From assembly GCF_013415885.1 (NCBI RefSeq), contig NZ_CP058910.1, forward strand, positions 3,100,001 through 3,164,000: a DNA stretch of 64,000 nucleotides. The letters run 5' to 3'. The notes beneath the pieces are model-generated. The model was not told where the DNA came from. It worked only from the letters and a program-made list of their open reading frames with translations, and searched no databases. Below, piece after piece: positions 1 to 64,000 of this stretch. This stretch comes from Halosimplex rubrum (GTDB lineage: Archaea > Halobacteriota > Halobacteria > Halobacteriales > Haloarculaceae). A program made the position numbers and the translations under genes. How positions within the stretch are numbered: position 1 is the stretch's first letter; each line of letters begins with the position of its first letter.

Positions 1-1
1 G

Positions 2-484
2 GTCGAGGCCGCGGTCGCCCTGCAGGAGGTCGGCGTCTCCTCGCTCCCGGTGAACGTCCTCAATCCGGTCGCGGGGACGCCGCTGGGCGAGCGGTTCGAC
101 GACGGCGCCGACATCACCACGGAGGAGATCGTCGCGACCGTCGCGGTCTACCGGCTGCTGCACCCCGAGGCGCGGGTACGGCTGACCGGCGGTCGCGAGG
201 CCAACCTCGACGAGGACGAACAGCACCTCCCGTTCGAGGCCGGCGCCGACGGGGTGCTCACCGGGGACTACCTGACGACCGAGGGCCAGTCCCCCGCCGA
301 CGACATCGAGGTCGTCGAGCGCGCCGGCCTAGAACCCAACACCGAGGCCAACGACTTCGACCCGGCGGCGGTCAAGGCTCGCCACGACGAGAGCGGGGCG
401 GACGTACCGGCCGAACCCGACGGCGGCGACGCGGCCGACGCGGAGACCGCCGCGGGCAGCGCGACCAGCAACGTTTCGGACTGA
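2..484 (+). CDS. bioB: Biotin synthase, C-terminal part (start outside window)
   Basis: The frame is open from the left edge and ends with a TGA at 482-484. The visible part carries the C-terminal half of the radical-SAM barrel of biotin synthase: the motif NVLNPVAGTPLG at the substrate end, then RVRLTGGREANL, both characteristic of BioB. The enzyme inserts sulfur into dethiobiotin; its iron-sulfur cysteine motif lies outside the window. After the family core there is an acidic, low-complexity tail of about 40 residues, common in haloarchaeal proteins. bioF and bioD follow downstream, which supports the call, although two unrelated genes intervene. Confidence 0.9.
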   Translation, partial: VEAAVALQEVGVSSLPVNVLNPVAGTPLGERFDDGADITTEEIVATVAVYRLLHPEARVRLTGGREANLDEDEQHLPFEAGADGVLTGDYLTTEGQSPADDIEVVERAGLEPNTEANDFDPAAVKARHDESGADVPAEPDGGDAADAETAAGSATSNVSD

Positions 485-514
485 CGACGCGGTTTCAGGA
501 CTCACCTCAGACAC

Positions 515-1696
515 ATGGACGACGACGTGACATTCGCGGTGCTCGGCACCGGTGGCATCGGCAGACGAGCGCTCGACGTGGCGCGACACAAGGGCGGCCT
601 GACGCCCGTCGCGGCCTGCGACCGCAACGGCGTCGCGGTCGACCATTCGGGTCTGGACGTGGACGAACTCCTCGACGCGACCGAGGGGAACATCGCCTCC
701 GGCCCCGAAGCGGACGGCGACACGCCCGCGACCCCGGAGAGCGACTACGCGTCGGACGGCGGTCTCGCGAGCCACGCGAGCGAGACCTCGTCAGAGCCGC
801 GCTCTGACGGTGGAGCGACGGCCGCGGAGGGCGGCTCAGTCGGCGACGACGGGACCGCCAGCGACGGCGTCAAACAGGCCGGCGAGGACGCCGGCATCGT
901 CGCCAGCGCGCAGGGCGAACCCACCGAGACGCCGATCGACGACGTGATCGCCGAGAGCGATGCCATCGACGCGGTCCTGCTGGCGCTCCCGAACCTCGAA
1001 CACGACTTCATCCCGCGGGTCGCCGAGCGGTTCGCCGACGCCGACTACGGGGGCGTCCTCGTCGACGTGCTCAAGCGCTCGCGAGTCATCGGGATGCTCG
1101 ACGACCGCACCGACCGTCTGGAGGACAGCGGCATCACCTTCGTCTGCGGCGCGGGCGCGACACCCGGCTTCCTCACCGGCGCCGCGGCGCTGGCGGCCCA
1201 GTCGTTCGTCGAAGTCGACAGCGTCGAGATCTGGTGGGGCGTCGGCCTCAAGTCGGGATACGAAGACAACCGCGGGACCGTCCGCGAGGACATCGCCCAC
1301 CTCGACGGCTACGACATCGAGCGCGCTCGGGAGATGAGCGAGTCCGAGATCGAGGCGCTTATCGACGAGCACGGCGGCCGGCTGGAGTTCCGCGACATGG
1401 AACACGCCGACGACGTGCTCCTGGAGCGGGCGGGTATCTGCGACGCCGAGGACGTGTCCGTCGGCGGCGTCCTCGACGTGCGCTCCGACGAGAAGCCGAC
1501 GACGACGACCGTCCGCGTGACCGGGACCACCTTCGACGGCGAGCGCGGCACCAACACCTTCGAACTCGACGACGCGACGAGCATGGCGGCCAACGTCAAC
1601 GGCCCCGCGCTGGGCTACCTGAAAGCGGCCGTCCTCCGGAACCGCGCGGGCGACTACGGCGTCTACGGCCCCGCGGACGTCATGCCGAGCTTCTGA
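515..1696 (+). CDS. Rossmann-fold NAD(P)-binding protein, saccharopine-dehydrogenase-like
   Basis: 393 aa. The N-terminus FAVLGTGGIGRRALD has the GxGxxG nucleotide-binding turn of a Rossmann fold. The C-terminal half (from about residue 165) resembles a catalytic and dimerisation domain of the homoserine/saccharopine dehydrogenase type (DVLKRSR, CGAGATPGF). Residues about 58-140 are a Ser/Gly/Asp/Glu-rich low-complexity stretch that interrupts the Rossmann domain, an unusual insertion. The ATG follows bioB by 30 bp, so co-transcription with biotin genes is likely. Substrate and reaction are not known to me. The fold assignment is fairly secure, the function is not. Confidence 0.55.
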   Translation: MDDDVTFAVLGTGGIGRRALDVARHKGGLTPVAACDRNGVAVDHSGLDVDELLDATEGNIASGPEADGDTPATPESDYASDGGLASHASETSSEPRSDGGATAAEGGSVGDDGTASDGVKQAGEDAGIVASAQGEPTETPIDDVIAESDAIDAVLLALPNLEHDFIPRVAERFADADYGGVLVDVLKRSRVIGMLDDRTDRLEDSGITFVCGAGATPGFLTGAAALAAQSFVEVDSVEIWWGVGLKSGYEDNRGTVREDIAHLDGYDIERAREMSESEIEALIDEHGGRLEFRDMEHADDVLLERAGICDAEDVSVGGVLDVRSDEKPTTTTVRVTGTTFDGERGTNTFELDDATSMAANVNGPALGYLKAAVLRNRAGDYGVYGPADVMPSF

Positions 1697-1780
1697 GCCG
1701 CGGGTCGCGTCCCCGCAGCACTTCGTTCACCGTTCGCACGCTTCGACCAGCGTTTAGTCCCCTGCCCGCCCAGGACCGCT

Positions 1781-2380
1781 ATGGTCGACACGGAGCCGTT
1801 CGGCGAGTACTGCGAGTTCGGCGGCGACCGGGTGTACCTGCTCGTGGCGCTCGCGCGGGCCAAGGAGAACGAGGGGACGACGAGCAACACCGCACCGGCG
1901 ATCCGGAAGGTCGTCGAGGACGAGTCGGATCTCGACCGGAAGGCCGCCGAGCTGGACCACGCGGCGAGCCGGTTCGACGAGCGATTCAGGCTCTACCTGA
2001 CCGCGAACGCCCGCGACGCGCTGAAGGCGACGTTCGAACTCCGGCGGTCGATGGACGACTGGCTGGAGGGGCGGATCCATGGCGACGAGGGCGTCCGGGC
2101 GAAGTTCAAGCGGGTCGACGGCGAGTTCGTGTCGACTCTGCAGTCGGACGCCTGCCGCGACGAGACGAACTTCGTCTTCGATCTGGACGACGCGACCGCG
2201 GCCGACCGCGACGCGCTCGTCGACGACCTGCGGGACCACACGGAGGTCGCCCTCACTCGCGAGACGCCGAACGGCTACCACGTCGTGACCGACCCGTTCA
2301 ACTACAACAAACTCGCGACTGGAGTCGAGTACGAGCTGAAGACCGACGGGATGGTCTTCGTCTCGTATCTGGACGGGTAG
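1781..2380 (+). CDS. Conserved haloarchaeal hypothetical protein
   Basis: 199 aa, soluble and acidic. The first half is helical and charged. The second half reads FVFDLDDATAADRDALVDDL and then TPNGYHVVTDPFNYNKL, a compact alpha/beta domain whose pattern loosely recalls primase-like folds; that resemblance is too weak for a name. A TATA-like TTTAGT lies about 28 bp before the ATG, which suggests its own leaderless transcript. It sits between a Rossmann protein and bioF without sharing their pathway in any obvious way. Confidence 0.5.
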   Translation: MVDTEPFGEYCEFGGDRVYLLVALARAKENEGTTSNTAPAIRKVVEDESDLDRKAAELDHAASRFDERFRLYLTANARDALKATFELRRSMDDWLEGRIHGDEGVRAKFKRVDGEFVSTLQSDACRDETNFVFDLDDATAADRDALVDDLRDHTEVALTRETPNGYHVVTDPFNYNKLATGVEYELKTDGMVFVSYLDG

Positions 2381-2449
2381 GCGGAGCTACCGGGGACAGA
2401 AGCGCCCGGGACCGAAAGGACGAGGGGCGAGCGGGTCCCGCTCACGGGT

Positions 2450-3661
2450 ATGACCGATCGCGGCTTCGACCTCGACGCGCGACTGCGCGAACGGGAGCGC
2501 GCGGGGCTGCGCCGCCACCTCGACCCCGCCGAGTCCGTCGGCGCCCGGACCCGCTTCTCGTCGGACCCGCGCGGCGGCGCCCCCGACTACGGCGACGAGC
2601 GGTTCGTGTTCGCCTCGAACAACTACCTCGGGCTGGCGAGCGACCGCCGCGTCCTGCAGGCCGCCGAGAACGCCGCTCGCGCCGTCGGGACCGGCGCCGG
2701 CGCCTCCCGACTCGTCACCGGCGACACCGGGCTCCACCGCGCGCTCGAACGCGACATCGCAGACTGCAAGGGGTGCGAGCGGGCCCTCCTGTTCTCCTCG
2801 GGCTACGCCGCCAACGTCGGGACGATCGAGGCGCTCGGCCCCGACGTGGTGTTCTCGGACGAGCTCAACCACGCGAGCATCGTCGACGGCTGTCGCGTCG
2901 GCGCGGCCGAAACCGTCGTCTACGACCACGCCGACCCCGACGACCTGCGGGCGAAGCTGGCCCAGCGCGCGGCGGGGTCGCTCGACGACGGGAGCGACGA
3001 GGAGTGGCTCGTCGTCACCGACTCGGTGTTCTCGATGGAGGGCGACGTGGCTCCCCTCGACGCGATCTGCGACGCCGCCGAAGCGTTCGGGGCGTGGGTG
3101 ATGGTCGACGAGGCCCACGCGACGGGACTGTTCGGCGACGGCGGCGGGGTCGTCCAGCGCGAGGGGCTGGCCGACCGCGTCGACGTGCAGCTCGGCACGT
3201 GCTCGAAGGCGCTGGCGAGCCAGGGTGGCTACGTCGCCGGCGACGAGGCGCTGGTCGAGCACCTCCTGAACGCCGCGCGCTCGTTCGTCTTCTCGACGGG
3301 GTTGGCGCCGCCGGCGGTCGGTGCCGCCCGCGAGTCGCTCCGGATCGCCCGCGAGACAGACCGGGCCGAGCGGCTCTGGGACATCGTCGCGACGCTCCGC
3401 GAAGGGCTGGCGTCGATGGGGTACGAGGTACTCGGCGAGACGCAGATCCTCCCGGTACTGGTCGGCGATCGGGAAGCCGCGCTGGAACTGGGGGAGCGAC
3501 TCGCCGAGGCGGGTATCGTCGCGCCGGCCATCCGTCCGCCGACGGTGCCGGAGGGGACCGCCCGGATCCGCGTCGCCCCGATGGCCACCCACACCGACGA
3601 GGAGGTGGCGCGCTGTCTCGACGCCTTCGAGTCGGCCGGCCGGGAGGTGGGACTGCTGTGA
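2450..3661 (+). CDS. bioF: 8-amino-7-oxononanoate synthase (PLP-dependent)
   Basis: 403 aa, the usual length for the alpha-oxoamine synthase family. NNYLGLA at about 57, GTGAGASRLVTG at 80, FSDELNHASI at 135 and VMVDEAHATGLFG at 217 are family motifs. The Schiff-base lysine is K253 in LGTCSKALASQGGYVAG. The enzyme condenses pimeloyl thioester with L-alanine, the first committed biotin step. The closely related 2-amino-3-ketobutyrate CoA ligase cannot be excluded by sequence alone, but the overlap with bioD decides for biotin. The stop codon overlaps the bioD GTG start by 3 bp. Confidence 0.88.
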   Translation: MTDRGFDLDARLRERERAGLRRHLDPAESVGARTRFSSDPRGGAPDYGDERFVFASNNYLGLASDRRVLQAAENAARAVGTGAGASRLVTGDTGLHRALERDIADCKGCERALLFSSGYAANVGTIEALGPDVVFSDELNHASIVDGCRVGAAETVVYDHADPDDLRAKLAQRAAGSLDDGSDEEWLVVTDSVFSMEGDVAPLDAICDAAEAFGAWVMVDEAHATGLFGDGGGVVQREGLADRVDVQLGTCSKALASQGGYVAGDEALVEHLLNAARSFVFSTGLAPPAVGAARESLRIARETDRAERLWDIVATLREGLASMGYEVLGETQILPVLVGDREAALELGERLAEAGIVAPAIRPPTVPEGTARIRVAPMATHTDEEVARCLDAFESAGREVGLL

Positions 3662-4362
3662 CCGACGGGAAGGCGGAGGGACTGTCCGCCGAGGGCGTGA
3701 CCGACTTCGCCGTGGTCGGCACGGACACCGGCGTCGGGAAGACGGTGGTGACCGCCGGGCTGGTCGGGTGGCTCCGGGCTGTCGGCGTCGACGCCCGCGC
3801 CGTCAAACCCGCACAGACAGGCCATCCGCCGGACGACGACGCCGGCTTCGTCGCCGACGCCTGCGGGACGGACGCGGCCGCGACCTGTCTCGAACGGCTC
3901 GAACCGGCGCTCGCGCCGGCCGTCGCCGCCGAGCGCGAGGGCGTCGATCTCTCGTACGACGCGATCCGCGAGGGATGCGAGCGGGAACTCGCCGAGGCGG
4001 CGGTCGGCGTCGTCGAGGGGATCGGCGGGCTGCGCGTCCCGCTGGCCGACGACCGGGAGGTCGTCGACCTCGTGGCGGACCTCGGAGTGCCCGCACTGGT
4101 CGTCGCTCGCTCCGGGCTGGGGACGCTCAACCACACGGCGCTGACCGTCGAAGCGCTCGAACGCCGCGGCTGTGCGGTCGAAGGCGTCGTCCTCGACGAG
4201 TACGAGGGCGCCACCGTCGCCCAGCGGACCAACCCCGACGTGCTCGCCGACATGACCGAACGTCCGGTGTGGACGCTGCCGCCGCTGACTATCGACGAGC
4301 CCCGCGACGCCGTCGTCGGCGTCCGCGAACGACTCCCGACCGACGCGTTTCCGACGGAGTGA
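3658..4362 (+). CDS. bioD: Dethiobiotin synthetase
   Basis: 234 aa from a GTG that overlaps the bioF stop; no ATG is suitably placed. Residues 21-29 form the P-loop GTDTGVGKT, K50 in VKPAQTG is the conserved catalytic lysine, and EGIGGLRVPL (120-129) matches the second substrate loop. The enzyme makes dethiobiotin from 7,8-diaminononanoate, CO2 and ATP. Translational coupling to bioF is implied by the overlap. No bioA is visible here. Confidence 0.9.
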   Translation: MTDGKAEGLSAEGVTDFAVVGTDTGVGKTVVTAGLVGWLRAVGVDARAVKPAQTGHPPDDDAGFVADACGTDAAATCLERLEPALAPAVAAEREGVDLSYDAIREGCERELAEAAVGVVEGIGGLRVPLADDREVVDLVADLGVPALVVARSGLGTLNHTALTVEALERRGCAVEGVVLDEYEGATVAQRTNPDVLADMTERPVWTLPPLTIDEPRDAVVGVRERLPTDAFPTE

Positions 4363-4441
4363 CCCGTCTCGGACCCGAAGCGGTTCCGACCGGACGGGGC
4401 GGCCGCTGTCGGGCGGTCGTTCCGGGACAAAGGGGAACGGT

Positions 4442-4577
4442 GGGGCGGGACGCCCCAGCGTGTGACACTACGGAGCCGACTGGCTCCATCGGAAACGCGG
4501 GTTCGCTAGATTAAAAGAGTACGCGATCGTTCGCCGTCCGATGTTCCCCCGATGTCGGGGTAAGACAGCGTTACCCC
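4442..4577. terminator. Hairpins between convergent genes, possible bidirectional terminator region
   Basis: The 294 bp between bioD and the convergent gene hold three hairpins: a 6-bp stem with GGA loop at 4442-4456, a CCCCGA/TCGGGG palindrome at 4547-4560 and a GGGGTAA/TTACCCC stem with 7-nt loop at 4557-4577. The last two share the GGGG at 4557-4560 and so exclude each other. A TTAAAA box lies at 4511-4516 without a convincing gene behind it. A role in termination is inferred from position only. Confidence 0.35.
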
Positions 4578-4656
4578 GTCTCGACGCCGTCGCCGGACCG
4601 GCAGGGCCCGGTTACGAGGACCGTTTCGGGTCCGTCGATCCCCGGTCGCCGCGATG

Positions 4657-5805
4657 TCACTCCCCGTCGGTATCGGTGTCGGTGTCGTCGTCGGTGACGG
4701 GGTCGGGGTCGCTCCCCGTCTCGGGATCGGTGTCGAGGGTCGACTCGCCGTCCGCGAGCAGCCCCGCCAGATCGGCGTGGTCGGCAAGGAGGTCGACCAT
4801 CCGCTCGACGGTCTCCGGGTCGCGGGTCCGACCGGTGGAGATCACCTCCTCGACGCGGTCGATGGTCACCCTGGTGTCGGACTGGACGAGCAGGACCGGC
4901 ACGTCGGCCTCCGCCGCCTTGCCGAGGATGGCGCCCGAGGGCCTGAGCCCGCCGGTGAGGACGATACACTCGATACCGGGCGCTTCGAGCGCGGCGGCCT
5001 GTATCTCGGAGCGGTCGCCGCCGGTGACCATCGCGGCGTTGCGCATCCGTCGGAAGTGTCGCAGCGCCGCGTCGCTGCCCATCGCGCCGACCGCGAACCG
5101 CTCGACGAAGCCGTCGGTCGAGGCCTCGGGGTTGAGGAGGTCGGCGTCGAGCGCGTCGGCCAGATCCGCGACGGTGATCCCGGCGAGTTCCTGCACGCGC
5201 GGGACGATGCCGAGGACGGGGATGTCCCGCGCTTCGAGGAACGGCACCACGTCCGTGTTCAGCGAGTCGAAGTTCGCGTCGGCGACGGCGTTGAACAGCA
5301 CGCCGGCGAGCCGCCCCTCGAACTGCCGGGCGGCGGCGAGCACGCCGTCCACGTCGGCCGGGTTGGCGTAGCCGCCGACGACGAGGGCGCGCGCGTCGAG
5401 CAGTTCGGCCACGTCGGGGTCGGTCAGGCCGACGATGCCGCCGGTCTCCAGGCGGCCGCCCCCCTCGACGACGACCAGGTCGTAGTCGTCGTCGAGCGCG
5501 TCGAAGTGCTCGCGCACCCGCTCGCGGACCTCGCCGTCGCGGTTGCCGCGGATGGCCTCCTCGATGAACGCGGGGGAGTAGACGACGGGTTCGAGCTCGG
5601 ACAGATCGGCGTCGATGCCGAGCAGTTCCCTCGCGAGCAGCGGGTCCTCGTCGCGGGTCTTCCCGACGGGGCTCTTGAGGCGGGTGCCCTTGGGCTTGAA
5701 GTAGGCCACGTCGAGGCCGCGGTCCTGGGCGAGTTTCGCGACGGCGATCGCGATGGCTGTCTTGCCGGTGCCTTCTCCGGTCGAGGTGACGAATATCGGT
5801 TTCAT
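4657..5805 (-). CDS. Phosphotransacetylase-family protein: BioD-like P-loop domain plus DRTGG domain
   Basis: 382 aa. The N-terminal domain starts MKPIFVTSTGEGTGKTA, a BioD/CobB-like P-loop, and carries the dethiobiotin-synthetase-like block VVVEGGGRLETGG. The C-terminal part (about 215-340) is a DRTGG domain with MVTGGDRSEIQAAAL and CIVLTGGLRPSGAI. This pair of domains is found at the N-terminus of bacterial phosphotransacetylases but here lacks the catalytic transferase domain, so it is more likely a sensor or regulator. Its start overlaps the end of the ADP-forming acetate-CoA ligase by 4 bp, implying a link to acetyl-CoA/acetate conversion. The C-terminus is an Asp/Thr-rich tail. Confidence 0.75.
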   Translation of the reverse strand: MKPIFVTSTGEGTGKTAIAIAVAKLAQDRGLDVAYFKPKGTRLKSPVGKTRDEDPLLARELLGIDADLSELEPVVYSPAFIEEAIRGNRDGEVRERVREHFDALDDDYDLVVVEGGGRLETGGIVGLTDPDVAELLDARALVVGGYANPADVDGVLAAARQFEGRLAGVLFNAVADANFDSLNTDVVPFLEARDIPVLGIVPRVQELAGITVADLADALDADLLNPEASTDGFVERFAVGAMGSDAALRHFRRMRNAAMVTGGDRSEIQAAALEAPGIECIVLTGGLRPSGAILGKAAEADVPVLLVQSDTRVTIDRVEEVISTGRTRDPETVERMVDLLADHADLAGLLADGESTLDTDPETGSDPDPVTDDDTDTDTDGE

Positions 5806-7949
5806 AGTTGCTCCTGGTCGATGGTGAGTCGCACGTCGACGGCCTGGGCGCCGTCGGGGGTGGCGACGAGCGGGTTGATGTCCAGTTCCACGATAGCGGG
5901 GAAGTCGGTGACCAGCTGCGAGAGGCGCTGGAGCGTCTCGACGACGCTGGCCTCGTCGACGGGGTCGCGGCCCCGCGCCCCCCGCAGCAGCGGCGCGGCG
6001 TCGATCTCGTCGATCATCTCGCGGGCCGACTGCTCGCTGACGGGCGCGAGCCTGAGCGTCGTGTCCTCCAGCACCTCGACGAAGATGCCGCCGAGGCCGA
6101 AGAGGACGAGCGGGCCGAACTGCGGGTCGCGGTTCATCCCGGCGATGGTCTCGACGCCGCTGTCGAGGTCGACCATCTCCTGGACCTGCACGCCGAGGAT
6201 CGTCGCGTCGGGCTGGTAGTTGCGCGCGCGAGTCACCAGGTCCTCGTAGGTGTCGCCGACCTCCTCGGGCGGGACACCGACGGCGACGCCGCCGATGTCC
6301 GACTTGTGGAGGATGTCCGGGCTGACGATCTTCATGACGACCTCGCTGTCTCCGCCTCTGCCGTCGTCACCGCCTCCGCCGTCCTCACCGTCCCCACCGA
6401 CGATCCGTTCCGCCGCCTCGACCGCGTCCGAGCGGGCGTCGACGATCTCGCCGTCGGGCGTGGGAATGCCGTAGGCGTCGAGCAGACTCATCGCCTCGAC
6501 GCCGAGCCGGTTGGTGTCCCGGCGGGCGGCCGATTCGAGGATCTCGCGGGCCGCCTCGCGGTCCACGTCGAAGGTCTCCGGTTCGGTGTACTCCCGCTCG
6601 CTAATCGCCCGGTACTCCCGGAGCGCGTCGAGGCTGCGGACCGCGCGGGCGGGGTCGAAGTACGTCGGGATGCCGGCCTGCGAGAGCCGTTCGTTCGCGT
6701 CGCGGGCCGACGAGCCGCCCATCAGCGTCGCGGCGACGGGCGTGTCGTACTCGGCCTGCAGGTCGACGACCGCGTCGGCCAGGGCCTCGTAGGAGAGCGT
6801 CGCCGTCGGGCAGGCCAGGACCACGGCGGCGCCGACGTTGGGGTCGGCGAGCGCGATGTCCAGCGCCTCCGCGAAGCGCTCGACGGGCGCGTCGCCGATG
6901 ATGTCGACCGGGTTGTAGACGTTGGCCTCGTCGGGGAGCGCGTCCTGGAACCGCTCGACAGTGTCGTCGGTGAACGACGCGAGCGAGAGGTCCGAGTCGC
7001 CGACGGCGTCGGTGGTCATCACGCCGGGGCCGCCGGCGTTGGTGACGATGGCGACGCCGTCGCGCTCGGGCAGGGGCTGGCCCGCGAGGATGGACCCGAA
7101 GTCGAACAGGTCCTGGACGGTGTCGACGCGGAGCACGCCGGCCTGGTCGAGGGCGGCCTCGTAGGCCTCCTCGGAGCCGGCGATGGCGCCGGTGTGGGAG
7201 GCCGCGGCGGAGGCGCCGGCCTCGGTGCGGCCGGACTTGACGACGACGATGGGTGTGTCCCGCGAGACCTCGCGGGCCGAGTCGACGAACGCGCGGCCGT
7301 CGACCACGTCTTCGAGGTAGCCCAAGATCACGTCGGTCTCGGGGTCCTCGCCCCACTCGCGGACGAAGTCGGACTCGTCGAGGACGGCCTTGTTGCCCAG
7401 CGAGACGACGTTGTGGAAGCCGAGGTTGCGGTCGTTGGCCCAGTCGACGACGGCGGTGACGAACGCGCCCGACTGGCTCATGAAGGATATCGACCCCTTC
7501 CGAGCGTTCTCGGGGCCGAACGTCGCGTTGAGCCCGACCCCGGTGTTCATGATTCCCAGGCTGTTGGGTCCGACGACGTTGAGGTCGTACTCGGCGGCGA
7601 GCTCCCGGAGTTCGCGCTCGCGGCGGGCGCCCTCGCTGCCGGACTCGCCGAAGCCGGCGGTGATGACGACCACGTCGCGGATCCCCGCCTCGGCGGCCTC
7701 GCGGATGGCGTCGAGGACGATAGGGGGCGGGACCACGACGACGGCCACGTCCACGTCGGGGACGGCCCCGACGCCGTCGTGGCTCTCCAGTCCCAGGACC
7801 TCGTCTTTCGTGGGGTTGACGGCGACCACGTCCCCCTCGAAGTCTGCGAGGAGGTTCGCCGTGATCGCCCGCCCGACCGACCCCTCCCGGTCGGTCGCGC
7901 CCACGACGGCGACTCGTTTCGGTCCGAACAGTGTCGCTAGTTCGCCCAT
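5802..7949 (-). CDS. acd: Acetate-CoA ligase (ADP-forming), fused alpha-beta chain
   Basis: 715 aa, the length of single-chain archaeal enzymes. Order of domains: CoA-binding Rossmann domain (VAVVGATDREGSVG, residues 13-26), succinyl-CoA-ligase-like flavodoxin domains with GPNSLGIMN (127) and SQSGAF (158), the phosphohistidine loop with H252 in SHTGAIAGSE, then an ATP-grasp beta domain ending near VVELDINPLVA. It converts acetyl-CoA, ADP and phosphate to acetate and ATP, the main overflow reaction of haloarchaea. A Gly/Asp-rich linker separates alpha and beta parts. A palindromic TATA box (7975-7983) lies about 29 bp before the ATG, so the message is probably leaderless and bicistronic with the downstream DRTGG gene. 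Confidence 0.9.
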   Translation of the reverse strand: MGELATLFGPKRVAVVGATDREGSVGRAITANLLADFEGDVVAVNPTKDEVLGLESHDGVGAVPDVDVAVVVVPPPIVLDAIREAAEAGIRDVVVITAGFGESGSEGARRERELRELAAEYDLNVVGPNSLGIMNTGVGLNATFGPENARKGSISFMSQSGAFVTAVVDWANDRNLGFHNVVSLGNKAVLDESDFVREWGEDPETDVILGYLEDVVDGRAFVDSAREVSRDTPIVVVKSGRTEAGASAAASHTGAIAGSEEAYEAALDQAGVLRVDTVQDLFDFGSILAGQPLPERDGVAIVTNAGGPGVMTTDAVGDSDLSLASFTDDTVERFQDALPDEANVYNPVDIIGDAPVERFAEALDIALADPNVGAAVVLACPTATLSYEALADAVVDLQAEYDTPVAATLMGGSSARDANERLSQAGIPTYFDPARAVRSLDALREYRAISEREYTEPETFDVDREAAREILESAARRDTNRLGVEAMSLLDAYGIPTPDGEIVDARSDAVEAAERIVGGDGEDGGGGDDGRGGDSEVVMKIVSPDILHKSDIGGVAVGVPPEEVGDTYEDLVTRARNYQPDATILGVQVQEMVDLDSGVETIAGMNRDPQFGPLVLFGLGGIFVEVLEDTTLRLAPVSEQSAREMIDEIDAAPLLRGARGRDPVDEASVVETLQRLSQLVTDFPAIVELDINPLVATPDGAQAVDVRLTIDQEQL

Positions 7950-7974
7950 CTACTCCGGAGTTCGCCCCGACCGG

Positions 7975-7983
7975 CTTTATAAG
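7975..7983 (-). promoter_or_regulatory. TATA box for the acetate-CoA ligase operon
   Basis: CTTATAAAG on the minus strand, centred about 30 bp from the ATG at 7949. This is the spacing expected for a leaderless haloarchaeal transcript. Confidence 0.6.
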
Positions 7984-8070
7984 CTGGCCCGGCTTCTCAC
8001 ATCGCAGGAAGACGGGCGGACCGGCCGTCGCGAACCGGACCGCCCGGGAGGTCACACCCCGCGGCGTCGG

Positions 8071-8215
8071 TCACTCGACGGTGACATCCGCCGGCTCGGC
8101 GGCGTCCGCCGCGGTCTTGTCCCCTCCGGGAACTCGCGGACCTCGACCTCGAACCCCCGGTCGGTCGCCCGCTTCGTGAACTCGCTCGCAGGGGATGCGC
8201 GCCTCTCCGGACGGA
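8071..8215 (-). pseudogene. Frameshifted remnant of a YbaK/EbsC-type aminoacyl-tRNA deacylase N-terminus
   Basis: On the minus strand one frame reads ASEFTKRATDRGFEVEVREF then PEGT. After a shift of one base another frame reads KTAADAAEPADVTVE and stops at 8071. Joined, the blocks REFPEGT and KTAADAAE give the conserved start of haloarchaeal YbaK/EbsC proteins (Cys-tRNA(Pro) deacylase family). A single missing C in GGGACAAGACC explains the shift. The rest of the domain is absent and there is no clear start codon, so this is a dead fragment in the 305 bp between two divergent genes. Confidence 0.6.
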
Positions 8216-8254
8216 GCGCAATCGTAAATGCACTGGCGCGCCCAGTGTCGGCGA

Positions 8255-8641
8255 ATGACCAGAGACGAACTCGCGGCCTTCGACGACGCGGTCGTCGAGT
8301 CGGTCGCGGCCGACCACGGCGTCGCCGTCGAGCGCCTGACCACCATCGTCCGCACGCACCAGTCGAACGTCCGCGAGTTGCCGGGCGTCGAGGACATCGT
8401 CTACGAGTGGCGCAACTACTTCCATCAGGACCCGCTGGTCGGTCGGACCGAAGGGGCGTACTACCTCGCGCTGCCGGCCCACGTCTGGGAGGAGTTCACC
8501 GACGACCTCGACCTGAACGAGAGCGAGAACGGAGCTCTCCTGGCGGTTCACGACGCGCAGGCGCGGGCCGCCCCGTCCGAAGCGGGCGTCGAAACCGAGC
8601 GGCTGGACGGGGACGCCGCGATCGTCTTGACTCGTCCCTGA
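8255..8641 (+). CDS. Conserved haloarchaeal hypothetical protein
   Basis: 128 aa. The ATG at 8255 (MTRDELAAF) is preferred to an in-frame ATG at 8228, because the TCGTAAATG box at 8222-8230 is a TATA-like element about 28 bp upstream of 8255. The protein is acidic, contains VYEWRNYFHQDPLVGR and ends in a beta-rich segment. I recognise no enzyme motif, membrane segment or signal peptide. Confidence 0.55.
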   Translation: MTRDELAAFDDAVVESVAADHGVAVERLTTIVRTHQSNVRELPGVEDIVYEWRNYFHQDPLVGRTEGAYYLALPAHVWEEFTDDLDLNESENGALLAVHDAQARAAPSEAGVETERLDGDAAIVLTRP

Positions 8642-8731
8642 ACTGTCACGAAGAACGCGTTTGCGACGATCGGGTTCTGAGACCTGAATTAAACTTCGAA
8701 CAATCGGAAAAATACTTTTGGAATGGCAATC

Positions 8732-8737
8732 TTTATG
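8732..8737 (+). promoter_or_regulatory. TATA box of dpsA
   Basis: TTTATG centred about 30 bp before the ATG at 8765, in an AT-rich stretch (8690-8740) that stands out from the GC-rich surroundings. It supports the downstream ATG as start. Confidence 0.5.
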
Positions 8738-8764
8738 CGTCGAGCGACCGTCGATCGGAACGCA

Positions 8765-9313
8765 ATGAGCACCCAGAAGCACGTTCTACAGGAGGCCGGT
8801 ACGGTCGAGGAGAACTCGCTGCGGCTCGAACGGGGGAAGGCCGAACAGATCGTCGAGGCGCTGAACGCGGACCTGGCGTCGACGTACGTGCTGTACCACC
8901 AGCTGAAGAAACACCACTGGAACGTGGAGGGCGCGGAGTTCCGCGACCTGCACGTCTTCCTGGGCGAGGCGGCCGACCACGCCGAGGAGGCGGCCGACGA
9001 GCTCGCCGAGCGGCTCCAGGCGCTCGGCGGGACGCCCGTCTCGAACCCGGTGAACATCGCCGAGACGGCGCCCGTCGAGTTCGAGGGCGACGACGTGTAC
9101 GACGTCCGCACGTCGCTGGAGCACGACCTCGCGATCTTCGGGGACAACATCGAGAGCCTCCGCGAGCACGTCGAGCTCGCGGCCGATCTGGGCGACCACG
9201 CCACCGCCGAGATCCTCCGCGAGGTCCTCGTCCAGGTCGAGGAGGACGCCCACCACGTCGAGCACTACCTCGAGGACGACACGCTGGTCACCCCGGAAGC
9301 CGCCGAGAAGTGA
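8765..9313 (+). CDS. dpsA: DNA-protecting ferritin DpsA
   Basis: 182 aa, closely similar in pattern to Halobacterium DpsA. The motif LYHQLKKHHWNVEGAEFRDL (about 43-62) supplies inter-subunit ferroxidase ligands, followed by FLGEAADHAEEAADELAERL and the C-terminal HHVEHYLEDDTLV. Dps proteins form 12-subunit shells that oxidise and store iron and protect DNA from hydroxyl radicals. MSTQK is chosen as start because a TATA box lies about 30 bp upstream and other DpsA proteins start the same way; an upstream in-frame ATG at 8723 precedes the TATA box. It converges on a small gene with a metal-regulator-type operator. Confidence 0.93.
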   Translation: MSTQKHVLQEAGTVEENSLRLERGKAEQIVEALNADLASTYVLYHQLKKHHWNVEGAEFRDLHVFLGEAADHAEEAADELAERLQALGGTPVSNPVNIAETAPVEFEGDDVYDVRTSLEHDLAIFGDNIESLREHVELAADLGDHATAEILREVLVQVEEDAHHVEHYLEDDTLVTPEAAEK

Positions 9314-9316
9314 GCG

Positions 9317-9511
9317 CTACTCTCGGATCTCGACCGTGAGGTCGGTCGCGATCCAGCCGTCGCCGTTGTCCGCCTCGACGAACACCGTTCGCGTCTCCGT
9401 CGCGGAGTGAGCGGCGATCTCGGGGCAGTCGGAGAAGTCCGGTTGCGCGTCCCCGTCGATCTCGTCGACCCGAGGGCGACCCCCCGCCGCCGACTCGTCC
9501 GTTGCTTCCAT
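9317..9511 (-). CDS. Small acidic protein, probably metal-regulated
   Basis: 64 aa with no recognised domain. The centre has PDFSDCPEIAAHS and the C-terminus is a short beta stretch (GWIATDLTVEIRE). It ends 3 bp from the dpsA stop in convergent orientation. Its promoter holds a perfect palindrome of the DtxR/SirR type between the TATA-like box and the start codon, so repression by an iron or manganese sensor is the likely control. Function unknown. Confidence 0.6.
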   Translation of the reverse strand: MEATDESAAGGRPRVDEIDGDAQPDFSDCPEIAAHSATETRTVFVEADNGDGWIATDLTVEIRE

Positions 9512-9518
9512 ATCCCGA

Positions 9519-9534
9519 TTTAGGCGAACCTAAA
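9519..9534. promoter_or_regulatory. DtxR/SirR-like operator palindrome
   Basis: TTTAGG-CGAA-CCTAAA is a perfect inverted repeat with 6-bp arms ending 8 bp before the start codon of the minus-strand gene at 9511. On that strand a TATA-like CTTATTTC follows at about 9535-9543, 28 bp from the ATG. The operator therefore lies between the TATA box and the start of a leaderless message. The TTAGG/CCTAA arms match the general DtxR-family pattern. Confidence 0.6.
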
Positions 9535-9644
9535 GAAATAAGCGTTGCGGTCGGTTTCGGTGTCCGGGAGCGGGGGCGGAACCGCTCGGCGGAACGTTCG
9601 TCCGGAGTCGGGGGATTGATTAACTCGCTCGCGTAGGCCAGACC

Positions 9645-10742
9645 ATGGATCCGCTCTCGGTCGGTCTCGTCGGTTGTGGTAACATCAGCTCCCGGTATCT
9701 CGCGGCGGACGACGTCCACGACGCCTTCGACCTGGTCGCTTGTGCCGACCTGGACGCGGAGCTGGCGCGCGAGACGGCCGCCGAACACGGGATCGAGGCG
9801 ATGGCGGTCGACGAGTTGCTCGACGACGACGCGGTGGAGGCGGTCGTCAACCTGACACCGCCGAGCGTCCACGCGGAGGTCATCACGAACGCGCTGGACG
9901 CGGGCAACCACGTCTACACGGAGAAGCCCTTCGCCACGACGCCCGAGGAAGTCGCGGCGATCCGCGACCGGGCCGCCGAATCCGGTCTGCTCGTCGGGTC
10001 GGCGCCCGACACGGTCCTCGGCGCGGGCCTCCAGACGGCACGGCAGGTCCTCGACGAGGGCCGCATCGGCGAGCCGGTCGGCGCGACCGCCCACTGGACG
10101 TCGCCCGGCCACGAGCTCTGGCACCCGAACCCCGACCTGTACTACCAGGAGGGCGGCGGCCCGCTGTTCGACATGGGGCCGTACTACCTCACGGCGCTCG
10201 TCTTTCTGCTCGGGAGCGCCGAGCGCGTGGCCGGCTCCGTCTCGCGGCCCCGCGAGACCCGGACGATCGGGAGCGACTCGCGGAAGGGCGAGGAGATCGA
10301 CGTGGAGGTGCCGACCCACGAGGCCGGCGTCGTCGACTTCGCGAGCGGCGCGACGGCGAACCTGCTGATGAGCTTCGACGTGGAGGCGTCGACGCTCCCC
10401 TCGCCCGCCTTCGAGATCTACGGGACCGAGGGGACCCTGGCGCTGCCGGACCCGAACCACTTCGAGGGACCGGTCCGGGTGCGCGACCACGCCGACGACG
10501 ACTGGGAGACGGTCCCGCTGACCCACGAGTACACGGCCGGTCGCGGCGCGGGAGTGGCGGACCTGGCGTTCGCCGTCCGCGGCGACTGGGAGCACCGCAC
10601 CGGTGGTGCGCTCGCCGGCCACGTCCTCGACGTGATGGCGGCCGTCCGCACGTCCTCGGCGGAGAGCGCGTTCGCGACCGTCGATTCCGACCCCGGCCGC
10701 CCCGCGCCGCTTCCCGCCGAGTTCCCCGACGTGGACCCGTAA
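9645..10742 (+). CDS. Gfo/Idh/MocA-family oxidoreductase
   Basis: 365 aa. N-terminal Rossmann domain with VGLVGCGNISSRY (6-18) and the family lysine motif YTEKPFATT at about 91. The C-terminal alpha/beta domain has GGGPLFDMGPYYLTALVFLL, where the family usually shows a GGG..D.G.H motif; here Tyr replaces the catalytic-region His. It is an NAD(P)-dependent sugar or inositol-type dehydrogenase of unknown substrate. A 133-bp promoter region separates it from the divergent metal-regulated gene. Confidence 0.8.
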   Translation: MDPLSVGLVGCGNISSRYLAADDVHDAFDLVACADLDAELARETAAEHGIEAMAVDELLDDDAVEAVVNLTPPSVHAEVITNALDAGNHVYTEKPFATTPEEVAAIRDRAAESGLLVGSAPDTVLGAGLQTARQVLDEGRIGEPVGATAHWTSPGHELWHPNPDLYYQEGGGPLFDMGPYYLTALVFLLGSAERVAGSVSRPRETRTIGSDSRKGEEIDVEVPTHEAGVVDFASGATANLLMSFDVEASTLPSPAFEIYGTEGTLALPDPNHFEGPVRVRDHADDDWETVPLTHEYTAGRGAGVADLAFAVRGDWEHRTGGALAGHVLDVMAAVRTSSAESAFATVDSDPGRPAPLPAEFPDVDP

Positions 10743-10822
10743 TCTTCGGGTCGGCCCGGTCCTGTCGGCCGCCTGTCGCGCGAGTGGTGACGTTTTTTCC
10801 GTCGGCCCCCGAAGGACGGGAC

Positions 10823-11548
10823 ATGGCAGACGACTCCTCGGACGAGGACCTTGCGCGGCTGGTGGCCGACCTCGTCCGGACGCTCCGCGAACTCGAGGAC
10901 GAACTGGAGCCCCCGCGGCCCGACGACGGGCCGCGCCTCCCGACGCCGCGGGACCTGCGCCGGTTCACCAGCGAGGTCGCTATCCCCGGGTTCATCCTGG
11001 TCCTGGAGACGAACATCCGCGCCCTGCGACTCCTCCAGCGCGCGTTGCGGCTCGCCGACGGCGCCGAGGGAGCGCGTCGGGAGACCGAACAGCTGCGCGA
11101 GCGGGCCAAATCGGCCAGCGAGTCGACGCTCTCGCGGCTCGACGAGGCGCTGGTCGGTCTCCAGGACGCCGTCGAGGGTCGGCCGAACGACGACGAGGCC
11201 GCCGAACTGCTCGACGACGCCCGCGAACTGCGCGCGGAGATCCAGCGCCGGATCCGGGAGAGTACCCCCTCCGAGGACGGGACAGACCCGGCCGCGACGG
11301 ACGCCCCCGACGAGCCGTCGCCGCTCGACGACGAGGGAGACGACACGGACGACGCCGCCTCGGTCGACGTGGACGCCGAACTGGAGTCGATAAAGCGCGA
11401 CCTCGACGAGTTGCCCGGTGCCGGGGACGATCCCACCGACGGCGAGGGCGACGACTCGGGCAACGACGGCGGCGACGGGAGCGACGACGGGTCGTCCCCG
11501 GACACCTCGTCGAGCGACGACCGCCCCGACGGCTCCGACCGCGAGTAG
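10823..11548 (+). CDS. Haloarchaeal hypothetical protein with helical core and disordered acidic tail
   Basis: 241 aa from the ATG 80 bp after the oxidoreductase. Residues about 8-35 are an amphipathic helix (LARLVADLVRTLRELEDEL), followed by RDLRRFTSEVAIPGFILVL, a conserved hydrophobic segment, then heptad-like helices. From about residue 150 on the chain is almost entirely D, S, G, E and T. The core pattern occurs widely in haloarchaea, but I do not know its role. A membrane-peripheral or coiled-coil assembly function is only a guess. Confidence 0.55.
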   Translation: MADDSSDEDLARLVADLVRTLRELEDELEPPRPDDGPRLPTPRDLRRFTSEVAIPGFILVLETNIRALRLLQRALRLADGAEGARRETEQLRERAKSASESTLSRLDEALVGLQDAVEGRPNDDEAAELLDDARELRAEIQRRIRESTPSEDGTDPAATDAPDEPSPLDDEGDDTDDAASVDVDAELESIKRDLDELPGAGDDPTDGEGDDSGNDGGDGSDDGSSPDTSSSDDRPDGSDRE

Positions 11549-11665
11549 CCCGCGCCCGTCGAACGGGTTCTCCCGCCTCGTCGAACGGGTTTCCCCACGG
11601 CCCGAAACTCCGAACGGTACCGCCGAACGGCCGTTCGAGTTAGAGTATGTGAAAAAACATAATGA

Positions 11666-11673
11666 TTTATTAT
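11666..11673 (+). promoter_or_regulatory. TATA box for the gene at 11700
   Basis: TTTATTAT centred about 30 bp before the ATG at 11700 within an AT-rich island (11641-11690), the expected place for a leaderless start. Confidence 0.55.
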
Positions 11674-11699
11674 CCGCGGCGTGTATACTCCGAGTACCC

Positions 11700-12188
11700 A
11701 TGACGCCAACCGAGCGGCGGGGGGACCGGCGCGTCGTGCTGTCGCTCAGGGAGACGCTCCCGGAGCCGGCGGCGCGCCAGCGAGACCGGCTCGCGGACAG
11801 ACTGCGCGAACTCGAGGCGGCGGGGCAGGTCGACTCGTTCGAGGTGACGACCTGTCCGAAGCGCATCCGCCGCGAGGACCCCGCGGACGTAGCGGCGCGG
11901 GACCGCTACCTGACGTTCTCGCGGTGGGCGCGCGACCGCGGCGCGCGCTTGCGGCCGTTTTTCGCGACGCGCGAGTGCTACGCCCCGGACACCGGCGAGC
12001 TGTGCGACTGGCTGGTCTTCCCCGCGATCACCCTCGCCGTCTACGACGAGGGCGACCTCGCCGCCGTCTACCCGCACGCGGCGGGCGAGGAGTACCGCTC
12101 GGTAGCGGATGGGTTGTCTGCCCTCGCCGGGGACGCGCGCGGTTCAGTCGACGACCGCGACCGAGCACCCATCGCGTCGGCCGACTGA
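11700..12188 (+). CDS. Conserved haloarchaeal protein of unknown function
   Basis: 162 aa. The first third predicts a helical region (RQRDRLADRLRELEAAG) followed by TTCPKRIRREDP and a segment ending FATRECYAPDTGELCDWLVFPAI. Cysteines at CP, ECY and LCDW could bind metal, but no clear zinc motif is formed. The single TATA box upstream suggests a monocistronic leaderless mRNA. I cannot assign a function. 116 bp of sequence without a visible gene separates it from the convergent DUF35 gene. Confidence 0.5.
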   Translation: MTPTERRGDRRVVLSLRETLPEPAARQRDRLADRLRELEAAGQVDSFEVTTCPKRIRREDPADVAARDRYLTFSRWARDRGARLRPFFATRECYAPDTGELCDWLVFPAITLAVYDEGDLAAVYPHAAGEEYRSVADGLSALAGDARGSVDDRDRAPIASAD

Positions 12189-12304
12189 CCCCCTGCTGTC
12201 AGCCACCCCGACCCACCACCCCTGCCACCCCGGCGGGATGGACCGGCCTCTCGCCGGTCCGGATTCTCCGCGAACGCTTCGAACAGGTGCCGGTCCGCGC
12301 GCGG

Positions 12305-12682
12305 CTACACCGGCTCGAACCGATAGCCGTCCCAGTCCTGACTCTCCGGGACCTTGATACCCGCCTCGGGGTCCCGAAGCTCCTCGACGTAGACCGGTTC
12401 GACCGCGTCGCCCGTCTCGACCGCCTCGGTCGTGACCTGCCCGACCGCGCGGACGTAGTCGTCCGCGAGGTCCGCCTCGGCGAGGTCGAACTGGACGATC
12501 GCAATGGTGTTCGGCGCCCGCACGCCGGGCGGCGTCGCCGTGGACTTCGTCCAGGTGACGACCTCGCCGGTCCGCTCAGTGAGATCGAGCGTCTCGGTCT
12601 GTTTCGCGCCACAGACCGGGCACAGCGTGTGTCCGGGGTACGTGACGTGGCCGTTCTCGCAGACGTAGGCGTCGAAGCTCAT
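12305..12682 (-). CDS. DUF35 zinc-ribbon/OB-fold protein, thiolase partner subunit
   Basis: 125 aa. The N-terminus has CENGHVTYPGHTLCPVCG, a rubredoxin-like zinc ribbon, followed by an OB fold, the layout of DUF35 proteins. These form complexes with thiolases and are the small (beta) subunit of haloarchaeal beta-ketothiolases, where they appear to channel CoA or intermediates. Its start overlaps the thiolase stop by 4 bp, which fits equimolar coupled synthesis. Confidence 0.8.
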   Translation of the reverse strand: MSFDAYVCENGHVTYPGHTLCPVCGAKQTETLDLTERTGEVVTWTKSTATPPGVRAPNTIAIVQFDLAEADLADDYVRAVGQVTTEAVETGDAVEPVYVEELRDPEAGIKVPESQDWDGYRFEPV

Positions 12683-13830
12683 CGTCCGGCCTCCATGACG
12701 GTAGTGATGACGCAGTTCCCGAACCCGCCGACGTTGCAGGCGAGGGCGGTGTCGGCCTCGACCTGTCGCGGTCCCGCTTCGCCGACGAGCTGTTTGTATA
12801 TCTCGTAGCCCTGTGCGACCCCGCTCGCACCGAGCGGGTGCCCCTTCGACTTGAGCCCGCCCGAGGTGTTGATCGGCAGTTCGCCGTCCCGCTCGGTGCG
12901 GCTCTCTTCCATCTGCTTCCAGGCCTCGCCGTGCTCGGCGAAGCCACAGCCCTCCATCTGGAGGAACTCCAGGATGGTGAACATGTCGTGTAACTCCGCC
13001 ACGTCGATGTCCTCGGGGCCGAGCCCGGCCATCTCGTAGGCCTGGTCGCTGGAGTCGACGACGCCGCCCATCACGGTGGGGTCGTCGCGTTCGTGAACGA
13101 CGTGGGTGTCCGTCGCGCCCGCGATGCCCGAGATCACGGCGTAGTCGTCCGTGATCTCCTGTGCGCGCTCCTCGGTGGTGAACACCATCCCCGCGCTCCC
13201 GTCGGTGATCGGACAGAAGTCGTACAGCCGGAGGGGGTCGGCGACGATGGGGCTCTCCAGCGCGGTCTCCTCGGTGATCTCCTTGCGGAACTGCGCGTGG
13301 GGGTTGTCGACGCCGTTCTTGTGGTTCTTGACGGCAACTTTCGCCAGCGAGTCCCGCGGCGCGTCGAACCGTTCGAGGTAGTGCCGCGCGGTCATGCCCG
13401 CGAACGACGGCAGCGTCAGGCCGTGCTTGTACTCGGCGGGATGGGTGATCGAGGCGATGATGTCCGTCGACTCGGCGGTCGAGCGGTGGGTCATCTTCTC
13501 GCCCCCCACGAGCAGGGTCATGTCGCTGGCGCCCGAGGCCACCGACTGCCACGCCTCGTAGATGCCGGCGCCGCCCGACGAGGAGGTCTGGTCGACCCGC
13601 TCGCTGTAGGCGGGCATCACGCCCAGGTCGTGTGCGAGGGCGTTCATGATCCCGCCTTGGCCCTCGAACTCGCCGCTGGCCATGTTCGAGACGTAGAGGT
13701 GCTCCACGTCGTCGGGGGCGACGCCGGCGTCGTCGAGCGCGGCCTCGCCCGCCTGGGCGATCAGCTCCTGTATCCAGGCGTCGCGCTCGCCGAAGTTCGT
13801 CATCGACGCGCCGATCACTGCGACTGTCAT
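12679..13830 (-). CDS. Haloarchaeal-type beta-ketothiolase, large subunit (Ser nucleophile)
   Basis: 383 aa thiolase fold. At the nucleophile elbow the sequence is DQTSSSGGAG (80-89), so serine takes the place of the usual cysteine. This is known for haloarchaeal PhaA/BktB alpha subunits, which use a Ser-His-His triad. The other active-site blocks are KSKGHPLGASG and ACNVGGFGNC. It would condense acetyl-CoA with acetyl- or propionyl-CoA, or act in reverse. Together with the DUF35 subunit and upstream pccB/phaB genes it points to PHA precursor or propionyl-CoA metabolism. A SCP-x-type thiolase role is the alternative. Confidence 0.8.
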   Translation of the reverse strand: MTVAVIGASMTNFGERDAWIQELIAQAGEAALDDAGVAPDDVEHLYVSNMASGEFEGQGGIMNALAHDLGVMPAYSERVDQTSSSGGAGIYEAWQSVASGASDMTLLVGGEKMTHRSTAESTDIIASITHPAEYKHGLTLPSFAGMTARHYLERFDAPRDSLAKVAVKNHKNGVDNPHAQFRKEITEETALESPIVADPLRLYDFCPITDGSAGMVFTTEERAQEITDDYAVISGIAGATDTHVVHERDDPTVMGGVVDSSDQAYEMAGLGPEDIDVAELHDMFTILEFLQMEGCGFAEHGEAWKQMEESRTERDGELPINTSGGLKSKGHPLGASGVAQGYEIYKQLVGEAGPRQVEADTALACNVGGFGNCVITTVMEAGR

Positions 13831-13923
13831 GTGCGGGTACTCGGAGGGCTGTAATGTGGGTGTTACGGTGGCGAGAGTCGCCGGCGGGCCGGGACGGTGC
13901 GACCCGCTCCCGGGAGACGCCCC

Positions 13924-14271
13924 TCAGTAGAACGACCGAGCGCTGGCCTTCCACTCCTCGCCCTCGCGCACGTCTTTCGGCCAGCGGCTCCGCCCCATCG
14001 ACTTCATCCGCCCGGCGAGCTTCCAGGCGTCCGCCCGGTCCGGTTCGTCGTCATCGGCGGCCGCGGCGGCCGCCGCGACCTGCCGGTCGTGGAGGTGGGC
14101 ACCGACCGCCGAGGCGATGGCCGCGGCTTCGGCCTCGTCGGCGTCGGCGGGGATCGACAGCGACGCCTCGTCGCCGCCGACGGTGAGCGTCACCGTCTCG
14201 GCGTCGGATCCGTCGGTCGCCGCCTCACCGGCGTTCGATTCCTCGCCGTCTGAGAGCGCTGATTCGGCCAT
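13924..14271 (-). CDS. pccX: Propionyl-CoA carboxylase small subunit PccX-like
   Basis: 115 aa. A Glu/Asp/Ala-rich N-terminal half precedes a helix rich in Ala (IASAVGAHLHDRQVAAAAAA). The C-terminus AWKLAGRMKSMGRSRWP resembles the short Trp/Arg motif of acyl-CoA carboxylase epsilon subunits. In Haloferax a third small subunit, PccX, is needed with PccA and PccB. The gene directly follows pccB with a 1-bp overlap, consistent with that role. Sequence conservation is low, so position carries much of the call. Confidence 0.7.
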   Translation of the reverse strand: MAESALSDGEESNAGEAATDGSDAETVTLTVGGDEASLSIPADADEAEAAAIASAVGAHLHDRQVAAAAAAADDDEPDRADAWKLAGRMKSMGRSRWPKDVREGEEWKASARSFY

Positions 14272-15878
14272 TACAGTGGGATGTTGCCGTGGTCTTTCGG
14301 CGGGCTGTCCTCGCGCTTGCGTTCGAGCATCTCCAGGTCGGAGATCAGGCGCTTGCGCGTGTCCGTCGGTTCGATCACGTCGTCGAGGTAGCCGCGTCTG
14401 GCGGGGCCGTACGGGTGGGCGAACTCCTCGCGGAACTCGTCCATCAGCTCCTGGCGGCGGGCGTCGGTGTCCTCGGCCTGCTGGAGTTCGTCGCGGTAGA
14501 GGATGTTGACGGCGCCTCGCGGGCCGAGCACGGCCATCTCCGAGCCGGGCCAGGCGTAGTTCACGTCCGAGCCGAGGAACTTCGAGGACATGACGATGTA
14601 GGCGCCGCCGTAGGCCTTCCGGACCACCACGGAGAGCAGCGGCACCGTCGCCTCGGCGTAGGCGTAGATGAGCTTCGCGCCCCGGCGGATGATGCCGTTG
14701 TGCTCCTGGTCGGTCCCGGGCATGAACCCCGGCACGTCCACGAGCGAGACGATAGGGACGTTGAACGAGTCGCAGGTGCGGATAAAGCGCGCGGCCTTCT
14801 CCGAGGCGTCGATGTCGAGAGTGCCCGCGCTGACGCGGGGCTGGTTGGCCACGATCCCGACCACGCGCCCGTCCATGCGGGCGTAGCCGACGACGACGTT
14901 GCGCGCCCAGTTCTCGTGGACCTCGAAGAAGGAGTCCTCGTCGACGACGCGGTCGATCACCTGCGTCATGTCGTAGGGCTTGCGCGGCGCCTCCGGGACG
15001 ATATCGGTGATCCCGTCGAGTTCGCGGTCGGGGTCGTCCCAGGAAGCGACCCGCGGCGGGTCCTCCATGTTGTTCTGCGGGAGGTACGACAGCAGGCGCC
15101 GGATGTCGTCCAGCGCCGCCTCCTCGTCCTCGCAGGCGAAGTGGGCGACGCCCGATTTCGTGGAGTGGGAGCCCGCGCCGCCGAGTTCCTCCTTCGACAC
15201 CTGCTCGCCGGTGACCGTCTCGATCACGTCCGGGCCGGTGATGAACATGTGGGAGGTGTCCTGCACCATGAACGTGAAGTCCGTCAGCGCCGGGGAGTAC
15301 GTCGCGCCGCCGGCGCAGGGCCCCATGATCGCCGAGATCTGGGGGATCATCCCCGAGGCCTTGGTGTTGCGCTCGAAGATCTTGGCGAACCCGACCAGCG
15401 AGTCGACGCCCTCCTGGATGCGCGCGCCGCCGGAGTCGTTGAGCCCGACCACCGGGACGCCGGCGTCGACGGCCCGGTCCATTACTTTGCAGATCTTCTC
15501 GGCGACCACCTCGCCGACGGAGCCGCCGAGGACGGTGAAGTCGTGGGCGAAGACGAACACCTTTCGCCCGTTCACGTCGCCGTAGCCGGTGACGACGGCG
15601 TCACCGGGGAACTCCTTCTCGTCCATCCCGAAGTTGGTCGAGCGGTGCTCGACGAAGGCGTCGACTTCGGTGAACGTGCCGTCGTCGAGGAGGTACTCGA
15701 CGCGCTCGTGGGCGGTCATCTTCCCGCGGGCGTGCTGGCGTTCGATGCGCTCTTCGCCGCCGCCGACCCGCGACGCCTCGCGGCGTCGGCGAAGCTCTTC
15801 GATGGCCGTCTCCTCGCTGTCCTCGCCCGCGTCGACTGTGTCCGTCTCTGTCGTGTCGTCTGTCTCTTCCTGGCTCAT
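14271..15878 (-). CDS. pccB: Propionyl/acyl-CoA carboxylase carboxyltransferase subunit
   Basis: 535 aa, with a disordered acidic start of about 25 residues. It has the two crotonase-like carboxyltransferase halves: ARGKMTAHERVEYLLD, GLNDSGGARIQEGVDSL and GPCAGGATYSPALTDF in the first, and LVDVPGFMPGTDQEHNGIIR and KAYGGAYIVMSSK in the second, including the oxyanion-hole glycines. It transfers carboxyl from carboxybiotin to propionyl-CoA. The biotin carboxylase subunit (PccA) is not in the window. It lies 1 bp after the phaB-like gene and overlaps pccX. Confidence 0.9.
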   Translation of the reverse strand: MSQEETDDTTETDTVDAGEDSEETAIEELRRRREASRVGGGEERIERQHARGKMTAHERVEYLLDDGTFTEVDAFVEHRSTNFGMDEKEFPGDAVVTGYGDVNGRKVFVFAHDFTVLGGSVGEVVAEKICKVMDRAVDAGVPVVGLNDSGGARIQEGVDSLVGFAKIFERNTKASGMIPQISAIMGPCAGGATYSPALTDFTFMVQDTSHMFITGPDVIETVTGEQVSKEELGGAGSHSTKSGVAHFACEDEEAALDDIRRLLSYLPQNNMEDPPRVASWDDPDRELDGITDIVPEAPRKPYDMTQVIDRVVDEDSFFEVHENWARNVVVGYARMDGRVVGIVANQPRVSAGTLDIDASEKAARFIRTCDSFNVPIVSLVDVPGFMPGTDQEHNGIIRRGAKLIYAYAEATVPLLSVVVRKAYGGAYIVMSSKFLGSDVNYAWPGSEMAVLGPRGAVNILYRDELQQAEDTDARRQELMDEFREEFAHPYGPARRGYLDDVIEPTDTRKRLISDLEMLERKREDSPPKDHGNIPL

Positions 15879-15879
15879 C

Positions 15880-16623
15880 TCACCACTCCATGCCGCCGTT
15901 GACGCCGATGACCTGTCCGGTCATGTAACTCGACTCCTCGCTGGCGACGAACGAGACGATACCGCAGATGTCTTCGACCGTCGCGAAGCGGTTGAGCGGT
16001 ATCTCACGGAGGATCTTCTCCTGCACTCGTTCGGGTACCTCCTCCAGCATGTCGGTCGCGACGAACCCCGGGGCGATGCAGTTTGCGGTCGATCCCGACG
16101 AGGCCATCTCCAGCGCGAGCGTGCGCGTGAAGCCGAACAGACCCGACTTCGTCGTCGCGTAGTTGGCCTGCCCGTAGTTGCCCTGCTGGCCGACGACCGA
16201 CGAGATGTTGATCAGCCGGCCGTGGCGTGACTCCTTGACGTCGTCGAAAAACGTCTTCGTGCAGTTGTAGACGCCGCCGAGGTTCACGTCGATGACGGCG
16301 TCCCAGTCCTCGCGGGTCATGTGCTCGAACTTCTTGTCGACGGTGATGCCGGCGTTGTTGACGAGCACGTCGACGGGCCCGAAGGCGTCGACGATCTCCT
16401 CGCGCATCGCCTGCACCTCGTCGAAGTCGGACACGTCGGCCTGGGCGGCGACCGCCCGTCCCCCCTCGTCCTCGATGGACTCGACGACCGCCCGGGCCTC
16501 CGCCGCCGACGAGCGGTAGTTGACCACCACGTCCGCGCCGCGGTCGGCGAGGTCCTCGGCGATACCTTTCCCGATGCCGCGGGAACTCCCCGTGACGAGG
16601 CAGGTCTGGCCCTCCAGGTTCAT
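15880..16623 (-). CDS. phaB: Acetoacetyl-CoA reductase / 3-oxoacyl reductase (SDR)
   Basis: 247 aa classical short-chain dehydrogenase. TGSSRGIG at 11-18 binds NADPH, NNAG sits near 90, and the catalytic Ser-Tyr-Lys is in INISSV...NYATTKSG. The C-terminus SSYMTGQVIGVNGGMEW is typical of PhaB/FabG. In this context (pccB, pccX, thiolase) reduction of 3-ketoacyl-CoA for PHA is more likely than fatty-acid synthesis, which haloarchaea lack. It is the first gene of a leftward unit with pccB and pccX. Confidence 0.8.
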   Translation of the reverse strand: MNLEGQTCLVTGSSRGIGKGIAEDLADRGADVVVNYRSSAAEARAVVESIEDEGGRAVAAQADVSDFDEVQAMREEIVDAFGPVDVLVNNAGITVDKKFEHMTREDWDAVIDVNLGGVYNCTKTFFDDVKESRHGRLINISSVVGQQGNYGQANYATTKSGLFGFTRTLALEMASSGSTANCIAPGFVATDMLEEVPERVQEKILREIPLNRFATVEDICGIVSFVASEESSYMTGQVIGVNGGMEW

Positions 16624-16930
16624 CGCCCCGCCCTCCGTTCGCGACGGTCCCGATTCATGTGATACAGTGGCCCCCGGAGACGGGTTAATAGTTCCCCTTG
16701 CAACGGTTACATAATTCGTCGGTAGTGTCGACGGTCGTCACAGACGGAAGCCGACTGAATGCGATTCAGTGTCGTTGAAATCGCCGAAACCGAGTTCCGG
16801 GTGTTCGTTCTGTCACGATTTCGTTCCCACGTGGGTATCGAGGGCGTCGACGACGGTTCGGCCGGGCGCTATCGGTGAATCCCCGGGCGTCCGACGGTCG
16901 TCCGGGCGGTGGCCGGGACCGTCGGTGGCG
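16624..16930. other. Intergenic region with 17-bp palindrome
   Basis: No gene is visible in these 307 bp. ACTGAAT-GCG-ATTCAGT at 16754-16770 is a perfect 7-bp inverted repeat, 131 bp upstream of the phaB-like start and beyond the stop of the regulator gene. It may be an operator for the phaB-pcc unit or a terminator hairpin of the regulator. An ATTAAC-like box lies near 16681-16697. Confidence 0.4.
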
Positions 16931-17713
16931 CTACGAGAAGTACTCGGCGACGAACTCGTCGTTGGGCGTCGCGCGGTCCCAGTAGTGTTCGAACAGGTCC
17001 CGGCCCCACTCCATGGCGCGGTCGTCCGCCGCCAGTACCTCGGTGCGGGAGTCCCACCGGCCGTCGATGGTGGGGAGCGAGAGCATGATCTCCCCGTCGG
17101 TGACGGCGATACCCACGTCCACGTCGAGCACGCGGACGGCGGTGTCGGTCCACTGGTCGGCCTCGCCGGGCGAGCCGGCGCGTTCGAGCGCGTCGAGGGC
17201 GACGCTCCTGTCGACGAGCAGTCGCGCGTCGGCGGCGTCGGGCATGACGGCCTCGTACTCGGCCTGGTAGATCGGAGTCACGATGTCGACGTTCGCGCCG
17301 CCCCGTTCGACCCGGTCGCGGACCTCCCTGACGACCGCGTGGGGGTCGGTGTCCGAGGCGCGGACCACCTCGGCGCCGGCGAGTTCGGTCAGCCTGATCC
17401 GGAACCGCCTGGGGAGCGCGGACACGTCGTGTTCGCGCCAGTAGTCGTCGGCGAGCAGCCGACAGAGGTTCCCCTGCTGTTCGAGCAGGTCCGCGACCAA
17501 CTGCCCGCTCCCCGTCGCCGCCCAGCCCGCCTCCAGCGAACGCGCCAACCCCTTGCGTTCGAGGTCGCCGACGGCGTTGTAGACCGCCGACTCGCTCGCG
17601 TCGACCGTGTCGATGAGCGCGCTCATCGACCGCTCCTCGGCGACCACCGCGAGCAACACGTCCGTCCGAACCGACGACCCGAGCACGTAGCCGACGATGG
17701 ACTCCGAACTCAC
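16931..17713 (-). CDS. Winged-helix transcriptional regulator, haloarchaeal FilR1/DUF1724-like
   Basis: 260 aa. The N-terminal 75 residues form a winged helix (SSVRTDVLLAVVAEERSMSA, SESAVYNAVGDLERKGL). The rest is an alpha/beta sensor-like domain with IVTPIYQAEYEAV and ARLLVDRSVALDAL, the pattern of the large haloarchaeal family of two-domain HTH regulators with a C-terminal DUF1724/FilR1 domain. Ligand and targets are unknown. It could control the neighbouring phaB-pcc unit, but nothing in the sequence proves that. Confidence 0.7.
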   Translation of the reverse strand: MSSESIVGYVLGSSVRTDVLLAVVAEERSMSALIDTVDASESAVYNAVGDLERKGLARSLEAGWAATGSGQLVADLLEQQGNLCRLLADDYWREHDVSALPRRFRIRLTELAGAEVVRASDTDPHAVVREVRDRVERGGANVDIVTPIYQAEYEAVMPDAADARLLVDRSVALDALERAGSPGEADQWTDTAVRVLDVDVGIAVTDGEIMLSLPTIDGRWDSRTEVLAADDRAMEWGRDLFEHYWDRATPNDEFVAEYFS

Positions 17714-18064
17714 CTCGCTCCCCCCTGGGACTGTCGAACCGATCCGTCACTCGGTGTCATTATCGGATTCCATACCCTTCGGAATTACTTCGGTCTTGCG
17801 GAACGGTATCCGCGGAATGGAATTCTTTCCGGGTGAAAAGTTCAAGATTTATACCGTTGGGGCGGTGAGGACACAATGCGGTTCGATGGGGGATGTAGGG
17901 TCCCTGCTGGCCTCTCGACCTCGAGGGGGGAGAGCGGCTCACTGGCGTTCGTCCGTCCCCACTCGCGTTCTCTCGATTTCGAACGAGGAGCCGCCGCTCG
18001 TGAGTGCTCCGTGGCCTCGGCCGCAGTTCGGTGTTCGGACCTCGACAGCCGTCCCAGCCAGCCG
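17714..18064. other. 351-bp intergenic region with promoter-like element and repeats
   Basis: No convincing coding region. Half-sites ATTCC..ATACC (17765-17776) and GGTAT..GGAAT (17805-17820) form a loose inverted pair, and TTTATA at 17848-17853 is a good plus-strand TATA box. Transcription from it would start near 17876 and run antisense into the end of the trmB-like gene. It could serve an sRNA or an unnoticed short gene. Confidence 0.35.
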
Positions 18065-19123
18065 TCAGTCGGCGGGTTCCGGCGGGGAGTCGCGGCCGAT
18101 GCGGATCTCGAAGGACTCGATGTCCTCGAGCGCGGCGACCTGTCCGCCGACGGTGACCCGCCCCTCGTCGGTCTCGACGACGAGCGACGCCTCCTCGAGG
18201 CTGGAGGTGATGCTTGTGTCGACGACCTTCCCCTCGACGACCAGTTCCTCGCCGGTCAGCACGTCCCGTCCCTCGATGGTCGCGTAGAACTCCCCGTCGA
18301 GGTCGACCATGTCGGAGATCGCGCGGCGGATCGTCCCGTAGCGGCGCGGGAACGTCAACTCCTCGCCGTCCGTCCGGACCGTCTCGGCGGTGGTCCAGAG
18401 GACGGTGTTCATGAACATCGAGACGAGGAATCCCAGCTCCGAGCGGTCGAAGATGACGCCGTAGCGGTCGGTGTCGCCCTTGAGGCTCTCGCGGGTGGCG
18501 TAGATGGAGTAGCGGCCGTCGGCGACGGCGACGACGGGCGTCGTGACGCCGCGGCGCTGCTTGACCGTGCTGGCGAGGTCGTCGTAGTCGTACTCGGCGG
18601 GGGCTTCGACTTCCGCCGCCGGCGAGATGAGGAGTTCGATGGCGACGCCGTCCTCGTACTGGCGCCGGAGCTGGCTCTCGAAGCGCTCCAGCAGCTCGGG
18701 CGTCAGCGAGAGCATCAGCTCGTAGTCGGCGGAGTCGATGACCTCGGAGAGATATCGGAGGATGGTGGGGCGGGACTTGACGAGCGAGACGGCCTCCGTG
18801 CCGCGGGCCGGCTGGGTGTACTGCTGTTCGAGCCCGTCGACGAGGGTGTCGAGCGACTCCTGGAGGTCGTCGAACGCCTCGGCGGGGTCGAGCGCCAGCA
18901 CCTTCATCGGCCGCGACTCCTGCAGCTCGACCAGGCCGATGTCGCTCAGGCTGCGGACCGTATCGTAGACGCGCGGCTGGGGGATGTCGGTGTAGTCGGC
19001 GATCTCGGAGGCGGTCACCTGACCGTGTTCGAGGATCGTGAGGTACGCCTTGGCCTCGTACTCCCCGAAGTTGAACCGCTCGGAGACGGCTTCGAGCGAG
19101 GCGAGGAGGTCGTCACCAGCCAT
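18065..19123 (-). CDS. trmB: TrmB-family sugar-responsive transcriptional regulator
   Basis: 352 aa from the ATG at 19123, chosen over an upstream in-frame ATG because MAGDDLL leads straight into the winged helix. Residues about 15-75 are the TrmB HTH (EYEAKAYLTILEHGQVTASE, IPQPRVYDTVRSLSDIGLVE), followed by the PLD-like sugar-binding domain (SRPTILRYLSEVIDSADYEL, YGVIFDRSELGFLVSMF). In Halobacterium TrmB controls gluconeogenesis, glycolysis and cofactor genes through TACT-N7/8-GAGTA sites. A near match lies upstream of the adjacent gdh gene. It is separated from gdh by 123 bp and read in the same direction. Confidence 0.82.
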   Translation of the reverse strand: MAGDDLLASLEAVSERFNFGEYEAKAYLTILEHGQVTASEIADYTDIPQPRVYDTVRSLSDIGLVELQESRPMKVLALDPAEAFDDLQESLDTLVDGLEQQYTQPARGTEAVSLVKSRPTILRYLSEVIDSADYELMLSLTPELLERFESQLRRQYEDGVAIELLISPAAEVEAPAEYDYDDLASTVKQRRGVTTPVVAVADGRYSIYATRESLKGDTDRYGVIFDRSELGFLVSMFMNTVLWTTAETVRTDGEELTFPRRYGTIRRAISDMVDLDGEFYATIEGRDVLTGEELVVEGKVVDTSITSSLEEASLVVETDEGRVTVGGQVAALEDIESFEIRIGRDSPPEPAD

Positions 19124-19246
19124 GTCGGTTCCCTCTTTCGCCACCGAGTAAATCAGTCTGTCCCTTCGCGCGGTCGCCGGTCGGCCGCGGCGAGCGCGTC
19201 GCCGTCGAGCGGCCCCGCCGGTCGCCCGCAGCGGTCCCGTGACCGC

Positions 19247-20344
19247 TCACAGCCTGTCGAACTCGACGACGGCCTTGATCTGGTCGTCGCCGTACTCGAA
19301 GGCCGGCGCCACGTCGTCGGGCGTCGCGACGGTCGTCACGAGGTCCGCCAGCAGCCAGTCGGGGAGTTCGTCCAGCGTGTCGACCGCGCCCTCGAAGTGT
19401 TTCACGTGGGAGTTGACCGTCCCCACGAGCGCCTTGTTGTGGAGGACGAGCTCGTTGTGGATCCGTCCGCCGTCGACCTCGAACTCCCAGGAGTCGGGGA
19501 TGCCCAGCAGCGCGCCGACGCCGTTGGGCGAAAGCGCCTCGACCGTCTCGAAGGCGTGGGGGGCGTAGCCGGTCGCCTCGTAGACGAAGTCCATCGATTC
19601 GTAGGTCTCGGGGACCGTCTCCAGGGGCGTTTCGTTGGAATTGACGTACGTCGCACCGATCTCGTCGATGATGTCGACCGTCGGGTCCGGCCGCTCCCGG
19701 CGACCCAGACAGTAGGTGCGCTCGAAGTCGTGGGCGGCGAACGAGCGGTCGCTGTCGACGCCGTACTCCAGCATCGCGAGCGTGATCAGACCCAGCGACC
19801 GGTTGCCCAGCACCAGGGCGGACTCGGGCGTCCACTCGAACGCGGACCGCGAGGCGTAAGCGTGTTCCATCGCCTTCTCGGTGATGCTGATCGGCTCGAC
19901 CAGGAAGCCGACTTCCCAACGGTCCTCGGGGATCGACACCAGATACTCCGGCGGGCTCGTGAAGAACTCGGCCATGTAGCCGTGTTCGCCGACGATCCCG
20001 CGCTCGACGTACTCGCCCTCGGGAGCCATGTCCGGCTCGCCGCGCTCGAAGTAGTCGTTGGTCCCCTCCGCGGGCGGCCGCCGGACGGTCGGGACGACCA
20101 CGTCGCCCTCGTCGAGGTCGGTGCCGTTCGCGTCCGCGACGACGGCGACGGCCTCGTGGCCGAGCACCACGTGGTCCTCACCCTCGGGGAACCCGCCGTG
20201 GGAGCCGCCGATGACCTCGTGGTCGGTGCCGTCGACGCCGACCCGGAGCGTCCGCAGCAGCGCCTCGCCCTCGTTCGGTGTCGGTCGCGGCTTCTCTACC
20301 ACCGTCGGCCCTTCCGAGCCCCGCTGGACAGCGATCGCTTTCAT
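19247..20344 (-). CDS. gdh: Zinc-dependent glucose 1-dehydrogenase
   Basis: 365 aa, medium-chain dehydrogenase family. D38 in VGVDGTDHE and H63-E64 in VLGHEAVAV correspond to the active-site zinc ligands of the Haloferax mediterranei enzyme, where Asp replaces the usual Cys. GNRSLGLITLAML is the nucleotide-binding turn; absence of an acidic residue after the second strand fits NADP preference. It oxidises glucose to gluconolactone, the first step of the semi-phosphorylative Entner-Doudoroff route. A TrmB-like operator overlaps its promoter, and trmB and gfcR are close by. Confidence 0.87.
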   Translation of the reverse strand: MKAIAVQRGSEGPTVVEKPRPTPNEGEALLRTLRVGVDGTDHEVIGGSHGGFPEGEDHVVLGHEAVAVVADANGTDLDEGDVVVPTVRRPPAEGTNDYFERGEPDMAPEGEYVERGIVGEHGYMAEFFTSPPEYLVSIPEDRWEVGFLVEPISITEKAMEHAYASRSAFEWTPESALVLGNRSLGLITLAMLEYGVDSDRSFAAHDFERTYCLGRRERPDPTVDIIDEIGATYVNSNETPLETVPETYESMDFVYEATGYAPHAFETVEALSPNGVGALLGIPDSWEFEVDGGRIHNELVLHNKALVGTVNSHVKHFEGAVDTLDELPDWLLADLVTTVATPDDVAPAFEYGDDQIKAVVEFDRL

Positions 20345-20361
20345 CAGTTGGTAAAAATGAG

Positions 20362-20377
20362 TACTCTATTCCGAGTT
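20362..20377. promoter_or_regulatory. TrmB-like operator upstream of gdh
   Basis: TACT-CTATTCC-GAGT-T matches the TrmB motif TACT-N7-GAGTA except for the last base. It lies 18-33 bp upstream of the gdh ATG, where the TATA/BRE of a leaderless minus-strand message would be, so binding there should repress. The assignment rests on motif and proximity to the regulator gene. Confidence 0.5.
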
Positions 20378-20484
20378 AAGTCTTTCCTCAGAGCCGTCCG
20401 GGCCGGCGACGCGTCGGGCCCGAGAGACGGTGAGGAGAGGCGGGCTCGCGGACCGAACCGCTCGTCGAGAACGCCCGCGGGGGG

Positions 20485-21549
20485 TCAGTCCTCGACGGGG
20501 ACGGCCTCGCCGGTCTCGCTGGAGCGGTAGATGGCCGAGAGGACGCGCTGGACGGTGAGGCCCTGGTCGACGGTGTTGCGCTCGGGCGTCTCGCCGCGCG
20601 CGCAGTGTTCGAGGAAGTAGGTCTGCTCGGCCGCGTGGGCGTCTTCGTTGCGGGTCTCGACCTCGGATTCGACCATGTGGCCGGCGCCCTGGGTGCCCGA
20701 CTCGTGGAAGGTGACGCCCTCGCCGGGGCGGAAGGTCGCGCCCGATTCGGTGCCGCGGAGGATGTACTCCTGTTTCTTCGGGCGGTTGACGGCCCAGGCG
20801 ACCTCCAGGGAGATGGTGCGGTCGTCGGCACAGCGGATAAACGCCGTCGCGGAGTCGTCGACGTTGAACCCCTCGGGACCCTGGTCGTCGCCCCACATCT
20901 GGATGTAGGTGTAGTCGTCGCGGCCGCCGAACTGCGAGCGGGTGACCCCCGACACTTCCTCGACGTCCGGGTAGCCCAGCATGTACAGCGAGAGGTCGAC
21001 CGCGTGGACGCCGATGTCGATGAGCGCGCCGCCGCCGGCGACTTCCTTGCTCGTGAACCACGAGCCGCGGCCGGGGACGCCCCGGCGGCGGATGTAGTTG
21101 GCCTCGACGTGGCTCAGGTCGCCGAACCGACCCTCCTGGCGGTAGCCGTTGATGACCTCGACGGGGTTCTCGAAGCGGGTGTGGAAGCCGACCATGCAGA
21201 ACCCGTCGACGGCGTGTGCGGCGTCGGCGATCCGCTCGGCCGCCTCCAGGGTGTTGGCGAGCGGCTTCTCGACGAGCACGTCCAGGCCCCGGTCGAGGGC
21301 GTCGACGACGTACTGCTCGTGGAACTTGTTGGGGGTCGTGACGGCGACCGCGTCGACCTCGTCGTACAGTTCGTGGTGGTCCTGGTAGGTCGGGACGCCG
21401 AACTCGTCGCCGAAGGAGGCCCGAGCCCCCTCCGCGATGTCGACGCCGCCGACCAGGTTGGCCCCCTGGTCGACGAACCGCTCCGCGTGGTGGTGTCCGA
21501 TGTTACCCAGACCGACGATGCCGAGCCTGACAGATGAGATATCGACCAT
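20485..21549 (-). CDS. Gfo/Idh/MocA-family oxidoreductase
   Basis: 354 aa. LGIVGLGNIGHHHAERF (9-25) is the NAD(P)-binding turn and VLVEKPLANTLEAAERIAD carries the family EKP lysine. GGGALIDIGVHAVDLSLYML supplies the Asp and His of the catalytic region, so unlike the paralogue at 9645 this copy has the complete active-site motif. The substrate is probably a sugar or polyol. It lies next to gdh and the trmB-like gene, suggesting a role in carbohydrate oxidation. Confidence 0.82.
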   Translation of the reverse strand: MVDISSVRLGIVGLGNIGHHHAERFVDQGANLVGGVDIAEGARASFGDEFGVPTYQDHHELYDEVDAVAVTTPNKFHEQYVVDALDRGLDVLVEKPLANTLEAAERIADAAHAVDGFCMVGFHTRFENPVEVINGYRQEGRFGDLSHVEANYIRRRGVPGRGSWFTSKEVAGGGALIDIGVHAVDLSLYMLGYPDVEEVSGVTRSQFGGRDDYTYIQMWGDDQGPEGFNVDDSATAFIRCADDRTISLEVAWAVNRPKKQEYILRGTESGATFRPGEGVTFHESGTQGAGHMVESEVETRNEDAHAAEQTYFLEHCARGETPERNTVDQGLTVQRVLSAIYRSSETGEAVPVED

Positions 21550-21761
21550 AGTGTTGACTCCGTTCGGTTCTCACGGAAACCTACTCACGGACTCCCGTAA
21601 ATCTCCCGCGATCGGACGCTGAACACCGACCCCGGTCGAACGGCCCCCCGCTTCGTTCGACTCGGTCGGACGTACGGAACCGCTCGACGGCGAATATCGC
21701 CGTCTCTCGACGCGAGTCGCTCGTCGCCGAGGGGGTCCGTCGGCCGACGACACCGGCGCCC

Positions 21762-23060
21762 TCACTCGACGGCGACCAGTTTGTCGAGGGCGTACACCGT
21801 CCGTAGCACGTCGCCCGCGTCGCCCGCGGGGAAGACCAGGTCGTCGCGCTCCCGGACGTGATCGAGAACGACCGTCGAGGCGTGTTCGGGCGCGGCGGCG
21901 ATCCCAGCCTCGCGCTCGGCGATCCACTCCATCACCCGCAGGTCGCTCTTGCTGTCGCCGAGCACGAGCGCGAACGGGTCCTCGACGCCCAGCACCTCGA
22001 ACGCCGCCTCGACGCCGCCGGGCTTGTCGAGTTCGCGGCTCACCACCTCCGCCGCGTCGCCCTCGTAGTAGGCCACGTCCACGCGACCGAGGAACTCCGT
22101 CACCGCCGCCGGTACCTCCATGTCTGCCGGGCCCGCTTCGCCCGGCAGCTCGTCCCGGTCGTCGAGCACCGCTTCGATCTCCGGGTCCCGGGTCGCGTAG
22201 AACGCGCGGGTCCACTCGCCGGCGGCCGCGCCGAGGGCGCCCTCCTCGTCGCGGTCGGCCGGTTCGGCCGGTCGAGCGGCGTCGACGCGGTCCGCGACGA
22301 CGACGCCCAGGAGGTCGAGCAGGTAGACGAGCGCGTCGTCGACCACGTCGACGGCGGCGTCGCTTCCGGTCTCGAAGTTCGGCTTGAGCGTGACGTTGAA
22401 CTCGTTGCCCTGGAGGTGACAGCCGCGGGCGACCGTCTCGGGCGCCTCGGAGAGCACGCGCTGGCGCAGGCGGTCGAACACCGTCCGGACCCGTTCGTCC
22501 AGATCCTCGTACAGCAGGCGCTTGGTCTCGGGGCCGTGGCCGGGCGTGAACACGCCGGTGCCGCTCTCGTAGACGACGCTCACGTCGCCGGAGTTGACGA
22601 CGGCGTTGCCCAGCCCCTGACCGAGAAAGCCCTTGACGTTCTCCAGCGTCTGGCCGGTGCAGACGACGATCGGCACGCCGGCCTCGTGGAACTCCGTCAG
22701 CAGGTGCAGCGTCTCGCGGGGGATCTCGTTGTCGGTCGTCCCCGCCGAGCGCAGCGTCTCGTCCACGTCGAGGACGAGGGCGTTGACCGACCGGTCGTAC
22801 TTCGTCGCCAGGTCGAGCCCGGCGAAGGCCTGGTCGCGGGTGGCGTGGGCGGCCACGTCGGCGTAGGTCTCGCCGGTGCCGGGGAAGGCGTCGCAGATCT
22901 CCCCGCGCAGGTCGTCGAGTTCGTCGCTGGCGTCCTCCCAGTAGGTGAGCGCGACCCGCGAGTCCAGCGGCGGGAAGAGATCGACGAACGCCTGGTGGGC
23001 CCGCAGTCGCTCGGCGTCGAACTCCTCGTAGAGGCGATAGAGCTGGTCGTAGCGTTCCAT
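21762..23060 (-). CDS. HAD-superfamily hydrolase with N-terminal helical extension
   Basis: 432 aa. HAD motif I is NALVLDVDETLRSAG (about 93-107), motif II lies around IVVCTGQTLENVKGF, and motif IV is LVLGDSKSDLRVMEW near the C-terminus, with a Cof-type cap between them. The first 90 residues are helical and not part of the HAD core. The domain layout suggests a sugar-phosphate or phosphoglycolate-like phosphatase. The substrate is not predictable. Divergent from gfcR with a 172-bp spacer. Confidence 0.75.
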   Translation of the reverse strand: MERYDQLYRLYEEFDAERLRAHQAFVDLFPPLDSRVALTYWEDASDELDDLRGEICDAFPGTGETYADVAAHATRDQAFAGLDLATKYDRSVNALVLDVDETLRSAGTTDNEIPRETLHLLTEFHEAGVPIVVCTGQTLENVKGFLGQGLGNAVVNSGDVSVVYESGTGVFTPGHGPETKRLLYEDLDERVRTVFDRLRQRVLSEAPETVARGCHLQGNEFNVTLKPNFETGSDAAVDVVDDALVYLLDLLGVVVADRVDAARPAEPADRDEEGALGAAAGEWTRAFYATRDPEIEAVLDDRDELPGEAGPADMEVPAAVTEFLGRVDVAYYEGDAAEVVSRELDKPGGVEAAFEVLGVEDPFALVLGDSKSDLRVMEWIAEREAGIAAAPEHASTVVLDHVRERDDLVFPAGDAGDVLRTVYALDKLVAVE

Positions 23061-23232
23061 TGTCGGAAGCTACCGTCGGGACCCGTTGTGTAGGTTGGGA
23101 TCGGCGCTCGCACCCCGCGGCCGGCCCGGGGACGGCGGTCGGAGCGCAGTCGGTCGCGTACGCGGAGCGTGAGACGGCGACGGGAACCCACAACGGGTAA
23201 CACCCCCGCGTGCGAAGGCACAGCTAAGACGC

Positions 23233-23868
23233 ATGAAGAACATCGACGATCTCATCGACAGCGCGGCGGAGCTGGCCGAAGGGGGCCTCTCGAAGGGAGA
23301 GATCGCGGACGAGCTCAACGTCTCGAAGGAGACGGCCTCCTGGCTCGTCTCGCGCAGCGGCGCCACGACCGCGACGACGAGCGCCAAGAAGCCCCAGAGC
23401 CCCCACGACATCCACGTCGACTGGAGCGCCATCGGCCGCGACAGCGCCCGACTCACCCACGTGGGCCGCGCCGTCGCCGACCTCCTCTCCAAGCAGGGCG
23501 ACGAGGTCGACCTGACCATCGGTATCGAGAAGGCCGGCGCGCCCATCGCGACGACGGTCGCCCGCGAACTGGACACGGACCTGGGTACCTACGCGCCGAG
23601 CAAACACCAGTGGGACGACGGCGAGAGCGAGGAGCTCTCGGGCTCTTTCTCCCGGAACTTCGCTCAGATCCGCGACCGGGAGTGCTACGTTGTCGACGAC
23701 ACCATCACCAGCGGGACGACCATGACCGAGACCGTCGAAGCGATCCGCGACCGCGGCGGCGAGCCCGTCGCCTGCGCGGTGCTGACCGACAAGCGCGGCG
23801 TCGAAGAGATCGAGGGCGTCCCCGTCTACTCGCTCGTGCAGGTCCTCCGCGTCGGCCAGTCCGAGTAG
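23233..23868 (+). CDS. gfcR: GfcR, PRTase-like transcriptional regulator of sugar degradation
   Basis: 211 aa. Residues 1-45 form an HTH (GLSKGEIADELNVSKETASW). The rest is a phosphoribosyltransferase type I fold with the PRPP loop VVDDTITSGTT at 153-163. This architecture was called orotate phosphoribosyltransferase-like, but in Haloferax volcanii the homologue GfcR activates genes for glucose and fructose degradation. Its position beside gdh and the trmB-like gene supports the regulator reading. A metabolite such as a phosphorylated sugar could occupy the PRTase site; that is inference. Confidence 0.82.
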   Translation: MKNIDDLIDSAAELAEGGLSKGEIADELNVSKETASWLVSRSGATTATTSAKKPQSPHDIHVDWSAIGRDSARLTHVGRAVADLLSKQGDEVDLTIGIEKAGAPIATTVARELDTDLGTYAPSKHQWDDGESEELSGSFSRNFAQIRDRECYVVDDTITSGTTMTETVEAIRDRGGEPVACAVLTDKRGVEEIEGVPVYSLVQVLRVGQSE

Positions 23869-23889
23869 CCGCCTCCGCGACCGTCCGGC

Positions 23890-24342
23890 TCAGGGCTCGA
23901 CGTCTTCCCAGTACGTCGAGGTGATGTGGGCGTCGGGCTCGTCGGGCGAGGACAGGGTCAGTTCGTCGTCGGTCCACCTGACGACCAGCTCCGGGCGGTC
24001 CTCCGAGGGCCCGTCCCGGTCGGGTGCCTCGGCCGCCTGCGCGCGGACGAGGTCGTCGGTGACCGCGCGGCCGTCGCCCTCGACGACTTCCTCCGTGAGC
24101 CCGACGCACTGCACCGAGCGCGCGCGGTCGGCTGTCCCCCCTCCGTCCATCGACTGCGCGCGCTCGAACGTCGAGCGCTCCTCGTCCTCGGTCAGCGATC
24201 CGAGCCGGGCGCGGAGGGATCGACCGACCGAGCGGAGTCGTGCGGCGAAGCGGCTGGCGAGGGAGTCGGACTCGGTTCCCCGGTCGGTGTCCCCGACGGC
24301 CCGACCCTCCCTGTCGGACCCGTCGACGGGGGTCTGGCTCAT
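23890..24342 (-). CDS. Haloarchaeal hypothetical protein
   Basis: 150 aa, hydrophilic. The first 75 residues are disordered with an Arg-rich helix (SLASRFAARLRSVGRSLRAR). The C-terminal part is acidic with ELVVRWTDDELTL. It ends 21 bp from the gfcR stop in convergent orientation. An AACGGTAAAAATC stretch just upstream of its ATG could hold the promoter. No function recognised. Confidence 0.45.
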   Translation of the reverse strand: MSQTPVDGSDREGRAVGDTDRGTESDSLASRFAARLRSVGRSLRARLGSLTEDEERSTFERAQSMDGGGTADRARSVQCVGLTEEVVEGDGRAVTDDLVRAQAAEAPDRDGPSEDRPELVVRWTDDELTLSSPDEPDAHITSTYWEDVEP

Positions 24343-24479
24343 ACTTCCCCTTGGTGTGGAACGGTAAAAATCATTGTGCCAACCAGTGACATGCTCGTGG
24401 TACTACCGGGTTCCCGTCAGGTCGGACCGGCGGGGCCGTCGGCGGCTCTCGGCCGACCGCTCGCCGCCGCCTCGGGCGG

Positions 24480-25772
24480 TCAGTCGCCCGGGGTGGCGAC
24501 GCCCTCGGGTGCGGGTTCGACGCTGTAGAGGCCGACGAAGGCGACCGCGGCGACGACGATGAACGCGCTGGCGGTGAAGAAAGCGACGAACACCGAGGTG
24601 GCGTCCCACAGCGCGCCGACCGAGACCGGGCCGACGACCTGCCCGACCTTCCAGGCGATCGAGCGCAGCGACATGCTCCCGGCGACGGCGTCGAAGTGTT
24701 CGCCCTCTTCGACGAACAGCGCCATGCTCGCCGGCAGGCGGATGCTGTCGGCGACCCCGCAGACGGCGAACGCGCCGAACAGCGGGAAGAAGGCGGGCGG
24801 CAGCGTCGTCGACAGGCCCGCCACGGCGACCGTCGTCGGCGCGAACCACCCGGCCGCGTACTCCGCGAAGGGGATGATCGCCGCGCCGACGGCGTACAGC
24901 ACCGCGCCGACGAACACGAAGACGTGCTTGTGGCCTAGTTTGTCCGTGTACGAGCCGACGATCCCCTGGGTCAGCGACTTGGTGAGTTTCCCGCCGGCGA
25001 GGATACCGCCGACGAGGACGGGGTTCATGCCGAAGCGGGTCCGCGCGTAGATCGGCAGGAAGAGGATGACCGCCATCTTCCCGAAGCTGAGGCCCAGCCG
25101 GAAGACGACCAGCGCGCGGATGGCCGCTCGGCCGAGCAGCATCCGCAGGGTCTCGACGCCGGTGGCCTCCTCCGGGTCGGCCTGGCCGCCGGGGTCGTCC
25201 CGGAGGAAGGCGTAGACGCCGACGAACGCCAGCAGCGTCACGCCGCTGAGCACGCTGTAGGTGAGCGTGAACCCGCTCGTCGCCAGCAGGATACCGCCCG
25301 CGAGGTCGCCGGCGAGGCTGGAGAAGGCGCCCACCTGGTTGTAGGTGCCGAGCCACTGGCCGCGCTCGTCGTCGGGGCTGATCTCGCCGACGACGGTTGA
25401 GCCGGTGATCCACAGCAGGCTCGCCCCCAGGCCCTGGAACACCCGCATCAGGACGACGTGGCTCACCGTCTCGACCATCGCGAACCCGACGAACACGAGG
25501 ACGTTCAGCGCGAGCCCGACCAGCAGGTACCGCTTGGCGTTGCCGGTGTCGATCTTCCGCCCGAGCGGCAGGACGATGATCAGCTGGACCAGCGCGAAGG
25601 CGGTGCCGAACAGCCCCTCGACGGTCCCGGAGGTGGCGAACATGTCGGCGTACAGCGCCAGCGCGATCGCGATGGTCGAGTACGCCTGCGACCGCGCGAA
25701 GGCGGTGCCCGCCAGCGCCACGAACTCGGCGTTGCCGAACAGCCGCAGCGATCCACCCGAGCCGTCGCTCAC
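24480..25772 (-). CDS. Major facilitator superfamily transporter
   Basis: 430 aa with about 12 hydrophobic segments. The motif-A-like loop LPLGRKIDTGNAKRYLLVGL follows TM2, and a second copy (GSYTDKLGHKHVFVF) opens the C-terminal half, the usual MFS symmetry. Substrate unknown; family members of this type are often drug or sugar efflux permeases. It stands alone between convergent and same-strand neighbours. Confidence 0.8.
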   Translation of the reverse strand: MSDGSGGSLRLFGNAEFVALAGTAFARSQAYSTIAIALALYADMFATSGTVEGLFGTAFALVQLIIVLPLGRKIDTGNAKRYLLVGLALNVLVFVGFAMVETVSHVVLMRVFQGLGASLLWITGSTVVGEISPDDERGQWLGTYNQVGAFSSLAGDLAGGILLATSGFTLTYSVLSGVTLLAFVGVYAFLRDDPGGQADPEEATGVETLRMLLGRAAIRALVVFRLGLSFGKMAVILFLPIYARTRFGMNPVLVGGILAGGKLTKSLTQGIVGSYTDKLGHKHVFVFVGAVLYAVGAAIIPFAEYAAGWFAPTTVAVAGLSTTLPPAFFPLFGAFAVCGVADSIRLPASMALFVEEGEHFDAVAGSMSLRSIAWKVGQVVGPVSVGALWDATSVFVAFFTASAFIVVAAVAFVGLYSVEPAPEGVATPGD

Positions 25773-25875
25773 GATCCACCGGTCCGGCTACGACCGAAAG
25801 GGCGTTTCGTCCCCGGCGGGCACTTCCGGCAGTCCGCGACTCAGGGACTCCCGACAGCGACGGTTCGCCGCCGGC

Positions 25876-26688
25876 TCACAGCTCGATCCGCTCGACGATG
25901 TTCTCGCCGCCGTCGGAGGTGTTGACGGCGACGATCCGAACGTCGTCCTCCAGCCCCGACCCCTGGAGCTTCGCCTTCAGGAGTTCGTCGACCTGGTAGA
26001 CGCCGGCGGCGTTGTGCATCTCGATCTCGACGAGGACCGCCGCCCCGTCGCCGGGCTTCAGCGTCACCGACTCGATGGCCTGGCTGGAGACCGTGTTGAT
26101 GCCGCGCCCGCCCCGCTCGTAGGGGTACCGCGACCGGCCGTGCTCCATGTCCAGCCCGTCGGCCAGTCGGACGAGCCCCGCCTCGGTCGTCAGCGGCGTC
26201 TCCTCGGTGTGGTGACAGAGGATCGCGTGCAGCACCTCGCCTTTCATGCGCACGGCGTCGGCCGTGTCGTACCACTCGTCCAGGATCCGGTCCAGCAGGT
26301 CGGCCGCCAGCGGGATCGAGTAGTAGGGGTGTTCGTCCCGGTGGACGACGTGGCCGATGTCGTGCAGCGTCGCCGCGAGCGCGACGATCACCGGCTCGTC
26401 GTCGGCGTCGAGGTCCTGTTCGGCGGCGCCGTTGAACTCGACGCCGCCCTCGTAACAGAGTTCGTACAGCGTCAGCGCCCGGTTGCGGACGATGCTGACG
26501 TGTTTGGCGCCGTGGTCGTTGTAGCGCATCCGCGCGACGGGGTTGACGTTCTGGGCGTCGAGATACGTCCGGATCTCCTCGTCGCGCTCGACGAACGCCA
26601 GCACCTCGTTGAGCCGCTCGTCGGGGAAGGCGTGCTCCGCGTCCGGGTCGTACGACTGACCGTCGACCGCGTCTTGGTCGTCACTCAT
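25876..26688 (-). CDS. HD-domain phosphohydrolase
   Basis: 270 aa from MSDDQ (ATG 26688). Metal-binding residues of an HD domain are visible: RYNDHGAKH (first His), ATLHDIGHVVH (HD doublet) and ILCHHTEE, with DGLDMEHGR downstream as the last Asp. Such proteins cleave nucleotides or cyclic nucleotides. The C-terminal 70 residues form a beta-rich domain. The exact substrate is unknown. Confidence 0.75.
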   Translation of the reverse strand: MSDDQDAVDGQSYDPDAEHAFPDERLNEVLAFVERDEEIRTYLDAQNVNPVARMRYNDHGAKHVSIVRNRALTLYELCYEGGVEFNGAAEQDLDADDEPVIVALAATLHDIGHVVHRDEHPYYSIPLAADLLDRILDEWYDTADAVRMKGEVLHAILCHHTEETPLTTEAGLVRLADGLDMEHGRSRYPYERGGRGINTVSSQAIESVTLKPGDGAAVLVEIEMHNAAGVYQVDELLKAKLQGSGLEDDVRIVAVNTSDGGENIVERIEL

Positions 26689-26743
26689 GTCCCCACTGTC
26701 CGTCCGGGCGCGCAAAAACCCCTCGTGCTCGGGAGCTTCGCCG

Positions 26744-27220
26744 TCAGTCCAGCGCGGCGACGGCGTCGCGCACCTCGTCGTAGTCGGGTTCGATACTCGG
26801 GTCGCCCGCGACCCACTCGTACCGGACGACGCCCTCGCCGTCGATCACGACCACCGCTCGCTTGGCCACGTCGTCGACACCGATCGACGCGAAGTCCATG
26901 GCGAGGTCGTAGGCGTCGACGATCCGTCGGTTCGTGTCGCTGATCATCCCGAACGTGAGGTCGCTGTCCGCGCGGAACTCGTCGAGCGCGAACGGCGTGT
27001 CGACGCTGACCCCGTACACCGTCGCCCCGAGGTCGTCGAACTCCGCGAGCCGGTCTTCGAAGGTCTCCATCTCGTGCGTGCAGGTCCCCGTGAACGCGCC
27101 GGGGAAGAACGCCAGAACCAGCGGCGCCTCGTCGAGTCGCTCCGAGAGCGTGAACTGCGACACGTCGCCGTTGGCCAGCGGTGCGGTGAAATCGGGGGCG
27201 GCGTCTCCCTCGTCGACCAT
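26744..27220 (-). CDS. 1-Cys peroxiredoxin (AhpE/BCP-like)
   Basis: 158 aa thioredoxin fold. The peroxidatic site is PGAFTGTC with P40, T44 and C47; no other cysteine exists in the protein, so resolution must use an external thiol. It reduces hydrogen or organic peroxides. It is the last host gene before the provirus; its ATG is about 170 bp from the integrase gene, so the integration site lies in its upstream region. Confidence 0.87.
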   Translation of the reverse strand: MVDEGDAAPDFTAPLANGDVSQFTLSERLDEAPLVLAFFPGAFTGTCTHEMETFEDRLAEFDDLGATVYGVSVDTPFALDEFRADSDLTFGMISDTNRRIVDAYDLAMDFASIGVDDVAKRAVVVIDGEGVVRYEWVAGDPSIEPDYDEVRDAVAALD

Positions 27221-27309
27221 GGCGGACGGTTACCCTCGCGCGGGAAGGGTGTTGGGACACCGGCGGGCGCGGCCGGATCCGGTCCCGGCGAAAGATTGAT
27301 ACAACGGGG

Positions 27310-27358
27310 ACCCAGGGGGGTGATAGACAGCAAAAAGGTTATTTTTCCGTACCTGGGT
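27310..27358. other. Candidate left attachment/integrase-binding region of the provirus
   Basis: ACCCAGG (27310-27316) and CCTGGGT (27352-27358) form an inverted repeat flanking an AT-rich core with AAAAAGGTTATTTTTCC. It lies between the last host gene and the integrase. No tRNA gene is recognisable here. The matching right att copy would lie beyond the window, so this is inference from position. Confidence 0.35.
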
Positions 27359-27387
27359 TTCATAATACTCGCCTCAGACGCACGGGT

Positions 27388-28668
27388 ATGGCAGGGTTGG
27401 ACGACTTCCAGGGCTTCGGCGAACGCGCCGAGCGCGAGCTCAGCAAGGTCGACCGGCACGATCCCGTCGACCGGCCGCACGTCAAGCGCTTCGCGAAGTC
27501 CCTCGACGGGAACGTCGCCGAAGGCACGCTCGCCGAGTACCTCAAGAACCTCCGGAAGACCGCAGAGCGCCTCGACCAGCCGATCGTTGACCTCGACGAG
27601 GCCGGCATGGACGCCCACGTGTTCGAACTCCGCCGGAACCCCGAGTACGGCATGGGCGACGAGCCCGGCCTCTCCGACGGGACGATCCGGAACGTCGAGT
27701 TCGTCGTCCGGAAGTTCCTGAAGGCCCTCGACATCGAGGGCACTGAGTGGGCCGACGACTACGAGCTGACGCCGCCGCCCGACAACAAGGTCTCCCCCGA
27801 GGACATGCTCCGTCCCGAGGACATCTCGGCGATGGTCGACGGCGCGAACAACATGCGCGATATCGCCCTGATCGAGTTCCTCGCCGACTCGGGCGCCCGG
27901 CTCTCGCTGCTCGGGTCGCTCCGCGTCGGTGACGTGGATCTCGACGGCGAGCAGGCGACCTATCGCCCCAACGCCGACGCCGTCGGGCTGAAGGGCGCCG
28001 ACATCGCGAACTACCCCATCATCGACGCGAAGACGACGCTGCGGACCTACCTCCGACAGGTCCATCCGCGCCCGGACGAGGACGACGCCGCCTTTTTCCA
28101 CAAGATCCCCGGCCACGGCAACAAGCCGCCGTGGGAGGAGGACGGCGCCATCTCGCCGTCGACGATCCGTAAGCAGTTGCGGAAGGGCGCCGACAACGGC
28201 GGCGTCGACCGGCCGGTCAACCCCCACAACTTCCGCCACTCGGCGGTCTCGCGGATGGTCCGCGAGGACTTCACCCGCGCCCAGATCGAGCACCGCGTCC
28301 ACTGGGACGTGGACACCGACATGTGGGAGACCTACCAGCACATCGCCGCCGAGGAGCACAACGCCGACATCTTCGCCCACGCGGGCGTCGGCGACGCCGA
28401 CGACGGCGTCGACCACGAGCGCCGACCCTGCGGGAACTGCCGGGAGCCGCTGGCGCCCCATCACGAGTACTGCCCCCGCTGCGGGGAGCCGGCGACCCAG
28501 CAGGCTCGGGAGCGCCGCGACAACGCCGTCGCGAAGCTCGGCGAGGGCCAGGTCGATGTCGAGGAGATGTCCCGCCGGGAGTTCCGCGCGAGTCTGCTGT
28601 CGGCCGTCCAGGCCAACGGCGAGATCGCGGACGCTCACGACGAGGACACCTCCCCGGACTCGACGTAG
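27388..28668 (+). CDS. int: Tyrosine recombinase (provirus integrase) with C-terminal zinc ribbon
   Basis: 426 aa. N-terminal SAM-like core-binding domain (about 20-125), then catalytic domain with R171 in DSGARLSLL, H280-x-x-R283 in NPHNFRHS, H305/W306 in HRVHWD and the nucleophile Y316 in WETYQHI. A zinc ribbon follows, C348-x2-C351 and C362-x2-C365. The TATA-like CATAATA at about 27361-27367 lies some 25 bp before the ATG. It catalyses provirus integration and excision. Position at the host/provirus border supports the role. It converges with the leftward early operon, overlapping its last gene by 34 bp. Confidence 0.9.
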   Translation: MAGLDDFQGFGERAERELSKVDRHDPVDRPHVKRFAKSLDGNVAEGTLAEYLKNLRKTAERLDQPIVDLDEAGMDAHVFELRRNPEYGMGDEPGLSDGTIRNVEFVVRKFLKALDIEGTEWADDYELTPPPDNKVSPEDMLRPEDISAMVDGANNMRDIALIEFLADSGARLSLLGSLRVGDVDLDGEQATYRPNADAVGLKGADIANYPIIDAKTTLRTYLRQVHPRPDEDDAAFFHKIPGHGNKPPWEEDGAISPSTIRKQLRKGADNGGVDRPVNPHNFRHSAVSRMVREDFTRAQIEHRVHWDVDTDMWETYQHIAAEEHNADIFAHAGVGDADDGVDHERRPCGNCREPLAPHHEYCPRCGEPATQQARERRDNAVAKLGEGQVDVEEMSRREFRASLLSAVQANGEIADAHDEDTSPDST

Positions 28669-28820
28669 GCGAGGGCGCGCTCGAACACCCACGCGTCGGG
28701 GGCGTCGCTCGCGGCCTCGTACTCCAGGGCGTCGCGGTGGGCTTCGAGCCACTCGTCGACATCGTCCTCGTCGGGGTCGAACGGTTCCACGTCGTAGGGC
28801 TGTCTCTGTAGCTGGTTCAT
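28635..28820 (-). CDS. Small acidic provirus protein
   Basis: 61 aa. Asp/Glu-rich start (VEPFDPDEDDVDEWLEAHRD) and amphipathic helix (DAWVFERALAYVESGE). Last gene of the leftward early operon, overlapping the preceding gene by 4 bp and the integrase end by 34 bp. Function unknown. Confidence 0.5.
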   Translation of the reverse strand: MNQLQRQPYDVEPFDPDEDDVDEWLEAHRDALEYEAASDAPDAWVFERALAYVESGEVSSS

Positions 28821-29107
28821 GCGTTCGGGGCCTCCGCTTGGTCGCGGACGAACTCCTGCTGGTCTGCGGGTCGGTCGGTCAGTTCGATGACGGTCACAAG
28901 CTCGCCGTTGCGGGCGAGCAGGACCGTGTCGGTCGGTGCGTGGTACCGGGCGTAGGTCTCGCCCTTCGCCGGCGGGTACTCGACGGGAGTGGCCTCGTAC
29001 CAGGCGGTCTTGAGGTCGTCCAGTCGTGCGTGGGTCCGGTTGCGCCAGCGGTCACGGGCGTGGCCCGAGACCCAGCAGATGCCCGACTGCTGGTTGACGG
29101 TCGCCAT
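28817..29107 (-). CDS. Provirus early hypothetical protein
   Basis: 96 aa from ATG 29107 (MATVNQQSGICWVSG). The sequence HARDRWRNRTHARLDD followed by a beta-rich half (YARYHAPTDTVLLARNGELVTVIEL) resembles small haloviral proteins that may fold like RelE-type or RNA-binding domains; this is not established. Start overlaps the previous stop by 1 bp. Confidence 0.55.
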   Translation of the reverse strand: MATVNQQSGICWVSGHARDRWRNRTHARLDDLKTAWYEATPVEYPPAKGETYARYHAPTDTVLLARNGELVTVIELTDRPADQQEFVRDQAEAPNA

Positions 29108-29493
29108 CACGCGGTCACCTCCTGCAGGGAACCGTGGGTCAGCTCGACGCCCGTCGCGGGATGGGTCTCCCACGCGAGTCGCTCGGTCCAGTCGCTGCCC
29201 TCCTGGTAGTAGACGTACGCCCGCGGGGCGTGAGCGTGCCACTCGCAGACGAGCCGCGCGTCAGGGAACTCGCTGTAGCCGGGCTGGATGTGGACGCGGT
29301 CGCGCGTGTCCCGCGGGTCGATAGATGCCGACGCCTCCGTGTGCCACTCCAGGCCGTCGCCGGCCCGCCGCTGCAGCTCGTGGGCTGCGTGGATGGCGTG
29401 GTTGTCCGTCCGGACGACCAGGCGAGCCCGGCGAGACTGCTGGGCGAGGCCGAAGCCGTAGACGGTCGCCTCGGCGAGGGTATGGGCCGCCAT
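29107..29493 (-). CDS. Provirus early hypothetical protein
   Basis: 128 aa, mixed alpha/beta, with several His residues (ARLVCEWHAHAPRAYVYYQEG). ATG 29493 is fixed by a 1-bp overlap with the previous stop. No recognised domain. Confidence 0.55.
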   Translation of the reverse strand: MAAHTLAEATVYGFGLAQQSRRARLVVRTDNHAIHAAHELQRRAGDGLEWHTEASASIDPRDTRDRVHIQPGYSEFPDARLVCEWHAHAPRAYVYYQEGSDWTERLAWETHPATGVELTHGSLQEVTA

Positions 29494-30023
29494 CAGACAC
29501 GCACCTCCGCGGGGTCGACGAACGCCTCGGGCTCGATCTCGCCACAGTCGTCACAGATTCCCTCGTCGTGGACGTACGCGAAGGAGACGTGAACCCACAT
29601 CTCCACGTCGCAGTACATGCACCCGACGCGGGTGTACTTCGGATGCAGTTCTCGGATGTCGGTGTAGCCGCCGAGGCTCTCGCCGGACTCCAGGTCGCCG
29701 TCGACCACACCGCCGTCGGTCGCGTACTCGTGCAGCGACTCGTTCTCCTCGCTCGCCACCTCGGCGTGATACTCGAGGTAGCAGTCGACGTGCATCAGGT
29801 ACGAGCCCGGCTCGGACGCGCCGACGCTCTCGTACTGCTGGCCGCTCCGATCGCGGACGGGTCCGTACGTGTGGTTGAGGCCGCCTCCGATCCCCGGCGG
29901 GTGCTCCTTGCCGCGGATGTCGTCGTCCCGGTCCTCGGCGCCGAAGACGATCCCGCACCACACGCAGCGCTCGAACCCGTTGGCGATCGTCCGCGACCAC
30001 TCGAACGGTTCGTCGCTCGTCAT
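29493..30023 (-). CDS. Provirus early protein with two zinc knuckles
   Basis: 176 aa from ATG 30023. An N-terminal CVWCG and a C-terminal group CMYCD...CDDCG can bind zinc; between them lies an acidic helical region with HVDCYLEYHAE. The arrangement suggests an HNH-like or treble-clef fold, but the catalytic His pattern of HNH enzymes is not clear. Start overlaps the upstream stop by 4 bp. Confidence 0.55.
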   Translation of the reverse strand: MTSDEPFEWSRTIANGFERCVWCGIVFGAEDRDDDIRGKEHPPGIGGGLNHTYGPVRDRSGQQYESVGASEPGSYLMHVDCYLEYHAEVASEENESLHEYATDGGVVDGDLESGESLGGYTDIRELHPKYTRVGCMYCDVEMWVHVSFAYVHDEGICDDCGEIEPEAFVDPAEVRV

Positions 30024-30307
30024 CGCTTCTCCTCCACGTCCACGAGCGCGCGTTCGTCGACGAGCAGCCACTCGCCGTCGGCTCGGTCGGGCCGGGGCCG
30101 CTCGCCCAGCTGGGCTTTCTCCAGCGGGCAGATGAGCCACATGCCCAGCAGCGCCGGGACGTGCGCGATCTCGTCGTCGTGGTCGGGCTCCTGACCGAGC
30201 CAGCTCTCGAACGACTCCACGTCGCCGCCGGTCGGCGGGCGGCCTGCACGGTAGTCGGCGAGCGCCTCGATGAACGCGTCGGACACGTCGGCGTGCTCAC
30301 TCGACAT
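30020..30307 (-). CDS. Provirus early hypothetical protein
   Basis: 95 aa, acidic, helical in the first half (VSDAFIEALADYRAG), with PALLGMWLICPLEKAQLGE in the middle. In an overlapping operon. No function recognised. Confidence 0.5.
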   Translation of the reverse strand: MSSEHADVSDAFIEALADYRAGRPPTGGDVESFESWLGQEPDHDDEIAHVPALLGMWLICPLEKAQLGERPRPDRADGEWLLVDERALVDVEEKR

Positions 30308-30530
30308 CGTCGACCACCTCGAACTCGCCCTCGAACGGACTGATCGTGACGGAGTTCATCGTCCCGAACGGCAGGTCGAACCGGGCGATAGCCGAGCGCG
30401 GACCGGGCCGCTCCGTGATGGCCTTGCACTCGGCCGTGAACTTCGCGACGATGGTGCCGTGGGTGCCGTGCTCGCGGGCCCGGACGAGGACATCGTCGCC
30501 CTGCTCGAACGGGAACTCCTCACTCGCCAT
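30297..30530 (-). CDS. Provirus early protein, small beta-barrel candidate
   Basis: 77 aa from ATG 30530 (MASEEF). FEQGDDVLVRAREHGTHGTI and RFDLPFGTMNSVTISPFEGE suggest an SH3-like small barrel. Start lies inside the end of the upstream gene by 11 bp. No function recognised. Confidence 0.5.
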   Translation of the reverse strand: MASEEFPFEQGDDVLVRAREHGTHGTIVAKFTAECKAITERPGPRSAIARFDLPFGTMNSVTISPFEGEFEVVDDVE

Positions 30531-31392
30531 CGGCCGCACCCCCGTCGGCCTCAGTCACCGTGTCGAGGTTGGCGTACCCGTCCTCACTTCCGCCCTCCTC
30601 GTCGACCTTGTCGCGACAGACCATGCAGTAGCCCGAGTCGTCGACGGTGTCCGTCTCGCGTCCGCACCGGTCGCACTCGGGATCGCTGGACTCGCCGAGC
30701 GTGGCCTGGTCGGCCGTGCCGTCGGCCACGTCGGTGAACGCCAGCAGCTCCTCCTCGACGAACCGGACGAACGCCGAGGGCATGTCCTCGTTGTAGACGG
30801 CGACGTACCCGCTCTCGTAGACGACGCCCTCCATGACCGTGTTGTTCCACGGTCGCGTGAACCCGAAGCCGATGGTCGCCGGCTCGTCGGCGCTGGCCTG
30901 CTGGTGATAGTCGATCGTGGCGCCGTCGCCGCCGTCGGCGCCGCGCATCCACACGTCGCCAAGCGTCCCGGCGTCGGTCCACGACATGTGAAGCTTCTCG
31001 ACATCGATCTCCAGGCGCTCGGGCGTGCGCCCGGTGCGCGCCGCGAACAGGTCCAGCGGGAAGTCGTACTTCCCGGGCCCCTGGACGGACTCGATGGCGA
31101 TGAGTCCCGTCCCGGTCACGTCGGCGACCCAGTCGGTCGCGACCGGCGTCGTGGCCTCGCTGGGCTCGGTCACGATGCGATGGTCGTCGTCGTCCGGCCC
31201 GTGGCTGACGAACACGTCCTCCGTGTTGGTCATGACCGTGCCGGCGACGGTGCCCGCCTGGACGGGGCGCCCGTCGAAGCTGTCCTGCGTGGTCGACACC
31301 TCCAGCGCCGGGAGCGAGCCGTCGTCGGCGAACGTCGAGTCGAGACGCACGTCGATGGGCTCTTCGAGCTGGACGAGCGTGCCGGCGATCAT
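30520..31392 (-). CDS. Provirus early protein with zinc ribbon
   Basis: 290 aa. A long beta-rich N-terminal part is followed by CDRCGRETDTVDDSGYCMVC, a C4 zinc ribbon near residue 245, and an acidic tail. One possible analogue is a viral DNA-mimic or regulator protein, but I recognise no family. Start overlaps the upstream stop by 4 bp. Confidence 0.55.
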   Translation of the reverse strand: MIAGTLVQLEEPIDVRLDSTFADDGSLPALEVSTTQDSFDGRPVQAGTVAGTVMTNTEDVFVSHGPDDDDHRIVTEPSEATTPVATDWVADVTGTGLIAIESVQGPGKYDFPLDLFAARTGRTPERLEIDVEKLHMSWTDAGTLGDVWMRGADGGDGATIDYHQQASADEPATIGFGFTRPWNNTVMEGVVYESGYVAVYNEDMPSAFVRFVEEELLAFTDVADGTADQATLGESSDPECDRCGRETDTVDDSGYCMVCRDKVDEEGGSEDGYANLDTVTEADGGAADGE

Positions 31393-31631
31393 GCCTCGGC
31401 CTCCACGTCGGCGCCGCGGGGCCCGCCCAGCGCCATCACGATGGCCGCGAGCTGGTCCTTGGTGAACCGACCGGCGCCGTTGTCGGGGTACTCGTCAGCG
31501 GGAAGGCCCGCCATCGCGTCGATCTCATCGCGGAGGTCCGCGGCGGTGTTGGCCTCTGCGAGGACGTACCGTTTGGCCTCGAAGGGCCAGTCGCCACCCT
31601 CGAACTTCTCGGGAACGTCGAGGTCGCTCAT
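31389..31631 (-). CDS. Provirus early hypothetical protein
   Basis: 80 aa, helical and acidic, with DLRDEIDAMAGLPADEYPDN and FTKDQLAAIVMALGG. Part of the ATGA-overlap chain of the early operon. Function unknown. Confidence 0.5.
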   Translation of the reverse strand: MSDLDVPEKFEGGDWPFEAKRYVLAEANTAADLRDEIDAMAGLPADEYPDNGAGRFTKDQLAAIVMALGGPRGADVEAEA

Positions 31632-31864
31632 GCCGAGTCACCCCCGAGGATGACCCGGGCCTCGCCGTCGCCCATGTCGACCTGCATGTTGCGGATGTCG
31701 ATCCCGTGGTCGTCGGCGAGGTCGAGGACGTCCTCCAGGTCGACCGTGTCGTCGGTCAGGTCCCGCGTCGCGATGACACGCCCGTCCTCGCGGGCGACCG
31801 AGATACCGTCGAGGTCCAGCGCGTCGAGCTGGAACTGCTCGAAGTGCGACTGGGTCGCGCTCAT
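31628..31864 (-). CDS. Provirus early hypothetical protein
   Basis: 78 aa from ATG 31864 (MSATQSHFEQF). LDLADDHGIDIRNMQVDMGD followed by EARVILGGDSA. Overlaps both neighbours by 4 bp. No recognised domain. Confidence 0.5.
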   Translation of the reverse strand: MSATQSHFEQFQLDALDLDGISVAREDGRVIATRDLTDDTVDLEDVLDLADDHGIDIRNMQVDMGDGEARVILGGDSA

Positions 31865-31971
31865 GCGGCCACCTCCACGACGATGGCGACGCCGGCCAGC
31901 GCCAGCGCCAGCAGGACCGTCACGAGCACGGGCCACGCGACCGCGTAGGCGCCGTCGTCGTGGTTGCTCAT
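31861..31971 (-). CDS. 36-aa single-span membrane protein
   Basis: ATG 31971, TGA 31861-31863. After MSNHDDGAYAVAW the chain is one hydrophobic helix (PVLVTVLLALALAGVAIVV). 4-bp overlaps at both ends with real operon members support translation. Function unknown. Confidence 0.55.
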   Translation of the reverse strand: MSNHDDGAYAVAWPVLVTVLLALALAGVAIVVEVAA

Positions 31972-32144
31972 CGGTCACCACCTCGGCAGTGGCGGCAGGT
32001 GGCGCCCTCGGCGCTCGTCGGGCCCCCACAGTCGGGACACGTCGCGTCGCTCCCGAAGTCGTCGTCATCGTCGCGCTCGGACAGCTGGTGGGTCTGGCAC
32101 AGGCGGCCCGCGCAGCGCGTCCCGCACTTGATGCAGGATCCCAT
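31968..32144 (-). CDS. 58-aa zinc-finger protein
   Basis: ATG 32144, TGA 31968-31970. Four cysteine pairs or near pairs are visible: CIKCGTRC and LC at the start, then CPDCGG and CRHC. This allows two zinc sites. It overlaps the next gene start by 4 bp and abuts the previous stop. It may bind nucleic acid or protein. Confidence 0.55.
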   Translation of the reverse strand: MGSCIKCGTRCAGRLCQTHQLSERDDDDDFGSDATCPDCGGPTSAEGATCRHCRGGDR

Positions 32145-33265
32145 CAGTCGTCACCTCCGTCGTCGACGGCGAGTTCGAACGGGACCCTCGCCAGCCGGCC
32201 GGCGGGGTAGTCGTACGTCCTGCTGAACGAGTGCAGGTCGTCGACGCCGCCGACGAACGCACACTCGAAGACGGCGTCGTCGACGCTGACCGGCAGGTAC
32301 GGGTGTTGCTTGTACGTCGCCAGGTCGAAGTCCTCGCGCTCGTAGTGCTCGGCGAGCGTGTCCGCGCTCTTACCGAGGATCATCAGCGGCTGGCGCGTGA
32401 CGAGGTCGATCGCCACGTCGCCGACGTCCAGCCCGGCGTGAGTGGCCGCGCCGACATCGTCGAGTTCGGCTTCGAGGCGCTCGCGCGGCGTGCGCTCGGC
32501 GTCGCCGAAGTCGTTGTCGATGGCGCCCTGCGTGCCGCCGTCGGCCATCGGGACGGGGTCCTCATCCTCTGTGTCGGTGTGCCGGTCGAGCAGGTTCTGG
32601 AGTTCGACCGCGGCGCTTCGCGCGCCCTCGGCCACGCCCTCGCTGTAATCGCTATCGCCGTTCTCGGTGAACTTCTGGTACTGGGCCTCCCAGCCGTCGA
32701 CGAGATCGCGGAGTTCGTCGACCGGGACGCACCCGCCGTCCGTATCGACGCCACCGTCGGTCACGATCTCGTCCTCGCCGCCACCGAGTCGGTCGGCACC
32801 GTCGTCCAGGTACTCGTCGTCCAGCTGCCCAGCGTGGGCGTGGAACGGGTCGCGGGCGATGATGCCGTGCCGGGAGGTCATCACGGCGAGCGCGATCTTC
32901 CCGGTGGCGCCTTCCTCCGCGCCGTACTCGGTGTAGGAGTCGTTCGAGTACCCACTCGCCGGGTCGGGGTAGTAGCGGGCCGTCCCGGTGTCGGTCGTGT
33001 CGTTCGCCCGGAGCACGACCGCGTCGGCGACGGCCGGGCTACAGCGTTTGAGGAGTCGCTCCGCGCCGCCGAAGTCGGGGTAGCTGCCGTCGAGGCGCGC
33101 GTAGACGTGCGAGTCTGCCGTCGTCCACCGGCGGACGCGGTCGTCGGCATCCAGCGCCGCCGTCAGGTCCGCCGTCGCGTCCCACGGGTCCCGGTCGTCC
33201 CGTCGGCTGTACTCGTAGTCCGCTGCGGCCGTCCCGCGGAGCGTGAGGACCGTCCACGAGCTCAT
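32144..33265 (-). CDS. Provirus early hypothetical protein
   Basis: 373 aa, acidic, no cysteine motifs. The start SSWTVLTLRGTAAADYEYSR and the segment DDRVRRWTTADSHVYARLDG suggest an alpha/beta domain; the centre is Asp/Gly-rich and probably flexible. I recognise no family. It is the largest gene of the early operon. Confidence 0.55.
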   Translation of the reverse strand: MSSWTVLTLRGTAAADYEYSRRDDRDPWDATADLTAALDADDRVRRWTTADSHVYARLDGSYPDFGGAERLLKRCSPAVADAVVLRANDTTDTGTARYYPDPASGYSNDSYTEYGAEEGATGKIALAVMTSRHGIIARDPFHAHAGQLDDEYLDDGADRLGGGEDEIVTDGGVDTDGGCVPVDELRDLVDGWEAQYQKFTENGDSDYSEGVAEGARSAAVELQNLLDRHTDTEDEDPVPMADGGTQGAIDNDFGDAERTPRERLEAELDDVGAATHAGLDVGDVAIDLVTRQPLMILGKSADTLAEHYEREDFDLATYKQHPYLPVSVDDAVFECAFVGGVDDLHSFSRTYDYPAGRLARVPFELAVDDGGDD

Positions 33266-33981
33266 CGGCCGTCACCTCCCGCGACCACGTAATCGCCCTC
33301 GCCCACGTCACTGACTCGCCGGTCCAGCTCGGAGAGCACGACCCCGACGAACTCGTCGGGGATGACCCACCAGTTGGGGTCGGTGTCGTAGTCGACGATG
33401 ACGTGCTCGACGGGCGCCCCGTTCCAGCTGTCCTCGCGGAACGCGCGGTAGTCGCCGATCTCCGCCTCGTCGTCGCCGGTGTGGACCGCGTTGATGGTCT
33501 GGTAGAGCGCTTCGAGGTCGTGGCCGGCGATTTCCCGGCCGCCGTCGGCTCGAACCGTCGGTTCGTCGGGCTCGCCGTTCTCGCTGCCGTCGTCAAATGC
33601 TGTGGCGCGCCCCGTTAGAAACGCACCGAAACATTGGCGACAGAGGTAGTTCGGATCGGTGTCTAGTTCGCGGTCGGCGTCGCGACCGCAGCCGTCGATA
33701 CCGCACTGTGGGCGGTCGTCGGCTCGCCCGCCGTCGGTGCGGATCGCTGGCTCGCCCTCGTCGACGAGGAGTTGCCAGGTCGTCCCGTTGATCGAGTCGC
33801 CGTTCGACCAGCGCTCGACCATGCCCTCGTCGGCCAGCGCGGAGAGGCGGTGGCCGATCGAGCGGTGGGCGTCGGCGTCGACGCCCAGCTCGCGGGCGAC
33901 GTGGCGGGGCTTGATGTACGAGCGTCGGGCGGCCAGCGAGCGCACGGCGCGCTCGACATCGGCTTCGGCGACGCTCGTCAT
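33262..33981 (-). CDS. Provirus winged-helix protein with zinc-binding centre
   Basis: 239 aa from ATG 33981 (MTSVAEADVERAV). Residues about 8-60 form a winged helix (YIKPRHVARELGVDADAHRS, SALADEGMVERW). A CGIDGCG...CRQC group around residue 90-120 can bind zinc. The C-terminal half is acidic. A role in early gene control is inferred from the HTH and position near the regulatory region. Confidence 0.6.
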   Translation of the reverse strand: MTSVAEADVERAVRSLAARRSYIKPRHVARELGVDADAHRSIGHRLSALADEGMVERWSNGDSINGTTWQLLVDEGEPAIRTDGGRADDRPQCGIDGCGRDADRELDTDPNYLCRQCFGAFLTGRATAFDDGSENGEPDEPTVRADGGREIAGHDLEALYQTINAVHTGDDEAEIGDYRAFREDSWNGAPVEHVIVDYDTDPNWWVIPDEFVGVVLSELDRRVSDVGEGDYVVAGGDGR

Positions 33982-34172
33982 CGCTGCCCCCCGCGGCCAG
34001 AACCTATTCCAGTGGCCGCGTCGTACTGTTCGCCCGTGCGGGGCTCCGTCCCTGCCCAACCCTTACTTGTGGACTCGGACGGCGAGTCGCTGGTGTCACG
34101 ACCGCGTGAGCGGTCGACTCTGCTGCTGTCAGTGGCCCCATAGTTAAGAGGCCGGTGTTCGTTCTGTCGCAT
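33978..34172 (-). CDS. First gene of the leftward early operon, unknown
   Basis: 64 aa from ATG 34172 (MRQNEHRPLNYG); an in-frame ATG at 34211 would add 13 residues. The chain is Ser/Thr/Gly/Arg-rich and probably disordered. It overlaps the next gene by 4 bp. Its promoter must lie in the operator region at 34,200-34,370. Confidence 0.45.
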   Translation of the reverse strand: MRQNEHRPLNYGATDSSRVDRSRGRDTSDSPSESTSKGWAGTEPRTGEQYDAATGIGSGRGGQR

Positions 34173-34305
34173 GGCTTCGTTGAGATTCCCTGTCAGGGGA
34201 ACGGAAGCCATCCGCCCGGCGTGTCATCACCACGCTGGGTTTTCTGACGCAACCCGTGGGCGGAGAGGCTCCGATCCGTTCTATTATTCGGCCGCTACTT
34301 ATAGA

Positions 34306-34366
34306 TACCGACGGTAGCTGCTAAGGTAAGCTACCGATACTACCAAGTTGCCGGATACCGTTGGTA
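34306..34366. promoter_or_regulatory. Operator array between early operon and PhiH1-like repressor
   Basis: Two copies of the 11-bp palindrome TACC-N3-GGTA lie at 34306-34316 and 34356-34366, exactly 50 bp apart centre to centre. The reverse-order palindrome GGTA-AGC-TACC lies midway at 34325-34335. The repressor gene starts 7 bp after the last copy. TATA-like boxes are TTATAG (34299-34304, plus strand) and, on the minus strand, AATAATAG (34281-34288). The layout fits repressor dimers controlling both directions. Confidence 0.55.
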
Positions 34367-34373
34367 CTTTTAG

Positions 34374-34718
34374 ATGAGCACCACCGAGAATGGGGCAGTG
34401 AAGCTGAAACGCCCCGTCGATTTCGAGATACTCGGCGCCTACTCCGACGGCGAGCAGGACGTGGGCGTAAACATCGCGGAGCGCATCGACTACAACCGGA
34501 GTTACGTCAACACGCGACTTCCTCAGCTGGAAGACTACGGTCTGCTCACGAAGGTCGGTCCGTCGGAGCGGTCCGGACTCTACCGGATCACGCCGAAAGG
34601 GGTTGCGGCGCTCCGGCTCCGAAACGAGTACGGCGAAGAGGGTTACGAGGAACTCGTCGACGAGCGAGCGGCGCCTATCGAGGTCCACCGGCCCCGAATC
34701 ACTGGCGACGAGTTCTGA
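34374..34718 (+). CDS. PhiH1-like repressor (winged helix)
   Basis: 114 aa. FEILGAYSDGEQDVGVNIAE and NRSYVNTRLPQLEDYGLLTK form a winged helix, with RSGLYRITPKGVAALRL as the wing, the pattern of the PhiH1 repressor-like family of haloarchaeal viruses and plasmids. Divergent from the early operon over a palindrome array, as expected of a lysogeny repressor that also controls itself. Confidence 0.8.
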   Translation: MSTTENGAVKLKRPVDFEILGAYSDGEQDVGVNIAERIDYNRSYVNTRLPQLEDYGLLTKVGPSERSGLYRITPKGVAALRLRNEYGEEGYEELVDERAAPIEVHRPRITGDEF

Positions 34719-34723
34719 CATCT

Positions 34724-34969
34724 TCAGGCGGGCCTCGCGAGTCGCGACATCCTGTCTTCCAGCCACTCGGGAACCTCCAGGTCAGCCGGCGCACCGTCGC
34801 GACGCGTGACCTCGGCCTCGACCTCCCCGTCGTTGTCGACGACCACGACCCACTCGCGATCGTCGGGGTGCTCGATCTCCATTCGGGCGGCGTCGCCGCC
34901 CGTGTCCAGCACGCGGACGTCGACCTCGTTGCCGTCGTAATCGAGTATCGTGGTTTCTTTCTCCGGCAT
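34724..34969 (-). CDS. Small provirus protein
   Basis: 81 aa from ATG 34969 (MPEKETTILDYDGNEVDVRV), beta-rich N-terminal half and helical C-terminus (LEVPEWLEDRMSRL). A TATATG box on the minus strand about 28 bp upstream (34995-35000) indicates its own leaderless promoter. Converges with the repressor gene. Function unknown. Confidence 0.55.
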   Translation of the reverse strand: MPEKETTILDYDGNEVDVRVLDTGGDAARMEIEHPDDREWVVVVDNDGEVEAEVTRRDGAPADLEVPEWLEDRMSRLARPA

Positions 34970-35046
34970 ACACGACCACCGACACCCGCCTGCCACATAT
35001 ACCGTCGAACGATTGCCGGCAGATCGCTGATATGTCTGTAGAAGGG

Positions 35047-35459
35047 TTACTCGTCGGGGACGGTCCGGGCGGGGAGCCGGACGCGCTCGGAAACGATCGT
35101 CGCGTCGCGGACCCGGTGGAACTGGTGGCGGTTGGCTGCCTTCTCGATGAGCTCGTATTCAGCGAGCTTCCGCAGCTTGTCCCGACGCCGGCGCTCGGCG
35201 ATCGGCTTCGCGGTGACGCCGGTGTAGACCTTCTCTTGGACCCGTACGTAGCGGTCGTGCAGGTCGCCGGGCTTGATCTCACCGGCCTCGCGGATCAGCT
35301 CGTAGAGGACGTGGTAGTCGTAGTCCATCGACCGCAGGTTTGCCTCGCGGATGCGGCCCAGCGCCCGCTGGTAGGCCACGCCGATGTCGACGGTTTCGAC
35401 CGGGCAGTTACGCTCGTCGGCGAGTTCGGCCGCAGCCCGGAGCGTCTGGATGGCCTTAC
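35047..35459 (-). pseudogene. orc1: C-terminal fragment of provirus Orc1/Cdc6, cut off by transposon insertion
   Basis: From the TTAC duplication leftward the minus strand encodes KAIQTLRAAAELADERNC and on to the C-terminal winged helix (VYTGVTAKPIAERRRRDKLR, YELIEKAANRHQFHRVRDAT), about 136 residues typical of Orc1/Cdc6 domains III. It has no own start; the open frame only continues into the inverted repeat of the element. Its N-terminal partner is at 41929-42575. Confidence 0.85.
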
Positions 35460-35491
35460 CAGTAGTTGAAAACACGGAGATTCTATTCAGC
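35460..35491 (+). repeat. Left terminal inverted repeat
   Basis: Reads CAGTAGTTG at the tip and TATTCAGC at its inner end. It matches the right end (inward, CAGTTGTTG...TATTCAGC) at 22 of 32 positions with no gap. The transposase stop codon is 15 bp further in. Confidence 0.8.
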
Positions 35492-35506
35492 AACGCCCCC
35501 GGCGAA

Positions 35507-37369
35507 TCAGTCGGCGTCTGAGGTGCTCCAACCGGCCCCGAGAACGTCGCCAAATACCTGTCGAGTTTCTGGTGGTTCGGTCGGAATCCGAAGGTCGTGC
35601 GGGTCGTCCTCGATGGCCTGCATCAGCTCACCAGCAGTCAGTTGCTTCCCCTCGCTCAGGGCCTCGCCAGTCTCCTCGGCGCGGAGGATGTTCGCTACCG
35701 TCCAGATGTTGAACAGGTGGGCCGCGAAGTTGAAGTAGAACGCTCGTATCGCCGGGTCCCGTGACGCTGACTTGGCGAGGAACTCCTCCTTGATCACGCG
35801 GAAGTCCGTCTCGATGCCCCACCGACGCCGGTACGCCTCACCCAACTCCTCCGGTGGAACCTCTTCGGGATGCAGGTTCGTGTAGAAGTACGTGTAGTCG
35901 TCCATCGGCTCTTCAGCTTCTGACTTCCGTAGTTTCACCGTCTTGTCCGACTTCAGCCCGACCGCGTAGTAGCTGTCCTCGTCGAGGTCGCCGACGCCGT
36001 ACGGGTAGTACGACGAACGAAGATCGGCACGCGCCATCCCGTTCAGGAAGTGTTTGACTGTCTTTCCCGACTTGCGGCCCTGCATCACCAGCTCCAGCCC
36101 CTGCTCGGTGATAGCCGAAATCGTATCCGAGTTGTAGAACTCCGTCCCGGCGTCGAGGTAGACGCGGCCAATGTTCACGTGTTGCCGGCTCAGACGGAGC
36201 ATCCGGCGAATGTACTTCGGCGTCTTCGACTTGTCCTTGACCGGGAGCACGACCAAAATCAGCGGCGTGTCGCTCCCGACGAGAGCGAGCGTGATGTACT
36301 TCCAGGCCCACGAGTAGTTCCGTCCCGGCTTCGTTCCGCGAATGAATCCGTCGCCGTCTGCATCGCCGTAGAACGGCCAGTCCGTGATGTCGATGGCGAC
36401 CTCTGCCTCCTCGGGGAAGTAGTCGTGCCTGGAGGCGATCTCGAACAGTACCTCGTTCGCTTCCCGGAACATCCGCATGACGGACTCCCGCGAAGACTTC
36501 CGCAGGTGGTAGGTGAGGTTCTGCCCCGTCGGAATGTCGCCGTCGTCGTAGAACGGCTTGTACTTGAGGTTCTTCGCGGCGTCGTTGACGAACCCGTTCC
36601 CGTTCGCGGCGGCGATGAGCACCCGGAGAGCGGCGTCCTTCGTCACTTCCGTGCTGTCGTCGCGCTTCAGCCGGATGTACTTGAACGTCTTCGAGCGCAG
36701 CTCCCGAGCGATCACCTGGACCGGCGGAAACCCCTCACCGTCAGTGACTATCGTGTCCGGCGTCGGGTCTCGGAACCAGTGTTCGACCCTCGTGTCCTGC
36801 ATTCGCCGAACCAGCGTCTCGGTCTCACTCGCGTAGTAGTGTCGTGTATCCTCGTCCATCCGTCCCGGCATCCGGTTCAGCGTCGGCTGACTCACCGAGT
36901 CCTCAATGTCCAACGCCTCCCGAATGTCGGGGTCGTTGATGGCACGGGCAACACCCGACTGGTTGAGTGCCGAGAGGTCGAAGAACAGATACAGCCGCGT
37001 TGCGTCCTCTCCATCGAGATTCTCTGTGAGATGGTCGTTTTTTCCTTCCGACCAGTAGTAGTGCCGAAGCTGGACTTTCCCGAGTGCCTTTGCGAGGCGA
37101 TGCTCGGGCGTCTCCAGTTCGTCGTAAAAATCGCAGACGCGGTAAGCCTCAGACTTGATCGCCTCCCACAGCGGCGGCGTGATGTTCTTGGCTGGATTTC
37201 GACTCAGGAGCCCCGTGTACGCCCACGGATCATCCCGCGGGTCGTCGGGTAGCTTCCTCTCAGCTTCCCTGTACCGGCTTGAAATCTCCGCCTTCTCCTG
37301 CCACCGCTCGTGGATTTCACCCTTCGACTCGGGATCACGGTCAGCGTCCTCGTCTTTCTCCTTGGTCAC
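35507..37369 (-). CDS. DDE transposase, IS4 superfamily (ISH3/IS701-like), unusually long
   Basis: 620 aa from GTG 37369. The DDE residues fit D327 or D330 in AIDITDWPFYGD, D406 in YLDAGTEFYN and E520 in YRRRWGIETDFRVIKEEF, where Y513-R516-E520-K527 matches the Y(2)R(3)E(6)K signature of IS4-related enzymes. ISH3-like enzymes are usually near 400 aa, so the first 200 residues (charged, helical) are an extra domain, possibly for end recognition. The 4-bp duplication fits the ISH3 or IS701 groups. The gene lies 15 bp inside the left end and just behind the toxin gene. Confidence 0.87.
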   Translation of the reverse strand: MTKEKDEDADRDPESKGEIHERWQEKAEISSRYREAERKLPDDPRDDPWAYTGLLSRNPAKNITPPLWEAIKSEAYRVCDFYDELETPEHRLAKALGKVQLRHYYWSEGKNDHLTENLDGEDATRLYLFFDLSALNQSGVARAINDPDIREALDIEDSVSQPTLNRMPGRMDEDTRHYYASETETLVRRMQDTRVEHWFRDPTPDTIVTDGEGFPPVQVIARELRSKTFKYIRLKRDDSTEVTKDAALRVLIAAANGNGFVNDAAKNLKYKPFYDDGDIPTGQNLTYHLRKSSRESVMRMFREANEVLFEIASRHDYFPEEAEVAIDITDWPFYGDADGDGFIRGTKPGRNYSWAWKYITLALVGSDTPLILVVLPVKDKSKTPKYIRRMLRLSRQHVNIGRVYLDAGTEFYNSDTISAITEQGLELVMQGRKSGKTVKHFLNGMARADLRSSYYPYGVGDLDEDSYYAVGLKSDKTVKLRKSEAEEPMDDYTYFYTNLHPEEVPPEELGEAYRRRWGIETDFRVIKEEFLAKSASRDPAIRAFYFNFAAHLFNIWTVANILRAEETGEALSEGKQLTAGELMQAIEDDPHDLRIPTEPPETRQVFGDVLGAGWSTSDAD

Positions 37370-37375
37370 GTCGTG

Positions 37376-37681
37376 TCACCCCTCCGCGTCGTCCCGCCAT
37401 GACCCCCACACCTCACGGTACTTCCCGAGTTCTCGGTACTCCTTCTTCCGCTCGAAGGCGTCGATGGCGTAGAGCACCTCGTTGTCCTTGTCCCAATCAA
37501 TCAGCACGCGAAAGTCGCCGACACGAAGCTTGTAGCCGGGGTGGTTCTTCAGCCGGTCCAGAAAGTGATCCGGGAAGTCCTCGATGTCCTCCAGCTTGTT
37601 GATGATCCGCTCCGCATCCTGCGTTTCGAACTGCTCCAGCGTTTCGACCAACGTCTCCGTCAGAACGACCTCGTGAGCCAC
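37376..37681 (-). CDS. RelE/ParE-type toxin
   Basis: 101 aa. LVETLEQFETQDAERIINKL, HPGYKLRVGDFRVLIDWD and VLYAIDAFERKKEYREL match the RelE-like fold, with conserved Arg and Lys of the active surface. RelE toxins cleave mRNA in the ribosome, ParE relatives act on gyrase. It follows the antitoxin gene by 10 bp and precedes the transposase by 6 bp, so all three may be one transcript. Confidence 0.82.
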   Translation of the reverse strand: MAHEVVLTETLVETLEQFETQDAERIINKLEDIEDFPDHFLDRLKNHPGYKLRVGDFRVLIDWDKDNEVLYAIDAFERKKEYRELGKYREVWGSWRDDAEG

Positions 37682-37691
37682 CGTTCAGCCC

Positions 37692-37967
37692 TCAGTCCTG
37701 ATCGATGCCGAGGCGTTCGCGGGCCTCGTCCGTGGACATCGTCCGACCCGCCGCCACGTCCGCGTAGCCCTCGGAGACACCCTCCTGTGCCCCGGGCGTC
37801 AGAATCGGCTCCGTGGTGTCACGCAGCACCTCACGGATGAACTCCGAGCGGTTGGTGTACTCCAACTCCTCGGCCAGTTCGTCGATCTCTTCGAGAAGGC
37901 GCTTCGGGACCTTCACGTTCAATTTCACCATGTCCCCGTCGCCGTTGTCGTCCGCGCCCGTGCTCAT
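37692..37967 (-). CDS. Ribbon-helix-helix antitoxin
   Basis: 91 aa. VKLNVKVPKRLLEEIDELAE and YTNRSEFIREVLRDTTEP form the ribbon-helix-helix DNA-binding part. The tail (EGYADVAAGRTMSTDEARERLG) should neutralise the toxin. Its promoter holds two GTGGTAC direct repeats between a TATA box and the ATG, the likely site of autorepression. Confidence 0.8.
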   Translation of the reverse strand: MSTGADDNGDGDMVKLNVKVPKRLLEEIDELAEELEYTNRSEFIREVLRDTTEPILTPGAQEGVSEGYADVAAGRTMSTDEARERLGIDQD

Positions 37968-37972
37968 ACGCC

Positions 37973-37990
37973 GTGGTACGCGGGTGGTAC
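37973..37990. promoter_or_regulatory. Operator of the toxin-antitoxin operon
   Basis: GTGGTAC-GCGG-GTGGTAC: two 7-bp direct repeats with 4-bp spacer. They lie between the minus-strand TATA box (GTATAA, 38000-38006) and the antitoxin ATG at 37967. Tandem short repeats are the usual targets of RHH dimers. Confidence 0.55.
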
Positions 37991-38095
37991 ATTTTAGTCT
38001 TTATACGATTTCTTCATTCGCCGCATCAGTCGTCGCGGGGATCGGCGACCAGTTCATACATTTTGTTTCAAATTCGATTTCTTCAATTGGTGTTG

Positions 38096-38284
38096 TCAGT
38101 ACTCGTCCTCGCAAACGACTGCACGCAACTCTTCAAGCACGTCCGGTCGGTGATCCTTCAACACCTCAATGTCATGGGGAAGCTCTTCACTGATCCGCTG
38201 GCGAACCCGGTACACTGCTTGGTCCTTCTGTCGTTGCGAAGGGTCGCTCTCTCCGGAAATATGTTCACGGTCCGTTTCAGTCAT
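38096..38284 (-). CDS. Small protein of a haloarchaeal virus/plasmid family
   Basis: 62 aa from ATG 38284 (MTETDREHISGESDPSQRQK). The pattern ISGE, then QAVYRVRQRISEELPHDIEV and LEELRAVVCED, recurs in small proteins next to haloarchaeal mobile-element genes. It is divergent from the cas7-like operon across the large inverted repeat and may regulate it; that is inference. Confidence 0.55.
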   Translation of the reverse strand: MTETDREHISGESDPSQRQKDQAVYRVRQRISEELPHDIEVLKDHRPDVLEELRAVVCEDEY

Positions 38285-38337
38285 GATGGCGCGGTAGCGT
38301 CCCATCTCATTTGGCCTATCTGGTACCATCCAGTTCA

Positions 38338-38425
38338 ACCTATGCATCTGTGCCTACTTAAATCTATGCACCAATGCATTGCTATGCAACTATGCAAAGG
38401 TTGAAGTAGGCACAGGTGCATAGGT
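38338..38425. repeat. 88-bp inverted repeat with TATGCA hexamers upstream of the HRAMP-like operon
   Basis: Arms of 22 bp (38338-38359 and 38404-38425) are complementary with one mismatch; they read ACCTATGCA..TGCCTACTT and its complement. The 44-bp centre contains further TATGCA units (38365, 38383, 38391) and ATGCAT (38374). In all, five TATGCA hexamers occur, four direct and one inverted. ACTTAAAT at 38356-38363 is TATA-like on both strands. The region is either a divergent promoter with clustered operators or, if transcribed, a long hairpin RNA. Confidence 0.7.
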
Positions 38426-38473
38426 GTAACTGAGGAGTCCGGTCCCATCGGGGCGTGACCTGTCGTAGGAAAT

Positions 38474-38498
38474 GCCCGCGTGCTGATGACACGCGGGC
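38474..38498 (+). ncRNA. Leader hairpin before the HRAMP-like operon (candidate RNA element)
   Basis: GCCCGCGTG-CTGATGA-CACGCGGGC: perfect 9-bp stem with 7-nt loop, ending 21 bp before the ATG at 38520. If transcription starts near 38387, this lies in the mRNA leader. It may be a processing site, a regulatory structure or part of a guide RNA; only the hairpin itself is seen. Confidence 0.4.
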
Positions 38499-38519
38499 CG
38501 GGCTTCTGTGGAGAAACCC

Positions 38520-38666
38520 ATGGCAACCAACGAGACCCGCGAACTTCAAGAGTTCGCAACGACCGAGGAATCGGACGAAAACGACGACTGCGACTGTGAC
38601 AATCTGAGCGACGACTTCCCGTGTTGGGAATGCGTTCGCACCGGCAAGCGCGAGGTCCCGAACTGA
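38520..38666 (+). CDS. 48-aa cysteine-rich protein
   Basis: ATG 38520, TGA 38664-38666. Acidic N-terminus, then CDCDNLSDDFPCWECVRTGK: four cysteines in CDC and CWEC spacing can hold one zinc. Similar mini zinc proteins are common in haloarchaeal mobile elements. First gene of the operon, 2 bp before the next start. Confidence 0.6.
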   Translation: MATNETRELQEFATTEESDENDDCDCDNLSDDFPCWECVRTGKREVPN

Positions 38667-38668
38667 CG

Positions 38669-39022
38669 ATGAACGGGATTGCAACGGTCACCGCGACACC
38701 GGACCAGGTGTTCGAGGGCTACGCGGTCGGCTCCGGTGGGAAAGCTGCCTGTACCGGATGTCAGCGTACGGTCCGCGACGGCGACCCGGTCGGGATCTAC
38801 GCCCACCAGACCAGTGACGCCGCGCGATGGGACATTGCCCGCCTGTTCTGCGTCGATTGTCGGGAGACGTCGATTCAACACCCGACGACCGGCGCGACCG
38901 AGGTCGTCCTCAACGCCCGCTTGGGCGTCACGTCGGATGCTGCGACCCAATCCGCGCGACTGACGCTGCGCGACATCGAGACGATGCAGCTCTCCCCGCC
39001 CGAAGATGGGGGTGAACCCTGA
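38669..39022 (+). CDS. Zinc-finger protein of the HRAMP-like operon
   Basis: 117 aa from ATG 38669. C28-x2-C31 (ACTGCQ) and C61-x2-C64 (FCVDCR) enclose a beta-rich segment with VGIYAHQTSD, probably one C4 zinc site. The tail is helical. It may bind nucleic acid or be an adaptor to the complex. It resembles small haloarchaeal plasmid proteins, so a passenger role is possible. The next gene starts directly after its stop. Confidence 0.6.
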   Translation: MNGIATVTATPDQVFEGYAVGSGGKAACTGCQRTVRDGDPVGIYAHQTSDAARWDIARLFCVDCRETSIQHPTTGATEVVLNARLGVTSDAATQSARLTLRDIETMQLSPPEDGGEP

Positions 39023-39310
39023 ATGGACGACGCCGAGAAGTGGCGTGAAGTCGGGCGCAAGGCCGTCGGGATGGAACTCGAAGACGCCCGGTACGACGTC
39101 GAGTCGGCGTTGTACGCCATCACCGTGGACACGATGTTCCGGGGTGGCGATCCGACGGCCGACCAGGTCAAGGAGGCCCGGATGGCGCTGAACCTTGCCC
39201 ACCGGATTCTCGAAGAGTACGTCGCCCCCGCCGCTGGCTGTGAGCCGTGGGGCGACCCCGTCCCGGACATGCCCTACGGCCGGGCGAAGGAAGTGTACCA
39301 TCTCGAATGA
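39023..39310 (+). CDS. Small helical protein of the HRAMP-like operon
   Basis: 95 aa, mainly helical: WREVGRKAVGMELEDARYDV, YAITVDTMFRGGDPTADQVK and MALNLAHRILEEYVAPAAG. The size and helical content are similar to small subunits (Cas11-like) of class 1 effectors; no motif proves this. Zero spacing to the zinc-finger gene and 19 bp to the Cas7-like gene. Confidence 0.55.
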   Translation: MDDAEKWREVGRKAVGMELEDARYDVESALYAITVDTMFRGGDPTADQVKEARMALNLAHRILEEYVAPAAGCEPWGDPVPDMPYGRAKEVYHLE

Positions 39311-39329
39311 CAACTGAAGAAATCAAATA

Positions 39330-40190
39330 ATGACAGAAATCGACATCGACCGCGACGTGTTCGTGCGAATCCGTACCGACCTGCTGGTGGTCGGGGACAG
39401 CATCATGACCGACAGACACCACGCCTCGAACGGCAACTACGAGGACAACGACCCGCAGAACCAGATCGGCGGGATCATCCCGGCGTTCAGCCTCTCGGGA
39501 TGGCTTCGCCACGGGATGGAGAAGGTCGTCCAGGAACGTGACGGTACGGCCTGCCACCCCGGCGAGGCCAACGCGAACTTCCGGAAGGACGGCGTCTACA
39601 ACCGCGACCTCGACGCCGGCTACCACGAGAAGGGCGTGTGCCTCGAAGATGATGACGACGACGGGTGCGTGATTCTCGACCTCTTCGGCGGCTTCGGGAA
39701 TCGCCCCGGGAAGTTCATGCGCCGCCCGATTCAGTTCTCGCCGGTCCGCTCCAGCGTGGACTACACGCGCGGACAGGCCGAAGGCCACTACCGCCGCATC
39801 AACCGGAACGTCGTCTCCCGGAATGAGGAAGACAACCGAGAGCCGCTCCGGAACGCCGAACTGGACGCCGTCGGGAACCTCGACGGCTGCTGGCACCTCT
39901 CCTTCCGGGAGACCAAGCCCGAGTTCGTCGCGCTGCTCGCCGAGGCCATCGACTTCCTCGATGAGCATCAGACCGACTTCATGCACCAGCTCGGCGGGGC
40001 TCGGAACTTCGGCGGCGGGATCGTGGACTGCGACCTCGTGAACCCACTCTACAACGAGACCGAACTCCGCCGCGTCTTCGACCGCGGGAAGGGCAACACG
40101 AACAAAATGGACGACAAAGACGAGAAGTGGGAGACCGAGTACCTGCCGGAGTTCCAGGCGGCGCTCGCAGAGCGCGTGGAGGAAGTATGA
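39330..40190 (+). CDS. Cas7-like RAMP protein (HRAMP-type backbone subunit)
   Basis: 286 aa. RAMP hallmarks in order: RIRTDLLVVGDSIM (first strand), IIPAFSLSGWLRHG (49-62, the loop seen in Csm3/Cmr4/Csf2-type Cas7), ILDLFGGFGNRPGKFMRRPI (115-134, the LFG block), and LGGARNFGGGIVDCDLV (221-237, glycine-rich loop). Cas7 proteins coat guide RNA as a helical filament. No CRISPR array or Cas10/Cas8 gene is near, which matches the haloarchaeal HRAMP systems rather than type III. Its stop overlaps the next ATG by 4 bp. Confidence 0.78.
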   Translation: MTEIDIDRDVFVRIRTDLLVVGDSIMTDRHHASNGNYEDNDPQNQIGGIIPAFSLSGWLRHGMEKVVQERDGTACHPGEANANFRKDGVYNRDLDAGYHEKGVCLEDDDDDGCVILDLFGGFGNRPGKFMRRPIQFSPVRSSVDYTRGQAEGHYRRINRNVVSRNEEDNREPLRNAELDAVGNLDGCWHLSFRETKPEFVALLAEAIDFLDEHQTDFMHQLGGARNFGGGIVDCDLVNPLYNETELRRVFDRGKGNTNKMDDKDEKWETEYLPEFQAALAERVEEV

Positions 40191-40927
40191 GCGACGTGAT
40201 GCTCACCGCCTTCCGGCACGACGTCCACAAGTTCACCGGTGAGAGCCACGAGGACGCTCGTGAGGAGTTCGCCGGTGTTCCCGTGAACCAGCCGGTGCCC
40301 GAGGGCGCGGACGGCGATGCGGCGGCGCTCTCGCGGCCTCAGCAGAAGCAGGAGCAGACCGTCCCGACCCACGACGACCACTACCGACTCTCGCTGCTGA
40401 CCGGCGAGACCGCCTACGACCCCGGAGAGTTCTCCCGGGCGACCATCGAGAGCGAGGTAGCGGACCTCATCGGCATCGAGGACGCACAGACGGCCCACGA
40501 GCGGTGGCTCACAAGCGACGTGGCCGCCGCGTTCAACGAGTCAGTCTACCACCCGTACACGAGCCTGAAGTACCACACGCTGCTCGTGGCGGCGCTGCTG
40601 GACAACTACCGCGCCGGGAACGAGTTCGCCGACCTTCGGCTCATCGTGGACCCGGCGGGCGAGATCGCTCCGTTCCGCACCGTCTTCGATGGCGAACGGT
40701 TCGCGCTCCGCATCGGCGTCGAGGCGGACGGGTGTCCCTCTGCTCGCCTCGGGAGCCGTCCGTGGCGGTCGTGGGCGTCGGCGTGGAACCGCCTGACGGC
40801 GCACCCGCTCGATACCGGCCACGACAAGTACGACATGACGCTCGATGCGAACCTGCGACGGACGCAGTCCTGGAGCACGGCGCTCCAGTACATCGAGGAC
40901 TACGCCGAGTGGAGGCCCGACCGATGA
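40187..40927 (+). CDS. Unknown protein of the HRAMP-like operon
   Basis: 246 aa from ATG 40187, overlapping the Cas7-like stop (ATGA). It begins VMLTAFRHDVHKFTGESHED, has a helix-rich middle (YHPYTSLKYHTLLVAALLDN) and beta strands (FADLRLIVDPAGEIAPFRTV). It lies between the Cas7- and Cas5-like genes, where HRAMP loci carry a conserved uncharacterised protein. No HD, HNH or PD-(D/E)XK nuclease motif is seen. It may be a large-subunit substitute. Confidence 0.62.
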   Translation: MSDVMLTAFRHDVHKFTGESHEDAREEFAGVPVNQPVPEGADGDAAALSRPQQKQEQTVPTHDDHYRLSLLTGETAYDPGEFSRATIESEVADLIGIEDAQTAHERWLTSDVAAAFNESVYHPYTSLKYHTLLVAALLDNYRAGNEFADLRLIVDPAGEIAPFRTVFDGERFALRIGVEADGCPSARLGSRPWRSWASAWNRLTAHPLDTGHDKYDMTLDANLRRTQSWSTALQYIEDYAEWRPDR

Positions 40928-41829
40928 CGGCGATTCAGCAAGTCCTGTGGGAGCTGCGAATGGACTACATTGGTCACCCGTACTACGTCAGCGGGAACGC
41001 CATCCTGCACGCTCTCGGTCAGCACCTCGACCCCGAGACGCACGCGGCGGTGTCGGCCAGTCACGGCGTCTTCGTTCCCGGGCAGTTCGGGACGTTCCCC
41101 GAGGAACACAGTCAGTCGGGCATCCGCCCGTACCTCGGGAGCGGTCTCCCCGACGTTGAGGCCTACGACGACCTCTTCCTCCAGCGGGAGGCGATGCACC
41201 CGTGGTTGCTGGATACCCGCGCTCGGGACGCGCTGAACACGCACGATCTCCGCGTCCAGGGCGGCCACCCGGCGCTCGCTCACGAGACCATCATGGGCCG
41301 CCGGGAAGACCAGCGGAAACAGCAGCAGACCACGAAGTGGTACGTCCACGCCTACCTCCACGCTGATGACCCGGCGGTGCTCCCGCTCGGCGAGGATGTG
41401 CTGGAGGGCCTCCAGTTCGGCGGCAAGCGCAACTACGGCTACGGCGAGGTTCAGCTGAAGGACACGCAGATGGTTGACCTCGGTGAACTGGACTACTCGC
41501 GGCTCGAAGGCGCGGAGACGTATCTCATCGAACTCGTGACGCCGTTCGTCCTGGCGTCGGAGTATCCAGAGGCGAACGACCGCACTATCCCGTGGTGGTG
41601 GGCCGAGAACCGGGACAATCTCCGGCTGCGCCAGGAGAAGATACTGGAGCAGCGCGAGGTGTTCAAGCTGGAGACGGTCGATCACGGACAGGTCGTGAAG
41701 TACCTCGGCGACCGCCCGGTGGAGACCGCGAAGAACGGCCTCCAGCGGGTCGGCTCTCACTCCCGATACGGCTTCGGAGAACTGCGGCTGAAGCCCCTCG
41801 GCGAACAGTATCAGGAATCAGAGAAGTAA
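40924..41829 (+). CDS. Cas5-like RAMP protein with two glycine-rich loops
   Basis: 301 aa from ATG 40924, overlapping the upstream stop by 4 bp. Two RAMP modules are suggested: LQFGGKRNYGYGEVQL (163-178) ends the first and GLQRVGSHSRYGFGELRL (272-289) the second. Both are the G-rich loops found at the end of RAMP ferredoxin-like domains in Cas5 and Cas6. As a Cas5 it would cap the guide-RNA 5' end; as a Cas6 it would process RNA. A catalytic His is not evident near the loops. Last gene before the right end of the element. Confidence 0.75.
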   Translation: MTAIQQVLWELRMDYIGHPYYVSGNAILHALGQHLDPETHAAVSASHGVFVPGQFGTFPEEHSQSGIRPYLGSGLPDVEAYDDLFLQREAMHPWLLDTRARDALNTHDLRVQGGHPALAHETIMGRREDQRKQQQTTKWYVHAYLHADDPAVLPLGEDVLEGLQFGGKRNYGYGEVQLKDTQMVDLGELDYSRLEGAETYLIELVTPFVLASEYPEANDRTIPWWWAENRDNLRLRQEKILEQREVFKLETVDHGQVVKYLGDRPVETAKNGLQRVGSHSRYGFGELRLKPLGEQYQESEK

Positions 41830-41896
41830 CGACTAACTGGCCACCAATGCAACACCAGAATCAGGATGAATCGGGCGAGAAAAATACAGCGGTGCG

Positions 41897-41928
41897 GCTG
41901 AATAAAGAAATCGTATTACCAACAACTG
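41897..41928 (-). repeat. Right terminal inverted repeat
   Basis: Inward reading starts CAGTTGTTG and ends TATTCAGC, pairing with the left end at 35460-35491 over 32 positions with 10 mismatches. It is followed by the TTAC target duplication. Confidence 0.8.
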
Positions 41929-42575
41929 TTACGGGCGGTCCCCGAGGACCGGTCGGCGATACGCTCCAGGTACGACCGGTCGACGCCGCCGCGGAGGCCT
42001 TTCCGGACGCGGGGTTCGAGGATGTCCGCCAGCTCCGCGGGGGCGTACGTCGAGAGCTGTAGGCCCGCGCCGGTCAGCCGGTGCTGGACGCGGTGGTCGT
42101 CGAGATCCTGGCGGAAGTGCTCGGGGTCGTGGACGATGGGCACCACCCCGACCCAGGACACGTCGGTCAGCCGCCGCAGGACATCCTCGTTGAGGTCGTC
42201 GGCTTCGTCGAGGACGACCACAGTCGGGTCGGTGACTCGCTCGCGCAGCGCGAGGCACACGTCTTCGAGCGGCTCCCGGTCGCCGGGGTCGCCGCCGAGC
42301 TGCCGCAGCGCCTCCCGGACGATCTCGGCGACCGTCTCGCCCATCGTCCGGATATGCGCCCAGTTGGCGTCGGTCTCGTCCTGCAGATCCGAGACGGTGT
42401 GGCGGACCAGTGCCGTCTTCCCGACGCCGTGGGGACCGTACAGCAGGACATCGTCGGGGCGCTCGCCGCGCAACGCCGGCTCGAACGCACGTGCGAGGGC
42501 GTTCTGCTCGGCGTCCCGATGGAGTAACCGATCGGGGACGTACTCGCCCTCGAAAACGTGCGGGTTACTGATCAC
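41929..42575 (-). pseudogene. orc1: N-terminal AAA+ part of provirus Orc1/Cdc6, interrupted by the transposon
   Basis: The likely start is GTG 42575 (VISNPHVFEGEYVPDRLLHR), preceded by a TTTTTGT box about 28 bp upstream. Walker A is GPHGVGKT (47-54), Walker B VVVLDEADDL (119-128), and the sensor region runs to SSGTAR, where the element cuts in. Readthrough adds only NSCW before a stop. Rejoined with 35047-35459 the protein would be about 351 aa, a normal Orc1/Cdc6. The provirus replication initiator is therefore broken unless another copy exists. Confidence 0.87.
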
Positions 42576-42600
42576 GTCTCCCGACTGACGGGAGATGGGT

Positions 42601-42720
42601 ACAAAAAGGTTCGATCCGTTTCCGGCAGGGTTGTGATATGTTTTTGTGGACCCATCACCCACCCTATTGAGTCAGTGACAAGAAACGGGTCCACCAACCC
42701 TTTCACCCACCCGGGGGATA
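42601..42720. other. Candidate provirus replication origin beside orc1
   Basis: Upstream of orc1, GTGGACCC (42646-42653) and GGGTCCAC (42687-42694) form an inverted pair around an AT-richer core. CACCCACCC blocks follow each arm (42657-42664 approximately and 42704-42712). Initiator genes commonly sit next to their origin. The repeats are not identical to the chromosomal haloarchaeal ORB as I remember it. Confidence 0.4.
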
Positions 42721-42733
42721 CGGCAGGCGTGCG

Positions 42734-43051
42734 ATGTCTCGGGGATACGAGTGGTTGGTCAAGTGGTACACAGCTGATTCAGTCTGGCGACGCGCCGTCG
42801 CGCTGGTTCTGAAGCTCGGAATCGAGGCAGGGACCGTCGCCATCGCGACGGCTATCGCTCCGGGTTTGTTCTGGATGCTCTCGCGCGCGAACTCAACACC
42901 CACCCTCGATGCAGGGGCTATCCTCGGCATTTGGGGGACAGCAATCGCGCTGGTGTTCAATCAAGCGTACTGTTTTTCGACGAGCGAACGGGATCGGTCG
43001 ATCACCGAGTCCGAGGACGACCAAGAAGCTCCAGCAAGTCGGACTCGGTGA
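42734..43051 (+). CDS. Two-span membrane protein of the provirus
   Basis: 105 aa. Two hydrophobic segments (ALVLKLGIEAGTVAIATAIA and LGIWGTAIALVFNQAYCF) and a charged C-terminus. It overlaps the convergent membrane-protein gene by 50 bp. Function unknown; holin-like or exclusion roles are possible. Confidence 0.5.
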   Translation: MSRGYEWLVKWYTADSVWRRAVALVLKLGIEAGTVAIATAIAPGLFWMLSRANSTPTLDAGAILGIWGTAIALVFNQAYCFSTSERDRSITESEDDQEAPASRTR

Positions 43052-43568
43052 GGAGCGTCCCGCGGAACCCTTCGGGCACCAGTGCGTCCTCTCCAAGAAG
43101 CCGGCCGCCGACCTCGACCACCACCATCGAGGGGGAGAGGTACCAGGCGTACTCCCCCAGCTTGATGTCGGCGGCAGGGACAGCCATCGCTACGATCACG
43201 GCGACCGTTTGCCCGGCAGAGGCGGCAAGCAAACCGGCAACGACCCCCAGCAACATGGCAACGTTCGCCTGGACGGTAAGCGCGGCGAGTAAGTACTTTC
43301 CGGACATGCCGGTCCCGGAGACATCACGCTGGTAGGGGTACCCCTCATTGAAGATCCGGCGCGCCATGAACATGCCCGCGTGGAGGCTTGCACCGGCGAT
43401 CCCAAGATAGAGATACATCGCGGCCTCGGCACCGACGCCCAGGCCGACGACGATCTGGATCGGGAGTGTCGTCAGGAACAATGTCGAGCCGGCGTCGGTG
43501 CTCCGCGTGACCGTCATGACGATCATTTCACCGACCCGTCGGGGGATGCCTGGCTGTTCGGTCGCCAC
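43002..43568 (-). CDS. Multi-span membrane protein of the provirus
   Basis: 188 aa with about four or five hydrophobic segments (LFLTTLPIQIVVGLGVGAEA, AMYLYLGIAGASLHAGMFMA, VAMLLGVVAGLLAASAGQTV and others) and a charged tail. Could act in superinfection exclusion; no family is recognised. Confidence 0.55.
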   Translation of the reverse strand: MATEQPGIPRRVGEMIVMTVTRSTDAGSTLFLTTLPIQIVVGLGVGAEAAMYLYLGIAGASLHAGMFMARRIFNEGYPYQRDVSGTGMSGKYLLAALTVQANVAMLLGVVAGLLAASAGQTVAVIVAMAVPAADIKLGEYAWYLSPSMVVVEVGGRLLGEDALVPEGFRGTLLTESDLLELLGRPRTR

Positions 43569-43620
43569 TATGTATCGTGTACGTGCCGCACCGCAAAAAG
43601 TACTTTCGCAGCCCCGTCGC

Positions 43621-43842
43621 TCAGTGCTGGCGCCAGTACCAGCGCGAGCGGGCGTGTTTCTGCGGGCAGTCCCAGCGGTGACAGATGTGGTCGGAGTTCC
43701 TCGCCGACCGCCAGCATGAGAGGCAAGTTACGACGCCGGTCGGCTCGCCCTTCTTGAACCCGTCGACGTGGACGGGCGACCGCGAGCGCATCAGCTGGAA
43801 GTGCGTATCGGGATCCGAGAACGACGCTCGGCGCTCACTCAC
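43621..43842 (-). CDS. Small zinc-finger protein of the provirus
   Basis: 73 aa. CLSCWRSARNSDHICHRWDC can coordinate zinc with Cys and His residues, followed by a basic tail (PQKHARSRWYWRQH). Last gene of the second small-gene operon. Possibly nucleic-acid binding. Confidence 0.55.
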   Translation of the reverse strand: MSERRASFSDPDTHFQLMRSRSPVHVDGFKKGEPTGVVTCLSCWRSARNSDHICHRWDCPQKHARSRWYWRQH

Positions 43843-43951
43843 TTGTGGTCACCTCCACCCACACGCCCTTGCGCGTCTGGACGACCAGCTCGGAGTCGCT
43901 CCGCGGGATCGGCACGCGAAAGAACTCGAAGGACATCGTGACCAGGCTCAT
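43835..43951 (-). CDS. 38-aa provirus protein
   Basis: ATG 43951 (MSLVTMSFEFFRVPI), beta-rich, ends WVEVTTSE. It overlaps both neighbours (8 bp and 4 bp) in a tight leftward operon, the main reason to accept it. Confidence 0.45.
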   Translation of the reverse strand: MSLVTMSFEFFRVPIPRSDSELVVQTRKGVWVEVTTSE

Positions 43952-44205
43952 CGGTCGGCCGCCTCCGGCCCCGTAATCGTCTCGGCCGCCCCCGCGGCCG
44001 TGATCACGTCGACCACGTCGGTCGCCCCGGTGCCGATCTCCAGCTCGGCGTCGGCGACGATCTCGCGGCCGACCGGCCGCCACTTGTCGCCGTCGTACTC
44101 CTCGTCGTGCATCGTCCACCCGCCGGCGTCGCGGCGCTCCAGACGGATCCGGCGTCTGTTCGATGCCTCGTTGGTGAACGCCAGCGTGATGCCCTCCTCA
44201 GGCAT
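43948..44205 (-). CDS. Provirus hypothetical protein
   Basis: 85 aa from ATG 44205 (MPEEGITLAF). RRRIRLERRDAGGWTMHDEE then acidic helical tail. Overlaps the upstream gene by 8 bp. No function recognised. Confidence 0.5.
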   Translation of the reverse strand: MPEEGITLAFTNEASNRRRIRLERRDAGGWTMHDEEYDGDKWRPVGREIVADAELEIGTGATDVVDVITAAGAAETITGPEAADR

Positions 44206-44620
44206 CGTCGTCCTCCTCGCTGTGGAGCCGTGCGACCCGCTCCAGCCGAGACCGCGGGTAGGCGTAGGTCTGCAGGCGGCCGACATCGACGGTCGTCCGC
44301 TGCGGGAACACGGCCTCGACGACGTGGTCGTCGGCGGGGAACTCGGGGTTGACGTCGGCGACGGTCAGGTCGTCGTCGACCGCGACCTCGTCGGCGCGCT
44401 CGGCCGGCGTGCCGACGACGAGCATCGTCGCGGCCTCGTCGGGGTCGTCCTCCTGACGGTCCTGGACGTGGTCTCCGACGTGGAGCTGCGGAAGGTCGTC
44501 GGTATCGCCAGCCTCGTTGTTACCGCCATCCGGGAGCTCGATCCCCGGCGGGAGTCCCGGACCAGGGTCGGGTTGCGGTTTCTCGTCGGGTTGGCGGTCT
44601 TCCCACGGGGGTCGCGTCAT
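44198..44620 (-). CDS. Provirus hypothetical protein
   Basis: 140 aa from ATG 44620 (MTRPPWEDRQPDEKPQ). Pro/Asp-rich N-terminus, then VGDHVQDRQ and TMLVVGTPAERADEVAVDDD, a beta-rich small domain ending TYAYPRSRLERV. 4-bp overlap with the 45-aa gene upstream. Function unknown. Confidence 0.5.
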   Translation of the reverse strand: MTRPPWEDRQPDEKPQPDPGPGLPPGIELPDGGNNEAGDTDDLPQLHVGDHVQDRQEDDPDEAATMLVVGTPAERADEVAVDDDLTVADVNPEFPADDHVVEAVFPQRTTVDVGRLQTYAYPRSRLERVARLHSEEDDDA

Positions 44621-44754
44621 CGCGCGCCCCTCCCGTCGTCCGCCCGGGACCCGCCGCGCAGGTAGTCGAACGCGTCGACGCCGTCGGGGCCGTGGGACTG
44701 GACGACCAGCCCCTCCCAGATGCGCTGCTCGTCGGTGTCGGACCACTTACTCAT
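44617..44754 (-). CDS. 45-aa provirus protein
   Basis: ATG 44754, TGA 44617-44619. MSKWSDTDEQRIWEGLVVQS then a charged tail. Exact overlaps with both neighbours support translation. Function unknown. Confidence 0.5.
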   Translation of the reverse strand: MSKWSDTDEQRIWEGLVVQSHGPDGVDAFDYLRGGSRADDGRGAR

Positions 44755-45125
44755 CACGCATCACGCTCCAGAGTCGGGAGGTCGCGACCGCCACACTCGG
44801 GACAGCACCCGTCGACGGTCAGCCAGTCACCGGTGAACCCACAGTCCCGGCAGTCCCAGACGAACTCGTCGGTCGCCTGTACACCTGGCGCCCCGTCGGA
44901 CACCTCAGCCGCTTCGAGGACCTCCTCGATGTCGTCGAGGATGTCGTCGATACGCTGGCGGCAACGCTCGTCGCGCTCCAGCTCGGACTCCGCCCGGCCG
45001 GCAGCCTGGGCGTACTTCCCATCTTCGACGAGCGCGGCGACGTCTTGGTGGCCGCTCGCGATCGAGTCGAGTTTACTCCGGGCGCTGTCCAGCCGGCCGA
45101 GCGCGCGGGCGGTGGAGAGCTGCAT
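44754..45125 (-). CDS. Coiled-coil protein with C-terminal zinc ribbon
   Basis: 123 aa from ATG 45125 (MQLSTARALGRLDSARSKLD). A helix with heptads (AAGRAESELERDERCRQRID) leads to WDCRDCGFTGDWLTVDGCCP, a zinc ribbon with pairs CRDC and CPECG. It may bind DNA or RNA. Overlaps both neighbours by 1 bp. Confidence 0.55.
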   Translation of the reverse strand: MQLSTARALGRLDSARSKLDSIASGHQDVAALVEDGKYAQAAGRAESELERDERCRQRIDDILDDIEEVLEAAEVSDGAPGVQATDEFVWDCRDCGFTGDWLTVDGCCPECGGRDLPTLERDA

Positions 45126-45457
45126 CAGTCCGCCGCCTCCGTAGCGGCCTGCTGGCACTGGATGTCCGCGGCGCGGGCCCGGGCGGCCTGGTGTCGCTGC
45201 ATCGAGTCCAGCGAGTCGGTGTTGGTCCACCACTGGTCGATCCAGCCGCACTTGCTGGCGACGTAGTCGATCCAGTTGACGACGCGGTGCTGGGCCAGGT
45301 CTTCGACGTGGTCGACCTCGCCGTCGACCGTGACGATGATCCGGGCGCGGACGCGGTCGAACTGGTGGGCGCGGCCCTTGGCGTCGTAGCCGAAGACGCC
45401 GGCGCGGCTGATCTGTGCCTCGGTAACTTCTTGGGTGTCGGATTCGTGTTCGCTCAT
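45125..45457 (-). CDS. First gene of the second provirus operon
   Basis: 110 aa from ATG 45457 (MSEHESDTQEVTEAQ). FGYDAKGRAHQFDRVRARII and VNWIDYVASKCGWIDQWW are notable; the C-terminus is helical. A GATATA box on the minus strand near 45540 could drive the operon with a leader of some 50 nt. Function unknown. Confidence 0.5.
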   Translation of the reverse strand: MSEHESDTQEVTEAQISRAGVFGYDAKGRAHQFDRVRARIIVTVDGEVDHVEDLAQHRVVNWIDYVASKCGWIDQWWTNTDSLDSMQRHQAARARAADIQCQQAATEAAD

Positions 45458-45569
45458 GCTTCCTCGTAGGGAAGCGCGGTCGGGCGTGTTGTCGCACGCC
45501 CCGGCCAACTTCTGACCGGCGTCCCGCGCTTCTTACCAGTATATCTATTCGCCACCCACTTATAGTTAA

Positions 45570-45590
45570 CGTATCGTAGTCTACTATACG
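45570..45590. promoter_or_regulatory. 21-bp palindrome in the divergent promoter before the 170-aa regulator
   Basis: CGTATCGTAGTCTACTATACG is an inverted repeat with mismatches only at two symmetric positions and the centre. It lies about 48 bp before the regulator ATG at 45639, between divergent genes, in an AT-richer island. Likely operator of the winged-helix regulator. Confidence 0.5.
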
Positions 45591-45638
45591 GTGCAACGTA
45601 CCCAAAGCTACATTACGTATCCGACACACTGTTAGTAC

Positions 45639-46151
45639 ATGGCGGTGCAACCAACGGGCGTGCTCACGCCCGACGAACTGAACGACACGGACGGCCGCGT
45701 CCTCGACGTGCTCCACGACGGCCGAGTTACGCCGCAGTACGTGGCCGGCGAACTGGATGTCTCACGGACGTACGCGAGCGAGCGCCTCAAGCGGCTGGTC
45801 GAACACAACCACGTCCGCAAGCTGGCGTCGGGGTTGTACGAACTCGCCGACGACCCGCGCGAGGAGGACAGCGCTGCCGCTGACGAGTCCGACCTCCGCG
45901 CCCGGCTGCAGGACGCGCTCGAAGCCCGGGACGACGCCCAGGCCCGGGCCGACCGGCTGGCCGACCGCGTCGCCGACCTCGAAGCACAGCTCGACGACGC
46001 TCGGGGCGGACAGGACACCGACACGGGCACGGTCGCCGAGGCCGCCGACGCACTCGCGCGTGGGCTGAATCGACTCCCTGACGACGCCCCGGGGCGGACG
46101 TCCCTGGAAGACGCGCGGGCGCTGCTGGAGGGGGCGGTCGGCGATGATTAG
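45639..46151 (+). CDS. Winged-helix regulator with coiled-coil dimerisation domain
   Basis: 170 aa. LNDTDGRVLDVLHDGRVTPQ and ELDVSRTYASERLKRLVEHN form a winged helix like that of the PhiH1 group. The centre (LRARLQDALEARDDAQARAD) is a coiled coil and the C-terminus a short acidic helix bundle. Divergent from the second leftward operon over a palindrome. Probably controls lysis-lysogeny or late genes. Confidence 0.72.
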   Translation: MAVQPTGVLTPDELNDTDGRVLDVLHDGRVTPQYVAGELDVSRTYASERLKRLVEHNHVRKLASGLYELADDPREEDSAAADESDLRARLQDALEARDDAQARADRLADRVADLEAQLDDARGGQDTDTGTVAEAADALARGLNRLPDDAPGRTSLEDARALLEGAVGDD

Positions 46152-46266
46152 TTGGCAGCCCCGATCCGCCCGGAACAACCGGCCGATGAACTGGCCAGAC
46201 GAGGATGAAGACCTGCCGACGATGGAGGACTACCTCGAAGCCACGGAGGGCGACGATGAAGCGTGA
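46144..46266 (+). CDS. 40-aa provirus protein
   Basis: ATG 46144 overlaps the regulator stop; TGA 46264-46266 overlaps the next gene. MISWQPRSARNNRPMNWPDE then acidic. Met15 is an alternative start. Translational coupling supports it; function unknown. Confidence 0.45.
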   Translation: MISWQPRSARNNRPMNWPDEDEDLPTMEDYLEATEGDDEA

Positions 46267-46471
46267 CCGCCAGGACTTCAAGCGCGATCTCCCGGCGCCG
46301 CCGACGCGCTCGCAGGACAACTACGCGTCGGCGCTGGCCGAGGTCTACCGCACGCTCGACGAGGCCGAGCTGGTCGCGCCCGGCGCCGACGAACGCGAGT
46401 GGGTCGGCGAGATCCGCGAGCAGGTGCGCGGCGAGTTGATCCACGTCATCGAGGACGAGGATGGAGAGTGA
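46256..46471 (+). CDS. 71-aa provirus protein
   Basis: ATG 46256 (MKRDRQDFKRDLPAPPTRSQ), basic start, then helices YASALAEVYRTLDEAELV and WVGEIREQVRGELIHVIEDE. Last rightward gene before the convergent late operon. Function unknown. Confidence 0.5.
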   Translation: MKRDRQDFKRDLPAPPTRSQDNYASALAEVYRTLDEAELVAPGADEREWVGEIREQVRGELIHVIEDEDGE

Positions 46472-46520
46472 GGACCTCCCACCCGTCCTCACGTTCGAGT
46501 GGGCGCGGTAGCGAAATGAG

Positions 46521-46547
46521 GGACGTGCCCTGAAAACAGGCACGTCC
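46521..46547. terminator. Strong hairpin between convergent operons
   Basis: GGACGTGCCCTG and CAGGCACGTCC pair around an AAAA loop with one bulged C. It lies in the 232-bp gap between the rightward regulator operon and the end of the leftward late operon. Termination for either side is the natural reading. Confidence 0.5.
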
Positions 46548-46555
46548 ACGTCAAC

Positions 46556-46575
46556 GGGTGGGTTGGGTGGGTGGG
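46556..46575 (+). other. G-quadruplex-forming sequence
   Basis: GGGTGGGTTGGGTGGGTGGG has five G3 tracts with loops of 1-2 nt, an ideal quadruplex motif, 9 bp after the hairpin. In late-operon RNA it would be C-rich; in the rightward transcript G-rich. Confidence 0.6.
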
Positions 46576-46703
46576 AATGGTGTCTGCAACGAAGTGGATG
46601 GCTTCGTTAGCCCGTGTGTGCGGGCCACTTTCCAGTTCTGTGTGGAGTGGTATAATAATTCGCCCAATTTGTTTAGGTGGCCATCGGAACGTGCATGAAC
46701 TGG

Positions 46704-48698
46704 TCAGACGGTCATGTTGAGTCGTGGAGCGATCTCGATGTTCCAATCGTAGATGCGGAGGGTCTGAGCGGTTGCTGACTTTGTTCGCGCCTCGGCGTTG
46801 AACAGATAGAGGTGACTCTGAGCGTCCGCTGATGTGGTTGAGTTATCCAGCGGCGGCACGTGCTCGTCGCACATCCACGCCCCGTTTTCGGTGTTGTGGT
46901 CGACCGATGCGGAGATGCGGTCCAGCGAGCGCGTCATCCGGATCTGATAGTGAGTCGGTCCACCCGTCGGATTGGGTAGCGTCGCAGCTCCCGTCTGGAA
47001 GTCAGTCCCGTCAGAGGCCCAGAGGTTCGTGTTGCCGCTATTGAAGTAGAGGCCGACGAAGGTCTGGCCGCCAGCAGCAGTGAATCCTCGTCCGATGTGG
47101 CCCGCGAAATCAGTCATGTTGTCGATCTCGCAGACGACATTGAGCACCATGTCCGCCCAGTCTACTCCCTCGGCGTTGGTGAGCGGCGCCGCCGACCGCT
47201 GCATCATCATAGCCGCTTTGTTGCCCGACGCGGAGTTGTCGACATCGAGCTGGTAGTGGGGGCGCCCCGTCTGCTGGATCGTCACAGCGCTGTTGGACCC
47301 GACCTCAGTGGTCTGGTAGCCATCCAGCGACGTGATCGCGTCCTGGTATCCCCAACTCAGCGACTCCCACGTCTCCTCGACGGTCGGCTCGATACCGCCG
47401 TTTGACTGCCAATCCGTCCGATAATCGGTATCATCGCCCGCGTAGGACTGCTGCATCCACCAGTGTCCGTCCTGGTAGATGTGCAGTTTGCCGTACGGCG
47501 TGACAGACCCATCGAAGTCGGTGCCGGTAATCCCGACACCATGCGGGAAATGCTGGTAGAAATACGGCGTCTGCCCCCACCGCTGTACCAACGAGTGATC
47601 GAACGACGGCGAGCGTCCGAAGTTACTCAGATGGTGGCTGTGGCCGAACGTAACCAATTCGATGTTGTCGTGCTGGTCGATGAGATGCCCGTATTTCGCC
47701 TGGTCGTAGAGTCCGATGTTGTCGTACCCGCTGTGCGTGCCTGGTGGGATCGGGGTGTGGGTAAAGACGTAGACGGGTTTGTTGGTACTCTCCAGCTCGT
47801 TTTTGAACCAGTCGAACTGCCCCGATGGGACGCTCGAGTCGAGGTTGGCTTCGGACCCGTCGTTGAACCCCGTGTTCAGGACGATGATCTTTCCGTGGTG
47901 TTTGTCGATACTGTAGTAGGTGTCCGAATCCTCGCTGATGCCCCACGGACCGTATGACCACTGGTAGTCCCACGTCCCCGCGTTGGCGAACTCGTGGTTG
48001 CCCCAGACCATGTGGTAGGGGATCGAGTCGTTGAGTTGGCCCTCCAGGTAGTCCCTGAAGTCGGTGATGCGCTGCTGAGAGTTGCTTTGGCTGCTGTTGT
48101 CTTCGGTCGTGATGTCCCCACCCAGAATCACCAGATCGGCACCGCCGTCACCCCACGAATTCATGTCCGCTGCGAACTCGTCGATTTTCGCCTCGAGGGC
48201 GGTCTGGGAGACAAACGAGTTATTGCTGGAGTTGCCCCAGTGAGAGTCGGTCCAATACCCAACTTTCAGCGGCTTCGTGTTGAGTTGCTCTGCACTGATC
48301 GACGGGTCAGAGTTCTGCTCGGCGACCGCGCCCGCGCCGGCGTCGACGATCGCGATGAGTAGCGACGGCGTCGACGGTTCCGAGCCGTCCGCGTCGATGT
48401 GGTAGTTGAGCGACTCATCCACATCCGACGCACCGGCGTCGAACGTCAAGAACACGTGGTTCGTGCCCGACGAGTCCTGCAGTGGGAGGCCCGCGCGCGG
48501 GTCAGGGAATACATCCCACGCCCGATCGGCATCACGAACGACCGCATGGCCGCTGCCGATGTCGATCGTCCCATCGCCGTTGGGCGTGACGGACATGCCT
48601 CGCTCAACGTAGTCGGTCTGGTTGGACTTGGCCGCTCGCTGGGCCAGGTTCTGTTCGCTCAGCTGGTCGCCGTCGTTGAAGAGTACCTTATCACTCAT
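46704..48698 (-). CDS. Tail fibre protein with calcineurin-like metallophosphoesterase domain
   Basis: 664 aa. The first 130 residues resemble a virion attachment domain (NDGDQLSEQNLAQRAAKSNQ). A complete metallophosphoesterase set follows: D151 and H153 in YWTDSHWG, D195 in LGGDITTED, N234-H235 in VWGNHEF, H314 in FTHTP and H353/H355 in FGHSHH. The C-terminal 200 residues are a beta-rich lectin-like domain (WSYLYLFN-type strands, TRSLDRISASVD). It is probably the receptor-binding protein, cleaving phosphate esters on the host surface or in its glycans. Last gene of the late operon; lower GC than neighbours suggests exchange. Confidence 0.75.
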   Translation of the reverse strand: MSDKVLFNDGDQLSEQNLAQRAAKSNQTDYVERGMSVTPNGDGTIDIGSGHAVVRDADRAWDVFPDPRAGLPLQDSSGTNHVFLTFDAGASDVDESLNYHIDADGSEPSTPSLLIAIVDAGAGAVAEQNSDPSISAEQLNTKPLKVGYWTDSHWGNSSNNSFVSQTALEAKIDEFAADMNSWGDGGADLVILGGDITTEDNSSQSNSQQRITDFRDYLEGQLNDSIPYHMVWGNHEFANAGTWDYQWSYGPWGISEDSDTYYSIDKHHGKIIVLNTGFNDGSEANLDSSVPSGQFDWFKNELESTNKPVYVFTHTPIPPGTHSGYDNIGLYDQAKYGHLIDQHDNIELVTFGHSHHLSNFGRSPSFDHSLVQRWGQTPYFYQHFPHGVGITGTDFDGSVTPYGKLHIYQDGHWWMQQSYAGDDTDYRTDWQSNGGIEPTVEETWESLSWGYQDAITSLDGYQTTEVGSNSAVTIQQTGRPHYQLDVDNSASGNKAAMMMQRSAAPLTNAEGVDWADMVLNVVCEIDNMTDFAGHIGRGFTAAGGQTFVGLYFNSGNTNLWASDGTDFQTGAATLPNPTGGPTHYQIRMTRSLDRISASVDHNTENGAWMCDEHVPPLDNSTTSADAQSHLYLFNAEARTKSATAQTLRIYDWNIEIAPRLNMTV

Positions 48699-48912
48699 TG
48701 GTTGTCACGAGTGTCTGCGTGCTAACTGTGGCTGACCCGACTACCATCGACTCGGATTCGTCATCAACCGCCGTCTCCGCACCGTCTGTTGCGGTGTCGG
48801 GTGTCGGTGCTGTGGTTGGAGGGGGTCCCGTTGCCGTCTCCTGGCCGAAAAGACCGCTGCAACCCGGGAGCGTCGCAGCGATAAGAACTAAAACATCCCG
48901 TCGTCGGGGCAT
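48691..48912 (-). CDS. Small virus-encoded lipoprotein
   Basis: 73 aa from ATG 48912. MPRRRDVLVLIAATLPGCSG is a signal peptide with an Arg-rich start and the lipobox LPGC, so the protein should be lipid-anchored outside the membrane. The mature part is Thr/Pro/Asp-rich. It overlaps the fibre gene start by 8 bp. Phage lipoproteins often block superinfection; that role is inference. Confidence 0.65.
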   Translation of the reverse strand: MPRRRDVLVLIAATLPGCSGLFGQETATGPPPTTAPTPDTATDGAETAVDDESESMVVGSATVSTQTLVTTNE

Positions 48913-48998
48913 ACCGACTGATTGCCATCGGCCGATAAATACTTGGTGACCAGCAATCGGCCGCTCGCCCCGCCGTGTGGGGGTCACTGCTGGCCTGG

Positions 48999-51584
48999 TT
49001 ACGACCGCCGGACGGTGCTCCCCAGAAGCGCGCGGATCTGACCAACACGCTCGGCGGCCGAGTCCCGGGAGCCAAGACGGAGGCGGACGCCCTCCGGCGT
49101 CTCTTCCGTGTCGCGCGGCTCCAGGGCGTCGTAGGGCAGCTGGCTCAAGTCGATCGCCTCGACGACCGACCAGTCCGACGCGTCCGGCGGGAGGTCGACC
49201 GTCGCTTCATACAGCGGCTCGGAGAGGTCCTGCGCGAGGATGCGGGCCACCTGACCGCAGGCGCGTTCGGTTGGCAGGTTCGGAAGGTCGCGGACGATCT
49301 CGCGGGGGTTGCTCCCAGCACCGTCGACCGTGTGGCTGCTCTCTGGTTTGTACCAGTAGTCGACCGACAGCGCCTGCCCGTCAGCGATGGTCCCGCTGGC
49401 GAGCGTCCGGATGCGTCCGTCGACCGCGTCAAGTTCGTAATCGGTCCGGTAGGAGTACTCCGTGCTGGAGTTCGCGTCGGCGACGGATTCCTGGCCGAGT
49501 AGTAGGTTCGTGTCGGGGAGGTCGACCCACGTCCCGTGGTCGGCGGTCACTTGCTCGTCTCGCGTGATCTGTTTCGAGCCCTTGATCGTCACCTTCTCGA
49601 CGGCGTTCTCGACGGTCTTCGTCGCCGAGAAGTCGAGTACGGGCGCATCCCGGTCGGCGGTCCGCTGGCCGGGCTCCGCCCACTCGAACGAGAGGTTGCC
49701 CTCGGCGTCCGTGTCGATGGCCCAAAAGGCGTCTCCGTACTGCTGGGCGATCTCGTTGAGGACGGTCTTGGCCGACCCGTCGTACGTCTGGTCGACCAGT
49801 AGCGGGATATCCTCCAGCTCGGCGTCGAGCGTCCAGCTGTCCAGTACCGGCCGCTCGAACCCCTGGGTCGGTGTGGTGTCCGTCCGAGAGCCGTACCCTC
49901 GGAGCCCGACCCGCCAGCGGAGGGCCTCGCCGATATCGGCGAAGTCCGTGCTGAACGTGGAGACGCCGGCACTGCTGTCCGTATATGAGACGCCCCGATC
50001 GTTCGACAGCCCGAGGCGCTCGATCCCGGACGCGTCGTCGACAGCGACCGAGATCTCCCCGCCGGTGACTGCCCGCACTTGACTCTCCCCGTCGAAGGCC
50101 TGGATCGGTATCGATCCGCCGTTCCCGACAGGGTAGTCCGCTGGGTATTTCAGGGCGTCGTTGGCGTTCGTCGACTCGGAGAACGCGTTAACATCGTGAT
50201 ATCGCTGGTCGTAGAGCGTGACGGCGTCGAGGTCCATCTCGGCGTTCTGGAGCGAGTCGTAGTCGGTCCCGACGACGACTGCCCCCTTCATCCCGTCCGA
50301 GGAGTTATCGGTGCTGCCGTGAGTTTCGCAGTAGTAGCGATAGACGCCCTCGTCGTCGAACGTCACCGGACCGTAGGTCACGCTGGTCGACGTGATCGGC
50401 ACGCCCGAGTCAAATTCGCCGGTCTCCTCAACGACGTTGTGCGACTCCGTGTCGTCGTCCCACTGCCAGGTGACATCTGTCCCGGGGTCGACCCAGATGG
50501 CGGGCTCGCCGCTCGTCGGGTGCTCGAAGGTCCGGCTGCCGTTGTTCCCCACGTCGATCTGGACACTGGCGTTCCCGCGCAGGTCTTCGGTCGTCCCGTC
50601 GTAGTTCGGTGTGTTGTTAAACCAGTCTCCGTAGTCGGGCGAGCCGCTGGCCGTCTGCGTACACTCGACGCGGACGCTGTGGGTCCCCGGAGCGAGATCG
50701 TCGTTCCACCCATCCACCCCGATCCAGCCGAGGCCAGCCTGGACCTGCGCGTAGGCTCCGTACGGGCTGATCGACTCGCCGTCGACAGAGACTGTAATTT
50801 CGGGGAGTTCTTGTGGCGACCCCTGGTTGGGGATGTTCCCGAGGTCGTTCGGCGCTCGGAAGCGGATCGCGACAGCGCCCTGGTCAGCCGGGATGGCGTG
50901 CTCCAGCTCCACGTCGAACTCGACATATGACCCCGCAGTTTCGAGAGTGATGATCTCGCCATTCGAAGCGCCATCCAACGACCCGCGGAAGTCGACCTGG
51001 TTGTCGTTGATGTTCTCCGCTTCCCGGAGGTGCGATGTCCGAGCGAGTGTCGATCCTTCGCCGTCCGAAGCGGGAGCCAGCCCAGATGCGGCGATGATCG
51101 GGGACGTTGGGTCCGACGGGTCAAACTGCTCGGCCCAGTCGGTTTCCGAGTCTCCCGTGCTGATCGTCAGCGTCTCGCTCGTCGTTTCTGGGATGTCGAT
51201 GTTGGCCGTGAGATCGGTGTAGGTTTCGATGATCTGCTCGGCGGCCTCGTAGACCGGGATCACGTCGAACTGTTCGGTGACGCGCACGTCGAGGTCGCGC
51301 CCGCCGATGCCGACGAGCGTGGTCGTGCTCCCGGGCCCGTCCTCGGGGGCGACGAACTCCTCGATGGGCTGGGGGCGGCCGTCCTTCCAGACGCGCATCG
51401 GCGCCCCCTCGAACGATTCGAGCCGCCACTGCTCGCCGGCTTCGACCGGGATCTCGCCTCGCTTGTAGTCGTACGGTGCCGGCGCGATGCGCGCCTGGTC
51501 ATCGTAGACCGTCGGCGTCCAGGTGTAGTCGCTGTCGGGGTGGTCGACCTCGACGTACCAGCCGGTCGCGGGGACGTTCGACAT
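48999..51584 (-). CDS. Tail-tip protein with inserted halocyanin-like blue-copper domain
   Basis: 861 aa. The N-terminal 200 residues and the part after about 500 are the tail hub-like portion (VLNEIAQQYGDAFWAIDTDA, TKTVENAVEKVTIKGSK), similar to phage baseplate or tail-spike hubs. Between them lie a carbohydrate-binding-like beta domain and, at 340-440, a cupredoxin: AIWVDPGTDVTWQW, H382 in ESHNVV, C419 and H422 in YRYYCETHG, and M432 in GMKGAVVVG. These are the four type-1 copper ligands in the correct order and spacing. The function on a virion is unknown: stability, redox or binding to the host surface are options. Confidence 0.78.
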   Translation of the reverse strand: MSNVPATGWYVEVDHPDSDYTWTPTVYDDQARIAPAPYDYKRGEIPVEAGEQWRLESFEGAPMRVWKDGRPQPIEEFVAPEDGPGSTTTLVGIGGRDLDVRVTEQFDVIPVYEAAEQIIETYTDLTANIDIPETTSETLTISTGDSETDWAEQFDPSDPTSPIIAASGLAPASDGEGSTLARTSHLREAENINDNQVDFRGSLDGASNGEIITLETAGSYVEFDVELEHAIPADQGAVAIRFRAPNDLGNIPNQGSPQELPEITVSVDGESISPYGAYAQVQAGLGWIGVDGWNDDLAPGTHSVRVECTQTASGSPDYGDWFNNTPNYDGTTEDLRGNASVQIDVGNNGSRTFEHPTSGEPAIWVDPGTDVTWQWDDDTESHNVVEETGEFDSGVPITSTSVTYGPVTFDDEGVYRYYCETHGSTDNSSDGMKGAVVVGTDYDSLQNAEMDLDAVTLYDQRYHDVNAFSESTNANDALKYPADYPVGNGGSIPIQAFDGESQVRAVTGGEISVAVDDASGIERLGLSNDRGVSYTDSSAGVSTFSTDFADIGEALRWRVGLRGYGSRTDTTPTQGFERPVLDSWTLDAELEDIPLLVDQTYDGSAKTVLNEIAQQYGDAFWAIDTDAEGNLSFEWAEPGQRTADRDAPVLDFSATKTVENAVEKVTIKGSKQITRDEQVTADHGTWVDLPDTNLLLGQESVADANSSTEYSYRTDYELDAVDGRIRTLASGTIADGQALSVDYWYKPESSHTVDGAGSNPREIVRDLPNLPTERACGQVARILAQDLSEPLYEATVDLPPDASDWSVVEAIDLSQLPYDALEPRDTEETPEGVRLRLGSRDSAAERVGQIRALLGSTVRRS

Positions 51585-52799
51585 CTATTCGTTCACCCGT
51601 GTTCGCTCGACGAGCTCGGCGCCGGCCGCGGGGTCCGACCCCTGCGTACTCGCGATGGCGTCGACGCGGTCGACCAGCCCCTGCGGTGGGCTCGATGCGT
51701 TCGGCGGGACCATCCAGAGGGCGTCGTCGTAGCCGCGCTTGAGCGAGCAGTTGAGGTTCTGCGTCGTCAGCGCTGACGTGCTGGTGTCCCGGAACTCGAC
51801 CTGCAGGTCGATGCGGGCGAGTCCGATGTGCGTCACGTCGACGTCGAAGAGCCGCCAGTCACTGGTGAGGTCCAGCTGGACGCGGTCGTAGTGGGCGTCG
51901 GCGTCGTTCCACCGGTAGGCCTCGATGCGGCCGCGATTCTCGTCGAACCGAAGCCGTAGTCGACCCGTCTCAGCTACCGGCGCCCCGACGAAGTCGTGAC
52001 CCGTGGAGTAGACCCTGCCCCAGCGGACTGCATCTGTCCCCCCACCACCGACCGTCGCGTCACCGACCGTCGCCGTCCCGACTTCGCTGCCGCCCCCCTC
52101 GTCTACGACGACAGTCTTCGACCGACCGTTGTCGTCCCAGAGATGGACATCTGCTTGGTATTCGTCCGTGTAGTCGAGCGTGTAGATCAACGTCGGTTGC
52201 GAGAACGACGGTTCGGTCGCGTCGTAGATCTCGAAGTCCGTGCGCTCGCCGGCGACCGTCCGTTGCACGGTCGCGTCCTCGATGGCGCCGGAGCCGCCCC
52301 GGTCGTCGAACCAGCGGACCTTCTCGGCGCCGGCGTGGAGCCCGATCTCGGCGTCGCCTCCATCGCCGAACGGGTTGTCGACCGCGTCCGGCCGGGCCGC
52401 GACCGCCCGCCAGTGTGAGCCGCGTGTCCCCTCTTCCGTGAGTCGGATGTCGAGGCGGTGGACGATGTCGCTCGACGCGATAGGGCGGGCGGACTGGTCG
52501 TCGTCGATGACGTAGTAGCCGTCCCGCTGCGGATCCGATCCGCTCGGGGACGCGTACGGTACCGCGCCGATAGTCGACGCGCCGGCGAGCTCTTCGACTG
52601 CTGTCGCCGTCAGGGATGCGTACCCTCCGACGACCATGTACTGGAAACCCTGCTCACCGGCCTCTGGAGCGACCGTCTCGACCGCGGCGGTATCGTCGCC
52701 GAGCGCGCCCGCGGTCGCCATTCGCCGGCGCTTTGATGTCCGCGAGTCGTTCTGGACGAGCTCACCGATACGGAGTGCGTGGAGTTGTCGGAGTGTCAT
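51585..52799 (-). CDS. Tail protein
   Basis: 404 aa, beta-rich (VRWFDDRGGSGAIEDATVQR, TLIYTLDYTDEYQADVHLWD, WRLFDVDVTHIGLARIDLQV). Placed between two tail-tip genes in the late operon with 0- and 4-bp junctions. It corresponds in position to distal tail or baseplate components. No specific family. Confidence 0.6.
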   Translation of the reverse strand: MTLRQLHALRIGELVQNDSRTSKRRRMATAGALGDDTAAVETVAPEAGEQGFQYMVVGGYASLTATAVEELAGASTIGAVPYASPSGSDPQRDGYYVIDDDQSARPIASSDIVHRLDIRLTEEGTRGSHWRAVAARPDAVDNPFGDGGDAEIGLHAGAEKVRWFDDRGGSGAIEDATVQRTVAGERTDFEIYDATEPSFSQPTLIYTLDYTDEYQADVHLWDDNGRSKTVVVDEGGGSEVGTATVGDATVGGGGTDAVRWGRVYSTGHDFVGAPVAETGRLRLRFDENRGRIEAYRWNDADAHYDRVQLDLTSDWRLFDVDVTHIGLARIDLQVEFRDTSTSALTTQNLNCSLKRGYDDALWMVPPNASSPPQGLVDRVDAIASTQGSDPAAGAELVERTRVNE

Positions 52800-53425
52800 G
52801 GGAGTTGGGCCAGGCCGTCGAGCGGGAGGTCGGAGATGTCCAGCGACTCCAGATCGTTTGGGAGGTCCATGTCGAACACGTCGATGCAGATGAGCGACTG
52901 CGAGAACGTCGAACTCTCGTCGCGCGCGGCCGTTAGATTCGGGTTCTCGAACATCACTGGAACGTAGTCACGGCTCATGATCCCTCCTGGAGCGTAGCCG
53001 CCCCACTTGAGACGGGCGGGTGTTCTGGAGTCCGGGGTGCTGTGCATCAAGTAGTTGTTCCAGACGTTGACCTTTTGCTCGCGATCTCCTCCCGTCACGG
53101 TTGCCTCGTCGGCTTCGGTCGGGTCTGGATCGCACCCCCACTGACCGTCTTCAGCACCCAACGAAACGAGGTCGATCTCGAAGTAGTGCTGTCCGCCACC
53201 GAGATCTTCATAGTAGCCCCGCCGAGCGGGCGTGTTTGATGCAGTGACCTCGTCGTAAAACTCCGAGATGATCGAGAGCGCCTGATCGAAGTTGTTGTTC
53301 AGGAACTGCTTGGTACGGACCCCTTCCGAAACGGTGCTCTTCCGAAACTCGAAAACTCCTGTTACCTCGCCGACAGTCGGGAACTGGGCATCGATCTCGA
53401 GGATGGGGTAGTCCTGCGCAGCCAT
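52796..53425 (-). CDS. Tail protein downstream of the tape measure
   Basis: 209 aa, begins MAAQDYPILEIDAQFPTVGE, with VGEVTGVFEFRKSTVSEGV and C-terminal DLPNDLESLDISDLPLDGLA. Its position just after the tape measure fits a distal tail (Dit-like) or tail-tip protein. Not recognised by family. Confidence 0.58.
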   Translation of the reverse strand: MAAQDYPILEIDAQFPTVGEVTGVFEFRKSTVSEGVRTKQFLNNNFDQALSIISEFYDEVTASNTPARRGYYEDLGGGQHYFEIDLVSLGAEDGQWGCDPDPTEADEATVTGGDREQKVNVWNNYLMHSTPDSRTPARLKWGGYAPGGIMSRDYVPVMFENPNLTAARDESSTFSQSLICIDVFDMDLPNDLESLDISDLPLDGLAQLP

Positions 53426-54817
53426 CTATAGCCTCTCCAGTTGGCGCTCCAGTCGCCGTTCGAGGCGCTGGACCTCTTGCTCGACGATCCGTTCGACTTC
53501 TCGTTGCTCCGCCCCGACATCGATCTGGTTGTTGACGACGACCGATACACTACCCTCCCCCGCCCCGCCTGGAGCAGGGGTCGAGTCCGGCGACGTGTCC
53601 CCCGGCGCCTGGCGACGGTTCAGCTGTCTACTCAGTTGGGCCAGGTCGGCCCCACTCGGCGACCTCCCGACCGACCCAGCTGACACGTCGGAGCCACGGA
53701 GCCGGTCAAGACCGACAGAGACGACACCCGCAGTCGCGCCGAGCGCCGCGCCGCCCGTGGTTCCGATGGCTGCACCAGGGACGGCACCGACCCCACCAGC
53801 TCCGGCCCCGACGGCGGTCCCGGCTCCGAGGCCGGCCGTCGCACCGGCCATCGTCGACCTCTTGAGCGTCTCCGCTGGGTTGTCCCGCTGGGGCGTGGTC
53901 ACGACCCCAGTCTGGGTGGCATTTGCCGGGGGCGGGGGGAGGTTGGACGTTGTTCCGGGGCGACCTCCCCGCGCGCCGTCTCCAGAGACGACGACACGGA
54001 TCGGCCCAACATCTTCGACCGGGATTTCGGCTGAGGGCACGTCGACGGGCAGTGGGTCGACATGCTCGACAGGGAGCGGGTCAACGCTTTCGACTCCGAG
54101 CGGGCTGGGATCCTTCACCCCGAGCGTCGGCGTCTCCACTCCGAGCGGGCTGGGATCCTTCACGCCGAGCGTCGGCGTCTCCACGCCGAGCGGGGAGGGG
54201 TCGTCCACCTCCAGAACCGGCTGCTCGACCGAGAGCGTCGACGGCGTGTCCACGGGCAACGGGCCAACTTGCTCGACTTGGAGCGGGACCCAGTTGGGCT
54301 TCTCAACTGAGACGCTATTGTCACCGAAGATGGTGTCGAGGATTGTATCGGCACCGTCCGTTGCTGCTGCGGTCATGAGGGCCGAAGCCGCGGTTGTGAG
54401 AGATGTCGCAGAGCCGGTCAGCGCCGACGCGGCGCCCGTGAGTGCCCCCGCACCTGCCACGTCATCTCCGAGGTTGGTGATCGTCTCGAAGATTCCGCCG
54501 AACGGTCCTCCACCAGGGCCACCACCGCTACCAGTCCCCTGGCCACGTGCATCCAGAGCCTCCATGATCTCCCGCAGGTAGACGTTGCGGTCGTCGGCCA
54601 GCCGGAGGTTTTGGTCCCACGCTCGCTCCATCGATCGAAGCGCCTGCGTGGCTTCGTCGCGACCGCCGTCGGCGATCCCACCACCACGACCGCCCCCACG
54701 GACATCGACAGTGACGGGGTCGGCGGTGAGTGCCTCCTCCAAGTCGTCCCGGGCTTGCCGGAGACTCCGGTCGTCGAGCTTCGCGACAACCTCAGCAGTG
54801 GTCTCGAACTCAGTCAT
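53426..54817 (-). CDS. Tape measure protein with glycine zipper and repeats
   Basis: 463 aa from ATG 54817 (MTEFETTAEVVAKLD); a TTG 12 bp upstream is less likely. Helical N-terminus (RSLRQARDDLEEALTADPVT), a linker with 15-residue repeats (LGVETPTLGVKDPSP), a glycine/alanine membrane-like segment (AGATAGLGAGTAVGAGAGGV) and a C-terminal coiled coil (REVERIVEQEVQRLERRLER). This layout and the position after the chaperone genes identify the tape measure, which sets tail length and helps DNA pass the membrane. At 463 aa the tail would be short. Confidence 0.75.
   Translation of the reverse strand: MTEFETTAEVVAKLDDRSLRQARDDLEEALTADPVTVDVRGGGRGGGIADGGRDEATQALRSMERAWDQNLRLADDRNVYLREIMEALDARGQGTGSGGGPGGGPFGGIFETITNLGDDVAGAGALTGAASALTGSATSLTTAASALMTAAATDGADTILDTIFGDNSVSVEKPNWVPLQVEQVGPLPVDTPSTLSVEQPVLEVDDPSPLGVETPTLGVKDPSPLGVETPTLGVKDPSPLGVESVDPLPVEHVDPLPVDVPSAEIPVEDVGPIRVVVSGDGARGGRPGTTSNLPPPPANATQTGVVTTPQRDNPAETLKRSTMAGATAGLGAGTAVGAGAGGVGAVPGAAIGTTGGAALGATAGVVSVGLDRLRGSDVSAGSVGRSPSGADLAQLSRQLNRRQAPGDTSPDSTPAPGGAGEGSVSVVVNNQIDVGAEQREVERIVEQEVQRLERRLERQLERL
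54094..54183. repeat. Two tandem 45-bp units in the tape measure gene
   Basis: 54094-54138 and 54139-54183 differ at one base (C or G in TTCAC(C/G)CCG); a partial third unit follows to about 54196. They encode 15-aa repeats PLGVETPTLGVKDPS. Near identity implies recent duplication. Confidence 0.8.
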
Positions 54818-54947
54818 CGACGCCCCCAAGGGTTGTCAGTTGAAGCATAATAGGTAGGGCCTCCGAGAACAGCTCGAAGTCGCTCGCTGGCATCGCATCG
54901 ATGTCGCGCGGACGGTGCCCGCACCACATGAGCACCGCGCGCGTCAA
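54810..54947 (-). CDS. Short tail-assembly-chaperone partner (gpT-like position)
   Basis: 45 aa from TTG 54947 (39 aa from ATG 54929): MWCGHRPRDIDAMPASDFEL then LFSEALPIML. It lies between the chaperone stop (54950) and the tape measure start, overlapping the latter by 8 bp, and is in the -1 frame relative to the chaperone. Many tailed phages make a longer chaperone by a -1 frameshift at this place. Here frameshift, reinitiation or separate translation are all possible; no classic slippery heptamer was identified. Confidence 0.5.
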   Translation of the reverse strand: MTRAVLMWCGHRPRDIDAMPASDFELFSEALPIMLQLTTLGGVDD

Positions 54948-54949
54948 CG

Positions 54950-55483
54950 CTACTCGTTCTCGTCGCTCGCCGCGTCCGCGACTCGCTGCGCGAATCCGTT
55001 TCCCTCAACCTCCGGCGTCGATAGCTCGTCGACGCGCTCCTCCAGCCAGTCGAACAGCTGTGGCTTCAGCTGGCTGACCGCAACGAGTGTCTCATCGAAG
55101 TTGGCGTCATCATCGAGGAAGTCTGCGTCCTCGACGGCGGTCGCGACGCGATAGAGTCGCTGGATGTCCGTCCCGTTGGGGACATCCAGCTCCGCCGTGT
55201 CGGCTTCTGCCCGCGCACCAGCTCGTAGATGCGTGCCAGCAGTGAGCTCCGACAACGTCACCGACTCGATCGGGTCGCGCTCACGTTCGTCGCCGTCCTC
55301 GTCCTCGTTGAGCGCCCACATCAGGCCCTTGTACTGGCGTTCGAGTTGCTTGCCGCGGCGGGCCTTGCGCTGGATGAGTGGGTTGCCGTCCTCGAACTCG
55401 GCGATTTTCTCGGCGAGTTCATCCTGGCGATTGCTGTTTTGCCTTGCTTCGTCCCGAAGATCGTAGGTTTCTGTCCTGGGCAT
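54950..55483 (-). CDS. Tail assembly chaperone
   Basis: 177 aa, hydrophilic. Helical N-terminus (YDLRDEARQNSNRQDELAEK), LERQYKGLMWALNEDED and a C-terminal helical segment (VAVSQLKPQLFDWLEERVDE). It sits between tail tube and tape measure, where chaperones lie in siphoviruses. The assignment is by order and size. Confidence 0.62.
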   Translation of the reverse strand: MPRTETYDLRDEARQNSNRQDELAEKIAEFEDGNPLIQRKARRGKQLERQYKGLMWALNEDEDGDERERDPIESVTLSELTAGTHLRAGARAEADTAELDVPNGTDIQRLYRVATAVEDADFLDDDANFDETLVAVSQLKPQLFDWLEERVDELSTPEVEGNGFAQRVADAASDENE

Positions 55484-55487
55484 GTTA

Positions 55488-56432
55488 TCAGGCCACCGTC
55501 ACCGCGTCCTCGCCGCCGACGTTCCACTGGACGTTCTCGGTCGTGTCTGTGTCGCCGGCGATGAGGTCCGACCACTCGTACGTGGCCGGCGTGACCGTCT
55601 GCAGGTTGTACGTCGAGATGACCGTCCCGTTGTTCTTGATCGTCGCCGTCGCCGCGACGCCGTCGAGGCGGTCCTGCGTGCTCGTCGCGTCGGCGCCGCC
55701 GAGGGCCCGCTCCAACCGGTTCGGTCCCGAGTAGATGCCTGTCGACTCCAGCGACGCCTCGGGCTGGGCGATAACGGCGTCGGCGGGCGTCGGGTTGCCG
55801 TCGCGTTGGAACCGCGCGATGTTCGAGATGGAGAGCGACGACGACTGGAGCATCGGGATCGAGGTCGTGTCGATCGAGAGGTCGAAGTCCTGGGCGGCGG
55901 CGTGGCTACCCTCGCTCGCCTGGGTCACGCTCGATGGCGTGATGGACGTGTTCGTGCTTTCAGCGCCGTAGATGCCCGAAAGCGTGTACCGGACCTTACC
56001 GTCCTGCGTGTAGTCGAACGGGGTAAAGTCGACGGGGATGAATCCCTCCAGGACACGTTCGGTCGTGCCGTCGAGGTAGTCGATCCCGGCGTAGATCTTC
56101 GCGGACTGCGGCCGGCCGGCGACGATCGCCTTGTTGCCCGAGCCGTCGGTGTCGTTGAAGACGATGTCCTCAACCTTCGGGAAGACGTCGGCGTTGATGA
56201 CCGCCTCGACACCGAACGCACCCTCGAAGTTGTCCTTCACGCTCTCGACTGACCAGACGCTGTCGGGCTCGTGCATCCGCTGGAGCATGTTGTCCAGCGA
56301 GACATCCTGCTCGGTGGGGTCGCGGCCGAACGCGTAGTAGTCGGCGTTCCCGTCGCTGTCGCCGTCGGTGACGCTCCCGAGGAACGTATCCTCGAAGCCG
56401 AAAGCCAGACTCGCCGCGCCGGCGCCGGTCAT
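55488..56432 (-). CDS. Major tail tube protein
   Basis: 314 aa, beta-rich, no cysteine. GFEDTFLGSVTDGDSDGNAD at the start, VEDIVFNDTDGSGNKAIVAG and VLEGFIPVDFTPFDYTQDGK in the middle, ending TTENVQWNVGGEDAVTVA. Position upstream of chaperone and tape measure and an excellent Shine-Dalgarno sequence indicate the abundant tail tube subunit. No sheath gene adjoins, so the tail is probably non-contractile. Confidence 0.68.
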   Translation of the reverse strand: MTGAGAASLAFGFEDTFLGSVTDGDSDGNADYYAFGRDPTEQDVSLDNMLQRMHEPDSVWSVESVKDNFEGAFGVEAVINADVFPKVEDIVFNDTDGSGNKAIVAGRPQSAKIYAGIDYLDGTTERVLEGFIPVDFTPFDYTQDGKVRYTLSGIYGAESTNTSITPSSVTQASEGSHAAAQDFDLSIDTTSIPMLQSSSLSISNIARFQRDGNPTPADAVIAQPEASLESTGIYSGPNRLERALGGADATSTQDRLDGVAATATIKNNGTVISTYNLQTVTPATYEWSDLIAGDTDTTENVQWNVGGEDAVTVA

Positions 56433-56437
56433 ACTGT

Positions 56438-56443
56438 ACCTCC
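56438..56443 (-). promoter_or_regulatory. Strong ribosome binding site of the tail tube gene
   Basis: GGAGGT on the minus strand, 5 bp before ATG 56432. Many genes here are leaderless or overlap-coupled, so a full Shine-Dalgarno marks a highly translated internal gene. Confidence 0.65.
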
Positions 56444-56592
56444 GTTGTTACTGTGGGTCATCATGATGAATCCTGAAAACTGCCGCGTGGTGCCCTCGAC
56501 GCCGGCCGCGGCGACCGGGTGCGTCATCGGGGATGGAGTTCTTACCGGCTACAGAAGTGTGAACCGGCCGCTAAGTCCGTGCGTAAGACTGA

Positions 56593-58590
56593 TCACTCGG
56601 GACTCAGTGACGGGATACCCGTCGACTGACGGATCGCGGCTTGCTGTTCCAGATAATCTGTCCAAGTTATAACCTCGATTTGGTCGTCCTTGCCGTCGAG
56701 ATACGACATCATCGACGCGAAGTCAGATTGTGTCGTGCTTGGTGGATGGATGTTAAAGACGGTCGTATAGTTGTACGTAATCGCCCTGTCGACTATGCTC
56801 TCGAACTCAGAGACCGCCGGGTCCGACGTAGACCGATGGACGAAGGGGTTAATCGTGTTCGGCGGGATGGTTTTGAGATTGCCCGATCCGACAGTGCGGC
56901 CGAGCATATGGTAGTCTGACGCAACGTCGATGACCGTCTCATCATAGTTGCCATAGGGGTAGTGGATAAACCTCGCCCCGTCGTGGAAGCCATTGTTTAG
57001 GAGCCAGTCGCGGCTCTTGCGGATGTCCTCCCGCAGGTCGCTATCGGACAGCGTTGTGAGGTCGTTGTGTCCCCATCCCTCGGAGCACATATCCCAGTCT
57101 TTAGACTGCAACTCGCGCATTTGCGAGAGGTCCATCCGACCTGAGTCCCCGATCTCGCCAACGATATGCGAGATGCAACCGCGGAAGCCGTACTTATCCA
57201 TCTCGGGGTAAAAATCCGTGTAGTTGCCAATGTCCCCGTCGTCAAATGTCAGGATAACCTGCGGGGTCGCGGGTCGCTCCCATATCTGCAAGTGGTCAAC
57301 CCTCATATCAATATCATCATCAGTGAGGATGATAGAGAGCGCGCCAATGTTGTCGATAGATGGGCTGCCGCTAATATTGTCGATCCCAACGTTGAGTCGG
57401 AGCCACCCCATCTCAGGAGAGATCTTTTGCTGACACCAAAAGTAATTGAAAATGTCGTTGTAGTCTCTGAGGAGGATGGCCGCCCTCGTCGTCCCAGCTC
57501 CATCGGGGATTTTGATTGTCGCGGAGAGGTTGATGTTGGTCCAGTCCTGCCCCGACCCGAGCGTGTCGGTCATGTCAAGGCGCATCTCTGCACTCTCGCC
57601 CGTGTTCGGCTCAACGAGCGCAGACTGCGGCTCCCGTAGAAATTCGCTCGTGTCTGCTGTGAGACTCCCTTTTGGGTTGGACCAGTTAGAGAGGTCTGAG
57701 AGATTGTCGTAGACACGGCCAACAGATTGATAGCGAGATGCTGACCGTCGCTGATGCTCTAAAATGCTGGCGCGTTTGGTGACTGTGTCCTCTGCATTGA
57801 CCACATTCGCATCGGCCGTATCGGCGTAGACATCAGACCGGTTCGTGTCCGTCCCGATCTGCACGCCGGTGATCGGCCCCGACAGCGAGATCGTCAGCGC
57901 GTCGTTGCCGTCGTCGTAGTTCCAGGCCAGATTCGAGCTTGAGCTCAGCAGCGCCGCGACCGCATCCTCAACCTCCTCCTCGTTGAGCGCCGACGTGTCG
58001 ACGGTCAGCTGGTCGTTGGCGTCGTTGTACGTGGTCGAGACGTTCGTCCCACCAGTCACCAGCCCGGCGACCCAGTCCTCGATGGTCTCTTCCTGGACAG
58101 CGATGCTGTCCGCACCATCGTCGTGGACCAGCCCAGCCCCGGCCATCCCGCCGGCGAGATCGCGGACCTGCTCGTCGGTCCGGTGGTCTCCTGTGGAGAC
58201 GTTCGCGAGGTTGTCATGGCTGATGGCCGACTCGTCGACAGCGATCGTCAGCTGGTCGTTGTCGTCATCGTAGCTGGCGGTGAGCGCGTTCCCTGCCGTC
58301 ACGAGGGCGTTGACCGTGTCCTCAACCTCCTCCTCGTCGAGTGCCGTTGTGTCGAGGGTGAGTGTGTCGTTGCCGTCGTCGTACGTCCAGGACAGCTTGT
58401 CGCCGCTGCCGACCAGCGCCGCGACGATGTCCTTGACGGCCTCGTCAGTGGGACGAGCGTCAAGCAGGTCGTCGATGTCCTCGAACGCCGCGCCGTAGAG
58501 CTCGGCCCACGTCGGCGAGCCAGAGTCGTAGCCCTGCGCGGGGTACTCGATGCCGTGCGAGTCGGTTGTGTTGGTATTGTCGTTTGCCAT
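56593..58590 (-). CDS. Tail fibre protein with NodB-type polysaccharide deacetylase domain
   Basis: 665 aa. The N-terminal region repeats a fibre module several times (EEVEDTVNALV, YDDDNDQLTIAVD, YDDGNDALTISL). A jelly-roll-like domain (about 290-435) is followed by a deacetylase domain: motif 1 VILTFDDGD (D450, D451), motif 2 SEGWGHNDL (H508; Glu504 where the first metal His is expected) and motif 3 RFIHYPYGNYD. It probably trims acetyl groups of the host glycan coat during entry. GC falls in the C-terminal half, and the gene interrupts the order of tail genes, both suggesting acquisition. Confidence 0.77.
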   Translation of the reverse strand: MANDNTNTTDSHGIEYPAQGYDSGSPTWAELYGAAFEDIDDLLDARPTDEAVKDIVAALVGSGDKLSWTYDDGNDTLTLDTTALDEEEVEDTVNALVTAGNALTASYDDDNDQLTIAVDESAISHDNLANVSTGDHRTDEQVRDLAGGMAGAGLVHDDGADSIAVQEETIEDWVAGLVTGGTNVSTTYNDANDQLTVDTSALNEEEVEDAVAALLSSSSNLAWNYDDGNDALTISLSGPITGVQIGTDTNRSDVYADTADANVVNAEDTVTKRASILEHQRRSASRYQSVGRVYDNLSDLSNWSNPKGSLTADTSEFLREPQSALVEPNTGESAEMRLDMTDTLGSGQDWTNINLSATIKIPDGAGTTRAAILLRDYNDIFNYFWCQQKISPEMGWLRLNVGIDNISGSPSIDNIGALSIILTDDDIDMRVDHLQIWERPATPQVILTFDDGDIGNYTDFYPEMDKYGFRGCISHIVGEIGDSGRMDLSQMRELQSKDWDMCSEGWGHNDLTTLSDSDLREDIRKSRDWLLNNGFHDGARFIHYPYGNYDETVIDVASDYHMLGRTVGSGNLKTIPPNTINPFVHRSTSDPAVSEFESIVDRAITYNYTTVFNIHPPSTTQSDFASMMSYLDGKDDQIEVITWTDYLEQQAAIRQSTGIPSLSPE

Positions 58591-58629
58591 GGTACTGAAA
58601 AACGGCTGTGCCGGTGGTCTGGAAGCGCC

Positions 58630-59151
58630 TCAGGGGAGTTCCTCGTAGCCGCGGAACTGAACGTCGACATCGTAGCGGTAGTAGTCGCCGTAGTTGCTCG
58701 ACTGCGGTGCTGGGTTGACGAGCTGGAGATCCGTGTAGGAGACGTCCGGGCGACCGACCGCTGGCCACGTTCGCTCGCGCAGTAGTGCTCGCCGGACCGT
58801 CGCGACCAGCGACGACCACGGCGCACCGTCGCTTCCATCGGGGTCGATGTGGCCCCACTCGCTGTGGTGCAGGCCAGCGATACGCAGCCCGACGATCGCC
58901 TCGACAGCGTGATCGTACTCGGTCCCGACGACAGACGTCATGTAGTCAGCCAGTGATGCCCCGACGATGTTCGCGTTCTGGAGTTCCGCCGTGTGCGACC
59001 GGACGCCCTGCTCGAGGAGCTGCGACTCGTCGCGGTCGACGCGCTCGAGTGGCGGCCCCTCGCCGGCGCCGCCGACGCCTGCCGACAGCGCGCCAGCGCC
59101 GTAGTACTCGTCGATGCGCTGGAGCACCCACTGGACTTCCGGCGCGCTCAT
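58630..59151 (-). CDS. Tail terminator/completion-like protein
   Basis: 173 aa from ATG 59151, fixed by an ATGA overlap with the 49-aa gene. EVQWVLQRIDEYYGAGALSA at the start; SSLVATVRRALLRERTWPAV and DVSYTDLQLVNPAPQSSNYG in the C-terminal half, ending YRYDVDVQFRGYEELP. A beta-rich end after helices and the place between connectors and tail genes fit a tail terminator. Confidence 0.55.
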   Translation of the reverse strand: MSAPEVQWVLQRIDEYYGAGALSAGVGGAGEGPPLERVDRDESQLLEQGVRSHTAELQNANIVGASLADYMTSVVGTEYDHAVEAIVGLRIAGLHHSEWGHIDPDGSDGAPWSSLVATVRRALLRERTWPAVGRPDVSYTDLQLVNPAPQSSNYGDYYRYDVDVQFRGYEELP

Positions 59152-59297
59152 TGGAGCCACCACCCGACTAAGAAGAACACAGCACCTGTCACCAGCGCGG
59201 CTGGCCCCCCGACTGGGGTTGGGAGGCTGCCAGCGAAGCCACCGATCATCATCCCGAGCCCAACGAGCTGGTAGTGCTCAGGAAGTTCGACCGTCAT
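59148..59297 (-). CDS. 49-aa two-span membrane protein
   Basis: ATG 59297, TGA 59148-59150. Two hydrophobic stretches (YQLVGLGMMIGGFAGSL and AALVTGAVFFLVGWWLQ) around a short Pro/Gly turn. It overlaps the next start by 4 bp. Membrane proteins within structural modules may be holin-like or virion-associated. Function unknown. Confidence 0.55.
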   Translation of the reverse strand: MTVELPEHYQLVGLGMMIGGFAGSLPTPVGGPAALVTGAVFFLVGWWLQ

Positions 59298-59322
59298 ACT
59301 CGTCGACCCCCGAGGTGGTTAG

Positions 59323-59841
59323 TCACTGTCCAACCTCCCGACGGAGCCAGTTGAGTGAGTCGCGCACGGCGCGAGACTCGGGGATCCCGCCCGTCTCGCT
59401 GCCCCACTCGACCGACTCGGTCCGGACCCACTGGTCGATCTGCTCGTAGTAGAAGTGCAGCAACGGGTCGCCCTCGATCGTGTGTGGGCTGACCCCGTAC
59501 TCGTAGAACATCGGGAGGTCGCCCTCCCACGACCACTCGACGTGGACCGAGGTCCGGTCGCGGGTGGCGTCGACGCCGGTGAAGGTGTCGGGAAAGAACC
59601 CGAGGTCGTAGTCGTGCCGGCTGGCGTAGGAGGCGACGGCGTCGTGGGCCTGCCGGACGGCCTGGAAGACGAGGTTACCCCGAGCGCCCACGAGCGTCTC
59701 CTCGATGGAGTCCAGCAGCGCCTGCCGGGCCCCGTCGCTCGGGGCGTCGGGCACGCGGACATCGAGGACGGCCCCGAGCGGGTCGGTCTGGAGCTCCAGC
59801 GAGAACTCCAGCGTGACAGGCGTCTCATAGTTCTGGGGCAT
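59323..59841 (-). CDS. Head-tail joining protein, gp10-like position
   Basis: 172 aa. VTLEFSLELQTDPLGAVLDV, DSIEETLVGARGNLVFQAVR, then SVHVEWSWEGDLPMFYEYGV and HFYYEQIDQWVRTESVEWG. It resembles HK97 gp10-like neck proteins in size and place. The family is not certain. Confidence 0.55.
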   Translation of the reverse strand: MPQNYETPVTLEFSLELQTDPLGAVLDVRVPDAPSDGARQALLDSIEETLVGARGNLVFQAVRQAHDAVASYASRHDYDLGFFPDTFTGVDATRDRTSVHVEWSWEGDLPMFYEYGVSPHTIEGDPLLHFYYEQIDQWVRTESVEWGSETGGIPESRAVRDSLNWLRREVGQ

Positions 59842-59847
59842 CGGGCC

Positions 59848-60693
59848 TCACTCGTAGACCTCCAGCAACTCGTCGGCCTTCTCCCGCATCCGGTCGGCCT
59901 TGGTCTCGACGTTGTACACGGTCGCGTTCTCGGGGATCTGGATCGCCGCCTCTTCCGCGAACTCGGCGCCGGCCCGCAGCGCCACGGCGCGGCGGACGTT
60001 CCGCGGGATCCCTTCGTGACCGTAGTCGAGGTCGACGTAGACGGCGTTGGACAGCGAGGCGAGGTCGTCGTCCATCGCGTGGACGTCCAGGTACAGCTCG
60101 GACCAGCCGCCGTTGTTGATCCGCACCCAGTAGTCTTCGCCCCGGTGGGTCTTCCCGACGCCGCCGTCGTAGTCGCTGCTGTCGACCCAGTCGGTGTACG
60201 AGCCGTCGGCGCCGATCACGTGGAGTTCGTTGACGGCGTCGACATCGCGACGGTCGAACCGGATCCGCGTGTAGGCGGGGATGTCGTCCCGGTAGTCGTC
60301 GTACTCACCGATGGAGATGCGGATCTCCCGCTTGGGGTCGCTCCGCTCCTCCCGCCGGTGCCGGTCGTGCCGCGGGTCGGACTCCAGCAGCGCGTCGCTG
60401 TTCTCGCGGTAGCGATACCGCTCCTCCTCGCTGGCGCCGTGGACCTGCGCGCCGTGCCGGGGGATGTCGTGCTCGTCGTCGCGGGTCTTCGGTCCGGTCG
60501 GGATGTCGATCGCCGTCGCCTCGTCGATGCCACCGGGCTCGAACCAGTGGCGCTTGAGCGACTTCACCAGCGGCTCGGTCTCGGCGACGATCGCGTCGAC
60601 GGCGAGCTGCTCGTCCTGACCGATGTCGCCCGGGAGCTCCGCCTCCCGGAGCGCCCGGCGGAGGTCTCCCAGCGTGCAGTACCCGGTGGGCAT
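59848..60693 (-). CDS. Head-tail connector (gp6-like adaptor)
   Basis: 281 aa. The start YCTLGDLRRALREAELPGDI and the helical ELAVDAIVAETEPLVKSLKR match the pattern of head-tail connector proteins; the C-terminus has IPRNVRRAVALRAGAEFAEE. An insert (about 75-200) makes it longer than bacterial gp6. Position just downstream of capsid genes supports the call. Confidence 0.62.
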   Translation of the reverse strand: MPTGYCTLGDLRRALREAELPGDIGQDEQLAVDAIVAETEPLVKSLKRHWFEPGGIDEATAIDIPTGPKTRDDEHDIPRHGAQVHGASEEERYRYRENSDALLESDPRHDRHRREERSDPKREIRISIGEYDDYRDDIPAYTRIRFDRRDVDAVNELHVIGADGSYTDWVDSSDYDGGVGKTHRGEDYWVRINNGGWSELYLDVHAMDDDLASLSNAVYVDLDYGHEGIPRNVRRAVALRAGAEFAEEAAIQIPENATVYNVETKADRMREKADELLEVYE

Positions 60694-60699
60694 GAGGTG

Positions 60700-61059
60700 T
60701 TACTCCTCCAGTTCGGCGCGTCGCTGGCCGACGGCGTCTTCGACGCCGACGCGGTCGGCCGCCTCGGCGACGGCGCGGAGGTGGTCGTCGGCCTCGCCGG
60801 CCTGGATGTCCTCGACGACGTCGTCCATCGGCGTTCGGTCGACGAACGCCGCGGCGTCGAAGCCGTCGCCCTCGCCGTCAGCGCTGTCGTCGATCTCGCG
60901 GAACTCTCCCTCCCGGACATCGACCGCGCGGAAGTCGCGCCGCTCGTCGAGGTAGGCAGCGAACTCCTCGCCGACATCGACGCGGTCGCCGGCCGACACG
61001 CGTCGGTCGATCCCGCGGAGGTAGACCTCGCCACCGGTCGTTTTCTCGTAGACCGGCAT
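60700..61059 (-). CDS. Head-region hypothetical protein
   Basis: 119 aa. VYEKTTGGEVYLRGIDRRVS, VGEEFAAYLDERRDFRAVDV, then a helical acidic end. Between capsid and connector genes; may be a head decoration or a small connector-associated protein. Confidence 0.5.
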   Translation of the reverse strand: MPVYEKTTGGEVYLRGIDRRVSAGDRVDVGEEFAAYLDERRDFRAVDVREGEFREIDDSADGEGDGFDAAAFVDRTPMDDVVEDIQAGEADDHLRAVAEAADRVGVEDAVGQRRAELEE

Positions 61060-61061
61060 GA

Positions 61062-61241
61062 TCAGGCGTCGGCCGTGAAGCCGATGTCTCCGAAGCTCGT
61101 GCCGTCGTAGCCTCGGTAGGAGTTGGTCGACGTGTCGAACCAGACCTCGCCGCCGTCGAGCTCCGCGGCGGGCGGGTCGCCGTCGACCCGCCCGAGGTAG
61201 GTCTGGCGCAGCATCGCGTTCGTGGTGGATGCGTCAGTCAT
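61062..61241 (-). CDS. 59-aa structural-module protein
   Basis: ATG 61241, TGA 61062-61064, with GGTGA just upstream of the ATG. MTDASTTNAMLRQTYLGRVD then GGEVWFDTSTNSYRGYDGTS, a beta pattern often seen in trimeric fibre or decoration proteins. Two bp from the next gene. Function unknown. Confidence 0.52.
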   Translation of the reverse strand: MTDASTTNAMLRQTYLGRVDGDPPAAELDGGEVWFDTSTNSYRGYDGTSFGDIGFTADA

Positions 61242-61249
61242 CGGTCACC

Positions 61250-62332
61250 TCACGCGCTCGGCGCCTGCAGGTCGGTGACCAGCGCACCGGCCTGCATCTC
61301 CTTGATCTGGAAGTCGAACTGCGCCTCCATCCAGTTGCGGGAGTGGAGCTTCTGCTCGTGGACCTTGTCCGTGTCTTCGGTCTGCTCGAGCTCCATCTCC
61401 TCGAACAGCCCGAACGCGAAGTTGTCGGGGTCAGTGAACATCATGTACTCGTCGGGCCAGCCGTTGACGCCGACGAGGTCGTAGCTGAACGGCGTGATGT
61501 CCGAGTCGCCGAAGATGACGGCGCTGCCGAGCGGGTCCTCGCGCTCGGTCAGCGACATCGCGTAGTCCTGGACCTGGTTCGGGCTCGTCAGCAGCGCCGG
61601 CTCGAACTGGTCGCTGTCGCGGTAGCGGGGGTCGAGCGTCTGGATCGTCTCGTTGAACAGCGCCGTGTCCAGCGGCTGCGGGTTACCGCTGCCGTCGGTG
61701 TTGGCGATCGACGGCATCGAGTCCGCGTCCGCGGTAGCGGTGTCCTCCAGCCCGATGCGCGTACTGTCGCCGGCGTCGTCGACGGACTGCGTGTCGCCCT
61801 CGGCGCGGGCGATCCAGCCGGTGAACGTGTTGTCGAGTTCGGCGGCGCCGCCGATCGACTGGAGGTTCCCGCTGGATGCGCTGGCGCGGATCCCCATCAG
61901 CCCGAGGTCGTTGCCGTAGCGCTCGATGAACTCGTCGATGATGTACTGCCCGAACTGATCGGGCCCGTAGTGCGTGTTCTTGAGGGCGTCACGCTTGGGC
62001 TCGACGAGGATGTAGTAGCTCTTGTCGGTCGCGTTGAAGCGAACGACACCGGACTCCGCACTGGAGTTCTCGGTCCGCGAGCCCTCCTCGTCGCGGGTGT
62101 GACCCGATAGCTGCGGGACGCCGAACTGCGGGACGTCCATCTCCAGCCGTTTGAGGACCATCGTGTCGGCCATCCCGAGGATGTCGATCCCCTCCTGCAT
62201 CCGGTCGAGGAACTCCTCGGTGAGGTCGCGCGGCAGCTGGAAGCCGTCCAGTTCCGCGAGGCCGATGTCCTTGCTCGTTGCGCCAGCCAGCTCGTTCTGC
62301 CGCCGGACGGCGGCGATAGTGTCAGTGCTCAT
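61250..62332 (-). CDS. Major capsid protein (HK97 fold)
   Basis: 360 aa from ATG 62332. N-arm (MSTDTIAAVRRQNELAGATS), E-loop-like region (VPQFGVPQLSGHTRDEEGSR), P-domain helix (QYIIDEFIERYGNDLGLMGI) and A-domain block near GSAVIFGDSDITPFSYDLVG and NFAFGLFEEMEL. This order is that of HK97-like capsid proteins. A perfect Shine-Dalgarno and position after the protease/scaffold gene support it. Confidence 0.82.
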   Translation of the reverse strand: MSTDTIAAVRRQNELAGATSKDIGLAELDGFQLPRDLTEEFLDRMQEGIDILGMADTMVLKRLEMDVPQFGVPQLSGHTRDEEGSRTENSSAESGVVRFNATDKSYYILVEPKRDALKNTHYGPDQFGQYIIDEFIERYGNDLGLMGIRASASSGNLQSIGGAAELDNTFTGWIARAEGDTQSVDDAGDSTRIGLEDTATADADSMPSIANTDGSGNPQPLDTALFNETIQTLDPRYRDSDQFEPALLTSPNQVQDYAMSLTEREDPLGSAVIFGDSDITPFSYDLVGVNGWPDEYMMFTDPDNFAFGLFEEMELEQTEDTDKVHEQKLHSRNWMEAQFDFQIKEMQAGALVTDLQAPSA

Positions 62333-62336
62333 GTGA

Positions 62337-62342
62337 ACCTCC
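62337..62342 (-). promoter_or_regulatory. Strong ribosome binding site of the major capsid gene
   Basis: GGAGGT within AAGGAGGTT on the minus strand, 4 bp before ATG 62332. It decides the start codon: the in-frame upstream alternatives would bury it inside the coding sequence. Confidence 0.7.
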
Positions 62343-63866
62343 TTAGCTGAGGGCCTTGCCCAGCGCGTCGAGTCCGTCGTCGCCGCCTTCACCGTCGCCA
62401 GAGGCGGCGGCTTCGACCTGCGTGCTGGTGCCGCTCTGGCGAGCGACCGTGTCGAGACGCTGCTCGACGTTGTCGACCTCGTCCTTGAGGGACTCGATCG
62501 CCGCGACGACGTCGTCGGCGCCGGCGCTCTTGTCGAGGCCGAGCGCCTCCTTGAGTCGCCCCTCGGGCACCTCGTGCGTCTCGCCGCCGATCTCGATCTC
62601 GGCGGTCTTGGGCTCCGGACCGGTCAGCGCCTCGGTGAGGCCCTTGACCGACTCGGTCAGTTCGTTGATCTGTTCGGCGTTCTGTTCGGCGAGGGTCTTG
62701 CCCCCGCCGTCGTCGTTGTCGTCGCTCATGTCGTTGGAGTCGTCCGGCGTGTCGCCGCCGGTGGCGTGCTTGTCGTCCTCCTCCTCGTCATCGTCGCCCC
62801 CGTCTTCGTCCCCGTCTTCACCCTCACCGTCCTCGCCCCCCGACCAGTCCCGGGCGTCGTGCTCCGAGAGATCGAAGTCGAAGGTGTCGCGGTCGGTAAA
62901 GCGCTCGATGCCGTGCTCGACGCCGGCGTCTTCGAGGACATCCGCCGCCGCATCGATCGACGCCATCAGCGAGTGGCGATTCTGTGCAGAGAGGGTTCGC
63001 CCCTCCTTGGCTGTCGCGGCCGCCTCCGCCGGCGACTGGATGGCTTCTGCCTTCGACCGCGTGCCTTCGTCGACGGTCGCGTCCGAGGTGTTGCGACCGC
63101 CGGCGAGCGTCGACAGGAACGACTTGGCGGCGCTCGTGAGCGTCGACTCCTTCCCGGGCTCGCCGGCGCCGTCCACCTCGGCCGCCTCGTTGAGGACATC
63201 CCAGAGGAACTCGGCGTCCTCTTCGGAGTGGCCGCGCTGTTGGGCCTCCTCGACGAACCCGTTCGGGTCGCCGAGGTAGTCGCCGAGGCGCTTCTCGGCG
63301 GCCGCCTTCGTGTCGAGGATCTGCGCGTCGGGGACCGCCGGGATGTCAACGGCAGACACCTCTCGGATGATCCCCTCGACGAGCTCCCAGACGAGTTCGT
63401 CGCCGAGCTCGTTCGGGACGTCGACGTCGTCGAGTTCGTCCTGCTCGAACGGCCCGTTCCAGGCGACTTGGATCGCACCGATCGAGTAGCCCGAGATGAT
63501 GTCCTCTTGGATCAGCTCCCAGAGGTCGCCGTGGTCGATGGCCCACTCCTGGACCCACGCGCCAGCGTCGACGGTCTGCCCGCCGATCTCCTCGGCCTCG
63601 TCGAGGACCTCGTTGCGTTCGAGATCCATCCAGCCGTCTGGGAAGACGGCGTGCATGATGCCGCCGCCGGCCTCGCCCGCCTCGACGAACGCCTCGAACT
63701 GCGAGGCGAAGTCGCGGATCGTCTCCTCACGGGCGAAGTCGTTCTGGAGGTCGGCTTTGTCCGGGACCATCACGATCCCGGCGGCGACCTGCTCGTCGTC
63801 GTCCTTCGTGACGAACTCGACGTCCTTGCGGAACTGCTGGCCGCCCGCCTTTGCTACCGGGGGCAT
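62343..63866 (-). CDS. XkdF-type prohead protease fused to scaffold
   Basis: 507 aa from ATG 63866. The N-terminal 160 residues match the XkdF putative protease domain (AAGIVMVPDKADLQNDFARE, GGGIMHAVFPDGWMDLERNE, WAIDHGDLWELIQEDIISGY). After a very acidic linker (GEDGDEDGGDDDEEEDD), the C-terminal part is a coiled-coil scaffold (EQINELTESVKGLTEAL, IESLKDEVDNVEQRLDTVA). An internal in-frame ATG at 62729 could give the scaffold alone. It lies directly before the capsid gene. Confidence 0.8.
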   Translation of the reverse strand: MPPVAKAGGQQFRKDVEFVTKDDDEQVAAGIVMVPDKADLQNDFAREETIRDFASQFEAFVEAGEAGGGIMHAVFPDGWMDLERNEVLDEAEEIGGQTVDAGAWVQEWAIDHGDLWELIQEDIISGYSIGAIQVAWNGPFEQDELDDVDVPNELGDELVWELVEGIIREVSAVDIPAVPDAQILDTKAAAEKRLGDYLGDPNGFVEEAQQRGHSEEDAEFLWDVLNEAAEVDGAGEPGKESTLTSAAKSFLSTLAGGRNTSDATVDEGTRSKAEAIQSPAEAAATAKEGRTLSAQNRHSLMASIDAAADVLEDAGVEHGIERFTDRDTFDFDLSEHDARDWSGGEDGEGEDGDEDGGDDDEEEDDKHATGGDTPDDSNDMSDDNDDGGGKTLAEQNAEQINELTESVKGLTEALTGPEPKTAEIEIGGETHEVPEGRLKEALGLDKSAGADDVVAAIESLKDEVDNVEQRLDTVARQSGTSTQVEAAASGDGEGGDDGLDALGKALS

Positions 63867-63869
63867 CAA

Positions 63870-63989
63870 TTAGCCTCCGTCCGATTCATCGTCGTCGGCG
63901 TCCGCGTCGGCGTCCTTGGTCTTGTCGAGCTCCTTGGCACGACCGGTTCCGAGGACGCCACGCTTCTCGCCACGGTTGTTGTTACTCAT
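63870..63989 (-). CDS. 39-aa charged protein, late operon
   Basis: ATG 63989, TAA 63870-63872. MSNNNRGEKRGVLGTGRAKE then KTKDADADADDDE, basic start and acidic end. It ends 3 bp before the protease/scaffold start. It may be part of a head-assembly cassette whose portal and terminase genes lie outside the window. Confidence 0.5.
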   Translation of the reverse strand: MSNNNRGEKRGVLGTGRAKELDKTKDADADADDDESDGG

Positions 63990-64000
63990 GTGTTCGGTGT

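Follow-up and report, generated by a model that had tools for sequence, protein, structure and literature searches.

The question raised by an operon of diverged RAMP genes in Halosimplex rubrum is what such a module does and to which genes it is tied since, to our knowledge, neither a function, a mechanism nor a guide has been assigned to this type of locus (HRAMP) after its first description. The operon spans positions 38508-41829 of the window, by which we mean the whole 64,000-nucleotide stretch of DNA that was analysed. The first-pass annotation, made from the sequence alone, had placed the module at 38520-41829; the operon is real and forms only the right 3.3 kb of one 6.47-kb mobile element, an intact DDE transposon of 6469 bp extending from 35460 to 41928 (Table 1).

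Table 1. Features of the HRAMP-bearing element and its borders (positions in the window)
Feature	Position	Strand	Evidence or remark
Left target-site duplication TTAC	35456..35459	.	TTAC flanks the element on either side
Left terminal inverted repeat	35460..35490	-	Reverse complement CTGAATAGAATCTCCGTGTTTTCAACTACTG; inverted match to right end
DDE_Tnp_1 transposase (c9), 620 aa	35507..37369	-	Pfam PF01609 E=2.4e-11
ParE/RelE-type toxin	37376..37681	-	Pfam ParE_toxin E=7e-4 (below cut-off); paired with RHH gene
Ribbon-helix-helix antitoxin	37692..37967	-	Pfam RHH_1 E=5.8e-9
Small helical protein, family c7, putative regulator	38096..38347	-	Start likely near 38284; divergent to operon
Long imperfect palindrome, divergent promoter region	38331..38432	.	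49-nt arms, 80% complementary
Small protein, 48 aa (52 aa from GTG at 38508)	38520..38666	+	ORF; 92% identical to L079 protein
Zn-binding-type small protein, 117 aa, family s117	38669..39022	+	Two CxxC pairs
Small protein, 95 aa	39023..39310	+	96% identical to L079 protein
Cas7 (type III-derived RAMP), 286 aa	39330..40190	+	PADLOC Csm3 E=7.5e-7; Foldseek
Conserved protein of 246 aa, third subunit; probably a Cas10 remnant	40187..40927	+	AF2 model pLDDT 92
Cas5 (Cmr3-like), 301 aa, two-domain	40924..41829	+	PADLOC Cmr3 E=1.6e-7; alignment
Right terminal inverted repeat	41898..41928	+	CTGAATAAAGAAATCGTATTACCAACAACTG; single copy in this genome
Right target-site duplication TTAC	41929..41932	.	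Identical to left TTAC

Analysis of the large genes gave good support for the operon encoding Cas7 and Cas5. The Cas7-like protein had been recognised by its IIPAFSLSGWLRHG, LFG and glycine-loop blocks, and the open reading frame, the motifs (IIPAFSLSGWLRHG, LFGGF and GGARNFGGG), the Csm3/RAMP profiles and the structure model all agreed with that assignment, the model matching in Foldseek only Cas7-type RAMP proteins (types VII, III, IV or gRAMP) at a probability of ~1.0. The third large protein, originally called Cas5/Cas6-like, is, by the Cmr3 profiles, a Cas5 and not a Cas6, and carries two glycine-rich loops, GGKRNYGYG and HSRYGFGE. The genes for Cas7, the 246-aa protein and Cas5 are joined by two 4-bp ATGA overlaps, as had been noted. 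PDB profile searches with alignments of all three large proteins gave nothing meaningful. If the proteins were not derived from CRISPR-Cas and their glycine-rich stretches were similar by chance, the Pfam scores, which narrowly miss the cut-off in the case of Cas7 and are weak in that of Cas5, would be accounted for, but curated defence profiles matched at 1e-7, the top Foldseek matches of the Cas7 model were all Cas7-type with a probability near 1 and those of the neighbouring 246-aa protein were exclusively Cas10, so that chance similarity has next to no likelihood.

The 246-aa protein, initially listed as unknown, is a real and conserved open reading frame whose predicted fold points to Cas10. 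Structure prediction had been proposed as a check, and the top 26 Foldseek matches of its AF2 model were all Cas10 (best E=0.055, probability 0.82). The HDxxK motif is invariant and the order of motifs fits an HD plus Palm1 remnant; at the sequence level, hhalign and hmmsearch comparisons with Cas10 gave chance-level scores. The protein is probably a Cas10 remnant comprising the HD domain and the start of Palm1, in which the HD motif is retained. Since the solved folds nearest to it are all Cas10, the earlier statement that the window holds no Cas10 is doubtful.

HRAMP has been described as a haloarchaeal, array-less system with diverged Cas5 and Cas7 and a conserved extra protein (PMC8730458, PMC12669027). 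The module in the window has in common with it the haloarchaeal host, the diverged Cas7 and Cas5 nearest to type III, the conserved extra protein and the lack of an array, and, judged against the published descriptions, it is very likely an HRAMP; the label already proposed fits the profiles of Cas7 and Cas5, the Cas7 fold, the array-less locus and the host. It differs from published HRAMP in lying within a DDE transposon with terminal inverted repeats and a target-site duplication, and no HNH or PD-(D/E)xK nuclease was seen in the window element, such a nuclease being typical, if not obligatory, of the published loci. The HNH-bearing loci and the window module belong to separate clades, the extra protein of the latter resembling Cas10. 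A pairing of HRAMP with a transposon and a dedicated transposase was not found described in the literature. By description, the ARAMP of Asgard archaea is likewise array-less, RAMP-based and type III-derived, but most ARAMPs carry a form of Cas1, which the window element does not (PMC8730458, PMC12669027).

The window element contains all the features of a DDE transposon, namely terminal inverted repeats, a target-site duplication and a DDE transposase. The inverted ends match over 31 bp, the insertion site is an orc1/cdc6-like gene of a provirus, and removal of the element in silico with one TTAC kept brought the interrupted orc1/cdc6-like open reading frame back in frame. The c9 transposase was considered as an unrelated neighbouring IS and this was rejected, because the left end on its side pairs with the end located 3' of cas5, which makes c9 part of the same element; its close relatives were almost confined to the neighbourhood of HRAMP or HRAMP remnants. 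The product of the gene divergent to the operon gave no match in a Pfam search and was assigned by eye to cluster c7, members of which occupy the equivalent place in 10 loci. The palindrome in the divergent promoter region is probably an operator, and its sequence is not kept in other elements except L085 and L087; a role as guide RNA was rejected in view of its position in a divergent promoter and its differing sequence between elements.

Homologues of cas7 were present in 105/394 haloarchaeal genomes, the gene order cas7-p246-cas5 was retained in about 37/40 loci examined and the dN/dS values were 0.08-0.41, which argues that the module is more than a chance arrangement; the dN/dS values also speak for a retained function. 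The phylogenetic tree separated the HRAMP loci into two clades at 100/100. Clade A, to which the window belongs and in which host families were intermixed, is transposon-borne and nuclease-less, and the HRAMP loci with terminal inverted repeats formed one clade. Clade B carries HNH and DEDD-type exonuclease genes, and its loci lie outside transposons amid helicase, SMC-like and modification-type genes. The right transposon end was found 3' of cas5 in 27/35 clade-A loci (it was not recognisable in the other eight) versus 0/36 clade-B loci. Of the 18 independent loci of clade A in which both ends could be recognised, the left one as a candidate, 14 have identical 4-bp duplications, and matching duplications also flanked the decayed copies L153-L155. 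The insertion targets were unrelated to each other, sharing only the sequence NTAN, and no preferred target gene was found among the HRAMP transposon insertions. Five elements (L033, L034, L047, L089 and L092) have no transposase and keep the HRAMP core, and HRAMP is therefore useful apart from the transposase. Relatives were found in 21 plasmid records and in none of the viral contigs and phage records searched. Halobacterium salinarum DSM 3754 is one of the natural carriers.

A search for tandem arrays in the window was negative and adaptation genes were absent, as the first-pass annotation had stated; elsewhere in the H. rubrum genome cas1, cas6 and a CRISPR array are present. HRAMP and Cas6 showed no co-occurrence (16/50 versus 34%, p=0.87), which argues that the RNA of HRAMP is not supplied by ordinary CRISPR arrays and that the system does not depend on crRNA. 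Supply of crRNA in trans was rejected on the same ground, and host spacers matched none of the HRAMP loci examined. No stable conserved RNA was found at the right end of the elements, and the right end was rejected as an RNA scaffold, being no more than slightly better conserved than the left (74 versus 66% over 31 nt) and having a weak predicted fold in the window. Comparison of each element with its own target flank gave no guide matching the insertion site (mean homology 11.07 nt, versus 11.09 nt for unrelated pairs), and such a guide was also rejected. In clade B the gap between p246 and cas5 contains repeats of ACTGGAAACGGGGTGTGT. These were rejected as a plain CRISPR array, since an uninterrupted reading frame runs through them, with an overlap of 4 bp at either end, and most of the spacings are divisible by three.

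Known CRISPR-associated transposons (CASTs) comprise types I-F, I-B, I-C, I-D, IV-A and V-K, together with I-A associated with Mu and the telomeric I-E5. Like these, the window element carries CRISPR effector genes within a transposon that has its own transposase, ends and target-site duplication, and it lacks a canonical interference nuclease. Unlike the Tn7- and Mu-type CASTs it has a single DDE_Tnp_1 transposase and no TnsA-C or TniQ, its effector is type III-derived, and no target-matching guide, in an array or as a solitary crRNA, was found in it. With type III systems (Csm/Cmr) it shares Cas7 (Csm3-like), Cas5 (Cmr3-like) and probably a Cas10-like N-terminal part, but not the GGDD cyclase half, Cas11, Cas6, array or CARF effectors. 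In some clade-A elements the gene immediately 5' of cas7 encodes a TnpB-type RuvC protein, a feature in common with IS200/IS605 TnpB elements; the window element has no TnpB gene, a different transposase and no recognised right-end guide RNA.

We tentatively favour the reading, mechanism included, that the HRAMP element encodes a mobile array-less defence ribonucleoprotein. Cas7, Cas5 and the Cas10-like protein would form a small crRNP-like complex carrying RNA from outside canonical CRISPR arrays and guarding the element or the host replicon against competing elements; the effector would be either the HD site of the complex itself or the exchangeable genes that immediately precede cas7, the transposase would spread the module, and stabilisation of the element would fall to the ParE/RHH pair together with the regulator. 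A link with defence is seen in the sister clade, which carries nuclease genes. HRAMP could also be a plain defence passenger, captured once by chance and without functional tie to the transposon, as the location of clade B and the free exchange of small upstream gene sets (L079 versus the window) would suggest, but this is rather unlikely given the long and exclusive tie to one transposase subfamily.

RNA-guided or RNP-assisted transposition, in which the complex would select the target as a type III-derived counterpart of the CASTs with a single DDE transposase, would explain why the transposase subfamily hardly occurs outside HRAMP elements, why HRAMP with inverted repeats forms one clade, why the sister-clade nuclease genes are missing, as in known CASTs with disarmed effectors, and why cas5 mostly adjoins the right end in clade A. 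We judge it improbable, as there is no array or guide, homology to the targets is at the level of unrelated pairs, the targets have only NTAN in common, a TnsC/TniQ-like gene is lacking and HRAMP is kept in elements without transposase; equally improbable is a new class of CAST in which a type III-derived, array-less Cas7-Cas5-Cas10-remnant complex would use a non-CRISPR RNA to direct or license a DDE transposase of one subunit. Regulation of its own element, for instance through silencing of the mRNA for the transposase or the toxin, or through a block on rival copies, would agree with the compact nuclease-less variant, the operator-like divergent promoter with its small regulator and the fact that this genome has the ends only once, but an element-encoded guide was not found and non-autonomous copies without transposase retain HRAMP, which leaves this explanation with a small probability.

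Since the transposon that houses half of HRAMP has ends that are defined and a transposase dedicated to it, HRAMP becomes testable, and the transposon unit lends itself to cloning, mobilisation and mutation one gene at a time. A complex that acts on transposition would represent a type III-derived transposon system needing far fewer components than those of the Tn7-like kind; one that acts in defence would be a mobile array-less defence system; and HRAMP would change from a two-subunit system to a type III effector in reduced form, should the third protein prove to be a Cas10 remnant.

The three small genes reported ahead of the large open reading frames are all present. The L079 homologue of the 95-aa protein has two neighbours, both of which are also common to the window operon, and the s117 protein belongs to the family of the first gene in clade-B operons, with about 28-35% identity.

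Analysis of the window confirmed the HRAMP-like operon with the gene junctions claimed in the first-pass annotation, and its surroundings revealed that HRAMP is contained in a mobile DDE element. A 31-nt sequence located about 70 nt past the cas5 stop codon occupies the same position in other loci, several of which also have an inverted copy on their left-hand side. The left end of the window element is 16 bp past the stop codon of the transposase gene. With the element and one TTAC copy taken out of the sequence, an orc1/cdc6-like frame reads through unbroken (...SSGTARKAIQTLR...). Besides the HRAMP core (cas7, p246 and cas5), the element carries a DDE_Tnp_1 transposase gene, a ParE-type toxin gene with an RHH gene, three small genes and, divergently oriented, a small gene that resembles a regulator. 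Since integrase, virion structural protein, head maturation protease and tail protein genes surround it, the transposon has jumped into a provirus. A long palindrome with repeated TATGCA occupies the divergent promoter (38331-38432); similar sequences occur in loci L085 and L087 while L079 differs at that place. Among the provirus tail genes, the one at 46704-48698 encodes a protein of 664 aa that includes a calcineurin-like phosphoesterase domain.

Coordinates of the features in the window and the host genome
Feature	Coordinates	Strand	Remarks
Window	G000:C1:3100001-3164000		within single closed haloarchaeal contig
Integrated provirus	27388-63866		integrase, early genes, virion structural protein, head maturation protease, tail protein
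HRAMP-bearing transposon	35460-41928		6469 bp; TTAC flanking each side
orc1/cdc6-like gene of provirus, two halves	42575-41916 and 35475-35047	minus	split
Host 11-repeat CRISPR array	L163:14754-15436		near cas1

Among 18 distinct loci that have both a right end and a putative left end, 14 carry the same 4-bp sequence, NTAN in form, on the two sides; for six of the left ends, which score weakly, the matching duplication itself forms part of the evidence; the decayed copies L153, L154 and L155 gave three further matches. Comparison by hand of the positions of transposase relatives and HRAMP cas7 showed that for most close relatives a HRAMP cas7 is no more than about 6 kb away. Close copies that had looked solitary proved to have these ends together with remains of p246 or cas5; L150 has lost HRAMP, but a right end is still present there, fused to the beginning of a small clade-A gene. 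The fragment L158 showed nothing of this kind, and remoter transposases (about 30% identity) are present without HRAMP. HRAMP itself has been described (PMC8730458, PMC12669027), and the window locus was assigned by the published description, not by identity to the originally listed proteins. None of the transposon-borne CRISPR variants in PMC12669027 and the review PMC11656645 is an HRAMP or derives from type III; this is not proof of novelty, an earlier sighting elsewhere being possible.

The window Cas7 matched Pfam RAMPs (E=3.5e-4, slightly short of the Pfam cut-off) and PADLOC Csm3 (7.5e-7), and Cas5 matched PADLOC Cmr3 (1.6e-7). The RAMP nature proposed for Cas7 was borne out by its predicted model, of moderate confidence only (pLDDT 71): the best 50 PDB matches were all Cas7-type RAMP proteins (types VII, III, IV or gRAMP), and the probability was 0.97-1.00 for most of them. 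Invariant C75, H99, C104 and C113 could be zinc ligands, and the invariant TDRHHAS stretch sits in a disordered loop following the first strand, roughly at the position of the catalytic Asp in Csm3/Cmr4. Values of dN/dS between 0.08 and 0.41 show that purifying selection acts on the core.

The fold of P0002, the p246 product, was predicted with high confidence (pLDDT 92, pTM 0.92), and its top 26 Foldseek matches in the PDB were only Cas10 (Csm1/Cmr2), which are mutually homologous and thus not independent; the best had E=0.055 and probability 0.82, and none fell below E 0.001. Its invariant residues run in the same order as the Cas10 motifs: RHDxHK corresponds to LLHDIGK, ADxDAAxLSR to the AD..S..ER stretch, PYTSLKYHxLLVAAL to DISLYDHLRTTSAIAL, and LRLIVD comes ahead of the first palm strand. 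Profile methods gave no support for a relation to Cas10, and P0002 lacks the GGDD cyclase half. Fold and motif order suggest that P0002 is probably a Cas10 remnant.

The host genome carries cas1, cas6 and an array of GTTCCAGACGAACCCTTGTGGGGTTGAAGC whose ten spacers matched none of the loci analysed. Cas6 is no commoner in HRAMP-bearing genomes than in others (clade A, 16 of 50 vs 34%, p=0.87; clade B, 22 of 50 vs 32%, p=0.11). A guide in cis was looked for and not found: there was no array and no conserved structure at the transposon right end, and element and target flank had no common sequence.

The Cas7+Cas5 tree separated the transposon clade (A) from the HNH/exonuclease clade (B) at 100/100, each trait requiring one change. 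The right end follows cas5 in 27 of 35 clade-A loci and 0 of 36 in clade B, where no end-like sequence was found anywhere in the loci searched. Clade-B loci are ordered s117 (a small Zn-binding-type protein), cas7, p246, cas5, exonuclease (RNase_H_2 fold, E=1.3e-5) and HNH protein (6.6e-8). Clade A lacks these nucleases and its host families are intermixed, as expected from horizontal movement; the clade-A HRAMP of L118 comes from a bin that carries the label Elusimicrobia, and its contig is probably haloarchaeal and mis-binned. The small genes before cas7 vary: a TnpB-type RuvC gene (Cas12f1-like TNB, 4.4e-10) adjoins cas7 in at least seven loci (L031, L035, L041, L080, L088, L096 and L147), and a three-gene set fills the slot in the window. 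The RuvC protein is about 220 aa (e.g. L031:7484-8143) and its gene overlaps the cas7 start. The three small genes at L079:9141-9928 are 92-96% identical to window 38520-39307 and the core only 68-83%, therefore the upstream slot has been swapped (module exchange).

Cas7, Cas5 and the Cas10-like HD protein would form an RNP. Because of the dedicated transposase, HRAMP may assist transposition. The core persists in the transposase-less elements L033, L034, L047, L089 and L092 and sister clade B carries nucleases. We therefore favour a role in which the RNP would protect the element or its replicon, the purpose being the least certain part of the proposal.

In Halosimplex pelagicum R2 (L077) only a few kb separate a clade-A element from genes of a clade-B HRAMP. 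Between cas7 and p246, clade-B loci (e.g. L111, L113, L116) have either a small acidic ORF or an extension of the N-terminus, in which the motif LDEL..P....LRTAQE is repeated. The p246-cas5 gap of clade-B loci contains repeats of about ACTGGAAACGGGGTGTGT (e.g. L120:11855-12155, L132:3436-3640, L111:12096-12360). The frame containing them is open, has 4-bp overlaps but an odd composition, and reads [AT]LETGCV; synonymous change at GAA and TGT is nearly absent, and the repeats may be coding and RNA motif at once.

Follow-up and report, generated by a model that had tools for sequence, protein, structure and literature searches.

The baseplate hub of Haloferax tailed virus 1 (HFTV1) is a trimer with globular domains pointing downward; it is located at the tip, bears the tail fibres, and is shed upon ejection (PMC12494034). 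ORF24 of HRTV-DL1, a homologue of the hub described here, was identified by mass spectrometry in purified virions (PMC10544981). Metal sites in phage tail tips have been described as iron sites, as in gp37 of T4, for which, together with the Ferrojan Horse idea, a role in host contact has been proposed (PMC11705849). Halocyanin is the one-electron carrier of haloarchaea and is linked with the terminal oxidases (PMC8305020).

The locus analysed here lies in a window of 64,000 nucleotides and is a provirus of a haloarchaeon of the family Haloarculaceae. It encodes a protein of 861 residues that is very probably a baseplate hub of the HFTV1 gp44 type and that features, in addition, an insert which is, on sequence evidence, almost certainly a halocyanin domain:

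48999-51584, minus strand: very probable baseplate hub of 861 residues (PHROG 18315; like HFTV1 gp44 and HRTV-DL1 ORF24) with the inserted domain, by open reading frame, profile, and fold
50208-50237, minus strand: hub β-strand just after the insert, residues 450-459, pairing in the model with the strand of residues 300-310
50259-50648, minus strand: inserted halocyanin (type-1 copper, cupredoxin) domain, residues ~313-442, with the TIGR03102 match at 318-438
50289-50291, minus strand: Met432, axial ligand by alignment, with five more residues in the loop from His422 than cellular halocyanins have
50319-50321, minus strand: His422, second His ligand by alignment
50328-50330, minus strand: Cys419, copper thiolate ligand by alignment (YYCETH)
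50439-50441, minus strand: His382, first copper ligand by alignment (SHNVV motif)
50655-50687, minus strand: hub β-strand just before the insert, residues 300-310, from the model
51585-52799, minus strand: tail-module gene upstream of the hub and conserved among haloviruses, by match to PHROG 18406
55488-56432, minus strand: minor tail protein, by match to PHROG 18409

The hub lies on the same strand as the genes for the minor tail protein, the head protease, the portal, and both terminase subunits, which places it in the tail-gene cluster of the provirus. The head protease, like the minor tail protein, is found within the window; the portal, the large and small terminase, an HNH nuclease, a methyltransferase, and an MCM helicase are located just beyond it. 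In a further protein of the head/tail cluster, of 665 residues (56593-58590, minus strand), residues 442-560 match a polysaccharide deacetylase domain (PF01522, E = 4e-16) and a stretch matches the phage structural-protein family PHROG 697; this protein may be a virion enzyme that acts on surface glycans of the host. Another enzyme-like domain of the tail module, a metallophosphoesterase (PF00149, E = 2.3e-12), occurs in a protein of 664 residues downstream of the hub (46704-48698, minus strand). The nearest integrase is a tyrosine recombinase (27808-28353, plus strand; PF00589, E = 3.8e-13) about 20 kb from the tail genes, and a DDE transposase of 620 residues (35507-37369, minus strand; PF01609, E = 2.4e-11) lies between host-like DNA and the provirus. 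Beside the provirus, two genes (39330-41829, plus strand) show weak matches to type III CRISPR RAMP proteins (Csm3-like and Cmr3-like); no CRISPR array was found near them at positions 30000-46000.

The assignment of the carrier is based on fold and profile. The model of the full-length protein has a mean pLDDT of 75, with most hub blocks at 80 to 95 and the insert unfolded at a pLDDT of ~30. As judged by Foldseek, its best PDB match is chain BD of 9H4P (9h4p_BD), from the tail of HFTV1, at E = 1.4e-19, followed by the tail-associated lysin (Tal) and gp27-type hubs of other phages and, lower down, by carbohydrate-binding modules. The same HFTV1 chain, which bears the name 'Baseplate hub', is matched by a profile built from 25 homologues (E = 2.7e-47), so that what the earlier note had called a virion tail protein is given a more precise name, an HFTV1 gp44-like baseplate hub. 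The match to PHROG 18315 spans residues 446-860. Homologues are present in the isolated haloviruses BJ1, Humcor1, HJTV-4, and CGphi46 and in a Halorubrum lacusprofundi virus—annotated there as hypothetical or FN3-domain proteins—and, in addition, in IMG/VR contigs and many haloarchaeal proviruses and plasmids. FN3 domains are found in 14 of the 25 homologous hubs; many relatives have an N-terminal FN3 arm, which the 861-residue hub lacks. By analogy with HFTV1, any virion of this provirus would probably carry about three copies of the inserted domain exposed at the tail tip.

The insert matches TIGR03102, the NCBIfam halocyanin domain, at residues 318-438 with E = 2.8e-21, covering model positions 1-114 of 115. 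The score of 75.7 bits lies below the NCBI naming cut-off of 93.8, so the domain is a divergent member of the halocyanins. PF00127, the plastocyanin/azurin family, is matched with E = 4.5e-6 and 27.4 bits, above the gathering score of 21.2, and is the sole Pfam domain of the protein. Identity to cellular halocyanin domains amounts to 44-57% for the best of many matches in the haloarchaeal genomes searched. The blue-copper, halocyanin-like character put forward in the earlier note is thereby borne out, and a chance motif or an Ig-like lookalike of the cupredoxin fold is ruled out by the TIGR03102 match and the identity to halocyanins. The extent of the domain given there, 50265-50567, does not stand since its start falls ~23 residues too late: the leader segment DYGDWFNNTPNYDGTTEDLRGN aligns with the N terminus of mature cellular halocyanins and belongs to the domain, which therefore begins near residue 313-317 and spans approximately 50259-50648. 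An export signal or membrane anchor is absent, the N terminus of the protein being the start of the hub (MSNVPATGWYVEVDHP); the cellular relatives begin with twin-Arg-type export signals. The two copies of a direct 9-bp repeat, CGTAGTCGG, lie close to the two ends of the domain (50258-50266 and 50630-50638); the repeat is taken as chance because both copies encode the DY residues typical of halocyanin ends. A model of the domain alone is weak (pLDDT 53, pTM 0.50) and was built with an alignment of cyanophage plastocyanins; its Foldseek matches, at E-values up to 1e-3, are to cupredoxins, among them plastocyanins and CuA domains, in agreement with the sequence but not independently of this plastocyanin alignment.

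The stretch between the near-invariant residues G300 and D453 comprises 19-29 residues in the alignment of 57 distinct hub homologues versus 154 here, and no insertion of at least 40 residues relative to the 861-residue hub was found anywhere in these homologues. As judged by the model, the insert sits in the turn of a predicted β-hairpin formed by the strands 300-310 and 450-459, and owing to this position the fold of the hub need not be disturbed. A scan of the viral loci with a halocyanin (cupredoxin) profile, including hubs on haloarchaeal plasmids, gave no second match, and there is little doubt that the insertion is unique among the known relatives of the hub. Outside the family, the domain as a query found no second viral example in the annotated phage collection, and a scan of IMG/VR with a halocyanin alignment, a weak scan that used two peptide patterns only, found none either. 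Among the collected phage sequences, the only cupredoxins found are plastocyanins of cyanophages (401 records), i.e. the metabolic gene petE, which agrees with the previous statement that no cupredoxin is known from other virus tails. Two apparent exceptions were discarded. A plasmid match over residues 318-561 is an ordinary halocyanin gene followed by a run-on into the next gene, which encodes a radical SAM protein. The petE of S-SCSM1, labelled 'tail tip protein Tal' in RefSeq (NC_070962.1, 127683-128006), is an annotation slip, as the record's own note gives plastocyanin and the gene stands two genes away from PTOX; the label could mislead searches for tail cupredoxins. Searches of an open-access library yielded nothing relevant on a halocyanin or cupredoxin in a virus tail, baseplate, or virion protein.

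Acquisition of the domain from haloarchaeal halocyanins is supported by the sequence comparison. The earlier note had proposed capture from a halocyanin of the host; the haloarchaeal halocyanin origin stands with the 44-57% identity. However, a recent capture from the present host is rejected, the host's own halocyanins being no closer than others with a best match of 46% identity, and the viral domain occupying a long branch (0.95) without a supported neighbour in the tree. Conservation was assessed on the viral domain and 28 non-redundant cellular domains by a leave-one-out count of lost conserved positions. Of 29 positions conserved in halocyanins, 3 are lost in the viral domain, similar to cellular domains of about its divergence; a cellular domain with visibly missing ligands lost 9 of 30. 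Among the highly conserved positions, the viral domain kept 30 of 32, all four ligands included. As far as the sequence tells, the domain bears no sign of decay, which in a single viral sequence fits either selection in the virus or constraint in a donor outside the sample. One cellular tandem halocyanin provides a natural example of a cupredoxin whose copper site is broken: its second domain (from approximately residue 249) has neither the second His nor the Met ligand (YYCRTDRPNNGRGAIVV).

His382, Cys419, His422, and Met432 are present, after a check of the coordinates, exactly where they had been placed before, and they occur in order in alignment columns that are 98-100% conserved among cellular halocyanins. 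The type-1 spacing previously ascribed to them holds for the canonical Cys-x2-His part but not for the remainder: the viral domain carries Cys-x2-His-x9-Met in place of the Cys-x2-His-x4-Met of halocyanins and plastocyanins. In a sample of 60 cellular halocyanin domains, from which the window's own x9 copy was left out, His-x4-Met is found in 58 (four of them with an extra, earlier Met), x5 in one, and x9 in none, and in one domain the site is missing. The ligand loop, HGSTDNSSDGM compared with the cellular PHxxxGM, is longer and polar, and the conserved Pro between Cys and His is missing (T421). Both changes are predicted to alter the surface that is normally touched by electron-transfer partners. 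The length of the ligand loop differs among blue copper proteins, and the x9 spacing therefore does not rule out copper; binding of copper is the favoured, if not firm, expectation.

The most likely role of the domain, with a probability of roughly 0.45, is that of a docking or adhesion module at the host membrane, judged from the sequence and from the analogy with HFTV1. The provirus has taken up a whole mature halocyanin domain into the β-hairpin turn of its baseplate hub, and, if the hub is trimeric as in HFTV1, the tail tip would display approximately three copies pointing outward. Since virions are assembled in the cytoplasm, copper would be loaded only after their release. The tip could then settle on the membrane or on a cell-surface partner beneath the S-layer by its likeness to the membrane halocyanins of the host, small blue copper proteins that shuttle electrons at its surface; halocyanin being the host's one-electron carrier linked with the terminal oxidases, a halocyanin at the tip could engage the membrane partners of the host protein. 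Copper would probably be bound and would mainly hold the domain in the recognised shape, electron transfer not being needed for this.

Instead of docking, the cupredoxin β-sandwich may be a passive decoration, acting as a spacer or binding weakly and non-specifically in the way of Ig-like and FN3 domains, with a copper site that is inherited and unused. Such domains are frequent in tail proteins, and this habit together with the changed ligand loop ranks decoration second after docking, although we regard it as somewhat unlikely. The FN3 domains in 14 of the 25 homologous hubs, the lack of the N-terminal FN3 arm in this one, the placement of the insert in a loop, and the drift of the ligand loop are in its favour; the retention of the four ligands and of 30 of 32 highly conserved positions at an overall identity of 44-57%, and the absence of excess loss relative to cellular domains of similar divergence, speak against it. 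A redox-active tip, in which the copper-loaded domain, once in contact, would swap electrons with the respiratory chain of the host and thereby trigger or time ejection, would make use of the kept ligands, of the function of halocyanin as host electron carrier (PMC8305020), and of a hub that sits at the tip and is released upon ejection (PMC12494034). However, the longer polar loop and the loss of Pro at 421, which change the surface for docking of partners, are two points that run against a standard electron-transfer role, and such a tip is without precedent, so that a redox step in entry, though possible, has less support than docking or decoration and is judged improbable. The wider proposition that about three working blue-copper carriers at the tip dock or exchange electrons with the membrane redox chain of the host during entry is, as a whole, unlikely; were it true, the virus would have copied an electron carrier and would use the respiratory machinery to recognise its host.

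More improbable still is a lure or store for metal, with the tip taking copper from the brine for stability or offering it to an uptake system of the host. Iron-bearing tail fibres and the Ferrojan Horse hypothesis provide a parallel (PMC11705849), but a buried type-1 site makes a poor lure, some three atoms per virion would be at stake, and no host copper receptor has been identified. That the insertion is an artefact of a chimeric assembly or belongs to a dead gene of a decaying provirus could be suspected from its single occurrence, yet this is very hard to reconcile with a single-contig genome of 100% estimated completeness, with two in-frame junctions and a reading frame that is open throughout, with a third-position GC of 0.85 in the N-terminal part, 0.88 in the insert, and 0.87 in the C-terminal part, and with protease, portal, and terminase genes that are all open frames. 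Docking by likeness to a host halocyanin stays the preferred reading. For archaeal tailed viruses, the receptors and the triggers of entry are, to our knowledge, almost unknown, and a host electron-carrier domain at a known position of the hub, in a family with a solved structure, offers a direct test of entry by imitation of a surface redox protein.

Compared with the systems described so far, each part of this protein is of a known kind and the combination, seen in one genome, is new; as far as the searches made reach, it is the first cupredoxin in a virion structural protein. The hub belongs to the same family as HFTV1 gp44 (PDB 9H4P, 9H7V) and the further PHROG 18315 hubs (BJ1 ORF67, Humcor1, HJTV-4, CGphi46, HRTV-DL1 ORF24) by sequence and predicted fold. 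However, the relatives examined carry a hairpin of 19-29 residues without a halocyanin insert, and many of them feature the N-terminal FN3 arm that this hub lacks. Cellular halocyanins (TIGR03102/PF00127) share with the viral domain 44-57% of the sequence, the order of the ligands, the leader PDYGxWF...NYDG, and Cys-x2-His. The viral domain differs from them in its location inside a tail hub without signal peptide or lipid anchor, in His-x9-Met instead of His-x4-Met, in the loss of Pro before the second His, and in its polar loop. The cyanophage plastocyanin PetE (PHROG 515) belongs to the same cupredoxin superfamily and is likewise encoded by a tailed virus, but as a free-standing photosynthesis gene of ~107 residues beside other metabolic genes and not as a part of the virion. 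The T4 gp37-type tips are comparable in that a metal site is placed at the end of the tail; they hold iron in short HxH motifs, whereas here a whole captured blue-copper domain with a putative copper site is present, by which the notion of metal-bearing tail tips would come to cover copper besides iron.
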